Shown piece by piece: positions 1 to 41,413 of a stretch of 41,413 bases of DNA (position 1 is its first letter; each line of letters opens with the position of its first letter). The notes under the pieces are model-generated. The model did not search any database and had not been told where the DNA came from. It worked only from the letters and a program-made list of their open reading frames with translations. The position numbers and the translations under genes are program-made. This DNA comes from Deltaproteobacteria bacterium (lineage in GTDB: Bacteria > UBA10199 > JACPAL01 > JAHFST01): NCBI GenBank assembly GCA_023265625.1, contig JAHFST010000016.1:1-41413 (forward strand). Direction: 5' to 3'.

Positions 1-193
1 CCGCCGCCACCCGACACTCCTCCCCCATGCAACGCACCCGCCAACGATACTCCCGATCCGGCTCAGGCAATGGTTCGAGCTCGCGAAGAAACGTCGCCAA
101 CACCTGTGGGTCTTCCTGCTCGTCCCCACGATGCCAAAGATGCCCTTCGCGATCGAAGGAAAAATAATAGATGCGTTTTGGAACGTCTGACAA
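1..193 (-). CDS. DUF4505 (UPF0598)-like protein, 3' part cut by window edge
   Basis: The minus strand is open from a TTG at 193 to the window edge (64 codons). The translation begins LSDVPKRIYYFSFDREGHLW and continues with a D/E-rich stretch and ...RVRCMGEECRV. This resembles the DUF4505/UPF0598 family, whose members open with an aromatic-rich R-x-Y-Y-[FY]-x-[FIV]-D-x-x-G-x-L strand and have a later Arg/Cys-rich segment. Function of that family is unknown. The frame is the same as that of the upstream ferredoxin, whose TAA is at 197-199, so translation cannot start earlier; TTG 3 nt after that stop is the only near in-frame start. No clear Shine-Dalgarno is visible, so translational coupling to the ferredoxin is likely (inference). 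The family call is by motif memory only and needs a profile search. Confidence 0.55.
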   Translation of the reverse strand, partial: MSDVPKRIYYFSFDREGHLWHRGDEQEDPQVLATFLRELEPLPEPDREYRWRVRCMGEECRVAA

Positions 194-196
194 AAG

Positions 197-517
197 TTAC
201 GGTTTTACACCGGGATTGGGATGCGTCTTGCGCGGGGCCTCTTGCGCGGAGCGCGGGGTCACCGCCGGGTTGTTCTTCCACACCGGGGACAGCTCCGCAT
301 TGATCTTGGCCCATTCCGGGGCCTCATCGACAGACGCCACAATCGCGTCCACCGGACATTCGGGGAGACAGGCCCCGCAATCGATACAGATGTCAGGATC
401 GATCACCATGAAGACTTGATCTTTATGCTTGCCGGGATAAATGCAATTGACGGGACACACATCGACACAGTCAGCGTACTGCTCTCCCCAACATTCTTGA
501 TTGATCACGTATGGCAT
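197..517 (-). CDS. fdxA: 7Fe-type ferredoxin (FdxA family)
   Basis: A 106-aa cytoplasmic electron carrier. Cysteines are at 9, 17, 21, 25 and then C44-x2-C47-x2-C50-x3-C54-P. This matches the [3Fe-4S][4Fe-4S] ferredoxins of the Azotobacter FdI/FdxA type: C9, C17 and C50/C54 positions for one cluster, C21 plus C44/C47/C50 positions for the other. The first motif lacks the second Cys of a CxxCxxC, which agrees with a 3Fe rather than a 4Fe cluster on that side. The C-terminal half (about residues 60-106) is the FdxA extension, here ending in a Pro/Lys-rich tail. The start ATG is preceded by a strong AGGAGG, and a good promoter lies at 555-583. It is followed in frame, 3 nt after its stop, by the DUF4505-like gene, so the two are probably co-transcribed. 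The redox partner cannot be read from the context. Confidence 0.88.
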   Translation of the reverse strand: MPYVINQECWGEQYADCVDVCPVNCIYPGKHKDQVFMVIDPDICIDCGACLPECPVDAIVASVDEAPEWAKINAELSPVWKNNPAVTPRSAQEAPRKTHPNPGVKP

Positions 518-554
518 GTTCGTTTCCTCCTAGGAAAGTTTAAAGGGTTGAGGA

Positions 555-583
555 ATATTAATGAACCAAGGAAGTCTTGTCAA
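555..583 (-). promoter_or_regulatory. Sigma-70-type promoter for the ferredoxin gene
   Basis: On the minus strand a perfect -35 TTGACA (578-583) is followed after exactly 17 bp by TAATAT (555-560) as -10. It lies 38 nt upstream of the ferredoxin ATG, with AGGAGG between. It is read from sequence only. Confidence 0.6.
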
Positions 584-586
584 TTT

Positions 587-868
587 TTAATCCTTCTTGG
601 CGGCGGGAGCGGCGGTCTTGGTCTCGGTCTTAGTAGACCCCTCCGAAGACTTAGTTTCTGTGGTCGTGCCACTAGGTTTTGCCGGCGCGGTGGAGGCATA
701 CCCATCCTTGTACCACCCTCCCCCCTTCAACTGAAAGGCCGTGGCCGAAAGCTCCTTGAGCAATTTCCCCCCGCAATGCGGGCATTTCTTGAGCGGGGGC
801 TCGGATATTTTCTGGATCGCTTCGTGGTTTTTACCGCATTTTTGACAAACGTATTCGTACAGGGGCAT
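587..868 (-). CDS. FmdB/Zinc-ribbon regulatory-type protein
   Basis: A 93-aa protein beginning MPLYEYVCQKCG, the diagnostic opening of the FmdB family of small zinc ribbons. The ribbon has C8-x2-C11 and C29-x2-C32 (numbered from this start). It is followed by a Gly/Lys linker and a low-complexity Thr/Lys/Ala/Ser tail ending in KKD, which is typical of the family and probably disordered. An in-frame ATG three codons upstream (877) exists, but MPLYEY is the conserved N-terminus, so 868 is preferred. Family members have been called putative regulators of formamidase/amidase genes, but no function is established and no amidase gene lies nearby. The gene diverges from the diguanylate cyclase gene. 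A TTGACA at 962-967 on the minus strand could be its -35, but no convincing -10 is seen. Confidence 0.85.
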   Translation of the reverse strand: MPLYEYVCQKCGKNHEAIQKISEPPLKKCPHCGGKLLKELSATAFQLKGGGWYKDGYASTAPAKPSGTTTETKSSEGSTKTETKTAAPAAKKD

Positions 869-996
869 GCGCGGCAATCTAGTTTACCGTGTGGGGTTGT
901 CAAGGGGGTAGATTCTGGGGTGAGTGAAATATCCCCATTTAAAAAAATTAAGCACCTTTTTTGTCAAGGAACCGATAACAAGGGTAGAAACATCAA

Positions 997-2214
997 ATGA
1001 CAAACGGCATCGTCCAACTTTATGTCAATCTTCCCCAGTTGAAGCCAGGACTTGGCTTGCCCGAAGCGGTGAAACAAGTCCTCTTGAGCTCACAACAAGC
1101 TTGCGCGCAGCCTAGTGCCGACACCCTGCAAGCGTTCAGCAACTGTTTGCGCGGGATGATCAAGGGAACGGATGCCGCCATGAACACCGCCCTGGCTCCA
1201 ATTCAGGCGGCCACAACCGCCCTCCGGGAAGGAACTGAGAGCGAATTGCTGGGCACCGTGCAACAGCGCCTCCGTTTCCTCAACGATCGTCTTCTCCTCA
1301 TCACCCAACAGCATTCACCACGAACCCAACAAACCCTTGCCAAGATCTTCGTAGCCGAGGTGGGACACTTTTTGGAAACAACAATTGATACAGTGGAGCC
1401 CATCCACATGAGACCCATACCCATGCCAGAAATCGGGCTGACCACCGGTGCTATGGTTGAACCTCATCTGGATCTCGATGGATGTCATCAACAAGATCTC
1501 TACCATGCCGAGGCCTTTCTGGGCTCTTTGCAATCTTTTCCTCTGGAGGGGACGTTGTCTGTCTTCGCTGCGCATTTGGACAAAGCCATTAAGGCCGCCC
1601 GTCACTTTGAGCGCAAGGCACGCATCGACACCCTGACTGGTCTCTTGGCAAAAGACGAAGTACGGCGTGAAATGCGTTACCAATTGTCCAGGCCGAACCC
1701 GGTCGGAATTCCCATCTATCGAAACGCCGAAAGACCTCATATCATTTGGATCGCCGATGCAGACCGTTTTAAATCGATCAATGACATGTACGGCCATGCC
1801 TTTGGTGATGTGGTCATCGCTGCCATGGGAGCGGTCTTTCGCGAAGTGATCCGTGATTCCGACGTGGCAGGCCGTTTTGGTGGTGATGAATTTTTTGGCC
1901 TTCTCCATCACGGCAATCATATCGGCGCCAAATTATTTGCCGAGCGTTTTTACCGCAGGCTCACCGAACTCGATTTGCGAACTTCGGGAGGTATCCGTGT
2001 TGACCTCAGTGGTTCCATCGGCTTTGCCGAAGTCGAACCAGGGGAGGATGATGTCCAGAAACTGATCACCGAGGCCTTTGAGAGGGCCGATGCCGCCCTC
2101 ATTCAAGCCAAAAATTGGGGTCGGGGGCGCGCCTGTATATGGGCCTCGACAGGCATTGAAGAACTGACCACCTTGGTGCAACACCAAGGTGCTCTTCAGG
2201 CTACCGGGACCTAG
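997..2214 (+). CDS. Diguanylate cyclase (GGDEF domain)
   Basis: A 405-aa protein. The C-terminal third is a complete GGDEF domain that makes cyclic di-GMP from two GTP. The substrate loop is DADRFKSINDMYGHAFGD, the active-site signature GGDEF is at residues 295-299, and a product-inhibition I-site R286-x-x-D289 lies exactly five residues upstream, so both activity and feedback inhibition look intact. The N-terminal ~210 residues are mainly helical with no signal peptide or membrane segment and no domain I recognise, so it is a soluble enzyme with an unknown input module. The ATG follows an AGGG about 12 nt upstream. It is convergent with nth and the two coding regions overlap by 14 nt (2201-2214). 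No EAL/HD-GYP phosphodiesterase or PilZ effector gene is in the window. Confidence 0.93.
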   Translation: MTNGIVQLYVNLPQLKPGLGLPEAVKQVLLSSQQACAQPSADTLQAFSNCLRGMIKGTDAAMNTALAPIQAATTALREGTESELLGTVQQRLRFLNDRLLLITQQHSPRTQQTLAKIFVAEVGHFLETTIDTVEPIHMRPIPMPEIGLTTGAMVEPHLDLDGCHQQDLYHAEAFLGSLQSFPLEGTLSVFAAHLDKAIKAARHFERKARIDTLTGLLAKDEVRREMRYQLSRPNPVGIPIYRNAERPHIIWIADADRFKSINDMYGHAFGDVVIAAMGAVFREVIRDSDVAGRFGGDEFFGLLHHGNHIGAKLFAERFYRRLTELDLRTSGGIRVDLSGSIGFAEVEPGEDDVQKLITEAFERADAALIQAKNWGRGRACIWASTGIEELTTLVQHQGALQATGT

Positions 2215-2923
2215 TCACTCCAATCCTGGGACAAGACAAAACAATCTGACACCGCGAACACCAAGGCGACACCGGCACGCAGAGATTTTGCCCAAAGGTG
2301 ACCAGGATATCGTTAAAAATCTTCCATTCCGCCGGGGGAAGTTTTTTGCGCAGCGCAAATTCGGTATCGTCTGGGGACTTGGTGTTGACATACCCCCAAA
2401 TATTGCAAATCCGATGCACGTGGGTATCCACACAGATGCCGGCTAGATCGTAGCCTATGGTCAAGACCAGGTTGGCGGTTTTACGCCCGACCCCGGGGAG
2501 GCTCAACAACGCCTCCATCGTCCGAGGTACTTCACGGTTAAATTGACTCAGCAACAACTCACAGACCTTGATTAAATTCTTGGCCTTGGTCTTGTAAAAA
2601 CCCACCGGGTAGATCAGTTTTTCGATCTGACTGACCGTCAACAATAACATCCGCTCCGGGGTCGGGGCCTCCTTGAGGAGGCGCAGCGAGGCCGGTTCGG
2701 TCACGGCATCCTTGGTGCGAAGCGATAAAATCGTCGAGATCAAGACCTGATAGGCCCGCTCCGGTCCATACGGGATCCTTTTGGGCTGATCATACGATAA
2801 ACCCTCGTCCACAAGTTGCCCGACGGCCGGGACCCGCCATTGTTTTATTTCTTGCTTGAGGATCAATAAGATCTTCTCGAGGGTTTCAGTCGTTACTCGG
2901 GGGATTTTCTTAGCGTTTGTCAT
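2201..2923 (-). CDS. nth: Endonuclease III (DNA glycosylase/AP lyase)
   Basis: A 240-aa base-excision-repair enzyme that removes oxidised pyrimidines and cleaves the abasic site. It shows the helix-hairpin-helix LPGVGRKTANLVL with the catalytic Lys, the catalytic Asp in the VDTHVHR motif, and a C-terminal [4Fe-4S] loop with the exact C-x6-C-x2-C-x5-C spacing (CVPVSPWCSRCQIVLSC). The N-terminus is longer than the usual ~211 aa by about 25 residues. An in-frame ATG at 2962 would add 13 residues, but these are encoded by a dispersed palindrome (2945-2974), so ATG 2923 is chosen. The 3' end overlaps the diguanylate cyclase gene tail-to-tail. It lies downstream of the CheR-like gene on the same strand, separated only by the palindrome. 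Confidence 0.95.
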   Translation of the reverse strand: MTNAKKIPRVTTETLEKILLILKQEIKQWRVPAVGQLVDEGLSYDQPKRIPYGPERAYQVLISTILSLRTKDAVTEPASLRLLKEAPTPERMLLLTVSQIEKLIYPVGFYKTKAKNLIKVCELLLSQFNREVPRTMEALLSLPGVGRKTANLVLTIGYDLAGICVDTHVHRICNIWGYVNTKSPDDTEFALRKKLPPAEWKIFNDILVTFGQNLCVPVSPWCSRCQIVLSCPRIGVTRSR

Positions 2924-2944
2924 CAGTGCTGCCTGTTTATGGCA

Positions 2945-2974
2945 TGTGGGGGCGTATTGCAATACGCCCCTACA
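2945..2974. repeat. Dispersed 'tgtaggggc' palindrome, copy 1
   Basis: A 30-bp inverted repeat with a perfect 22-bp core (2949-2970) and arms TGTGGGGGCG / CGCCCCTACA differing at one position. Its right end supplies the TAG stop (2970-2972) of the CheR-like gene. Related copies lie at 5163, 5871, 23203 and 26536. Confidence 0.85.
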
Positions 2975-4802
2975 GGGGATCTGGGGCCGGATAAGGGACT
3001 GTATAGAAATAGGCCGGGAAGAACACCCTATCAGGATTCAGAATCGTGCCAAAAGTTTCAGGTGCCTCTTCCAATCGGGGGACGGCCGTCACCAGATAGG
3101 TTGCCAAGTCAGCAACATTCCCGGCCGCTTGCACACGCCTCTCTTCCCCCTCAATGTGGCCATCAACCATGTTGTAGACCACGACCTCGGCCCGCCCGTG
3201 TTCGGCGATAAAGGGCGCAGTATCCAGGATATCGAGATACGCCGTCTGAATCTTTTCGGACCATTCGGGTTTCACACGGTAGACCCTACCTGCTTCACCC
3301 TCCCTCTCAAAATATCTCATGACATCAACCCCCAACTCCTTTGCGAATCCCTCCAACCCGGTAAAGTCAGTCAGAAAGAGGCTGGGATGGGCCACAAAAC
3401 GTCCGCGACGGGAGTAATCCAAGGCCGCTTCGCTGATATCGGTCGCAACGATCTCGATCTTTTCAAAGGGATCATGGCCGCCCCAAGAATTTGGATCTTT
3501 TTGATAATCACTATCGATGATCATCACAAGACTGTACGCCTCCGGCCCGTAGGAGGCCCCGACCAAAACCACCTTAATCATGTCCTGACCTTGATCGTAT
3601 CTCACCAGTGCCTTGAGCTCATCCTTGATCCGTCGTAACTGGAGGGGAAAACGGAAAAAAACAGTCGTGTGGACCCCGACCCTCATCTGTTTATAGATTC
3701 CATCCAGGGTTCGTGTCCGGCCCCGCTCAAAGGCAGCGGCATCTGTGAGTGTTTCGAGCGGAATCGAACGGAAGTATCCCAAAAGTCGCCTCCCAACGGA
3801 ACTCTCATAACGATCGGAACTCTCACTCATCGCGGTCGCCCGGGCCATAAGGACCTCCCGGTTGCTGGAATAGGGAACGACCCGAAGCAGAATTTCCGAT
3901 AAGTTGAAACTGCCATGGATTATTTGATCGATCAAAAAGTCATCCACTCTTTGATCTTGAAATCGGACTAAAAGTCGAAGCGCGACGACGATCAGCTCTG
4001 CGCTGGTCGCCTCATGGACACACTGAAACAAGGCCTCGGGTCGTATCCGCCTCTCATCTAAAAAAGCAAGCGCCCGCGTCATCGCAGCCTCGTTGCCACT
4101 CTCCAAGGCCGGCATGAGTTGTCCCATGGTGACCGTGTCTCCCCCCAAAACATCCTGGTACTTGAGTTGGTACTCAACCTCATCAATCGTCGCCTTCAAC
4201 ATGCCCTTCAGCAACAACCGATCGAAGAAATACCGATGCGGCGAAGCCTCCCCCTCGTCCGTCATCTCAGTGGTCCAACCGGTTCGCATCGCCATCTCCC
4301 GATACTGTAAAAACACCTCCTCCAAAGAAGCGATCGAGCTGGCAAAAGAGCCATCCAGTAATAAGCCATTATCTTCAACCAACGTCGCGAGGCTACGAAG
4401 CTGCGTGCGGCAATCAGGATCTGAAAAAAGGATGCTCTGCAGGAGAGAGCTATCGCTGGTCTGCCCCCATAACCAATCGGCAAATTTCTGATGGCCCAGA
4501 AGCCGCAAATGACGTGCCCATGGAACGATTCCGTCCCGGCCAGAGGCCGCCTGTTCCCGGGTCCGCTTTGTCAGAACACCCCCGACACACTCGGTCCGGT
4601 AGAGACGCATAAGACCACCCTCACAGGAGACCAATCCCTGATAGGCCTGGTAGGACTCGTCGGCACTCAGCCGCGGATCACCGTCTTCCGCGGCGGCACG
4701 ATCGAAGATCTCAAGAACGGTCTCCTTGAGCCCCGGCGTCGCCGCCTGATACTCGGCTAAAGAGCGGTATGCAGCGGCATCGTATTGTGGTTCGTCGCCC
4801 AT
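2970..4802 (-). CDS. CheR-like methyltransferase-domain protein with long N-terminal helical region
   Basis: A 610-aa protein. The C-terminal part from about residue 375 resembles the SAM-dependent CheR fold: an FFRFP segment at the N-edge, then the SAM loop VGASYGPEAYSLVMII (near residue 418) in place of CheR's 'aGCSTGEEPYSLAM', then EIVATDISEAALDYSRRGRF matching 'I-x-ATDId-x-x-L-x-x-A-x-x-G-x-Y'. The later CheR motif 'CRNVliYF' is not found; a VVYNMVDGHIEG segment lies there instead. The first ~370 residues are helical, with a stretch (about 250-330) that looks like HEAT-type repeats. No chemotaxis genes are nearby, so methylation of a chemoreceptor is doubtful. An upstream TTG at 4820 would add six residues; the ATG at 4802 is preferred. 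The stop codon is inside a dispersed palindrome, so the original C-terminus may have been longer. Confidence 0.6.
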   Translation of the reverse strand: MGDEPQYDAAAYRSLAEYQAATPGLKETVLEIFDRAAAEDGDPRLSADESYQAYQGLVSCEGGLMRLYRTECVGGVLTKRTREQAASGRDGIVPWARHLRLLGHQKFADWLWGQTSDSSLLQSILFSDPDCRTQLRSLATLVEDNGLLLDGSFASSIASLEEVFLQYREMAMRTGWTTEMTDEGEASPHRYFFDRLLLKGMLKATIDEVEYQLKYQDVLGGDTVTMGQLMPALESGNEAAMTRALAFLDERRIRPEALFQCVHEATSAELIVVALRLLVRFQDQRVDDFLIDQIIHGSFNLSEILLRVVPYSSNREVLMARATAMSESSDRYESSVGRRLLGYFRSIPLETLTDAAAFERGRTRTLDGIYKQMRVGVHTTVFFRFPLQLRRIKDELKALVRYDQGQDMIKVVLVGASYGPEAYSLVMIIDSDYQKDPNSWGGHDPFEKIEIVATDISEAALDYSRRGRFVAHPSLFLTDFTGLEGFAKELGVDVMRYFEREGEAGRVYRVKPEWSEKIQTAYLDILDTAPFIAEHGRAEVVVYNMVDGHIEGEERRVQAAGNVADLATYLVTAVPRLEEAPETFGTILNPDRVFFPAYFYTVPYPAPDPL

Positions 4803-4871
4803 GTCCGTTGATATCGACAAGACTGTAAAAAGGTTGCTTCGGAATCCCTTGTCGTGATTGTCTGGGGAGCC

Positions 4872-5846
4872 ATGAAGAGTTTTCTATTTTTTGTTGTTCT
4901 TTTGGTTGCCGGCCCGGTAACCGCCGATTCGAAGATGTCTCCTGGTCGCTTTTTTTTGGAAGGGGATGGTCAACTCACCCTCGTCAATAAAAAAACGGGG
5001 CAACAGGCCACGATTCGCTACCGTCAACCCGACGGCAACTATGCCGCCACCGGGGTAAAGGAAATCAACCGCCTCTTTGGGGTCTCGGCGGGATCAACGG
5101 AAGGCATCGCCCTGCGTTTGGTCTCTCTGCTGGATTATCTCCAAGACCATTTCACACAATCTTGTAGGGGCGAACCCATGTGTTCGCCCGGGCAGACACA
5201 TGGGTCTGCCCCTACCATCCAAATCGTTTCGGGCTACCGTAGCCCCACCTACAACGAAAATCTGCGTAAAAAAGGCAAACTCGCGGCGCGGACCAGCCTG
5301 CACATCGAAGGGATGGCGGCCGATATCGACATGGCGGGGGTCTCCGGCGAGACCTTGTGGCATTACATCCGAGACTTAAATTGCTGCGGGGCCGGTTTCT
5401 ATCATGGCAAGGGGATCCACGTAGACACCGGCCCGGTGCGTTTTTGGGATGAGACCTCCACCAAGGTGGAGACCGACATCTCCTCCCACAATAAAATGAT
5501 CATGGTGCGCACCGATCAAGATATCTACCGCCCGGGCGAGACCGTCATCCTCGATCTGAGCCGGATCACTGATTATCCGATCGGCATCAAACCGGTATTA
5601 AAAATTGTACCACTCGGACTCCCCTCTCCCCTCTCGGGAGAGGAGTCAGGGGTGAGGGCAAGTGGCCACTGCCAAATCCTCCCCGACCGCCCGCATATCA
5701 AAAATCTCAAATGGCCCCTGCCCGAGGGCCTTCCCGAAGGCAAGAGATTACAGGTCGAACTAGAGCTCTGTGACAAATTTTTTCCAGAAATGCCGGATAA
5801 AATTACCTCGAATGAATTTGTCGTGAAGACGATTGATTATCATTAA
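4872..5846 (+). CDS. DUF882/peptidase M15-like secreted protein with repeat-derived insertions
   Basis: A 324-aa exported protein. The signal peptide is MKSFLFFVVLLVAGPVTADS. The catalytic module carries VSGYRSPTYNENLRKKGK, SLHIEGMAADIDMAGV and a GIHVDTGPVRFW motif. These are the conserved blocks of the DUF882 (YcbK-like, M15A) family, with the His/Asp/His set of a zinc peptidase expected to act on peptidoglycan cross-links in the periplasm. About 130 residues of a beta-rich C-terminal extension follow. Two stretches are encoded by dispersed DNA repeats read in frame: residues 98-115 (5163-5216), just before the VSGYRSP block, and residues about 250-263 (5619-5660) in the extension. The start at 4872 follows GGGGAG at good spacing; an upstream in-frame ATG at 4854 is less likely. 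It is divergent from the CheR-like gene. Confidence 0.82.
   Translation: MKSFLFFVVLLVAGPVTADSKMSPGRFFLEGDGQLTLVNKKTGQQATIRYRQPDGNYAATGVKEINRLFGVSAGSTEGIALRLVSLLDYLQDHFTQSCRGEPMCSPGQTHGSAPTIQIVSGYRSPTYNENLRKKGKLAARTSLHIEGMAADIDMAGVSGETLWHYIRDLNCCGAGFYHGKGIHVDTGPVRFWDETSTKVETDISSHNKMIMVRTDQDIYRPGETVILDLSRITDYPIGIKPVLKIVPLGLPSPLSGEESGVRASGHCQILPDRPHIKNLKWPLPEGLPEGKRLQVELELCDKFFPEMPDKITSNEFVVKTIDYH
5163..5215. repeat. Dispersed 'tgtaggggc' palindrome, copy 2 (inside a CDS)
   Basis: A 53-bp element bounded by GTAGGGGC (5164-5171) and GCCCCTAC (5208-5215), with nested complementary arms ACCCATGTGT and the imperfect ACACATGGGT around a GCCCGGGC core. With the next base it spans 54 bp, or 18 codons, and is read in a frame without stops in the DUF882 gene. 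Confidence 0.85.
5619..5660. repeat. Dispersed 'ccctctcccctctcgggagagg' type repeat inside a CDS
   Basis: An inverted repeat of the CCCCTCTC...GAGAGG kind followed by GTCAGGGGTGAGGGC. In frame it encodes PSPLSGEESGVRA, the peptide typically produced when this widespread intergenic repeat type is translated. It belongs to a different family from the tgtaggggc palindromes. Confidence 0.65.
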
Positions 5847-5870
5847 TTTTTGATCTAACAGGGTGTCCCG

Positions 5871-5931
5871 TGTAGGGGCGTGATATCCGCCAGAGGCGGA
5901 TCAGTCCTTCGGCTGAAATCACGCCCCTACC
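5871..5931. repeat. Dispersed 'tgtaggggc' palindrome, copy 3 (upstream of fumC)
   Basis: TGTAGGGGCGTGAT at the left pairs with ATCACGCCCCTAC at the right (5918-5930), enclosing a second hairpin, ATCCGCC-AGA-GGCGGAT. It ends two bases before the fumC Shine-Dalgarno and forms most of the fumC leader, so it could affect mRNA structure there. Confidence 0.85.
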
Positions 5932-5943
5932 AAGGAGAAAATT

Positions 5944-7332
5944 ATGCCAACACGCACCGAAACCGATTCAATGGGTCCCGTCGAGATTCCATCCGATTAT
6001 CTTTATGGCGCGTCCACCCAGCGGGCCGTGGAAAATTTTCAGGTCTCGAATCGAAAATTCAACCGTGCCTTTATCCGCGCCCTGGCCTTGATCAAGTGGG
6101 CCGCGGCCAAGAGTAACGGCGAGCTGGGCAAGTTGGACCGAAAAGTGGCGGATGCCATCATGGAAAAGTCCTTGGAGGTTTCTGACGGCAAATACGACCA
6201 GCACTTTATCCTCGATATTTATCAGACCGGCTCCGGGACCTCGACCAACATGAATGCCAATGAGGTCATTGCCAATTTGGCCATTCAAAAACTGGGGGGG
6301 GAGCTGGGGAGCAAGAAGCCGGTCCACCCCAATGACCACGTCAATATGGGGCAATCCTCCAATGACGTGATCCCTACCGCCATCCATGTGGGGGCGGCCC
6401 TGGCGATAACTCAGGGGTTGCTACCCGCCCTGGAAAAATTACGCCAAGTGCTCGAAACCAAGGCCAAGGAATTTGAAAAAATTATCAAAATCGGCCGGAC
6501 CCATCTGCAAGACGCCACCCCCGTCACCTTGGGACAGGAATTCGCGGGCTATGCCTCGCAGATTCGGCACGGGATTCGACGGATCCGTCACTGCCTGGAA
6601 GGGGTCCAAGAGCTGGCCATTGGCGGCACCGCGGTCGGCACCGGGATCAGCACCCATCCCAAGTTCCCTGGGATGGTCTGCCAATATTTATCGGAAAAAA
6701 CCGGCCTGACCTTTCATGAGGCCGAAAATCATTTTGAGGCGCAGGCCGCCAAAGACGCGACCGTCTTTGCCAGCGGGGCCCTCAAGACCTTGGCCGTATC
6801 CCTCCTCAAGATCGCCAACGACCTGCGCTGGCTTTCGAGCGGACCGATGTGCGGCATCCATGAGATTCATCTGCCGGAATTGCAACCGGGCTCCTCCATC
6901 ATGCCCGGCAAGATCAATCCCGTCGTGCCGGAATCGGTCATGCAGCTCGCCTGTCAGGTGATTGGCAATGACTTGACCATCACCCTGGGGGCCCAACATG
7001 GCAATTTTGAGCTCAATGTCATGATGCCGCTCATCACGGGAAATTTATTTGAGTCGATTGACATCCTCACCACGGGCTCCATCATGTTGGCGGAGAAATG
7101 TTTGAAGGGGATCGTCGCTAATGAGGCTCGTTGTGCCGAGTTGCTGGAGAAAAGTCTCGCCTTGATCACCAATCTCAATCCAGTAATTGGTTATGACAAG
7201 GCCGCCGCATTGGCCAAGAAGGCCTATCACGAGGGGAAGACCATTCGGGAGTTGCTCAAGCAAGACAAGGTGTTGCCGGATGAACAGATTAATCAGTTGT
7301 TGGATCCGAAGACGATGTTGTCGCCAAAATGA
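5944..7332 (+). CDS. fumC: Fumarate hydratase, class II
   Basis: A 462-aa enzyme of the TCA cycle that interconverts fumarate and L-malate; the class is iron-independent and forms cytosolic tetramers. The fumarase/aspartase signature GSSIMPGKINP is at residues 316-326, with the catalytic Ser at 318, the same number as in E. coli FumC (467 aa). Other family blocks are TGSGTSTNMNANEVIAN, HPNDHVNMGQSSNDVIPTA and GRTHLQDATPVTLGQE. The T-S-T-N-M-N and H-V-N motifs favour fumarase over aspartase or argininosuccinate lyase. The ATG follows AAGGAG at 7-nt spacing. A dispersed hairpin element makes up the leader and another lies just after the stop. Confidence 0.95.
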   Translation: MPTRTETDSMGPVEIPSDYLYGASTQRAVENFQVSNRKFNRAFIRALALIKWAAAKSNGELGKLDRKVADAIMEKSLEVSDGKYDQHFILDIYQTGSGTSTNMNANEVIANLAIQKLGGELGSKKPVHPNDHVNMGQSSNDVIPTAIHVGAALAITQGLLPALEKLRQVLETKAKEFEKIIKIGRTHLQDATPVTLGQEFAGYASQIRHGIRRIRHCLEGVQELAIGGTAVGTGISTHPKFPGMVCQYLSEKTGLTFHEAENHFEAQAAKDATVFASGALKTLAVSLLKIANDLRWLSSGPMCGIHEIHLPELQPGSSIMPGKINPVVPESVMQLACQVIGNDLTITLGAQHGNFELNVMMPLITGNLFESIDILTTGSIMLAEKCLKGIVANEARCAELLEKSLALITNLNPVIGYDKAAALAKKAYHEGKTIRELLKQDKVLPDEQINQLLDPKTMLSPK

Positions 7333-7339
7333 CCCCACC

Positions 7340-7402
7340 CAGCCTCCCCTTTGTAAGGGGAGGAGTCATTCCCCTCCTTACAAAGGAGGGGTTAGGGGAG
7401 GT
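7340..7402. repeat. Intergenic hairpin repeat between convergent genes (possible terminator)
   Basis: CCTCCCCTTTGTAAGGGGAGG is followed by a short loop and CCCCTCCTTACAAAGGAGGGG, which pair to give a long imperfect stem. It fills the gap between the convergent fumC and histidine kinase genes. It has no clear U-tract on either strand, so it may act as a bidirectional terminator, but it looks mainly like a member of a dispersed repeat family. Confidence 0.6.
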
Positions 7403-7404
7403 CT

Positions 7405-8820
7405 CTACCGCGAGGAGCCCCGCAAATCCACCGGCAGGCTGAAATAAAACGTCGCGCCCTTACCCACCACACTCTCCGCCCAGATCCGGCCCTGGTGTTT
7501 ATCAATGATTTCCTTGCTGATCGCGAGCCCCAAACCAGTTCCTTTATAACCGGCCCCACCCGAAGGGCGATGGATTTGTTGAAATTTATTAAACAGCAAA
7601 TACATGTCTTCCGGAGCAATGCCGGTGCCATCATCCGTGACACTCACCTGGACGGAACCATTCACCAGTTTGGCCTGCACCTTTACCCAGGTGCGGGTAA
7701 AACGTAAGGCATTGTTCAAGAGATTGGTTAAGACCTGAACAATCATGTCCGGATCCGCATAAAACGTGGGGAGTTTTGGTTCCACCGCGCTGCTCAGATC
7801 GATATTTTTTTCCTTCGCCGCCCATTGAAAATTTTGCAGCGTTTCTTTGATCAAATGGTCAATTTCGATACGCCGCCGATTAAGAAACGATTTACCCGAC
7901 TCGAGGCGCGAAAGATCCAGCAGATCGTTGATAATCCTGGCCAAGCGGTCCACATTGCGGCCGCTAATCTCCACCACGCGCGTCTGCTTATCATTCATGG
8001 GCCCCACCACGCCGTCTTTCAGGTTGGAGATGGCCCCTTTGATGATGGTCAGGGGCGTGCGTAATTCATGGGAGACCGTACTGATAAATTCGTCCTTCAT
8101 TTGCTCCGCACGCTTCCGTTCGCTGATGTCGCGGGACGAGGTCTGAAACCGTCTCACCTTCTTCTGCGCATCCAAAATCGGCTGCACCACCGTCTCCAGC
8201 CAGAGATAACTGTTATCTTTGCATCGGAACCGATAATCCAAGACAATGGGCGTTTTATGTTTGAGGATGGCCTCTTCCGTCTTGTTTTTCACCAAGTCAC
8301 GATCATCCGGGTGGATAAACTCATAAAATGATTTCCCCAGCAAATCATCGCTGGAATGCCCGATCAAGGATTGTGCCGTCGGGCTGACATACTCATACCC
8401 GCCATCCACCTGATGCAGGGCGATCATGTCGCGACTGTTGATGACCAAATGCCGGTACCGCTCTTCGCTCTCCCGGAGATCCACCGTGGCCGCATCGGCA
8501 CGCTGTTTCAACAGGATGACCACAGTCGTCACCGCCGTCATTCCTACCGCCACAACCACGAGTTCCAGGGTTGCATCACTCCCATAGTGAAAGGGCAACC
8601 CGGGCAAAGAGAGGGAAAAGGCCATGTAGACAATCACGATCAGCGCACTGCTAATCCCCATCCAAAGCCCACCTGTGAAGGCGGCATAAACCACGACGAT
8701 CGTCAGCAACACCACGGCCTTAGGCACCCAAATAGAAAAGTACCGTAAGGTCTCAATGATGGCCAAGACACCCAAGGTAAAAAGCAGGCCACGAACCTTG
8801 ATATTAAAAAAATCTTTCAT
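7405..8820 (-). CDS. Membrane PAS-domain sensor histidine kinase (end of the pst-pit run)
   Basis: A 471-aa kinase. About four hydrophobic segments lie within residues 10-105. A PAS domain spans about 118-235 (ESEERYRHLV start, RDISERKRAEQ exit). The HisKA box SHELRTPL has the phospho-acceptor His at 251. The ATPase domain has the N-box NLLNNALRF, G1 DDGTGIAPED and G2 GTGLGLAISKEII, all complete. It starts 8 nt after the nucleotidyltransferase stop, so it is the last gene of the long phosphate run. No response regulator follows. It is clearly paralogous to the kinase at 21839-23134 over the whole kinase core (shared EQMKDEFISTVSHELRTPL and LFNKF...YKGTGLGLAI). Confidence 0.92.
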   Translation of the reverse strand: MKDFFNIKVRGLLFTLGVLAIIETLRYFSIWVPKAVVLLTIVVVYAAFTGGLWMGISSALIVIVYMAFSLSLPGLPFHYGSDATLELVVVAVGMTAVTTVVILLKQRADAATVDLRESEERYRHLVINSRDMIALHQVDGGYEYVSPTAQSLIGHSSDDLLGKSFYEFIHPDDRDLVKNKTEEAILKHKTPIVLDYRFRCKDNSYLWLETVVQPILDAQKKVRRFQTSSRDISERKRAEQMKDEFISTVSHELRTPLTIIKGAISNLKDGVVGPMNDKQTRVVEISGRNVDRLARIINDLLDLSRLESGKSFLNRRRIEIDHLIKETLQNFQWAAKEKNIDLSSAVEPKLPTFYADPDMIVQVLTNLLNNALRFTRTWVKVQAKLVNGSVQVSVTDDGTGIAPEDMYLLFNKFQQIHRPSGGAGYKGTGLGLAISKEIIDKHQGRIWAESVVGKGATFYFSLPVDLRGSSR

Positions 8821-8828
8821 ATTTTTAG

Positions 8829-9548
8829 CTAGGCAAAAAGCTCTCTGGCACGATCTAAGTCGATCTTATCATCGATCTCGTTCCATCTCAAGCCGGCGAT
8901 ATCCACCGCCTGGAACAAAACCCCGTCGGCAATCAAACGATCATAGGCGCGTTCATAATATTCGTTCATACGCTTCTCTTTTAAAAATAATTGTTCCAAC
9001 GCGGTAAAGAGCGGTTTCACCAGGTCACTGGTAATTTTTTCGATCCCGATCGACTCACCCGCGGCCGAGGCAACGGGGACATCCTTACCAATCTTTTGTA
9101 TCCGTCCTTCCGAACCCAACGTCACTTTGACTTCCTCATCACCCAGGGCGACCGAACGGTCGACCACAATGCCATTCCCATGGGTCTGCAACAGCCGTGT
9201 CAAGATCTCCGGCTCAAAAACAACATCGCCATCGAGTTTGATAAAATCGTCTCCGTCGATGGCCCGTTGCGCCAACATCAAGGAATACCCTGTGTTGGTG
9301 GTGGCAAATTGTTCATTCAGGACAAACTGCGCCGCCAAATCAGGATGCCGTTCCTGAACATGCTGTTTGATGCGTGGGGCCAGGTGCCCCGTCACAAATA
9401 CGATCGAGGTAATACGATGCTCCATGAGGGAAGATATCATTCGATCCAAGATGGTCGAGGAACCGATCGGCAGCAGTGTCTTGGGGCAATCCGATGTCAA
9501 CCCACCCAAACGACTCCCCAACCCTGCGCACAGGATAACGGCTTTCAC
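8829..9548 (-). CDS. Nucleotidyltransferase of the LicC/PntC/inositol-phosphate type
   Basis: A 239-aa single-domain NTP transferase. The nucleotide loop is AVILCAGLGSRLGGLTSDCPK and the metal-binding pair lies in KLDGDVVF (D106, D108). The 'WNEIDDKIDLDRARELF' C-terminus resembles enzymes that load CTP on phosphocholine, 2-aminoethylphosphonate or inositol phosphate. There is no hexapeptide repeat domain, unlike GlmU or RmlA-like pyrophosphorylases with extensions. The GTG start overlaps the pit stop codon (GTGA, 9545-9548), so the two are translationally coupled. The open frame extends further upstream, but that part lies within pit and has no family similarity. Substrate is unknown. Its place in a phosphate operon suggests a phospho-alcohol or phosphonate head group, perhaps for envelope decoration under Pi control (inference). 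Confidence 0.75.
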   Translation of the reverse strand: MKAVILCAGLGSRLGGLTSDCPKTLLPIGSSTILDRMISSLMEHRITSIVFVTGHLAPRIKQHVQERHPDLAAQFVLNEQFATTNTGYSLMLAQRAIDGDDFIKLDGDVVFEPEILTRLLQTHGNGIVVDRSVALGDEEVKVTLGSEGRIQKIGKDVPVASAAGESIGIEKITSDLVKPLFTALEQLFLKEKRMNEYYERAYDRLIADGVLFQAVDIAGLRWNEIDDKIDLDRARELFA

Positions 9549-10549
9549 CCAAAAACTCGTGTCATGTAATAAAACAGCGCTGCCACCAGGGCCGAGGCGG
9601 GGATGGTCAAGATCCAGGCCAAGAGGATCGAGTTCACAATCCCCCAACGCACCGCCGAGAGTCGGCGGGTCGTCCCAACCCCCATAATCGCCCCGGTAAT
9701 CGTGTGCGTGGTGCTCACCGGGATACCGCCAAAGGTGGCAAGAAAAAGCGTGATCGCCGCAGAGGTCTCGGCCGCAAAACCGCCGACCGGCTGTAACTTG
9801 GTGATCTTCATTCCCATCGTTTTCACAATCCGCCAACCACCAAACATAGTGCCAAGCGCAATGGCGAGATGACAAGAGATGATGACCCACACTGGGACAT
9901 AAAACTTGGTGCCCAAATGCCCCGTCGAAAACAACAGGATGGCGATGATCCCCATCGTCTTTTGCGCATCATTGCCGCCATGCCCCAAACTGTAAAGACT
10001 GGCCGACACAAGTTGCAACCGTCTAAAATGCTGATCCACCCGAGACGGTGAAAAATTGACGAAAATAATATTAATCAGTGACATCAGGATAAAACCCAAC
10101 AACAAACCCAGTAGAGGGGCAATAAGGATAAAGGTGCAAATTTTTATCAACCCGCTGGTAATGAGCGCCCCAAAACCCGCCTTGGCAACGGCCGCTCCGA
10201 CAAAACCACCCACCAAGGCGTGAGAACTCGAAGTGGGCAGGCCCCACCACCAAGTGAGCAAGTCCCAAATGATCGCCCCCATCAGCCCGGAAAAAATAAC
10301 GGCCACATTCATGATGGCCGGGTCCACGATCCCCTTACCGATCGTCGTGGCCACATGAACCTTGAAGATCAAAAGGGCGGCAAAATTAAAGAAGGCCGCC
10401 CAGGCAACGGCGGCTCGAGGGGAAAGCACCCGGGTCGAGACAATCGTCGCCACGGAATTGGCCGCATCGTGAAACCCGTTGATAAAATCAAACACCAGGG
10501 CAACCAGGACAACAAAGGCGACCAGATAAAGAGAATGAGGATCAGGCAT
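9545..10549 (-). CDS. pit: PiT-family inorganic phosphate transporter
   Basis: A 334-aa integral membrane protein of the PiT family (low-affinity, cation-coupled Pi uptake). The family signature GFHDAANSVAT is at the N-terminus (residues about 25-35), and the duplicated half carries GGNDAQKTMGI. Another typical segment is GLPTSSSHALVGG. About ten hydrophobic helices are visible. Its ATG lies 8 nt inside the end of the DUF47 gene, and its stop overlaps the start of the nucleotidyltransferase. DUF47-pit pairs are common; being downstream of a complete pst set on the same strand is less usual. Confidence 0.95.
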   Translation of the reverse strand: MPDPHSLYLVAFVVLVALVFDFINGFHDAANSVATIVSTRVLSPRAAVAWAAFFNFAALLIFKVHVATTIGKGIVDPAIMNVAVIFSGLMGAIIWDLLTWWWGLPTSSSHALVGGFVGAAVAKAGFGALITSGLIKICTFILIAPLLGLLLGFILMSLINIIFVNFSPSRVDQHFRRLQLVSASLYSLGHGGNDAQKTMGIIAILLFSTGHLGTKFYVPVWVIISCHLAIALGTMFGGWRIVKTMGMKITKLQPVGGFAAETSAAITLFLATFGGIPVSTTHTITGAIMGVGTTRRLSAVRWGIVNSILLAWILTIPASALVAALFYYMTRVFG

Positions 10550-11162
10550 TCTTGAGAACTATCCCTTCAAGGACATTCGCCACATCTTCACAACGATCCG
10601 TGGCACTTTCCAATGTCTCGAGAATTTCTTTTTCTTTGATGACTTTGATGGCGTCTGTTTCACGCTCAAACAGATTCGAGATGGCCATGCGCAGGGCCTC
10701 ATCCGCCTCATTTTCCAGGCGATTGATTTCAATGCACTGGGCCAGGATCATCTCCGGCTTTTTCATGTTACGCAGCCGTGGCACCGCCTTCGACACCTCT
10801 TCCACCGCCCGCACCAGGGATTTCACGACCTTCTTCATATCCACACCGGGCGCAGGGACCTTGTAAAGCACGATGCGATTGGCCGTGCCGTAAATAAGAT
10901 CCAGGATGTCATCCATCTCGCTGACCAGGGAATGAATATCTTCCCGATCGATGGGGGTAATAAAGGTCTTATTCAAAAGTTCGATCGTGTCATGTGTGAT
11001 CTGATCGCCCACATGTTCCACATCCTCGAGCTTTTTGAGTTTTTCCTCTAAATCGACATGGTTGGAGACAAAATCATCCAACAACCTCGCCCCATGCAAG
11101 ATGTTGTTCGCCGCTTTCTCGAAAAGGTCAAAAAACTCGGTAGGTTTTGGAAAAAATCCCAT
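10542..11162 (-). CDS. DUF47 (PhoU-like) phosphate transport regulator, Pit accessory
   Basis: A 206-aa helical cytoplasmic protein of the DUF47/TIGR00153 family, distantly related to PhoU. Typical features are the N-terminal FFDLFEKAANNI, the segment EHVGDQITHDTIELLNKTFITPIDREDI with the E/D-rich PhoU-like metal motif, and ESATDRCEDVANVLEGIV at the end. Family members accompany Pit transporters and are thought to control them. It overlaps pit by 8 nt and follows phoU after 48 nt, so it belongs to the same run. Confidence 0.9.
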   Translation of the reverse strand: MGFFPKPTEFFDLFEKAANNILHGARLLDDFVSNHVDLEEKLKKLEDVEHVGDQITHDTIELLNKTFITPIDREDIHSLVSEMDDILDLIYGTANRIVLYKVPAPGVDMKKVVKSLVRAVEEVSKAVPRLRNMKKPEMILAQCIEINRLENEADEALRMAISNLFERETDAIKVIKEKEILETLESATDRCEDVANVLEGIVLKNA

Positions 11163-11210
11163 GCCGGGTGGGTATAGTGAATCGACCGGACCGCGTCAAC
11201 CTGGAAAATG

Positions 11211-11891
11211 TCAGTGCCGCAGTTTGGCCCCACCGTGGCGGATATCTTTGCCATTCACCATGAAGATGACCTCTTCGGCGATATTGGTGGCGTGATCGGC
11301 AATCCGTTCGAGGTGGCGCGCCACTAGGATCAAGCGAACCCCTCGAGCGGCCGCCTCCGTCTCCTTTTGCATTATCGTCACCACATCCTGAAAGATCTGG
11401 TCCTTCAGGTCATCCGCCTCATCATCCATCTCACACACCTGGTTGGCCAGTTCGGCATCCCGTTTCACAAAGGAATCGAGGGCCTGCTTGACCATCCTTT
11501 GGGCCGTCGCCGCCAATCGGGGCAGGTCTTGATAGGGTTTCAATTGAGGTTCCAGATTCAATTGGGTCACTTGTTGGCAGATATCAACCGACAAATCCCC
11601 CATCCGTTCCAAATCCTTGCTGATCTTGAGACCCAAAATGATAAATCTCAGGTCCGAGGCCGCCGGTTGCCGTAGGGCCAAGAGCTGCAAACAGCGTTCA
11701 TCAATCCCCATTTCCAATTGATTCACTTCGGGATCCTGACTCATCACCTCTTCCGCCATGTGAGAGTCTCTCGCTACCAAGGCTTGCGTGGACCTGGCAA
11801 TCATCTCTTCAACGATGGCCCCCATCTTCAGGATCTCGGCCTTCAAATCCCGTAATTCTTCCTCAAAATGCGTATCGGTGTGTCCTTGCAT
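11211..11891 (-). CDS. phoU: PhoU, negative regulator of the Pho response
   Basis: A 226-aa protein with two PhoU three-helix repeats. The first has FEEELRDLKAEILKMGAIVEEMI and MGIDERCLQLLALRQPAASDLR. The second has EMDDEADDLKDQIFQDV and ARHLERIADHATNIAEEVIFMV. The E/D-x-x-x-D metal-binding motifs are present in both. PhoU links the Pst transporter to PhoR and keeps it in the inhibitory state when Pi is plentiful. Its ATG shares one base with the pstB stop (TGATG), the usual pstB-phoU coupling. Confidence 0.96.
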   Translation of the reverse strand: MQGHTDTHFEEELRDLKAEILKMGAIVEEMIARSTQALVARDSHMAEEVMSQDPEVNQLEMGIDERCLQLLALRQPAASDLRFIILGLKISKDLERMGDLSVDICQQVTQLNLEPQLKPYQDLPRLAATAQRMVKQALDSFVKRDAELANQVCEMDDEADDLKDQIFQDVVTIMQKETEAAARGVRLILVARHLERIADHATNIAEEVIFMVNGKDIRHGGAKLRH

Positions 11892-12646
11892 CAGCCAAAC
11901 CTCCCCGTTATGTAATCCTCGGTGCGTTTCTCCCTTGGATTGGTAAAAAGTTGCTTCGTCTCCCCGTGCTCGATCAGTTCGCCCATGTAAAGAAAACTGG
12001 TAAAATCAGAGACCCGTGCCGCCTGCTGCATGTTGTGGGTCACGATCACGATCGTATAATTGGGACGTAACTCGTGAATCAACTCCTCAATCCGGGCCGT
12101 GGAGATGGGGTCCAAGGCCGAGCAGGGCTCGTCCATCAATAACACCTCGGGACTGACCGCCAAGGCCCGCGCAATACAGAGCCTTTGCTGCTGTCCCCCT
12201 GACAAACTGGTGCCTGAGTCTTTCAATTTATCTTTTACTTCATCCCAGAGTGCGGCCTTGATCAAACATTGGCGGGCCACTGCCTCCAACCGAGATTTAT
12301 CTTTCACTCCATTTAGGCGCAAACCAGCCACCACATTGTCAAAAATAGACATGGTCGGAAAGGGATTTGGTTTTTGAAAGATCATGCCCACCCGTTGGCG
12401 CAAACGCACCGGGTCCTCCCGGAAGATGTCCTTACCGCTTAATTGAATCTGGCCCGAGACACGCGCCTGGGGCACGGTCTCATGCATCCGATTGAAACAA
12501 CGGATCAGGGTCGACTTGCCACAACCGGATGGGCCAATGATGGCCGTCACCGTCTTTTCCGACATGGAAAAACCAATATCCTTCAACACCTGGTGGGAGC
12601 CAAACCAGGCATTCAAGTCCGCCACTTTAATTTTGTCTTCTGCCAT
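11891..12646 (-). CDS. pstB: Phosphate ABC transporter ATP-binding protein PstB
   Basis: A 251-aa ATPase of the high-affinity phosphate importer. Walker [10 protein letters not shown] is at residues 38-46, the ABC signature is LSGGQQQR, Walker B is [13 protein letters not shown], and the switch His is in [11 protein letters not shown]. The N-terminal [14 protein letters not shown] and the [12 protein letters not shown] segment after the Q-loop are typical of PstB, as is the C-terminal EDYITGRFG. It starts 2 nt after pstA and overlaps phoU by one base. Confidence 0.97.
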
Positions 12647-12648
12647 GG

Positions 12649-13494
12649 TTAACGTCTCTTCATGTTACGATTATTGATTGCGAACCGGCACCCGATGTTC
12701 AACAACAGGACAATTCCAATCAGGACCAAGGCCCCTGCCCAGGCCTGTTTTTGCCATTCCTCAAAAGGGCTGATCGCATACGTAAAAATTTGCAAGGGCA
12801 GGGCCGCAATCGGTTCCCGCAAACTGGTGCTCCAAAATTGATTGCCTAAGGCCGTGAACAACAACGGCGCCGTTTCACCGGCAATGCGCGCCACCGCTAA
12901 TAAAATCCCGGTGACAATCCCCGCCCGAGCCGTCTTGAGGATGACATGGATCAAGGTCTGGGAATAAGACACGCCCAGGGCCAAGGCCCCCTCGCGTAAC
13001 GCATTGGGGACAAGCTTCATCATCTCTTCCGTGGTCCGGATCACCGTTGGAATCATCAAGACACCCAGGGCCACGCCACCGGCCAAGGCGGAAAAATGTC
13101 CCATGGGCAGCACCACCAGGGTGTAGGCAAAAATCCCAATGACAATCGAAGGTGTCCCATTCAAAATATCCGTGGCAAAGCGAACCACCAAGGCAAAACG
13201 TCCCTTGCCAAATTCCGAGAGATAGATGCCGCCAAAAATACCCAAAGGTACCCCGATCAAGCATGCCAACCCTATCAAGCTGAGGGTCCCCACAATGCCA
13301 TTCCCCATCCCGCCCCCTGGTTCTCCAACCGGCCGGGGTAACTCCGTAAAAAAACTCCAATTCAACGAACTCGCCCCTTTTGACACGATGAAAAAAAGCA
13401 CCAAAAAAAGCGGGACCAAAACCACCACCACTGAGAGCAAGCTGGCACAAAACATGAAGATATTTACGAAACGGCGTGACCCATAATTAGTCAT
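12649..13494 (-). CDS. pstA: Phosphate ABC transporter permease PstA
   Basis: A 281-aa inner-membrane permease with six predicted helices. The ABC-permease EAA-like loop is [20 protein letters not shown]. The [20 protein letters not shown] and [11 protein letters not shown] segments match PstA. The start is set at ATG 13494 because it overlaps the pstC stop as ATGA (13491-13494); an ATG 13 codons upstream (13533) would lie inside pstC and lacks family sequence. Confidence 0.96.
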
Positions 13495-14408
13495 TCGCGC
13501 CTCCCAGCCACCGCCACACCACTGACCTTCCACACGAGAAACCGAGCCGCCGCATTGGTCAAAAAGGTAATGACAAACAGACTGATGCCAATCGCCGCTA
13601 GCGCCGATAAATGGAGGGCCCCGGAGGCCTCGGCAAATTCATTGGCCAACACCGAGGCCATCGTGTGGGACGGGGCCAACAACGACAGGCTAATCTCCGG
13701 GCGATTGCCAATCACCATCGTGACCGCCATGGTCTCGCCCAGGGCCCGGCCCAACCCGAGAAAGATCGCCCCCAAAATACCCGACTCGCTATATTTCAAG
13801 ACCGCCAGGCGTGTCACCTCCCAACGCGTCGCTCCAAGGGCTAAAGCCGCTTCTCGCTGATGCATGGGAACGGCTTGAAAGACATCCCGGGCAATCGAGG
13901 CGATGATAGGGATGATCATGATGGCCAAAATAATCCCGGCGGCCAACATCCCAATCCCATAGGCTGGACCGCGAAATAGCGGTAGGTTAAGCTGTATCAG
14001 GAGCGGCTCCACAGATTGTCGCAACCAAGGCGCCAGATAAAATATCCCCCACAACCCGTAGATGACGGAAGGGATGGCCGCCAATAGTTCAATTAAAAAA
14101 GCCGTCGGCCCCCGTAACCAATCCGGCGATAATTCGGTCAAAAAGATGGCAATGCCAAGACTGAAAGGGATCGCAAATAAAAGGGCCAACAAGGCTGAAA
14201 CGAGGGTCCCGTAAATAAACGGAACTAAACCAAACTCCTCGCCAACCGGATCCCACTGACTGTTGGTCAGTAACCTCCAACCCAGCTTTTGAAAAACTGG
14301 GGACGATTCCCACAGCAGGACCGATCCAATCAAAAAAACGACCGCCACAACACCGATCGCACAGACGAGGGAAATTCTCTCGAAGGTGCGATCGGTGTTA
14401 GCGGACAT
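13491..14408 (-). CDS. pstC: Phosphate ABC transporter permease PstC
   Basis: A 305-aa permease, partner of PstA. Typical PstC features are WDPVGEEFGLVPFIYGTLVSAL after the first helix, ELLAAIPSVIYGLWGIF, the EAA-like loop VPMHQREAALALGATRWEV and GRALGETMAVTMVIGN. Two starts lie two codons apart; 14408 is preferred because GAGG then sits 7 nt upstream instead of 1. The gene follows pstS after a very short gap and overlaps pstA by 4 nt. Confidence 0.95.
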   Translation of the reverse strand: MSANTDRTFERISLVCAIGVVAVVFLIGSVLLWESSPVFQKLGWRLLTNSQWDPVGEEFGLVPFIYGTLVSALLALLFAIPFSLGIAIFLTELSPDWLRGPTAFLIELLAAIPSVIYGLWGIFYLAPWLRQSVEPLLIQLNLPLFRGPAYGIGMLAAGIILAIMIIPIIASIARDVFQAVPMHQREAALALGATRWEVTRLAVLKYSESGILGAIFLGLGRALGETMAVTMVIGNRPEISLSLLAPSHTMASVLANEFAEASGALHLSALAAIGISLFVITFLTNAAARFLVWKVSGVAVAGRRE

Positions 14409-14421
14409 GATCATGCCTCAG

Positions 14422-15456
14422 TTAAGGTGTTTGAATCTGCTCAACAGTCTTGTCTAACCGATCCACCAACGACTGAGGGAGTGGGGCATAATACAAGCTA
14501 GGAGCTGTTTTTTGCCCCTCATGCAAGGCCCACTTAATAAAATTGACCAAGGCCTTCCCTTTCGCCGCATCCTGCTGCTTTTTATAGACCAACAGGTAGG
14601 TCAAAGAACTGATCGGATAGGCATTCTGCCCCGCCGCATCCGTCAGAGACACTCGATAATCAACCGGAATCTTTACCCCATCCGCAGCCGCCGAGGTCGA
14701 ATCGATGGAAGGGGTAATAAAATTGCCTGACTTATTCTGCACGCTCGCAAAGGAGATCTTGTTTTGCAGGGCGTACCCCAGCTCGATAAAACCCAAAGCC
14801 CCAGGCGTCTGTTGAATGACCCCGGTCACCCCTTCATTCCCCTTACCACCCAAACCGGTCGGCCAACTCACCGATTTGCCTGTACCGATCTTGGCCTTCC
14901 ACTCCCGACTGACCTTTGAGAGGTAATCGGTGAAAACATAAGAAGTTCCACTCCCATCGGAGCGGTGCGCCACCACGATCGGCTGATCGGGCAAGGTCTT
15001 GTCAGGATTCAACGCCACAATACGGGGATCGTTCCACTTGGTGATATGTTCCAAGAAAATATCCGCGATGACCGCTCCGCTCAACTTCAATCCCGCACCA
15101 GCCGCCGGCTGATTGTAGGCCAGGACCACGGCCCCCAAGACGGTTGGGATGTGCAGGATCGGTTGGCTGAGGGAGGTCTCTTCAAAATCCGACATCGGGG
15201 CGTCCGAGGCGCCAAAGTCAACGGTCTTGGCGGCGATCTGCTTGATGCCACCACCACTGCCAATCGACTGGTAGTTAAACTTCAAGTCCGGATGACTCTT
15301 TTGATAATCAAAGAACCACTTTGAATAAAGCGGGTACGGAAAGGTCGCCCCGGCCCCGTTGATCAACAAGGCATCGCCCGCCAAGGCCATGAGCGGCAAG
15401 GCAATAACCAGGGCCACTAGGGCCATGATTTTTTTTATATTTTTAAATTCCTTCAT
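14422..15456 (-). CDS. pstS: Periplasmic phosphate-binding protein PstS
   Basis: A 344-aa protein with a signal peptide of about 26 residues ending ALPLMALAG; no lipobox Cys is seen, so it is probably a soluble periplasmic protein. Binding-site blocks are INGAGATFPYPLYSKWF, SIGSGGGIKQIAAKTVDFGASD and AHRSDGSGTSYVFTDYL, all carrying the phosphate-coordinating Ser/Thr/Asp/Arg groups of the family. It delivers Pi to PstCA. It is the first pst gene, preceded by GAGGAG and a PHO-box-like site, so it should be expressed on Pi starvation. Confidence 0.96.
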   Translation of the reverse strand: MKEFKNIKKIMALVALVIALPLMALAGDALLINGAGATFPYPLYSKWFFDYQKSHPDLKFNYQSIGSGGGIKQIAAKTVDFGASDAPMSDFEETSLSQPILHIPTVLGAVVLAYNQPAAGAGLKLSGAVIADIFLEHITKWNDPRIVALNPDKTLPDQPIVVAHRSDGSGTSYVFTDYLSKVSREWKAKIGTGKSVSWPTGLGGKGNEGVTGVIQQTPGALGFIELGYALQNKISFASVQNKSGNFITPSIDSTSAAADGVKIPVDYRVSLTDAAGQNAYPISSLTYLLVYKKQQDAAKGKALVNFIKWALHEGQKTAPSLYYAPLPQSLVDRLDKTVEQIQTP

Positions 15457-15493
15457 TGCGTTCTCCTCAAGTTTGTTTGACTCAACACATCCA

Positions 15494-15510
15494 TGTGACG
15501 TTTGTGTGAC
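15494..15510 (-). promoter_or_regulatory. PHO-box-like PhoB site upstream of pstS
   Basis: On the minus strand GTCACA occurs twice with an exact 11-bp period (15505-15510 and 15494-15499), reading GTCACACAAACGTCACA. This matches the layout of PhoB half sites (GTCAT/A-type repeats every 11 bp). It lies 38-54 nt before the pstS ATG. No convincing -10 hexamer is seen downstream. Confidence 0.7.
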
Positions 15511-15523
15511 AAATTGGCAACAA

Positions 15524-16705
15524 TTAGAATACCACCGTTACCTGGGTTCTCACCCGATGGTCATTCAGATTCAGCCCTCGGACATTTTGCAGCAAGGCGT
15601 AATCCATTTGCAACTTCAGGTTGTGCTTGTTGAAATAGTAACCCAAACCCGCGCCGTATTCGTATTGGTTCACCAAGGCCTTGTTCAGGATCAAACCACC
15701 GGCACGTGCCGTGACTTCAAATCGCTTGGGCAGGATAAAATATCCCGCCTGAGCCGAATAACCCCAATTGGTAATCGAAGGTGACTTCTGATGGGTCCGA
15801 CTGACCATCCCGGCCCCTTGCAGGTAAAGTCCATGGGATCGATAGACAACATCTAGGGTACCATGACTGGCATTAGTCTTGGCGGCAATCGATGAGGCCT
15901 CAAAAGCCGAGTTACGTTTGTTGAAAACATAACCCAAGCCCACTCCCAGGCTTGGCTCCTCGGTGTAATCCACATCCGATTCAGCATATTTATAAGCCCC
16001 AAAAATCGGGACTTCGATCCTGGTCCCGATCAACAGGGCCCTTTGGCCCGCATTGAGCACATTTTGCCCGTCGCCGTTCATGACGAAGGCATTGTAATTG
16101 AGGTGATAGTTCAAGAGACTTCCATGAACATTGGCCCCAATGTCCCGACCAAAGGTCAAGTTGTCGTTAATCAAGCTGCGATCCGGGTACTCCTGTTTCA
16201 TTGCGGAAACCAACTCGGTATAAAGGTAAGGAACCTTAAATTGCCCCACCTTGACCCCAATCGCATCCGTGGGGACCCAATCCAAATAATAATCATTTAA
16301 CAGCGGCAAACCCGTGGTACTTGGCGTTGTCACCGCAGCCGCCGTGGTGGTGCAAGCGGCGTTCGTGCAAACCGTGGCCGTGGTCGCCGCCGCACGGGTT
16401 GCAAAACCCATTTCAAACGCATATTTAAATTGCTTCTTGTAAACATTTCCCTCGAGACGAATCTCGCCCCGTTGTACGGCAAAGGTATTGGTATTCGAGG
16501 CCTTCTCTAAACTCGTGTACGTATAACGTCCTTGGAACCGACCATTGAGGAGGAGACTGTTATTCCCGTCCGCCGCATCAATATGTAACCCATCCTTGTA
16601 ATACACCTTCGGCGCATCCGCATCCTCCGCCCGGACCACCTGACTGCCCAGGATCGAGAGGGTCGCCAGCACTACGGCTGCTATCATCTTCTTGTTTGAC
16701 TTCAT
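15524..16705 (-). CDS. Phosphate-selective porin (OprO/OprP family)
   Basis: A 393-aa outer-membrane beta-barrel. The signal peptide is MKSNKKMIAAVVLATLSILG ending at VRA-ED. The segments LNGRFQGRYTY, EIRLEGNVYKKQFKYAFEMGF and VGQFKVPYLYTELVSAMKQE ('GqfK-P' type motif) match phosphate-selective porins O/P, and the last residue is Phe, the outer-membrane assembly signal. An Ala/Thr-rich insertion with two Cys (about residues 110-137) follows the second strand pair and is probably an external loop. The start at 16705 has AGGAGG upstream; an ATG 17 codons earlier is less likely. Four phased PhoB-type repeats upstream and pstS downstream (65 nt) support a role in Pi uptake across the outer membrane. 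Pi versus polyphosphate selectivity cannot be read. Confidence 0.85.
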   Translation of the reverse strand: MKSNKKMIAAVVLATLSILGSQVVRAEDADAPKVYYKDGLHIDAADGNNSLLLNGRFQGRYTYTSLEKASNTNTFAVQRGEIRLEGNVYKKQFKYAFEMGFATRAAATTATVCTNAACTTTAAAVTTPSTTGLPLLNDYYLDWVPTDAIGVKVGQFKVPYLYTELVSAMKQEYPDRSLINDNLTFGRDIGANVHGSLLNYHLNYNAFVMNGDGQNVLNAGQRALLIGTRIEVPIFGAYKYAESDVDYTEEPSLGVGLGYVFNKRNSAFEASSIAAKTNASHGTLDVVYRSHGLYLQGAGMVSRTHQKSPSITNWGYSAQAGYFILPKRFEVTARAGGLILNKALVNQYEYGAGLGYYFNKHNLKLQMDYALLQNVRGLNLNDHRVRTQVTVVF

Positions 16706-16766
16706 GTTTCCTCCTATCGGGTTAATTTTATAAACTTGTTTGATGGGCGCATTCATCTTCTGAGGT

Positions 16767-16805
16767 CATGACGTCTTCATGACCTCTTTGTGACATCTTG
16801 GTGAC
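16767..16805 (-). promoter_or_regulatory. Double PHO box upstream of the porin gene
   Basis: Four half-site-like hexamers with an exact 11-bp period: plus-strand starts 16767 (CATGAC), 16778 (CATGAC), 16789 (TGTGAC) and 16800 (GGTGAC). On the minus strand they read GTCACC, GTCACA, GTCATG, GTCATG with 5-bp A/G-rich spacers. This is the arrangement of two tandem PhoB dimers. It lies 61-100 nt upstream of the porin ATG. Confidence 0.75.
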
Positions 16806-16855
16806 GGGCCTTATTTGGATCAGAATCATCTCATCATGGCCCACAGAAACTAACG

Positions 16856-16900
16856 TTGACATGTGTCAAAAAATACTATTATAGTATTTAACGACACATG
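16856..16900 (+). promoter_or_regulatory. abiE promoter with nested operator
   Basis: A -35 TTGACA (16856-16861) and -10 TATAGT (16880-16885) are separated by 18 bp. A perfect 19-bp palindrome AAATACTATTATAGTATTT (16871-16889) covers the -10. A second inverted repeat, CATGTGTC (16860-16867) and GACACATG (16893-16900), overlaps the -35 and the start codon. This suits autorepression by AbiEi, which is known to bind inverted repeats at its own promoter. The predicted transcript start is only a few bases before the ATG and there is no Shine-Dalgarno, so the message may be nearly leaderless. Confidence 0.7.
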
Positions 16901-17686
16901 AAAAATAATGGATTTTATCTTCTCCGTGAGCTGCAAAGAACAGGACGGTCGATTTTTACAGTCGCAGATGCCCAATGTTTATTGAAAGGGTCACGTCCTG
17001 CCGTCATGGCTATGATAAATCGACTGCGGCAAAATGGCCTGATCGTCACCCTCACTAATGGCCTTTATGCCATTCTACAACCCACCGAGCAAACTCACGG
17101 TTTGCAACCGTTGCGGGTGTTAGATTCTCTCATGAGATACCTAGGCACCGGCTATTATGTTGGTCTCTTAAGCGCTGCCAACCATTGGGGGGCCGCTCAT
17201 CACAAGCCACAAATTCTTCAAGTCATCACGGCCCAGAGACATTTTTTAAAACGTCTCAAAAAATTGAAGATGGAATTTTACTTAAAAAAAAACTTCCCCA
17301 AAGTGGGTGTTCTTTCGGCAAAGACCCCCTTTGGATACCATCAGATCTCAACACCGGAACTCACTGCTTTGGACGTGATCACCTATGAAACTCGTTCTGG
17401 CGGTTTCAACAATGTTTGCCTTGTCGTGCGTGACCTCATCACATCCATGCAGGAAAAATCTCTCCTCGTCTGCTGTAAAAACTATGACACATTATCTTCG
17501 ATACAAAGGCTGGGCTACATGATGGAAGCTTACCGGGCTCCTAAAAAGCTCTACGCCCCGCTCAAACAGTGGATCCGCAATCAAATGAGATTGCCGATTC
17601 CTCTCTATGCCAAGGAAAAACGTAAAGGTCATATTCATCAAGACTGGAAGATTATTGAAAATGTCCCCCTGGAGTTTGAAGAATGA
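16898..17686 (+). CDS. abiEi: AbiEi-family antitoxin / autorepressor
   Basis: A 262-aa protein of the type IV toxin-antitoxin AbiEi family. An N-terminal winged-helix region (about 1-60: LLRELQRTGRSIFTVADAQ, then MINRLRQNGLIVTLTNGLYA) is followed by the AbiEi C-terminal domain with YYVGLLSAANHWGAAHHKPQ and the Lys/Arg-rich LKRLKKLKMEFYLKKNFPKV. Known AbiEi proteins repress their own operon and neutralise the toxin without direct binding. The ATG lies inside an inverted repeat. Its stop overlaps the toxin start (ATGA, 17683-17686). The operon is on the strand opposite to both flanking phosphate runs and is visibly A+T-richer, suggesting acquisition by transfer. Confidence 0.85.
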   Translation: MKNNGFYLLRELQRTGRSIFTVADAQCLLKGSRPAVMAMINRLRQNGLIVTLTNGLYAILQPTEQTHGLQPLRVLDSLMRYLGTGYYVGLLSAANHWGAAHHKPQILQVITAQRHFLKRLKKLKMEFYLKKNFPKVGVLSAKTPFGYHQISTPELTALDVITYETRSGGFNNVCLVVRDLITSMQEKSLLVCCKNYDTLSSIQRLGYMMEAYRAPKKLYAPLKQWIRNQMRLPIPLYAKEKRKGHIHQDWKIIENVPLEFEE

Positions 17687-18513
17687 TCCCGGCACAATTC
17701 ATTTATGATTGGCGTATTTATGCCCCTTGGCCCGACGATGATGATGTGGAACAGGATTTAATCCTTACAAGAATGCTGTGTGCGATCTACTCTGATTCAT
17801 TTCTTTCCAAAAAATTAGCCTTCCGCGGAGGGACCTGTCTGAATAAACTATTTTGGTCAAGGCCTGTCCGCTATAGTGAAGATCTTGATTTTGTGCAAAT
17901 TAATGCAGAACCGGCAGGGAAAACAATTGCCAGCCTGCGAAAGATTTTGGATCCTTTCTTTGAAGTAAAAGGAAAATGGGAGGCAAGAGAACACAGTTAT
18001 CGTATCAACTACTCTTTTCAACCAGAAATTGGCGGGGGAAGGCGAAGGATCAAGGTTGAAATTAATACCAGAGAACATTTCATGCTTGACGGCCACCAAC
18101 AAAAACCCCTCCGCATGGAGTCTTCGTGGTACTCAGGAAGGTGTGAAGTAGTCACTTTCTCTTTGGAAGAACTCCTAGCCACCAAGCTCAGGGCGCTTTA
18201 TCAACGACGCAAGGGGAGAGACCTGTTTGATCTATGGAAGGGTCGAGAGTTAAATCCGGATTGGAACAAAGTAGTCTCGATGTTCCTAAAATACATGAAA
18301 CAACTTGCCAAGCCGATCTATCGGGATCTCTTGCAAGACAACCTACAGGACAAATTACAGGACTCCCGTTTCCAAAATGACATGACATCGCTCATAGTGG
18401 ACCAAAAAGAATACGACGTCTACCAAGCCGCAACATTTGTGATTAAAAATCTCTTTTCCCAGGTACCGGAATCCCGGACAAAACAACGAAAAAAAGGGGT
18501 ACGCGAAGGATGA
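17683..18513 (+). CDS. abiEii: AbiEii-family nucleotidyltransferase toxin
   Basis: A 276-aa protein with the AbiEii/DUF1814 nucleotidyltransferase signature: LAFRGGTCLNKLFW (GGT at 49-51) followed by RYSEDLDFVQI with the metal-binding D67 and D69. A third conserved block is EELLATKLRALYQRRKGRDLFDLW, matching the family's 'eELlatKl-Al--R-k-RDlyDl'. Known members transfer nucleotides to tRNA or other targets and arrest growth, giving phage abortive infection. All core residues are present, so it looks active. It is translated with 4-nt overlap after the antitoxin and ends 6 bp before the convergent mgsA. Confidence 0.87.
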   Translation: MIPAQFIYDWRIYAPWPDDDDVEQDLILTRMLCAIYSDSFLSKKLAFRGGTCLNKLFWSRPVRYSEDLDFVQINAEPAGKTIASLRKILDPFFEVKGKWEAREHSYRINYSFQPEIGGGRRRIKVEINTREHFMLDGHQQKPLRMESSWYSGRCEVVTFSLEELLATKLRALYQRRKGRDLFDLWKGRELNPDWNKVVSMFLKYMKQLAKPIYRDLLQDNLQDKLQDSRFQNDMTSLIVDQKEYDVYQAATFVIKNLFSQVPESRTKQRKKGVREG

Positions 18514-18519
18514 CCTTTG

Positions 18520-18888
18520 TTAAGTCGCTGATAACCCCTGAATCAAAATCTTGGCCGAGGCAAAATTGGTCGCTAGCGGGATGTTGTGAACATCGGCGAT
18601 GCGGAGCAACATAAAGATATCGGGTTCATGGGGATGCAGCCCGAGCGGATCGCGGAGAAAGATCACGCCATCGATCTGACCATTGACGATCATCGCGGCA
18701 ATCTGGGCATCCCCCCCCTGCGGGCCGCTCTCCATCCGTGTTACTTCAAGCCCGGCTTGTTCGACATATTTTCCGGTGGTACCCGTGGCCACCAACTTAA
18801 ATTTTTTCATCAATTCCAAATTGTCCTTCACAAAGGCCACCATCTCGGCTTTTTTTCCATCGTGGGCAATCAAAGCGAGTGTTTTCAT
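18520..18888 (-). CDS. mgsA: Methylglyoxal synthase
   Basis: A 122-aa cytosolic enzyme that converts dihydroxyacetone phosphate to methylglyoxal and inorganic phosphate. The family blocks are ALIAHDGKK (H9, D10), VATGTTGKYV (phosphate-binding Thr/Gly loop), GPQGGDAQI with the catalytic Asp at 60, and FLRDPLGLHPHEPD with D80, H87 and D90. The protein is shorter than E. coli MgsA (152 aa) but complete over the core, like several other bacterial forms. It starts 3 nt after the phoR stop, so it should be transcribed with phoBR. Known MgsA enzymes are inhibited by phosphate, which fits expression during Pi starvation. Confidence 0.94.
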   Translation of the reverse strand: MKTLALIAHDGKKAEMVAFVKDNLELMKKFKLVATGTTGKYVEQAGLEVTRMESGPQGGDAQIAAMIVNGQIDGVIFLRDPLGLHPHEPDIFMLLRIADVHNIPLATNFASAKILIQGLSAT

Positions 18889-18891
18889 AAA

Positions 18892-20643
18892 TTATGCCTT
18901 TCGGGGAATGGTGAAGAAAAATTCCGAACCTCTTCCCGGTTGACTCGTGACCCCAACCTCCCCACCATGAGCCTGGACGAGGTGTTTGACAATGGCTAAT
19001 CCCAACCCGGTTCCTCCCGCTTGCCGGGAGCGGGCCTTATCGACCCGATAGAATCTCTCAAAAATATGCTCGAGATCGGTCGGGGCAATCCCCATGCCGG
19101 TATCCACCACACTGATTTTGTTCCCTGGTCCGCCTGACCCGACCGTAACACTCCCGCCTTCCGCTGTGTACTTGATGGCATTATCAATCAAGTTTCCTAA
19201 AATCTGTTTCAAGGCAACCCGGTCCGCTTGCACAAAAAATGATTCTGGCACTTTTGCACTAAAAACTATTTTTTTGACTTTGCATGCCTCTGCAAAATCC
19301 CCTTGCAGGTCTTCGATCAATCCCATGAGGGATACTGATGCGAGATGCAACTCAATCCGTCCTGATTCAATCGCAGACAGCTCCAAAATATCTTCCACAA
19401 GATTTTTCAATTGCGTGGCGTTGTTTTCAATCTTTTCAATAAAACGACGCGCCGTCGCCTCTTCGTCAACCCCATGTCGTAGGGTCTCGGCATAGCCCAA
19501 AATATTGGTCAACGGGGTCTTGAGCTCATGAGAGACATTGGCCACAAACTCGCGACGCACATCCTCCAATTGCCGGATCCGGGTCACATCATTGCAAACC
19601 GATACGCAGCCCCGTTTGTCTCCCCGGATCGTCAGCGGCGCGCTATGCACAATGAGGGAACGTTCCCCGTTGGCCAAAGGGATCGTAATCTCCTGTTCAT
19701 CCACCTGACCCACCTCCAACACACGATCAATGGATTCGTGCAAATCCTTATTGCGCAAACACTCCAACAGGGTTTTGCCGATACATTCACCTTCCAACGA
19801 GAGCATCGTTTTTAACGCGGGGTTCAGCAACACGATCTCGCCGCGCGCATTCGTCACCAACACCCCCTCCACCATGCCTTCCAAGATCGTCATTAATTGC
19901 TGCTTTTCCCCGGCCAGTTGGCCAAACTGTTTTTTGAGACTGCGCGCCATGCGGTTCACCGCCTCGGTCAACAGGCCCAATTCGTCTTGGCTGGAAGGAA
20001 TCAAACGCCGAGAAAAATCTCCCTCGGCAATTTGCGTGGCCACCTGGGACAACTCATTGAGCGGGGCCGCCAAGGTGCGTGAGAGAAAAAAACCAACCAC
20101 GCTCGCCAGCAGCAAAGCGATCAACGCCGAAAAAAGAATGGCTCGTTTTACTTCAAAAACAGTGTGATCAATCACGGTGAGCGGCAAGGCCACCCGGGTA
20201 AAACCGCGTTTCAGCTTCACCGCAACATACATCATGTTATGTCCCACCGTGGTGGAGTAGCGGCTGCTCACGCCATGATCTTCAGCCAGCGCCTGCTGAA
20301 TCTCGGGGCGCTGCAAATGATTTTCGACCGACGACAACACCGCCCCAGACAAATCTGAATCACCCAGCACCCTACCTGTTTGATCTACTATGGTCACACG
20401 AGCCTTCGTTTCACCGGCCAAGCGATCCGCCAAATTATCCAGGTCGTCTTGGTTCCAATCTTCCGCAGGAAGGGCATCGAGCCTATCTCGAATGAGATAG
20501 GCTTTTTCAGTCAATGTTTCTTCAATGTAATTATGGAGAAACCGACTAAGCGTCGGAGCCAGGTAAAAGTAAAGAATCAAGAGGCTGGCGGTAATCACCG
20601 CTACAAAACAACCAAACAACTTCCAGAGAATTTTGGATTGCAT
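18892..20643 (-). CDS. phoR: Phosphate regulon sensor kinase PhoR
   Basis: A 583-aa membrane histidine kinase. TM1 is at about residues 8-29, an extracytoplasmic domain of about 140 residues follows, TM2 is at about 171-192, HAMP is at about 193-245, and a PAS domain (about 255-355) precedes the HisKA box SHELKTPLTN with His372. The ATPase domain has NLIDNAIKYT, DTGMGIAP and GTGLGLAIVKH. The SHELKTPL and LE-x-x-RREFVANVSHE sequence before it are typical of PhoR. The large external domain is like Gram-positive and deltaproteobacterial PhoR rather than the short E. coli form. It lies 17 nt after phoB and 3 nt before mgsA. Confidence 0.92.
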   Translation of the reverse strand: MQSKILWKLFGCFVAVITASLLILYFYLAPTLSRFLHNYIEETLTEKAYLIRDRLDALPAEDWNQDDLDNLADRLAGETKARVTIVDQTGRVLGDSDLSGAVLSSVENHLQRPEIQQALAEDHGVSSRYSTTVGHNMMYVAVKLKRGFTRVALPLTVIDHTVFEVKRAILFSALIALLLASVVGFFLSRTLAAPLNELSQVATQIAEGDFSRRLIPSSQDELGLLTEAVNRMARSLKKQFGQLAGEKQQLMTILEGMVEGVLVTNARGEIVLLNPALKTMLSLEGECIGKTLLECLRNKDLHESIDRVLEVGQVDEQEITIPLANGERSLIVHSAPLTIRGDKRGCVSVCNDVTRIRQLEDVRREFVANVSHELKTPLTNILGYAETLRHGVDEEATARRFIEKIENNATQLKNLVEDILELSAIESGRIELHLASVSLMGLIEDLQGDFAEACKVKKIVFSAKVPESFFVQADRVALKQILGNLIDNAIKYTAEGGSVTVGSGGPGNKISVVDTGMGIAPTDLEHIFERFYRVDKARSRQAGGTGLGLAIVKHLVQAHGGEVGVTSQPGRGSEFFFTIPRKA

Positions 20644-20660
20644 GACTTTTTGGGGATGGT

Positions 20661-21347
20661 TTAATCCGGTTTTTCCTTGAAGCGATAGCCAATGCCGCGA
20701 ATCGTTTCAATATAATCACCCACCTCACCCAGCTTCTCCCGTAACCGCTTGATGTGGGTATCCACCGTTCTCGTCGTGAGGGCGGCATCATAGCCCCAGA
20801 CTTGGTCGAGCAACAAATCACGCGTGGCCACCCGACCCCGGCTACCTAAAAGATATTGCAACAACTTAAATTCAATGGCGGTCAAACGAATCTCGTTTTT
20901 ACCGACCTTCACCTGGAATTTAGCGGGATCCATCTGAAGTTTGCCAAATGTGTGCAACTTACTATGCTGCCAGTCACGATCCTTGACGCGGCGCAAGATC
21001 GCCTTGACCCGCAAAACCAACTCACGCGGACTAAATGGTTTTGTCAAATAATCATCGGCACCCACTTCAAAACCGACCACCCGATCCATCTCCTCACCCT
21101 TGGCCGTCAAGATCATGACGGGAATGGCGCTCGTTCGGTCGTCGTTCTTCAAGGCCTTGCACACCTCGAGGCCGCCCATGTCCGGGAGCATCAGGTCGAG
21201 GATGATTAAATCGGGGATCAAGCGACGGGCCTTGGCCAAGCCATCGGCCCCGCTGCTACTCCCTTCGCAGACAAGCCGCTCCTGGCGCAGGTTATAATCC
21301 ACCAGTTCGGCGATATCACGATCGTCCTCTATGATAAGTACCTTCAT
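20661..21347 (-). CDS. phoB: Phosphate regulon response regulator PhoB
   Basis: A 228-aa OmpR/PhoB-type regulator. The receiver has the acidic pair E7/D8/D9, phospho-acceptor D51 (LIILDLMLPD), Thr in MILTAKG and Lys in DDYLTKPFSPRELVLRV. The winged-helix DNA-binding domain spans about residues 130-228, with LTAIEFKLLQYLLGSRGRVATR, VDTHIKRLREKLG and IRGIGYRFKEK. This is the PhoB recognition-helix region; it should bind the 11-bp-phased repeats upstream of pstS, the porin and itself. The genes downstream are phoR and mgsA. Confidence 0.94.
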   Translation of the reverse strand: MKVLIIEDDRDIAELVDYNLRQERLVCEGSSSGADGLAKARRLIPDLIILDLMLPDMGGLEVCKALKNDDRTSAIPVMILTAKGEEMDRVVGFEVGADDYLTKPFSPRELVLRVKAILRRVKDRDWQHSKLHTFGKLQMDPAKFQVKVGKNEIRLTAIEFKLLQYLLGSRGRVATRDLLLDQVWGYDAALTTRTVDTHIKRLREKLGEVGDYIETIRGIGYRFKEKPD

Positions 21348-21371
21348 AGACTATCCGCTTAACATGAGGAT

Positions 21372-21388
21372 CGTGTCATTTATGTGAC
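21372..21388 (-). promoter_or_regulatory. PHO-box-like site upstream of phoB
   Basis: On the minus strand GTCACATAAATGACACG: a good half site GTCACA and a weaker GACACG exactly 11 bp on. It lies 24-41 nt before the phoB start, in a 60-bp gap, and would give autoregulation of phoB-phoR-mgsA. Confidence 0.55.
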
Positions 21389-21407
21389 AATAAAGAAAAA
21401 TGTTTGA

Positions 21408-21770
21408 TTAGAAAAATTTCTTAATAATATCAATTAGATCGGCGTCATTAAAAGGCTTCAGAACCACCTGATTGGCCCCCACTTCCTTGACATTTTTTTC
21501 CAATTGGGTCGATTGGGCGGCCGTCAGGATGATCACAGGTGTCTCTTTGGTGGCGGGATGCGCGCGCAAACGGCGACAAACCTCCCAACCATCGATGTCC
21601 GGCATAATAATATCCAACAGGATCAGATCCGGCTTAAAAGTGATCGCCTTCTCGAGGCCCAGATTTCCAGCCAAGGCGGCCTCCACTTGAAAACCGCACG
21701 ACTCCAAACGCATGCGAGTCATCTCGACAATATCTTCTTCATCTTCAATAATCAAAATTCTCTTGGCCAT
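21408..21770 (-). CDS. Single-domain CheY-like response regulator
   Basis: A 120-aa stand-alone receiver domain. The acidic cluster is IIEDEED (E9, D10), the phospho-acceptor is D53 in LILLDIIMPDIDGWEVC, Thr is in VIILTAAQS and Lys in VVLKPFNDADL. There is no output domain, so it acts by protein contact or as a phosphorelay intermediate. It follows the PAS histidine kinase gene by 68 nt and precedes phoB by 60 nt on the same strand, which makes that kinase its likely partner. Confidence 0.92.
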   Translation of the reverse strand: MAKRILIIEDEEDIVEMTRMRLESCGFQVEAALAGNLGLEKAITFKPDLILLDIIMPDIDGWEVCRRLRAHPATKETPVIILTAAQSTQLEKNVKEVGANQVVLKPFNDADLIDIIKKFF

Positions 21771-21838
21771 GCACGTTCCTTAAGTAAGTTCTGAAGCTCA
21801 GCCCCTAACACGACTTAAAATACTACAGAAGAAAAATA

Positions 21839-23134
21839 TTATAACCCCACCGATGGCTGCTGGGAGGGCAGCATGACGTGAAACTCTGAACCGCGCTGTA
21901 ACTTACTCTCCGCCCAGATCTTGCCCCCATGCCGATTCATAATTTCTTTGCAGATGGCCAACCCAAGCCCAGTCCCCTTGTACCCCCCGGCTCCGGTCGG
22001 GCGCTGCAATTGGACAAATTTATTGAAGAGCAGGCCCATCTTTTGGGGAGGGATCCCGGGGCCGTCATCAATAATACTGATCTGCAAATCAGAGCCTTGA
22101 TTTCCCAAACCCACCGCCTTCACCACCACCTCCTGCCGGGCAAAGCGGATTGCGTTGTTCAATAGGTTGCTCAAGACCTGGAAAACCATGTCACTGTCCC
22201 CATACAAGGGCGGCAACCCCTGCGCCACATCTCGCCGCAGAATCAGCCCCTTCTGCTGAAACAAATTTTGAAAATTCTGCATCAGATCATCAATCAATTG
22301 TTCCGCATCGACCTGACGACAATTAATCACCGCCTTGCCCGACTCCAAGCGAGACAGATCGAGGATATCGGTAATGATGCGGGCGAGCCGGTCGATATTG
22401 CGGCTGGTGACTTCGAGTGCGTGGCCCTGTTTGTCGCTCAGCGCCCCCATGATCCCGTCCCTCAAATTGGCGACCGAGGCCTTGATGGTGCTCAGCGGGG
22501 TCCGCAGTTCGTGCGAGACGGTGCTGATAAACTCGTCTTTCATCTGTTCCAATTTTTTCCGGTCGGTGATGTCGCGGATGATTCCGGTCAAAAGGCGCCG
22601 ATTGGATGATTTTCCCTCGCTGACTGTCAGTTCCACGGCAAAGGTGGTGCCATCTTTGCGTTTGCCGGTCACTTCTCGTTCAATCCCGATCACCTTCTTA
22701 TCCTTGCCGAGCAAAAAATGAGCCACCTGGCTGTCGTTCTCTTCCAAGTACGGCAACGGGATCAGGCAAGAGAGATTTTTGCCGACCACCTCCCAAGAAT
22801 GGTAGCCAAAAATCCGCTCCGCCGCCGGGTTGACGGAATCGATAGTTCCTTGGTCATCAAAGGCCACAATCCCATCAATGACATTCTCAATGACATGGGC
22901 GACCCGAATTTTTTCCTCCAACGCCATCTGCTTGAGAGGAAGCACCACCGCCCGCCACAGAAACGGGGCGCTGATCAAGGCCAAGAGCAAGGCATCCAGG
23001 ACGGACTGGGCGAGATAGTTGATGTCGGGAAACAATACGGGCAAAAGAAACATCACCGCAACTTCCACCGCGGCGATGATCCCTAAAATTTTGAGAAAAA
23101 GCTTAAACGAAGAACCCAGCAACGGAAAGCGCAT
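21839..23134 (-). CDS. PAS-domain sensor histidine kinase
   Basis: A 431-aa membrane kinase. Two hydrophobic segments lie at about residues 10-35 and 40-62. A PAS domain spans about 78-195 (ENVIDGIVAFDDQG to RDITDRKKLEQ). The HisKA box is SHELRTPL with His208, and the ATPase motifs are NLLNNAIRF, DDGPGIPPQK and GTGLGLAICKEI. The kinase core is closely similar to that at 7405-8820, so the two are paralogues that differ in the membrane sensor part. It is the first gene of the run continuing into the CheY-like regulator and phoB. Confidence 0.92.
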   Translation of the reverse strand: MRFPLLGSSFKLFLKILGIIAAVEVAVMFLLPVLFPDINYLAQSVLDALLLALISAPFLWRAVVLPLKQMALEEKIRVAHVIENVIDGIVAFDDQGTIDSVNPAAERIFGYHSWEVVGKNLSCLIPLPYLEENDSQVAHFLLGKDKKVIGIEREVTGKRKDGTTFAVELTVSEGKSSNRRLLTGIIRDITDRKKLEQMKDEFISTVSHELRTPLSTIKASVANLRDGIMGALSDKQGHALEVTSRNIDRLARIITDILDLSRLESGKAVINCRQVDAEQLIDDLMQNFQNLFQQKGLILRRDVAQGLPPLYGDSDMVFQVLSNLLNNAIRFARQEVVVKAVGLGNQGSDLQISIIDDGPGIPPQKMGLLFNKFVQLQRPTGAGGYKGTGLGLAICKEIMNRHGGKIWAESKLQRGSEFHVMLPSQQPSVGL

Positions 23135-23202
23135 CGGGGAAGTTTACCACTCTATCCACCACTCTTCAAGACATTCGGAGCCCTGGTTAATTCTGGGGGA
23201 TT

Positions 23203-23230
23203 GTAGGGGCTCAAAATTTTGAGCCCCTAC
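23203..23230. repeat. Dispersed 'gtaggggc' palindrome, copy 4
   Basis: A perfect 28-bp inverted repeat with GTAGGGGC and GCCCCTAC ends and a TCAAAATTTTGA centre. Its right end supplies the TAG stop (23227-23229) of the DUF4143 ATPase gene. Confidence 0.9.
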
Positions 23231-24531
23231 TGGGTAACATGGCTCACGGCATAAAGAGGGATAACCGTGATGTTGTCGTAGGTACAAAAATTTTCCAACG
23301 AAATTCTGACTCCTTGACGAAGCTTTTTTTCTGTCAAAAAGACATGCAGGCTTTGCATTTGGCCTCTTGTGCCCGCCTTCACTTCAACGGGAAAAACCTG
23401 GTTTGCCTTTTGGATCACGTAGTCAACTTCCGCCGTGCTGCCTTTCTGTTCGCGTTGCCAGTAATAAAGCGAGGGGTGCATATGGGATGGTTGATATTTG
23501 ATCAATTCAAGACCTGCAAAGACCTCGGCCAATCCCCCCTTGTTGATTAAATCAAAATCACCGGCCGTGAGGTACGAGGGGACATCCAGTCCCAACAATC
23601 TTTGCATCAGACCCGTATCCAGAGGCAACACCTTAAACTTGGATTCATCGATCTGAGCTCCCAGCGGCAAGCCCTGTGCAGACGTGTGACACACACGGGT
23701 GGCTAGCCCCGCCCGTTCCAACAAAAACAACGCCTGCTTCAGCGCCGCATGGGAGGCTTGGGATGGGATGTTGGAATACTTAAACTTGCGCCCGCACTGA
23801 AACACCATGGCGCGAAAAACCTCCGTGAGTCTTTCCACGGATAACCGGGTTTGGTATTTTGCAAAGTCGTCAATAAACGTTGTGATCAGGTCGTCCAGGA
23901 TTTTAAAACAGGCGTGAAGGTCTTTATGCTGGACGTAGTGCGCGACAACCTCCGGAAATCCCCCGATGAGTTGAAACGTCTTAAAGTGATCCACGAGACG
24001 ATCGTGAAAAACCGTGTCAAGCGGGCGGCCAATCCCGGCGTGCTGAACAAGCCCCAGGAGGCGATCCTCGCCAAGGCTTGACAGAAACTCATCAAAGGAC
24101 AGGGGATACATAAACAGCGAGGTGATGCGTCCCACGCCATGTGACGGAATCTGCGCCAACGCGAATTCTAACAACGAACCGGCCGCCACAACGTGCAATC
24201 GTGGCTTTTTCTCGTAGAAAAACCTGAGCGACGCCAGCGCCTCGGGGCACGCCTGAATCTCATCAAAAAAAACGAGCGTCCCGCCCTCTGTTACGGGAAC
24301 AGAAAAGTAGGCCGCCAGTTTTTCCAGGATCTTTGCCGGGTCAAGCGAGTTTCTAAAAAAAACGTGAATGTCTTTGTGTTCTTCAAAATTAACCTCAAGA
24401 AAATGTTCAAACTGCCTTCCCAAATGACGCACCGAAAAAGTCTTGCCCACCTGCCTTGCCCCACGAACCAATAGGACCTTGCGATCCTTTGACTTTTTCC
24501 AAGCCATGAGAGGGGTATCACTTATTCTCTT
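23227..24531 (-). CDS. AAA ATPase with C-terminal DUF4143 (nuclease-like) domain
   Basis: A 434-aa protein. The N-terminal P-loop ATPase has Walker A GARQVGKT at residues 25-32, Walker B LVFFDEIQ (D91, E92) and the sensor segment VVAAGSLLEFAL. The C-terminal DUF4143 domain (about 200-400) has AEVDYVIQ...VFPVEVKAGT, the D-x(n)-E-x-K arrangement of restriction-endonuclease-like folds. These stand-alone ATPases are widespread in anaerobes and candidate phyla, and their function is unresolved (defence or mobile-element links have been suggested). Start 24531 is chosen because MKRIS begins the family alignment; an upstream ATG at 24555 adds eight hydrophobic residues. The stop codon comes from a dispersed palindrome. 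Upstream the 80 bp to 24635 are A+T-rich and probably hold its promoter; I could not fix hexamers. Confidence 0.88.
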   Translation of the reverse strand, partial: KRISDTPLMAWKKSKDRKVLLVRGARQVGKTFSVRHLGRQFEHFLEVNFEEHKDIHVFFRNSLDPAKILEKLAAYFSVPVTEGGTLVFFDEIQACPEALASLRFFYEKKPRLHVVAAGSLLEFALAQIPSHGVGRITSLFMYPLSFDEFLSSLGEDRLLGLVQHAGIGRPLDTVFHDRLVDHFKTFQLIGGFPEVVAHYVQHKDLHACFKILDDLITTFIDDFAKYQTRLSVERLTEVFRAMVFQCGRKFKYSNIPSQASHAALKQALFLLERAGLATRVCHTSAQGLPLGAQIDESKFKVLPLDTGLMQRLLGLDVPSYLTAGDFDLINKGGLAEVFAGLELIKYQPSHMHPSLYYWQREQKGSTAEVDYVIQKANQVFPVEVKAGTRGQMQSLHVFLTEKKLRQGVRISLENFCTYDNITVIPLYAVSHVTQ

Positions 24532-24635
24532 CATAAACAGGGCCAAAGATACCACAAAAGCATCTATATATCAAACCAAATAGCATATTAAACTGTTAAT
24601 TATTAGGGTCAATTGTCCATCATTTTTGGAAGAAA

Positions 24636-25892
24636 TCAGACTGGAATCCGCCGGGCCCGTTCCAGCACCAGGTCGATCATCGCCTGGTCTTGGTAAATCC
24701 CGAACCCGAATCGCATGGCATGGGATCGGCTGTCCACCATGACTTTTTGCCGAAGCAGCGCGGCTTCCTTCTCGGGTGCATCATCCAGGCGGTATGTCAG
24801 GAAGTGACCGGCCCGCGAGAGGTCCCGCGGCGTAATCAAGTCGGTCAGCCATGAGATCGGGTCCCTCGCCAATTGTCCCAGAAAATACTCCTGTAACTCC
24901 CGGACGTACTCATCCATCCGGGCGACGGTCATTCCCTTTTCCTCCAGGAGCCTCATGACCGCGTTGAAGCGGTAGAGCCCCGTGGGATCGAACGTGGCCC
25001 CCCAAAATTTATTGGCCGAGTCACCCAAATTCATCGGCTGGCCGAAGGGAAGGCCCGATTGCAAACATTGGAACAATCCGAACCAGCCCACATCGAAGGG
25101 GTCCCAAGGGCAATGGGTCGGGGCGTACAGGAAGCACGCCCCCTCCCCGGCCATCGCATACTTGTACCCGCCGGCCAGGTAAAAGACGCGGTCCTGGATG
25201 CTCTTGAGGGAGGTTGGTTTGGCCATGAAGCCATGGTAGCCGTCGATCACGACCATCGTGGAGGGGTCGTCAAACGCATCGACCAGTCCCTTGAGGTCGG
25301 AAATCAGGAAGCCGCAGTTGAAGAAGACCTGGCTCAGGTAGACCATATCCCACCGGCAGTGGCCCGCCTCCGCCTTGAAGCGCGCTTCAAAGGTGTCAAA
25401 CGGTTCGACCGGGACGCGCACCACTTCCACATAGGGGAGTTCGCTCCAACGGCTGAACTGCCACATGGCACTGTGATACTCGGAATCGGTCGTCAAAATC
25501 CGTATCGGATCACCCACCCCTATTTTCCGGAAAAAACAGGAAAAAAGCCGCACGACCATTTCGTGGGTGTTCGGGCTGAAAACCACCCGCTCCGGATGGT
25601 CCAGTTCGAGATGCCTCGCAATATGGCCTTGCGCCTCGGGAATCACCTTCCCAAAAATATGGCCCCACTTGAGATCCAGCCTCATAGCGGCGTCATCCCA
25701 AGCCTGCAACACGGCATCCCGGGTCACATCGGGCCAGGGGTGGTGGCTGTGGGTTGCCGCGTGTGAAAATGGGATAGGCTCCGGCTCCGACGCCACCCCG
25801 GCCGCAAGATGGATCGTCTCGGACTCCAACCCGGCCAGGAACCGGCTGAAGATATTAGCCACCCCAAAAGGATTGACGGAAATGCCCCCCAT
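24636..25892 (-). CDS. Kynureninase/class V aminotransferase-like PLP enzyme
   Basis: A 418-aa fold-type I PLP protein. The Schiff-base Lys is probably K244 in LAGGYKYAMAGEGACFLY and the pyridine-N-binding Asp is in MVVIDGYHGF, the D-x-x-H-x-hydrophobic pattern of kynureninases and cysteine desulfurase-like enzymes. Upstream blocks are VVFSPNTHEMVVRLFSCFF (cofactor phosphate region) and LTTDSEYHSAMWQFSRW. The order and spacing fit kynureninase-like enzymes, but no tryptophan-degradation gene is nearby, so the substrate is unknown. The ATG is preceded by a perfect AAGGAGG. It is the only gene on the strand between the hipA relic and the ATPase gene. Confidence 0.75.
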   Translation of the reverse strand: MGGISVNPFGVANIFSRFLAGLESETIHLAAGVASEPEPIPFSHAATHSHHPWPDVTRDAVLQAWDDAAMRLDLKWGHIFGKVIPEAQGHIARHLELDHPERVVFSPNTHEMVVRLFSCFFRKIGVGDPIRILTTDSEYHSAMWQFSRWSELPYVEVVRVPVEPFDTFEARFKAEAGHCRWDMVYLSQVFFNCGFLISDLKGLVDAFDDPSTMVVIDGYHGFMAKPTSLKSIQDRVFYLAGGYKYAMAGEGACFLYAPTHCPWDPFDVGWFGLFQCLQSGLPFGQPMNLGDSANKFWGATFDPTGLYRFNAVMRLLEEKGMTVARMDEYVRELQEYFLGQLARDPISWLTDLITPRDLSRAGHFLTYRLDDAPEKEAALLRQKVMVDSRSHAMRFGFGIYQDQAMIDLVLERARRIPV

Positions 25893-25941
25893 ACTACCTC
25901 CTTGTTGCAGCTCATCGTCCCCTTTTCAAGCAAGTTGCGGA

Positions 25942-26200
25942 TTATTCGACAACTCGAAACGCGTGCCTCATTCTTACAATCTCTTTTGCGGGAAATAATT
26001 TTCCCGCTAGCTTTTTCCACTGAAGCACCGCTGCCTTTATCTCGGAAATAATTTTATCGGCTGCCAATTTTTTGAGGCGAAAGTATTCGGCAACTTCAAG
26101 GGCCAGTAGCAAATCTTGGGAGTTATCGTCTTTTGAAATTTGGTTAGGATGCTGCGGTCAAATATAAGGACTAAGGTTGATATCTATATGGGACCGTTTT
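25942..26200 (-). pseudogene. hipA: hipA toxin remnant (C-terminal end only)
   Basis: On the minus strand from an in-frame TGA at 26158-26160 to TAA at 25942-25944 there are 71 sense codons reading ...ISKDDNSQDLLLALEVAEYF, RLKK, then EIKAAVLQWKKLAGKL and RMRHAFRVVE. This is the conserved C-terminal end of HipA-type Ser/Thr kinase toxins (S-x-x-D-D-N-S, ALEVAEYFRLK, final R-M-x-x-A-F). There is no start codon or kinase core: all but the tail has been deleted and the junction with hipB carries a stop. It lies exactly where hipA should be, downstream of hipB. Not translated as a functional protein, in my reading. Confidence 0.75.
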
Positions 26201-26503
26201 TTATGCTCCCCATGATTTCATCAATGCGGCATCCTGAAGTTTTCGACCCAATTCATCGTCTTTGGCAATCCGTGACAGATCCCCCTCCAGTCCAAGGCTA
26301 AACAGCACATTCGCATAGGCGCCGAGGCTAACGGTAGGAGCGCCTTGTTCAATAGCCCGCAGGGTCATCCGAGTCATGCCAGCCCGCTCTGCCAACATGA
26401 TCGTCGAGAGGTGACGACGCAGCCGGGCAAGGCGAATGTTGTCACCCAGGGTCCTCAGGAGAGAGGCCAGCTTGGGAGTTTGTGGCGTTGTTTTCTTTCC
26501 CAT
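26201..26503 (-). CDS. hipB: HipB-like Xre-family antitoxin/regulator (orphan)
   Basis: A 100-aa helix-turn-helix protein: LGDNIRLARLRRHLSTIMLAERAGMTRMTLRAIEQG is the Xre HTH, and SLGAYANVLFSLGLEGDL and DELGRKLQDA form the short C-terminal tail typical of HipB antitoxins. The start at 26503 lacks a Shine-Dalgarno; a TACTAT 7 nt upstream could be a -10 giving a leaderless message. An imperfect dyad overlaps the start. The cognate toxin downstream is reduced to a C-terminal relic, so it is now an orphan antitoxin. The frame is open 38 codons further upstream, but that part crosses a dispersed palindrome and the aconitase 3' end. Confidence 0.85.
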   Translation of the reverse strand: MGKKTTPQTPKLASLLRTLGDNIRLARLRRHLSTIMLAERAGMTRMTLRAIEQGAPTVSLGAYANVLFSLGLEGDLSRIAKDDELGRKLQDAALMKSWGA

Positions 26504-26520
26504 GTATAATATAGTAGACA
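26503..26520 (-). promoter_or_regulatory. Candidate hipB operator overlapping its start
   Basis: TGTATAATATAGTAGACA is an 18-bp imperfect dyad (14 of 18 positions symmetric) that overlaps the start codon and any -10 of hipB. It is a plausible autoregulatory site for HipB, on position and symmetry only. Confidence 0.35.
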
Positions 26521-26535
26521 ATTTTGCGGGCGTCC

Positions 26536-26563
26536 GTAGGGGTTCAAAATTTTGAACCCCTAC
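26536..26563. repeat. Dispersed 'gtagggg' palindrome, copy 5
   Basis: A perfect 28-bp inverted repeat, identical in centre (TTCAAAATTTTGAA) and very similar overall to copy 4; only the arm base next to GTAGGGG differs (T for C, with its compensating partner). It lies 2 bp after the aconitase stop and could serve as its terminator hairpin, though no U-tract follows. Confidence 0.9.
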
Positions 26564-26565
26564 CA

Positions 26566-28842
26566 TCACCCGGCGTTGGTCTTGAGGACATTCAAGGCAG
26601 AACCTGCGCGGAACCACTTGATTTGATCGGCGTTCAAGGTGTGATTGAGGGAGATACGATCCTCGCTCTTGTCGGCATGGTGGAAGATAGCCATCACCGG
26701 CCTCTGTGGAGCGAGATCTCCAAGACCCTCCAGGGTGACCTGATCGGTCTCCTGGACTTTTTCATATTCTTTTGAGTCCTTAAAAGTGAGCGGGAGAATC
26801 CCCTGCTTTTTCAAATTGGTCTCGTGAATTCTCGCAAAACTGCGCGCGATGATGGCGGCAGCACCTAAGAAACGCGGGGACATCGCGGCGTGCTCGCGGC
26901 TGCTGCCCTCGCCGTAGTTTTCATCGCCCACCACCACCCAGTGCTTCCCTTGGGCCAGATACTTTCGGGCCACCGCCGGGACGGGTTGATTTTTCTCGCC
27001 GGTCATCTGGTTGATCGTCGTACCACGGCCTCCATCAAATCCATTAATCGCCCCCGTAAACATATTGTCGCTGATCTTGTCCAAATGCCCTCTATACTTG
27101 AGCCAGGGACCGGCCGGCGAGATGTGATCGGTCGTGGTCTTGCCCTTGGTCTTGAGGAGCAACGGCATGCGTTGATAATCTTTTTCCGGCAAGGGCACAA
27201 AGGGTTGGAGGATCTGTAAACGATCACTGTCCGGTTTTACATTGACCACCACTTGGTCGGAATTTTTCTCCGGGGGGATAAAACCATCCATCGCCTCGGC
27301 AAAACCGTTGGCCGGCAGTTCGGGGGCCTTTTTCGGGGCCTCTAACTTCCATTTGTTGCCTTCCGGCAACCGAAGCCAGTCGGTGAGCGGATTGAAGGCC
27401 AAGGTGCCGGCCAGACCGTAGGCCACGACGACCTCCGGACTGGCGATAAACGCCAAGGTCTCCGGATTGGAATCGTTCCGGCCGGGAAAATTCCGGTTGA
27501 ACGAGGTGATGATAACGTCCTTCTCGCCCTTCTTGATGTCATCACGCTTCCATTGCCCAATGCAGGGCCCACAGGCATTCGCCAAGACTTGCGCCCCAAT
27601 CCCCTCCAACGTGGCCATCTGCCCGTCCCGCTTGATGGTCTCATAAATCTGATCACTGCCCGGACTCACCATCAAGCTCGCCACGGATTTGATCCCCTGA
27701 TCCACGGCCTGTTGGGCCACATCGGCGGCCCGGCAGATATCTTCGTAGGAGGAATTGGTGCAACTGCCAATCAGGGCCACAGAAACTTTTTCCGGGTACC
27801 CCTTTTCCTTGGCCTCTTTGGCCAATTGCGAGACCGGCCGGGCCAAGTCTGGGGTATGCGGTCCAACAACATAAGGTTCCAAGGTAGAAAGATCGAGTTC
27901 AATGATGCGATCAAAATATTTTTCCGGGTTGGCCTCCACCTCGGGATCTGAGCGCAGCATACTGCGATATCGATTTGAGACATCCGCCGAGGCCCCCCGT
28001 TTGGTGGCCTTCAGATAGGTTTCCATCTTCTGATCGTAGGGAAACACCGAGCAGGTCGCGCCTAGCTCCGCCCCCATGTTGGCAATCGTGGCCTTGCCGG
28101 TACAACTGATGGTGTCGGCACCCGGGCCAAAATATTCCACGATACAATTGGTGCCGCCCTTCACCGTCAACACCCCGCAGACGTAGAGGATAATATCTTT
28201 CGGCGCCGTCCAACCCGTCATCTCACCGGTCAGTTTCACGCCGATCACCTTGGGCTGCAAGACCTCCCACGGCATCCCGGCCATCACGTCGACCGCATCA
28301 GCCCCGCCAACCCCAACGGCGCACATCCCGAGTCCGCCGGCATTGGGAGTATGAGAATCGGTCCCGATCATCAACCCACCCGGGAAGGCATAGTGTTCCA
28401 AGACCACCTGGTGAATAATCCCCGCCCCCGGCTTCCAAAATCCCAGACCGTATTTTGCGCTGGCACTTTTCAGAAAATCATAGACCTCGCGATTGGTATC
28501 CAAGGCCGTCTTGGTGTCGCGTTCCGCACCTACATGGGCCTGAATCAGGTGGTCGCAGTGCACCGTGGAAGGAACAGCCACTTCCTTGAGTCCCGCTTGC
28601 ATAAATTGCAAGATCGCCATCTGGGCCGTGGCATCCTGCATCGCCACCCGGTCGGGCCGCAGTTGCAGATAAGCCTTTCCCGCCGCCAACTCCTGACCCT
28701 TTGGGTCGTCTAAGTGGCCAAAGACAATCTTCTCCGCCAAGGTGAGCGGACGCTTCAAGCGCTCGCGCACCACTTGCAGGTTCTGCTCCATTTTTTGATA
28801 AATCTTGGTGAGTTGCTCCGGGGTTGTTTCAATAATTGGCAT
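26566..28842 (-). CDS. acnA: Aconitate hydratase, mitochondrial-type
   Basis: A 758-aa [4Fe-4S] enzyme that isomerises citrate and isocitrate in the TCA cycle. Cluster cysteines are in LIGSCTNSSYEDI and NACGPCIGQWKR. Other blocks are GTDSHTPNAGGLGM, GVGGADAVDVMAGMPWE, SFNRNFPGRNDSNP, and the swivel-domain GDENYGEGSSREHAAMSPR with the catalytic Ser/Arg. The order (substrate domains then swivel domain) and the length near human ACO2 (780 aa) show it is the mitochondrial-type aconitase rather than the ~890-aa bacterial AcnA or AcnB. Together with fumC in this window it points to an oxidative TCA cycle. The ATG start has no strong Shine-Dalgarno in the bases I see; the next ATG is 16 codons in. 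Confidence 0.95.
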   Translation of the reverse strand: MPIIETTPEQLTKIYQKMEQNLQVVRERLKRPLTLAEKIVFGHLDDPKGQELAAGKAYLQLRPDRVAMQDATAQMAILQFMQAGLKEVAVPSTVHCDHLIQAHVGAERDTKTALDTNREVYDFLKSASAKYGLGFWKPGAGIIHQVVLEHYAFPGGLMIGTDSHTPNAGGLGMCAVGVGGADAVDVMAGMPWEVLQPKVIGVKLTGEMTGWTAPKDIILYVCGVLTVKGGTNCIVEYFGPGADTISCTGKATIANMGAELGATCSVFPYDQKMETYLKATKRGASADVSNRYRSMLRSDPEVEANPEKYFDRIIELDLSTLEPYVVGPHTPDLARPVSQLAKEAKEKGYPEKVSVALIGSCTNSSYEDICRAADVAQQAVDQGIKSVASLMVSPGSDQIYETIKRDGQMATLEGIGAQVLANACGPCIGQWKRDDIKKGEKDVIITSFNRNFPGRNDSNPETLAFIASPEVVVAYGLAGTLAFNPLTDWLRLPEGNKWKLEAPKKAPELPANGFAEAMDGFIPPEKNSDQVVVNVKPDSDRLQILQPFVPLPEKDYQRMPLLLKTKGKTTTDHISPAGPWLKYRGHLDKISDNMFTGAINGFDGGRGTTINQMTGEKNQPVPAVARKYLAQGKHWVVVGDENYGEGSSREHAAMSPRFLGAAAIIARSFARIHETNLKKQGILPLTFKDSKEYEKVQETDQVTLEGLGDLAPQRPVMAIFHHADKSEDRISLNHTLNADQIKWFRAGSALNVLKTNAG

Positions 28843-28922
28843 AAAGGGAAAAGACAGAATACTGCCTCAGGACAGAGAAGGAAAGAGTTTTTTACCAGAG
28901 ATGAGGTTGATAAAAATGGTAC

Positions 28923-31900
28923 TTACCGAATCAGGCTGCACCCGGATGATTTGCTCTCCTCCGGGGCGGCCGTTTTTTCTACCGCGGTTTCGACCGGCTG
29001 GCCCGGATCGACGGGTGGCAGTTCGCTGATCGACTGGCAAACGCTGGTGGCCGTGCCGGTGTTGGCGGTGCAGGTGAAGCCTGTCTCCACGGCGCAAGCG
29101 GCGGAACAACCGTCCCCGCTGGCGGTGTTGCCGTCGTCACAGTCCCCCGGGGTCCCGGCGGCGCACTGTCCGGACTGACAGGCCTCGACCCCGTTGCATG
29201 GATTGGTGTCGGCGCAGGAAGTCCCGTCCGCCACGGCGGAGTGCTCACAACCACCGGCACCGCAGGTATCGGTGGTACAGGTGTTGTTGTCATCACAAGC
29301 GGCATCATTTGGTGTGTGCACCACGGTGTCGGAACTCTCATTGCAGGTATCGGTGGTGCAGGCCTGCTTGTCATCCAGGGCCGGCGCCGCCCCCGCCTGG
29401 CAACCGGTCGAACCGTTGCAGCTTTCGACCCCGTTGCAAAACAGGCCATCATCGCATGGGGCGCTGTCCGCCGTATGGACAACCCGGTCGTTCTGCTCGT
29501 CACAGGAATCGGCGGTACACCCCACCCCGTCGTCCAAGGCCGGGGCGCTCCCCGCCTGGCAACCGAGTGTCGCATGGCAGATCTCCGAGCCGTTGCAAAA
29601 TTTCCCGTCATCACAACCCTGATGGACGGGGGTGTGCGTCACCCGGTCGCCCGCCTCGTCACACAGATCGGTGGTGCAGGCCACCCCGTCGCCCGTCGCT
29701 GGGGCAAGACCCGCCTGACAACCCTTCTTCGCATCACAGCTCTCCGCCCCGTTGCAAAAAGCCGCATCGTCGCAGGCACCGTCATCTGTGGTGTGAGTGA
29801 TTTTATCAGCCGCTTCATCGCAGGCATCTTTGGTGCAGGTGACTCCGTCATCGACGTCCTTCGGGTTGCCACTTCCACAGGTACCATTCGTACAGATTTC
29901 CCCGATCGTACAAAAGGCCCCGTCGTCGCAGCTCGTCCCATCCGATACCTTGGGGTAGGGTTGCCCCCCCTGACAGATATTTTGGGTGCAGGCATTACCG
30001 TCGTCCGAAATCTTGGTCCCATCGGCCAGGGGGGTATGCCCACAACCGCCGGTGGCGCTGCAGGTATCGGTCGTGCACACGTTGTTGTCGTCACAAACCG
30101 CATGGTCCGGGGTGTGGGTCACCTGGTCGCCCGCCTCGTCGCAGGCGTCGGCGGTGCACCCGATCCCGTCGTCCAAGACCAGCGTGGTTCCTGACTGGCA
30201 ACCAAGCGTCGCGTGGCACAGCTCTGCACCGTTGCAGAATTTCCCGTCGTCACACGAACTCGAAACGGGGGTATGAACCACCTGGTCGGCCACCTCGTCA
30301 CAACTGTCGGTGGTGCAGGCCACTTTGTCATCCAAAACCGGCGATGATCCCGGTTGGCATCCGGTGGCAGCGTCACAGCCCTCCACACCGTTACAGAACA
30401 GGGTGTCACTGCAACTGACCTGGCTCCCGCCGCAGATCCCGTTGGCACAACTGTCCCCGGTGGTGCAGGCGCTGCCGTCGTTGCAAGAGGCGGTGTTGTT
30501 GGTGTGGACGGCCCCTGTTTTCGCATCACAAGAATCATCGGTGCAGGCGTTGCCGTCGTCAACGTTCAAGGCCACGCTGCCGACGCACTGACCCGCGGCA
30601 CAGGCATCGGTCGTGGTACAGACGCTGCCGTCGTCACAGGCAGAGGCGTCCGCCTTGACGGGATTGGAGCACTGGCCCGTGGCCGGGTCACAGCTCCCGG
30701 CGTTGTGGCATTGATCCGAGGCGCTGCAGGTGACGGGGGAGGCCCCGACACAGATCCCGGCCTGGCAGCTATCCGATTGGGTGCAGGCATCGGCGTCGGT
30801 GCAGGAGGTCCCATCCAGCCCCTGGGCCACCTGCTTTCCATCCTGACAGGAGAGACCGGTGCAGACATTGCCGTCTCCGTCGTCCACCGCCCCGGACTTG
30901 GGCTGGGCGTTGCACTGGGTCGCTTCGGTGCCGTTACAGACATAGGTTCCGGTCCCGATACAAAGGCCCTCCCCGGCCGAACAGGGATCGCCCAGCTTGG
31001 GGTCGAGCGCCCCGCAACCACCGCACTCGTTGAGAATCCCTTGGCCAATCGGGTCGTTCTGACATTGCCCGCTCCCGGTATTGCAGGAATCGGTGGTGCA
31101 GACGTTGCCGTCATTGCAATTTTTGGTCGCTCCGGCGGTACACAGGCCGGCAGTACAGGCATCACCCACGGTGCAGGCGTTGCCGTCCGTACACGATGAA
31201 CTATCCGTCTTCGCGGGATTGGAGCACTGGCCCGTGGCCGTGTCACAGCTCCCCGCCTCGTGGCACTGGTCGGTGGCGATGCAGATCACCCCGAGACACT
31301 TGTCCACACAGTCCATCACCCCGTTGCCGTTGCTGTCGACGTCCGGCGTCCCACAGCCACAGACCCCGGGGGCATCCTTGGCCGGGTCACTGGCACAATT
31401 GTCCTGGCAATCTTTTTTCCCGTCGCCGTCGGTATCCTGCTCCGGCGTGCCGCAACCGCAGACTCCGGGAGACGTCTTGAGCGGGTCGTCATCACACTCC
31501 TCCGCGCAGTCGCCGGTCCCATCCTTATCGGTATCCTTTGTGGACCCCTGACATTGCCCCCCCTGGCACGCATCGCTCACCGTGCAGGCATCCGTATCAT
31601 CACACCCGGTCCCGTTCGCGACCGACTGCGACTCGCAGAGGCCGGTGGTCTCATTACAAGTTCCCGTCTTGCACACGGCGTCTTGCCCGGAGCAATCTTT
31701 GGACGCACCGTTGCAAAGGCCGTCGGTACAGATGTCATTTGCCGTGCAAAGGTTGCTGTCATCGCACCCGGTCCCATTGACAACCGGCTGCTTTTCGCAC
31801 TGGCCCGAGGTCGTATTGCAGACACCGGAGTTGCAGGCGTTGTCCAGGCCGGAGCAGTCCTGCACCGCTCCACCGCAAACACCTGCATTGCAAACATCCC

Positions 31901-34900
31901 CGGTGGTACAGGCCTGGTTGTCATTGCAGCCCGTCCCATCCACCTGGGCGGGATTGGAGCAGGTTCCGGTGGCCGGGTCGCAGGTTCCGGCGGCGTGGCA
32001 TTGATCCGAGGCGCTGCAGATCACGGGAGAGGCCCCGACACAGCTGCCGGCCTGGCAGCTGTCCGACTGGGTACAGGCATTGTCATCATCACAGGCGACC
32101 GTGTTGTTGGTGTGCTGACATCCTCCACTGGCGTCACAGCTATCATCCGTGCAGGGGTTGCCGTCGTCGCACGACTTGGCAGTCCCGGAACAAACACCCC
32201 CGGAACAACTGTCATTGTCGGTGCAGGCGCTCCCATCGTCACAGGAGGCCGTGTTGTTGGTAAATTTTCCTTGCTGGGTCTGTTCATCGCAAGCATCGTC
32301 AGTACAGGGGTTGTTGTCATTAAAAGTCTGGGGAGAACCAGCGACACATTTATTTTGCTGACACAACTCCGAACCGTTGCAGAAAAGGCCATCATCACAA
32401 TCGGAATTTTGCAGACAGCATCCTAGAATGGGGGTTTCTGAGGAGCAAGACCCATCGGTCTGGCAGGTACCGGCCAGGTGACAGACGTCGGAAGGGACAC
32501 AGACCTTGTCGGCCCCCGGGACACAAGCACCGCCGCTGCACTGATCGCCCTCGGTACAGGCTTGGCCGTCACTGCAACCGGTCCCATCCGGCTTGGCCGG
32601 GTTCGAACAACTCCCCGTGGCCGGATCGCAACTCCCGGAGTTGTGGCATTGATCCGAGGCGGTACAGGTGATGGGATTGGCCCCCGCGCAACTCCCCGAC
32701 TGGCAGCTGTCCGTCTGGGTGCAGGCGTTGCTGTCGTTACAAGCGGTTCCATTCGCCAGGGCGGGATCGGAACACAGTCCGGTGGCCGGATCGCACACCC
32801 CCGCCCCATGACACTGGTCCGAGGCGGTGCAGGACACCGGATTGGTCCCAGTGCAGCTCCCCGATTGACAACTGTCGCTCTGCGTGCAGGCATCGTCATC
32901 CGAGCAAGAGGACCCATCCGCCACCGGGCTGCTCTGGCAACCGGCGGCCGTACTGCAACTGTCGGTCGTGCAAGCGTTGCCGTCCGAGCAGACCGCGTTG
33001 TTCGGGGTATGGGTCACCTGATCGGCGGCCTCGTCACAGGCATCGACGGTGCACCCAATCCCGTCGCCCGTGACCGGGGCAGAACCCGCCTGGCAACCGG
33101 TCGTGCCGTTACAACTCTCCGAACCGTTGCAGAACAGGTTGTCATCACACTGGCTGTCATCGGTCGCGTGGACAATCTTGTCGGCTCCCTCGTCACAGCT
33201 GTCATTCGTGCATCCGACCCCGTCGTCCAAGGCCGGTGCCGTCCCGGTCACGCAGGTCCCGGACTGGCAGGTCTCGGCCCCATTACAAAAGAGATCGTCG
33301 CTGCAGGAAGTCTGGTCGGCCACCGAGGCATGAGCGGTCAAGCCGGTTTTGGAATTACAAAGATCCGAGGTGCAGGGGTTGTTGTCATCCTCTGGTGCGA
33401 CCGGCGTATTCGTTACCTCGCCGGTCTCAAGGTCACAGGCATCCGTGGTACAGAGGTTGCCGTCGTCCGTGGAGACCGGGAGGTTCTGACAGCCGGTGGT
33501 CAGATCGCAGGTATCGGTCGTGCAGGCGTTGTTGTCCCCACAGACCGTAGGATCCGGGGTGTGGGTAATCTGGTCGGTGGCCTCGTCGCAGGTATCCTGG
33601 GTGCAGCCGATCTGATCCTGTTCGGGCGAAATCCCCGCCACGCACGTTCCCCCCTGGCAACTCTCCGAACCGTTGCAGAACAGGTCATCCGCACACGAGG
33701 CCCCGTCCGCCTTCGCCGGGTTGGAGCATTGCCCCGTGGCCGCATCGCAGAGACCCACGTCGTGACAACTGTCTGAGGCGGTGCAAACCACCGGATTGGT
33801 CCCGGCGCAGCTACCCGCTTGACAACTGTCGCTCTGCGTACAGGCATTGCCGTCGTTGCAGGACGCGCTGTTGTTGGCGGTCGTCTCTTGACCCTCGTCA
33901 CAGGCCTGATCGGTGCAGGGGTTGCCATCCAGATCTCCCAGCACCCCGGTCTTCGGGACCGCGTTGCACGTCACCGCGTCGATGCCATCGCACTCATAAG
34001 TCCCGCTACCCACACAGACCCCTTGACCCATCGTGCAACTACTCCCAGTCGGATGGTCCAGGGCCTTGCATCCCCCGCAGGCATTGACTTCGCCCGAGTC
34101 GATCGGGGTGTGGTCCACCTGATTGGTCGCTTCGTTACAACTGTCGCTCGTACAGATATTGTCATCCTCAAGCGTGGGAGACGTCCCCGCCTGGCAACCC
34201 TGGACCGCATCGCAGGACTCGGTCCCATTACAGAACTGTTCGTCGTCACAAACCTTGGGAGTCGCCCCTTGACAGGAGCCCGCAGCGCACCGATCCCCCT
34301 CAGTACAGACATTGCCGTCGTTACAAAGAGACCCATCCGCCTTGGCCGGATTGGAGCAGGCCCCCGTAGCTTGGTCACAGGTCCCCGCTTCGTGGCACTG
34401 ATCAAACGCGGTACAGGTCACCCCGAGACACTTGTCCACACAACCCACCACCTCTTCCTGGACCCAGCCCCCCTGCGGCTGACAGACCCATTTTTTACAG
34501 GTGCCAGGGTCCTCAGTAGGCACAGCAAGCGGGGTGTTCACCGGTGCGCCCGCAACGCAGGTGTCCGCTGTGCAGTCGTTGTCGTCATCCACCGACACCG
34601 GGGTGTGTTGGCACCCCTGGACCGCATCGCAACTGTCTGTCGTACAAAGATCATTGTCGTCACATGATTTGACCGGGTTGGAACAACTGCCATTCGCCTG
34701 GCAAACCCCGACCTCATGACAGGCATCCGAGGCGGTGCAGACCACCGGGTTGGAACCAACGCAGGAGCCCGATTGACAGCTATCCGTCTGGGTACAGGCA
34801 TTGCTGTCGTTGCAGGAGGCACCATCGTTGCCCGACTGATGCACCGCCAAACCGGTCGCGGGATCGCAACTATCCACCGTGCAGGGGTCGCCGTCATCCA

Positions 34901-37900
34901 GGCCGCCCGGGGTGATCGGGGCATGGGCGCATTGTCCGTCAACGGCGCAGCTGTCGGCGGTGCATTGATTGCCGTCATCACAATTCTTGGCGCTCCCACT
35001 ACAGGCGCCGGAGCCGCATTGGTCATTCTCGGTGCAGGCGTTACCATCATCGCAGGACGCACCATTGGACTTGGCCGGGTTGGAACACTGTCCCGTGGCG
35101 GGGTTACAGGACCCCGCCTCATGACACTGGTCCGAAGCGATACAAACCACCGGATTGTCCCCGGCGCAGCTTCCCGATTGACAGCTGTCGGTTTGCGTAC
35201 AGGCACTACCGTCCGAGCAAGAAGTTCCATCCGCCACCGGACTGCTCTCGCAGCCGGCGGCCGTACTGCAACTGTCGGTCGTGCAATCGTTCCCGTCCCC
35301 GCAGATCGCATCGTTCGGGGTGTGGGTCACCTGGTCGCCCGCCTCATCGCAGGCATCGGCGGTGCACCCGATCCCGTCGTCTGTGACCAGGTCAGGACCC
35401 GCCTGGCACCCCTGAACCTCATCACAGACCTCACTGCCATTGCAAAAGGTCCCGTCGCTGCAGACCCCGTTGTTCGGGGTATGGGTCGCCTGATCGCCCG
35501 CCTCGTCACAGCCGTCCACCGTGCAATCCACGCCATCACTCACATCGGTCGCAACACCACCCCCGCACACCCCCTCCGTGCAACTCTCATCGGTCGTGCA
35601 AAAGTCCCCGTCGCTACAGAGGGTGCCGTTCGCTTCGGCGGCATGGGTGCAACCGGTCCCTGAATCACAGCCATCCGCCGTACAGGGGTTCAGATCGCTG
35701 CACCCCAACGTTGCCCCGCCGCCGCAGACACCGGCGACACAGGCATCCTGCGCGGTACAGGCATCGCTGTCGTCACATCCCGTGCCGTCGGACTTGGCCT
35801 CGGCCTCACAGGCGCCGGTGCCGGGGTTGCAGACCCCGTCGTTGCACGCATTCGCCGCCCCGGAACAATCCTTGGAGCCCCCGCCACAGGCGCCTCCGGT
35901 GCAGGCGTCGTTGTCGGTACAAAGATCACCGTCATCGCAGGGGACCCCGTTGGCCTTGGGTTTGATCTCACAATTCCCCGTAGCCGCGTTGCAGAAGCCC
36001 TCCTGGCAGACATCCTCTGAATTGCTGCAATCCTTGGCCGTCCCGCCACAGACACCGGCGCCACAAACATCGCCGGTGGTGCAGGCGCTGCCGTCGTCGC
36101 AAGGGTTCGTGTTGTCCGCATGGGCACACTTGTTGTCGGCATCGCAACTGTCATCGGTGCAGGCGTTGCTGTCGCTGCAGGCCGCCGCCGCGCAGTCGTC
36201 ATCCACCACCACCAGGGTCTGGGACTGCTCCCCATCCTCCGTCCCATTGGTAACCGTCTTGATCACGATCACGGCCAGCTCGTTCCCCTCATGGACACTG
36301 TCATCCTGCCCCGTCACGGTGACACTCCCGGAGGGCTGCCCGGCGGGGATCGTGATCGTCGTGTCCGAGACCGCAAAATCCTCCGGGACCACGGTCGCTC
36401 CATCCGCCAGATCGAGGGCCACAGTCACTACTTCGATCGTCAGGTGGGACAGGGTCGCGGTCACGACGGTGACGCCCCCGTGTTCCGAGATCGAGGTCGG
36501 ATCCAGACCGAGTACCACCTTGGGCTGAACATCGTTATCGGTAATCTCAGCGGTGACGCCGTTAATGGCAACCCCCTGGTAGTTGCTGTCATTGCTGGCC
36601 GCCGTAAAACTGACCACCCCCTGGTGGGGTGTGGCGCCTTCGTACTTGGTATCGTCAGTGGCGGTGAGGGTGACCGCTTGGGGTGTGTTCCAGTTGTCGA
36701 TCGTAAACTCAAGTGATTCCGGGACGACATGCACCTGGTCGTCCGTAGTGACCGTAACCGTGACGGTATCCGACGGCTGGGTGTTGAGCACGAGGTTGAT
36801 GGAATCGGTGCCCCCCCCCTCGGTCAGGTCCGTGGCCCCCTCCGATTGGGTGATGGTCACCCCCGCCGAGTCGTTGTCGAGGATCTTGACCGTCACCGCC
36901 TGGCTCAGTCCCTGATAGCTGGCATCATCGCTCGCACTCCCGATGGAAAGCTGGGCGTTATGCTCCCCTTCCTGGTTCGGGTCATTGACCGCGGTCACCA
37001 CCACCGTTTTTGGGGTATTCCAATTCTGCGCGTCAAAGACCAGTTCGACCGGGTCGACATTCACCTGACCGCCAGCATCCGCCAGGGTGACGGTCACGGC
37101 AGCGGCAGGCTGGGTGAGCAGGGAGGCCTTCAATTCATCGCCGTCCCCCCCCTCAGTCACCTGGGTGATAGTGTCCGTCTCCACAATCTTCAGCCCCGGC
37201 AGGTCGTTGTCCGTGACGGCGACCGTCAGGGCATCCAGTGTCAATTGATTGTAGTTCGTGTCGGAGCTCGAGGTGGAAAAGGCAATCTGGCCGTTGTGAT
37301 TCCCTTCCGTGGTGCTGTCATCGACGGCGGTGACCACAACGGTCTGGGCAGCATCCCATTGGGGAATCTCCGGGTTGGAGGCATCCGGGGCAAAGGCGAC
37401 CGATGGTTTATCAAGACTCAGCTGGGCGTCCACTTGAAGATCAATCGTAACCACGGCCGTCGGCTTGCTCTTGAGCGCCAAGGTAAAGCTGTCGGTGGTC
37501 CCCCCCTCGGTAACCTTCGTAGAGGCATCCGATTCGACCAGGGTCACGCCGGTGACGCCGTCACCCGGGACCTTGGTCCCGACCCCGCCATCCTCCCCGA
37601 TCCCTCCGCTGCCGCTCCCCCCGTCCACCTTTAAGACGATGCCGGGGAGGCTCCCTGCAAAATTGGTTACGGCGACTCGTCCCCCGCCACCGCCACCTCC
37701 GTGGCCCCCCGTGCTTTGGCTCCCGTTCCCCCCATTGGCCTGGATCTGCCCCGTCCCGGTGAGGGTTCGCTGTCCCGAGTCAATCGATACGGCTCCCCCG
37801 GCCCCGCCGCCGCCACCCAAGAGACCGGTCCCACCATTGGCCTTGATCGGTCCGTCAAAGAGCGCCTTGCCGGTGCTGCCAACCAAAATCAACTCAACGC

Positions 37901-39827
37901 TGCCGCCCCCGATCCCTCCCACGGATCCACTTTCGATGGAGGCCCCGCCGCCCGAGCCGTGGTCCACGGGGGCCGCCTTCGGATCGGAATCAATGCCCCC
38001 TCCCGAACCTTGAGCGTCACCGTTCGATTTTTTTCCATCCCCGCCCTCGCCCCCCTTGCCTCCCCCGCCGGCACCATTGGCACCGCTTTTACCGGGGGTG
38101 GGGCCTCGGCCCTGGGCGCCCACGGCCCCCCCGGGATAGCCCTTGTCCGTCACATCGATACGTCCTGTGGTGGTGAGGGTGAAATCTCCCTTAACCTGGA
38201 GTTTGAATTTGCTGGTGACCGAGTTCGATGCCCCGTTGGCCGCATGCGTGGCGAGCCCCTTGATCGTAATGGCGGCGAGGGTCAAAGGAGAGTCGCCACT
38301 TTTAAAGTCAATCAACTCGAGGGTACCGGAGGTCTCCCCCGTCCCCAATTCATCGAGCGTCAGGTCGATGTCCGCACCTCCGGGGGTCTTAAGGGTCGCA
38401 TCAGACAAGATGGACAAGGCCAAATTTTTGCCGAGGGTGAAGGGTGATTCGACCCGGAAATTCCCCTCCACCCGCAGCTTCCCGGTCGATTCCGATGAAG
38501 AAAAGGGGGTTTGAAAGAATCTGTTGTTGAGGGTCAATGTCTCGCCGGCAGGGATCACCAGGTGGGCACCACCGGTAAGTTGTATGTCACCAAAATCCAA
38601 CGTCCCTTCCGCGCTGTTCAGCGGGGTCTTGGCAAAATCGTGGGTCCTGCCGAGGGTCCCGTCGCCGTTGTCCACCAGCAGGGTGACCCCTCCGACGCTG
38701 GGGGCAATGACAATGATGCCGGCCCCTCCATTTCTTGCCGCCGCCGTCCCGCGGCTCCCCCCGTAGGCATGACCCTCCAGGTTTGGATCGCCCGCATAGC
38801 CTTTGATGACAATGTAACCCCCGCCGCCGCCACCGCCGGAACCGGCCTTGGAACCACCGTTGCCACCGTCCGCGAGGAGTTTTCCGGAGCCGGTCCCGCC
38901 CAGGGTGCCACCATTTAGCTTGAGGAAGATAGTACCGGCAGAGCCGCCCCCACCCGAGTAGTCCGGATCGTCCAGCCCCGGTTGCGCTACGGAGTTTTTT
39001 CCCGGCATACCGTTCACGGAGATGGTACCGTTCAGGCTCAGGTCTCCCGTGACCTCGAGCAACACACCACCGCCACCATCTCCCCCGTCGGCACCAAAGT
39101 TATTAAAACCGCTCGTACCCCCGCCGGAACCAACCCGGGTTGGGGTGAGGACCAGATCCTGCCCCCCCAGACCTCCAATTCCATTCTTGCCATTACCCCC
39201 ACTACCCGCATGAGCACCACCCCCACCACCGACCTTACAAAATTCTCCGGCGCCACCACCAGGCCCCTTGCCAGCCACACAACCATTGGTTGATCCCTTG
39301 AACCCCTTGCCATCCGCATTGATCTGGCCACCGGCCTCAATGTTGGCGGCTTTGACCTTGAAATTAACCTTGGCATTTTCTACCCACCCACCGGTGGCTG
39401 AATCGTCGGTGTTGCCGGCGTGGGTCAGAATCCCGCCGTTCTTGATTGTCAGGAGTCCCACGGAACCTGCCGACAGATCCTGCTGCACGGTATTGGCCTG
39501 TTCCAAAATACCGCCGTTTTCAATCGTGACCTCTCCCCCACCCAGGGAACCTAGATTGCCCTTCAACAGCAGTTTGCCGTTGATGGCCAGGGTTCCAAAA
39601 TTGGCCAGCCCCCCGGTCGACAAGATCACCACATGACCGGTGGACAAGGTGACATCATCACTCGACTTGGGGATGGCATCGGCGCCAGTCCCACCCCACG
39701 TCGCAGGATTATTCCAGTCTCCGGACTGGACGGAAGTAACCGCTGCGGAAAAAAGCTGAGACGGGGGCACAAAAACCAGCCCAAAGAGGACAAGGGACAA
39801 GAGCGGGAACTTTTTTCGCCTAAACAC
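28923..39827 (-). CDS. Giant secreted CTDC-repeat / Calx-beta / Gly-rich surface protein
   Basis: A 3634-aa protein. It starts with GTG and a signal peptide (MFRRKKFPLLSLVLFGLVFV, about 28 residues). Region 1 (about 30-150) resembles a G8-type beta domain (SGDWNNPATWGGTG). Region 2 (about 150-755) is Gly-rich beta sequence. Region 3 (about 757-1205) has four Calx-beta repeats ('VTEGG', 'VTAVDD..TEG.H', 'ITDND'). Region 4 (about 1210-3590) is Cys/Asp-rich, mostly CTDC motifs of the type CDDGNACTTDSC, arranged in larger units: ten copies of C-x3-D-x-CH-x2-G-x-C and eleven starting FCNG. Three thrombospondin type-3-like D-x-D-x-D-G Ca sites lie at about 2764-2845. Near 3563-3600 is a myxobacterial-type disulfide repeat (DGNTASGDGCSAAC). 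The end is SSGCSLIR. It is probably an extracellular, calcium- and disulfide-stabilised stalk or adhesin (inference). No transmembrane anchor is visible. Confidence 0.9.
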   Translation of the reverse strand: MFRRKKFPLLSLVLFGLVFVPPSQLFSAAVTSVQSGDWNNPATWGGTGADAIPKSSDDVTLSTGHVVILSTGGLANFGTLAINGKLLLKGNLGSLGGGEVTIENGGILEQANTVQQDLSAGSVGLLTIKNGGILTHAGNTDDSATGGWVENAKVNFKVKAANIEAGGQINADGKGFKGSTNGCVAGKGPGGGAGEFCKVGGGGGAHAGSGGNGKNGIGGLGGQDLVLTPTRVGSGGGTSGFNNFGADGGDGGGGVLLEVTGDLSLNGTISVNGMPGKNSVAQPGLDDPDYSGGGGSAGTIFLKLNGGTLGGTGSGKLLADGGNGGSKAGSGGGGGGGYIVIKGYAGDPNLEGHAYGGSRGTAAARNGGAGIIVIAPSVGGVTLLVDNGDGTLGRTHDFAKTPLNSAEGTLDFGDIQLTGGAHLVIPAGETLTLNNRFFQTPFSSSESTGKLRVEGNFRVESPFTLGKNLALSILSDATLKTPGGADIDLTLDELGTGETSGTLELIDFKSGDSPLTLAAITIKGLATHAANGASNSVTSKFKLQVKGDFTLTTTGRIDVTDKGYPGGAVGAQGRGPTPGKSGANGAGGGGKGGEGGDGKKSNGDAQGSGGGIDSDPKAAPVDHGSGGGASIESGSVGGIGGGSVELILVGSTGKALFDGPIKANGGTGLLGGGGGAGGAVSIDSGQRTLTGTGQIQANGGNGSQSTGGHGGGGGGGRVAVTNFAGSLPGIVLKVDGGSGSGGIGEDGGVGTKVPGDGVTGVTLVESDASTKVTEGGTTDSFTLALKSKPTAVVTIDLQVDAQLSLDKPSVAFAPDASNPEIPQWDAAQTVVVTAVDDSTTEGNHNGQIAFSTSSSDTNYNQLTLDALTVAVTDNDLPGLKIVETDTITQVTEGGDGDELKASLLTQPAAAVTVTLADAGGQVNVDPVELVFDAQNWNTPKTVVVTAVNDPNQEGEHNAQLSIGSASDDASYQGLSQAVTVKILDNDSAGVTITQSEGATDLTEGGGTDSINLVLNTQPSDTVTVTVTTDDQVHVVPESLEFTIDNWNTPQAVTLTATDDTKYEGATPHQGVVSFTAASNDSNYQGVAINGVTAEITDNDVQPKVVLGLDPTSISEHGGVTVVTATLSHLTIEVVTVALDLADGATVVPEDFAVSDTTITIPAGQPSGSVTVTGQDDSVHEGNELAVIVIKTVTNGTEDGEQSQTLVVVDDDCAAAACSDSNACTDDSCDADNKCAHADNTNPCDDGSACTTGDVCGAGVCGGTAKDCSNSEDVCQEGFCNAATGNCEIKPKANGVPCDDGDLCTDNDACTGGACGGGSKDCSGAANACNDGVCNPGTGACEAEAKSDGTGCDDSDACTAQDACVAGVCGGGATLGCSDLNPCTADGCDSGTGCTHAAEANGTLCSDGDFCTTDESCTEGVCGGGVATDVSDGVDCTVDGCDEAGDQATHTPNNGVCSDGTFCNGSEVCDEVQGCQAGPDLVTDDGIGCTADACDEAGDQVTHTPNDAICGDGNDCTTDSCSTAAGCESSPVADGTSCSDGSACTQTDSCQSGSCAGDNPVVCIASDQCHEAGSCNPATGQCSNPAKSNGASCDDGNACTENDQCGSGACSGSAKNCDDGNQCTADSCAVDGQCAHAPITPGGLDDGDPCTVDSCDPATGLAVHQSGNDGASCNDSNACTQTDSCQSGSCVGSNPVVCTASDACHEVGVCQANGSCSNPVKSCDDNDLCTTDSCDAVQGCQHTPVSVDDDNDCTADTCVAGAPVNTPLAVPTEDPGTCKKWVCQPQGGWVQEEVVGCVDKCLGVTCTAFDQCHEAGTCDQATGACSNPAKADGSLCNDGNVCTEGDRCAAGSCQGATPKVCDDEQFCNGTESCDAVQGCQAGTSPTLEDDNICTSDSCNEATNQVDHTPIDSGEVNACGGCKALDHPTGSSCTMGQGVCVGSGTYECDGIDAVTCNAVPKTGVLGDLDGNPCTDQACDEGQETTANNSASCNDGNACTQSDSCQAGSCAGTNPVVCTASDSCHDVGLCDAATGQCSNPAKADGASCADDLFCNGSESCQGGTCVAGISPEQDQIGCTQDTCDEATDQITHTPDPTVCGDNNACTTDTCDLTTGCQNLPVSTDDGNLCTTDACDLETGEVTNTPVAPEDDNNPCTSDLCNSKTGLTAHASVADQTSCSDDLFCNGAETCQSGTCVTGTAPALDDGVGCTNDSCDEGADKIVHATDDSQCDDNLFCNGSESCNGTTGCQAGSAPVTGDGIGCTVDACDEAADQVTHTPNNAVCSDGNACTTDSCSTAAGCQSSPVADGSSCSDDDACTQSDSCQSGSCTGTNPVSCTASDQCHGAGVCDPATGLCSDPALANGTACNDSNACTQTDSCQSGSCAGANPITCTASDQCHNSGSCDPATGSCSNPAKPDGTGCSDGQACTEGDQCSGGACVPGADKVCVPSDVCHLAGTCQTDGSCSSETPILGCCLQNSDCDDGLFCNGSELCQQNKCVAGSPQTFNDNNPCTDDACDEQTQQGKFTNNTASCDDGSACTDNDSCSGGVCSGTAKSCDDGNPCTDDSCDASGGCQHTNNTVACDDDNACTQSDSCQAGSCVGASPVICSASDQCHAAGTCDPATGTCSNPAQVDGTGCNDNQACTTGDVCNAGVCGGAVQDCSGLDNACNSGVCNTTSGQCEKQPVVNGTGCDDSNLCTANDICTDGLCNGASKDCSGQDAVCKTGTCNETTGLCESQSVANGTGCDDTDACTVSDACQGGQCQGSTKDTDKDGTGDCAEECDDDPLKTSPGVCGCGTPEQDTDGDGKKDCQDNCASDPAKDAPGVCGCGTPDVDSNGNGVMDCVDKCLGVICIATDQCHEAGSCDTATGQCSNPAKTDSSSCTDGNACTVGDACTAGLCTAGATKNCNDGNVCTTDSCNTGSGQCQNDPIGQGILNECGGCGALDPKLGDPCSAGEGLCIGTGTYVCNGTEATQCNAQPKSGAVDDGDGNVCTGLSCQDGKQVAQGLDGTSCTDADACTQSDSCQAGICVGASPVTCSASDQCHNAGSCDPATGQCSNPVKADASACDDGSVCTTTDACAAGQCVGSVALNVDDGNACTDDSCDAKTGAVHTNNTASCNDGSACTTGDSCANGICGGSQVSCSDTLFCNGVEGCDAATGCQPGSSPVLDDKVACTTDSCDEVADQVVHTPVSSSCDDGKFCNGAELCHATLGCQSGTTLVLDDGIGCTADACDEAGDQVTHTPDHAVCDDNNVCTTDTCSATGGCGHTPLADGTKISDDGNACTQNICQGGQPYPKVSDGTSCDDGAFCTIGEICTNGTCGSGNPKDVDDGVTCTKDACDEAADKITHTTDDGACDDAAFCNGAESCDAKKGCQAGLAPATGDGVACTTDLCDEAGDRVTHTPVHQGCDDGKFCNGSEICHATLGCQAGSAPALDDGVGCTADSCDEQNDRVVHTADSAPCDDGLFCNGVESCNGSTGCQAGAAPALDDKQACTTDTCNESSDTVVHTPNDAACDDNNTCTTDTCGAGGCEHSAVADGTSCADTNPCNGVEACQSGQCAAGTPGDCDDGNTASGDGCSAACAVETGFTCTANTGTATSVCQSISELPPVDPGQPVETAVEKTAAPEESKSSGCSLIR

Positions 39828-40059
39828 GCCCTCATCTTCTCACGAGGCGGGCTGGCACGTCAATTGCGTAGATCGTGTCCCAGTCGCCGATTTAAAGATG
39901 ATTTCCCTGCCGGCCCGGACGCTAGGCTAGTCTGAAAAGTCAGGCCCATCGTTGGAATCCGGCCTATGCAAAATGCTGGTCGAAGGTGAAGGCTGGCCGT
40001 AACAGTTTGAGAACGCGAGAAGACCGCCTTAAAAGCGGGGTCCGCTGTCCCGCATAAAA
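39828..40059. other. Intergenic stretch upstream of the giant gene
   Basis: I see no gene here. The minus strand carries a stretch reading KLLRPAFTFDQHFA that ends in TAG; it is open for under 30 codons and I cannot assign it. A 14-bp motif (39995-40008) recurs at 41282. No promoter for the giant gene could be fixed. Confidence 0.4.
39995..40008 (+). repeat. 14-bp direct repeat GGCCGTAACAGTTT, copy 1
   Basis: Identical to 41282-41295, 1287 bp away. The two copies flank the hpnH remnant and the 327-aa ORF. It could be a dispersed motif or the scar of an insertion or deletion; nothing decides between them. Confidence 0.45.
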
Positions 40060-40267
40060 TTAAAATTTTTGATCACCTGATCGTGAGGAACTGCAAAGAT
40101 CCTTGGGGGAGATCATCATCCCCTCCACTCCCAATTTCATCGCCTCAATCTCCGGATGGATCAGCGGCTCTCCCCCGGGAATACTCACGATCGGGGCCCC
40201 GCATTCATCCACCGCCCGAAAACATTGTTCGGGCGAAAGACGCTTGTTCAAGATGGTGAGGTTGGAT
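40060..40267 (-). pseudogene. hpnH: hpnH (hopanoid radical SAM) remnant with internal deletion
   Basis: The minus strand reads [20 protein letters not shown] and [15 protein letters not shown], then directly [14 protein letters not shown]. Both blocks belong to HpnH, the radical SAM enzyme that adds adenosine to diploptene, but in intact HpnH they are about 110 residues apart. The N-terminal part with the CxxxCxxC cluster motif is missing, and after ISP the frame runs into unrelated sequence and stops. So this is a doubly truncated and internally deleted relic. The upstream end overlaps the 3' end of the 327-aa ORF. Confidence 0.65.
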
Positions 40268-41231
40268 CAAAAAGCGAAGAATTCATAATTGTTTCTAAAA
40301 TACCGAAGGCTTGGTGGAGCAATATGCGTTCCATGACGTTCGTGGCAGGCCTGGCTAATGCGAGAAAAATGGTTGCTCCGGGTTTTACGAGATGACTCAA
40401 AAAATCTGGAAAAGGAATGCCGCAAACAGATCGCGCATAGGTTGCAAGTACCTCAACTTGAGCCTCTGTCAAGCTCTCGATCGACATGTGCGTGACCCGC
40501 CCCCCCTTATCCCGCTTGTAAACAATGGGAGGAATATTGCTTGCTCTTAGTTTTTTTTGATCCTCCTCCGTTGGAGTTCGCCCATTAAGACTATCCCTAT
40601 CGTGGCTCCGCCCTACATCGTGGCCCCGTTCTACAGGATCTCCCGCAGTGACAGGTTTTCCAAGGGCTTCAAATGAGAGTAATGTCCTCATGGAAGCATG
40701 ATCCTCGGGAGGGTAGATAGGGATGATAAAATTGTAAAGGTAATCAGCGAAGACATTTCCCAAGTGAGATCGTAGGAGATCAACATAACAAGTGACAACA
40801 CGTACCAGCGGATCGCTGAATAAATCCTGAAACAGACCTGCGCCGCTTGTGCCACAAGCCGCGACGCCATCGCCAGCTCTGGGAGCCTGGGGAAAGGTCT
40901 GCCATGAGGCCAAGCTTTGGATGGCCGCTTGTTTATCAGGATGAGGAGAAACCTCCAGGAGAACGGTTAAATCGGCTACCAAAGAACTCGGCTCCGTTAC
41001 CGGCCTCCGATGTCGAAACCTTGTGGGTACTATCTCTCCCATCTTGTCTGCCGCCGATTGCAGTGCAGCAAGATCACTCGATGCAATGAGCAACTTATAG
41101 TTATTACTGATTCCAATTCCACTCCATAGCTGTAGCGCATTTCCCCATGCCTGAGAGGAAGCTGTGCCAGGCAGCATGGCAAAAAGAGCAAGATTGGCTT
41201 CTAAAAACCGCCCGATCGAAATGGTATTCAT
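40248..41231 (-). CDS. Unrecognised 327-aa protein
   Basis: I recognise no family. The ATG has GAGGAAC at good spacing, which supports the start. The sequence is soluble-looking, with no signal peptide and no clear membrane helix; the N-terminus ([20 protein letters not shown]) is amphipathic. A charged central section (about 200-235: [24 protein letters not shown]) looks like a flexible linker between an N-terminal and a C-terminal helical part. The last residues (SLFDPTSPS) are read across into the hpnH remnant, so the original C-terminus may have been different. It is flanked by the 14-bp repeats at 39995 and 41282. Coding is supported by the long open frame and the start site only. Confidence 0.6.
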
Positions 41232-41413
41232 GAATGTTCCTCCCGAATATCATTATCGGCAACCGAACAATAAAGTTGCTGGGCCGTAACAGTTTATGTG
41301 CGTTCATTTTCTGGGGGTGAAAAATAACCGAGTAATTTCAGTAAGTTGTTGAGGGAAGAAATTCGGAAGATTTGATAAAGAAGGGGCAGGAACTCTTAAA
41401 CCGGGTCTGAACC
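41232..41413. other. Upstream region of the 327-aa ORF
   Basis: No gene is seen to the window edge. It is A+T-rich near 41255-41345 and should hold the promoter of the 327-aa ORF, but I could not fix hexamers with confidence. Confidence 0.35.
41282..41295 (+). repeat. 14-bp direct repeat GGCCGTAACAGTTT, copy 2
   Basis: Second copy of the motif at 39995-40008. On the minus strand the two copies also share a following CAGC after a one-base shift. Confidence 0.45.

Follow-up and report, generated by a model that had tools for sequence, protein, structure and literature searches.

Gene organization of the locus

The window considered here is a stretch of 41,413 nucleotides that makes up the whole of contig C11 in a 2.93-Mb draft genome of 37 contigs. 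Within it, two co-oriented genes, abiEi and abiEii, whose reading frames are joined by a 4-nt overlap (ATGA), lie on the + strand between two runs of genes on the - strand, a porin-pst run on one side and mgsA-phoR-phoB on the other (Table 1). This placement, including the coordinates, agrees with a first-pass annotation of the DNA, in which the feature of interest (16856-18513) starts at the -35 box of the abiE promoter. The pair is convergent with mgsA, the two stop codons being separated by 6 nt. Truncation of mgsA by an insertion can be ruled out, as its product has 122 residues compared to 121 in a relative of the same class (G001).

Table 1. Positions of the abiE pair, its control elements and the flanking phosphate genes in the window
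Feature	Position	Strand	Description	Evidence
pstS-pstC-pstA-pstB-phoU-DUF47-PiT run	9545..15456	-	order conserved in G001	names from sequence inspection
Porin	15524..16705	-	Porin_O_P family	Pfam; start 16705 behind AGGAGG chosen by reading sequence
Pho-box-like repeats of porin promoter	16762..16805	-	four 11-bp repeats (GTCAY N6), read towards porin	repeat scan
abiE promoter	16856..16885	+	TTGACA-18-TATAGT, 11/12 consensus positions	promoter scan
Candidate abiE operator	16860..16900		41-bp dyad; 20-nt arms, 85% complementary, 1 nt between	repeat scan and shuffles
abiEi	16898..17686	+	262 aa; two-domain antitoxin/autorepressor (winged helix and C-terminal antitoxin domain)	ORF, Pfam, PADLOC, AlphaFold/Foldseek
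abiEii	17683..18513	+	276 aa; nucleotidyltransferase toxin (DUF1814/PF08843)	ORF, Pfam, PADLOC, invariant motifs, AlphaFold/Foldseek
mgsA	18520..18888	-	methylglyoxal synthase	PRK05234 and TIGR00160 above cut-off
phoR-like gene	18892..20643	-	histidine kinase	best NCBIfam match PnpS, below curated cut-off
phoB-like gene	20661..21347	-	response regulator	best NCBIfam match PhoB, below curated cut-off

An adjacent, co-oriented abiEi (COG5340) and abiEii (DUF1814/PF08843) are thus present, and family, motif and predicted-fold evidence supports the assignment of 16898-18513 as a canonical AbiE (type IV) toxin-antitoxin operon, the identity that had been proposed from the letters alone. The Pfam families AbiEi_1 (3.4e-23) and AbiEii (2.6e-35) match the respective products, as do the PADLOC models AbiEi (1.7e-64) and AbiEii (1.1e-92). 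Within the abiEi product the C-terminal AbiEi_1 domain is above its cut-off and AbiEi_4 is below (19.4 vs 25 bits). The NCBIfam equivalog for TAA_AbiEi (NF047376) scored 22.8 bits, far short of its 150-bit cut-off, and the toxin had no NCBIfam match; we therefore use the name AbiE in the broad COG5340/DUF1814 sense and not to mean a close homologue of the Streptococcus agalactiae system.

The window AbiEii carries nucleotidyltransferase motifs I and II (GG...DxD) and the lysine and arginine of motif III, and in an alignment of 40 sequences residues G49, G50, D67, D69, K168 and R175 are invariant. D180 is also invariant and D183 nearly so, in an alignment that does not include the S. agalactiae protein, whose motif IV aspartate is D192. 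Single-sequence searches of the PDB with the two proteins gave one match at E 0.96 for one and none for the other, and profile searches gave weak matches alone (best 0.0014 and 0.041). AlphaFold models had pLDDT values of 95.0 (AbiEi) and 93.8 (AbiEii). With Foldseek the best PDB match of the AbiEi model was 1zel (Rv2827c; TM 0.60-0.69), S. agalactiae AbiEi (6y8q) being weaker (TM 0.38-0.48), and the best match of the AbiEii model was MenT4 (6y56; TM 0.66-0.69), with Helicobacter pylori nucleotidyltransferase-like proteins and MenT3 also among the top matches.

A promoter overlapped by a single dyad

The abiE promoter was the best of four sites found between 16600 and 18900, where shuffled sequences average 3.3 sites, making the scan alone weak proof. 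The inverted repeat around it is more striking. It is centred at 16880, pairs 17 of 20 positions and spans the spacer, the -10 box, the inferred +1 and the abiEi start codon. No other dyad with 20-nt arms in the whole 41-kb window is as good (next best, 16 pairs), none of 5000 dinucleotide shuffles of 16757-16920 reached 17 pairs, and a second, independent repeat search recovered the same 16860-16900 dyad. The first-pass annotation had described a compact promoter with nested palindromes; the compact promoter and its palindromes stand, but the inner (9-1-9) and outer (8-25-8) inverted repeats are concentric and are parts of the one 41-bp dyad. Transcription would start at about 16892, leaving a leader of 5-7 nt without a ribosome-binding site, and the abiEi mRNA is therefore probably near-leaderless with its start codon inside the operator.

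We also asked how common such dyads are upstream of related genes. An AbiEi match was present at 90 of the 92 loci searched; after dropping L063 (a duplicate, identical to L100) and four loci with a short upstream region or no start codon, 85 were left, the window included. With 200 shuffles for each locus, a dyad was found at p<=0.01 in 22 of the 85 upstream regions, where about one would be expected, and at p<=0.05 in 33, leaving 52 with no dyad at the latter threshold; these loci are mutually related, so that they are not independent trials, and their start codons were picked by rule. The dyad centre falls exactly 18 nt upstream of the abiEi start in five of the 85 (the window, L112, L133, L144 and L145), and a Shine-Dalgarno-like word was present in none of these five, compared to nine of 32 other loci with at least 13 pairs. 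In all five the abiEi start codon lies in or adjoins the dyad, and the mRNA is probably near-leaderless. The naturally occurring operator of the window pair, a single, nearly perfect dyad of 41 bp that takes in the start codon, would be a simple substrate for studies of AbiEi-DNA binding.

By analogy with work on S. agalactiae AbiE and Mycobacterium tuberculosis MenAT, AbiEi would bind both arms of the dyad and repress its own promoter, and would also counter the toxicity of AbiEii. The toxin, for its part, would transfer a nucleotide from an NTP to its target (tRNA in the case of MenT) and stop growth, so that an imbalance between the two, as might arise when a phage infects or the locus is lost, would lead to growth arrest. 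The idea that the two genes are a non-functional remnant strikes us as extremely unlikely: both frames are open to full length, and the catalytic residues, the promoter and operator, and the translational overlap have all been kept.

Base composition of the pair

As a reference for composition we used 384 kb of the organism's own genome, made up of 20 stretches, 13 of which were chosen for other AbiEii matches, and drew from it 231 windows as long as the pair. The pair had been called A+T-richer than its surroundings, and this proved correct, if only mildly so: its GC content is 0.447 compared to a mean of 0.524 +/- 0.033 (z -2.3), and 3.5% of the reference windows are as low. The tetranucleotide distance is not extreme, being reached by 8.2% of windows. 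Third codon positions follow the same trend, with GC3 values of 0.48 for abiEi and 0.46 for abiEii compared to 0.58-0.66 in the 11 neighbouring genes computed; among 191 ORFs, 4.7% and 3.7%, respectively, are as low. The nearest AbiE, from the same class (L100), has a GC content of 0.454. Composition makes a foreign origin of the pair likely but does not prove it by itself.

A probable insertion between phoBR and the porin

The relatives searched comprised 60 genomes: the organism's own, five of the same order, 40 of the same class and 14 more distant, none being of the same genus or family. The class search covered 46 genomes, own included, with the nearest relation above family level. The window AbiEii was matched in 21 of the 60 (own included), and outside the own genome strongly only in G006, G044, G051 and G041; none of the five same-order genomes gave a match. 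We opened neighbourhoods in 13 class genomes (G001, G002, G003, G004, G008, G012, G013, G016, G017, G022, G025, G032 and G045) and found no AbiE match in the opened regions using the window AbiE proteins as queries, which a very distant AbiE could escape.

In G002, G012 and G022, phoB, phoR, the porin and pst run head to tail on one strand, although the porins of G012 and G022 are distant (29-30%) and may be paralogues, and in G025 phoB-phoR-pst is contiguous, again on one strand. G001 has the order of the window, pst-porin ... mgsA-phoR-phoB, but about 8 kb of other genes lie between the porin and mgsA, by eye an ACR3-like exporter, a receiver, two large permeases and a kinase-regulator pair. 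In G013 the porin is near a PhoR-like kinase, with a receiver in between, on a short contig. In G017 mgsA directly precedes a broken porin frame and the pst run, with no phoR seen alongside. The phoR-porin junction was absent from the opened regions of G003, G004, G008, G016, G032 and G045. The junction is closed in some lineages, and two others have different genes in it; this points to insertion into a variable spot as opposed to an ancestral position, and the first-pass view that the pair was inserted between two halves of the Pho genes draws support from the contiguous arrays and from the other cargo in G001. A pair of genes resembling a RelE-type toxin and a Phd-type antitoxin (by eye) was seen in G017 directly upstream of mgsA, beside the pst run (L036, 9673-10724). 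We take this association of mgsA with toxin-antitoxin genes to be a coincidence, as none was seen by eye in nine other mgsA neighbourhoods listed.

We consider it highly probable, on the strength of these sequence comparisons, that a canonical AbiE operon entered the junction between mgsA-phoRB and the Pho box of the porin by horizontal acquisition. A comparison with relatives lacking abiE had been suggested as a check; none of the same-order genomes carries this AbiEii. The comparison stops short of reconstructing the exact insertion event, since it includes no genome of the same family, mgsA is missing from this position in all four contiguous relatives, and the flanks show no target-site duplication (the longest word common to both is 6 nt). 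There are likewise no flanking repeats of 12 nt or more around abiE. The insertion would have been tolerated because transcription of mgsA-phoRB comes from the far side and the porin-pst operon retains a Pho box of its own. The interval, bounded by phoR/mgsA and by the Pho box of the porin, behaves as a place where insertions are tolerated.

It might be argued instead that the place of abiE next to mgsA and the porin is original and that other genomes have lost the pair. AbiEii-family genes are indeed common in the class, with matches in 40 of the 46 genomes (own included), and the closest relatives of the toxin belong to it: in a tree of 44 AbiEii sequences the window protein forms a clade with L100 (= G006) and G044, both of the same class (support 100/97). 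We nevertheless judge an ancestral position to be very improbable, given that this AbiEii is missing from all five same-order genomes, that phoBR and porin/pst are contiguous in four class genomes, that the junction in G001 holds different cargo and that the GC3 of abiE is atypical. Neither G006 nor G044 has an MgsA match, so AbiE does not adjoin mgsA in those genomes. Acquisition is the reading that we favor, and the locus is a clear example of AbiE genes occupying a site that is closed up in some relatives and taken by unrelated genes in another.

Phosphate control and the defence-island proposal

The first-pass annotation had raised the possibility of a functional tie to Pi stress. In such a scheme PhoB, bound at the four-repeat box, would also drive abiE, and phosphate starvation would trigger or arm the toxin. 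The porin and abiE promoters are divergent and occupy one intergenic region, and the Pho array (to 16805) ends 50 bp from the abiE -35 (16856). The window has just one other exact GTCAY pair, at 15510 ahead of pstS, and the 384-kb sample of the own genome contains five exact pairs, one three-unit match and no four-unit match. The array reads towards the porin, and in four of the nine genomes scanned (G001, G002, G013 and G032) the porin is likewise preceded by a four-repeat array with one to two mismatches, none being found at this threshold in the scanned stretches of the others (G003, G004, G016, G017 and G045). As the four genomes with arrays have no abiE match in their opened stretches, the array belongs to the porin, and Pho control of abiE was ruled out as the leading idea. 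Furthermore, abiE has a consensus -35 of its own, and the sequence from the array to abiE contains no additional GTCAY repeat pair. A PhoB activation site is expected to overlap the -35 box, and the array lies outside that position. Although control of abiE by PhoB is conceivable, it lacks support, and we regard a pair wired into the Pho response as very unlikely. Among the titles listed from the one paper collection searched, none pointed to a phosphate link.

A different connection to phosphate could come from the convergent arrangement with mgsA. No convincing terminator was found at the abiEii/mgsA junction; a single weak terminator-like site lies inside abiEii on the mgsA strand (one found, 2.4 expected by chance). 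Phosphate-induced transcription of phoB-phoR-mgsA may read through into abiEii, produce antisense RNA and lower the output of toxin, an idea that we consider very improbable. If it were true, the balance of toxin and antitoxin would be phosphate-sensitive without a PhoB site at the abiE promoter.

The suggestion that the pair is a phage-defence island was not supported. Its immediate neighbours are porin-pst and mgsA-phoRB, no cluster of defence or mobility genes was found around it (PADLOC on three window proteins), the window contains no tRNA genes, and the pair stands by itself as a two-gene operon surrounded by pho genes, in a genome that contains nine AbiE pairs in all. About 5 kb away, at 23227-24555 (-), is an AAA_14/DUF4143 ATPase matching the PADLOC candidate defence model PDC-S01 (9.4e-135); two ATPases resembling it by eye are present at L197 (5889-7079 and 8702-9865). 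Further along, 28923-39827 (-) is a single open frame of 3,634 residues with cysteine-rich repeats and, by eye, Calx-beta-like stretches, and it coincides with a block in which GC is 62% and tetranucleotide composition deviates strongly.

Distribution of AbiE and comparison with known systems

Relatives of the pair are widespread. A genome scan returned at least 548 relatives among at least 577 pattern matches listed, from many phyla, and the best 80 of these were kept; viral contigs yielded seven loci from 77 pattern matches, plasmids 80 of 72,556 records and phages two of 50,697 records. The own genome has 14 AbiEii-family matches (L187-L199 and the window), an AbiEi-type partner adjoining nine of them, window included, by PADLOC, which was run on the neighbours of all but L194, L195 and L198; at L197 and L199 the neighbour tested was not AbiEi. 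At L196 the AbiEi/AbiEii pair is in reversed gene order. Fourteen is not an unusual AbiE load, as G044 and G009 of the same class have 15 and 12. All told, the window pair is an ordinary AbiE operon at a probable insertion site, with the phosphate and island ideas unsupported; AbiE operons of this kind are already known, and this further example opens no new mechanism.

Within the own genome, a second pair (L083/L188) has an AbiEi with the same best PADLOC model (PDLC02266) and an AbiEii of 40% identity to that of the window, which groups elsewhere in the tree of 44 sequences; no pho gene of the window was matched within the 3.6 kb surrounding this second pair (L002). The AbiE of Deltaproteobacteria bacterium RIFCSPLOWO2_02_FULL_50_16 (L100), from one of the genomes noted above as having no MgsA match, is closer, with an AbiEii of 54% identity.

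Among the closest known systems is that of S. agalactiae V/R 2603 (PMC3985639). Its AbiE is likewise bicistronic (abiEi-abiEii), with an antitoxin made up of a winged helix-turn-helix and a C-terminal antitoxin domain, and mutating G49, G50, D67 and D69 of its AbiEii, which carry the same numbers in the window toxin, affected toxicity or GTP binding. In the same work, PabiE has repeats of 11 bp-N27-11 bp that extend to 23-N3-23, so that the promoter is also inside an extended inverted repeat, the plan seen in the window. The repeat sequences differ, however, the window dyad is shorter (41 vs 49 bp), and the inferred leader of 5-7 nt without a ribosome-binding site contrasts with one of 26 nt that has such a site in S. 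agalactiae (PMC3985639). The window AbiEi is also far below the NCBIfam equivalog cut-off.

The other relevant system is M. tuberculosis Rv2827c-Rv2826c, which encodes the MenT4 toxin and provides the best fold matches for both window proteins (1zel and 6y56). In the Rv2827c promoter, repeats of 23 bp form two pairs, with gaps of 13 bp (PMC7319586, where the term leaderless turns up solely among the references), compared to the one pair with a 1-nt gap in the window.
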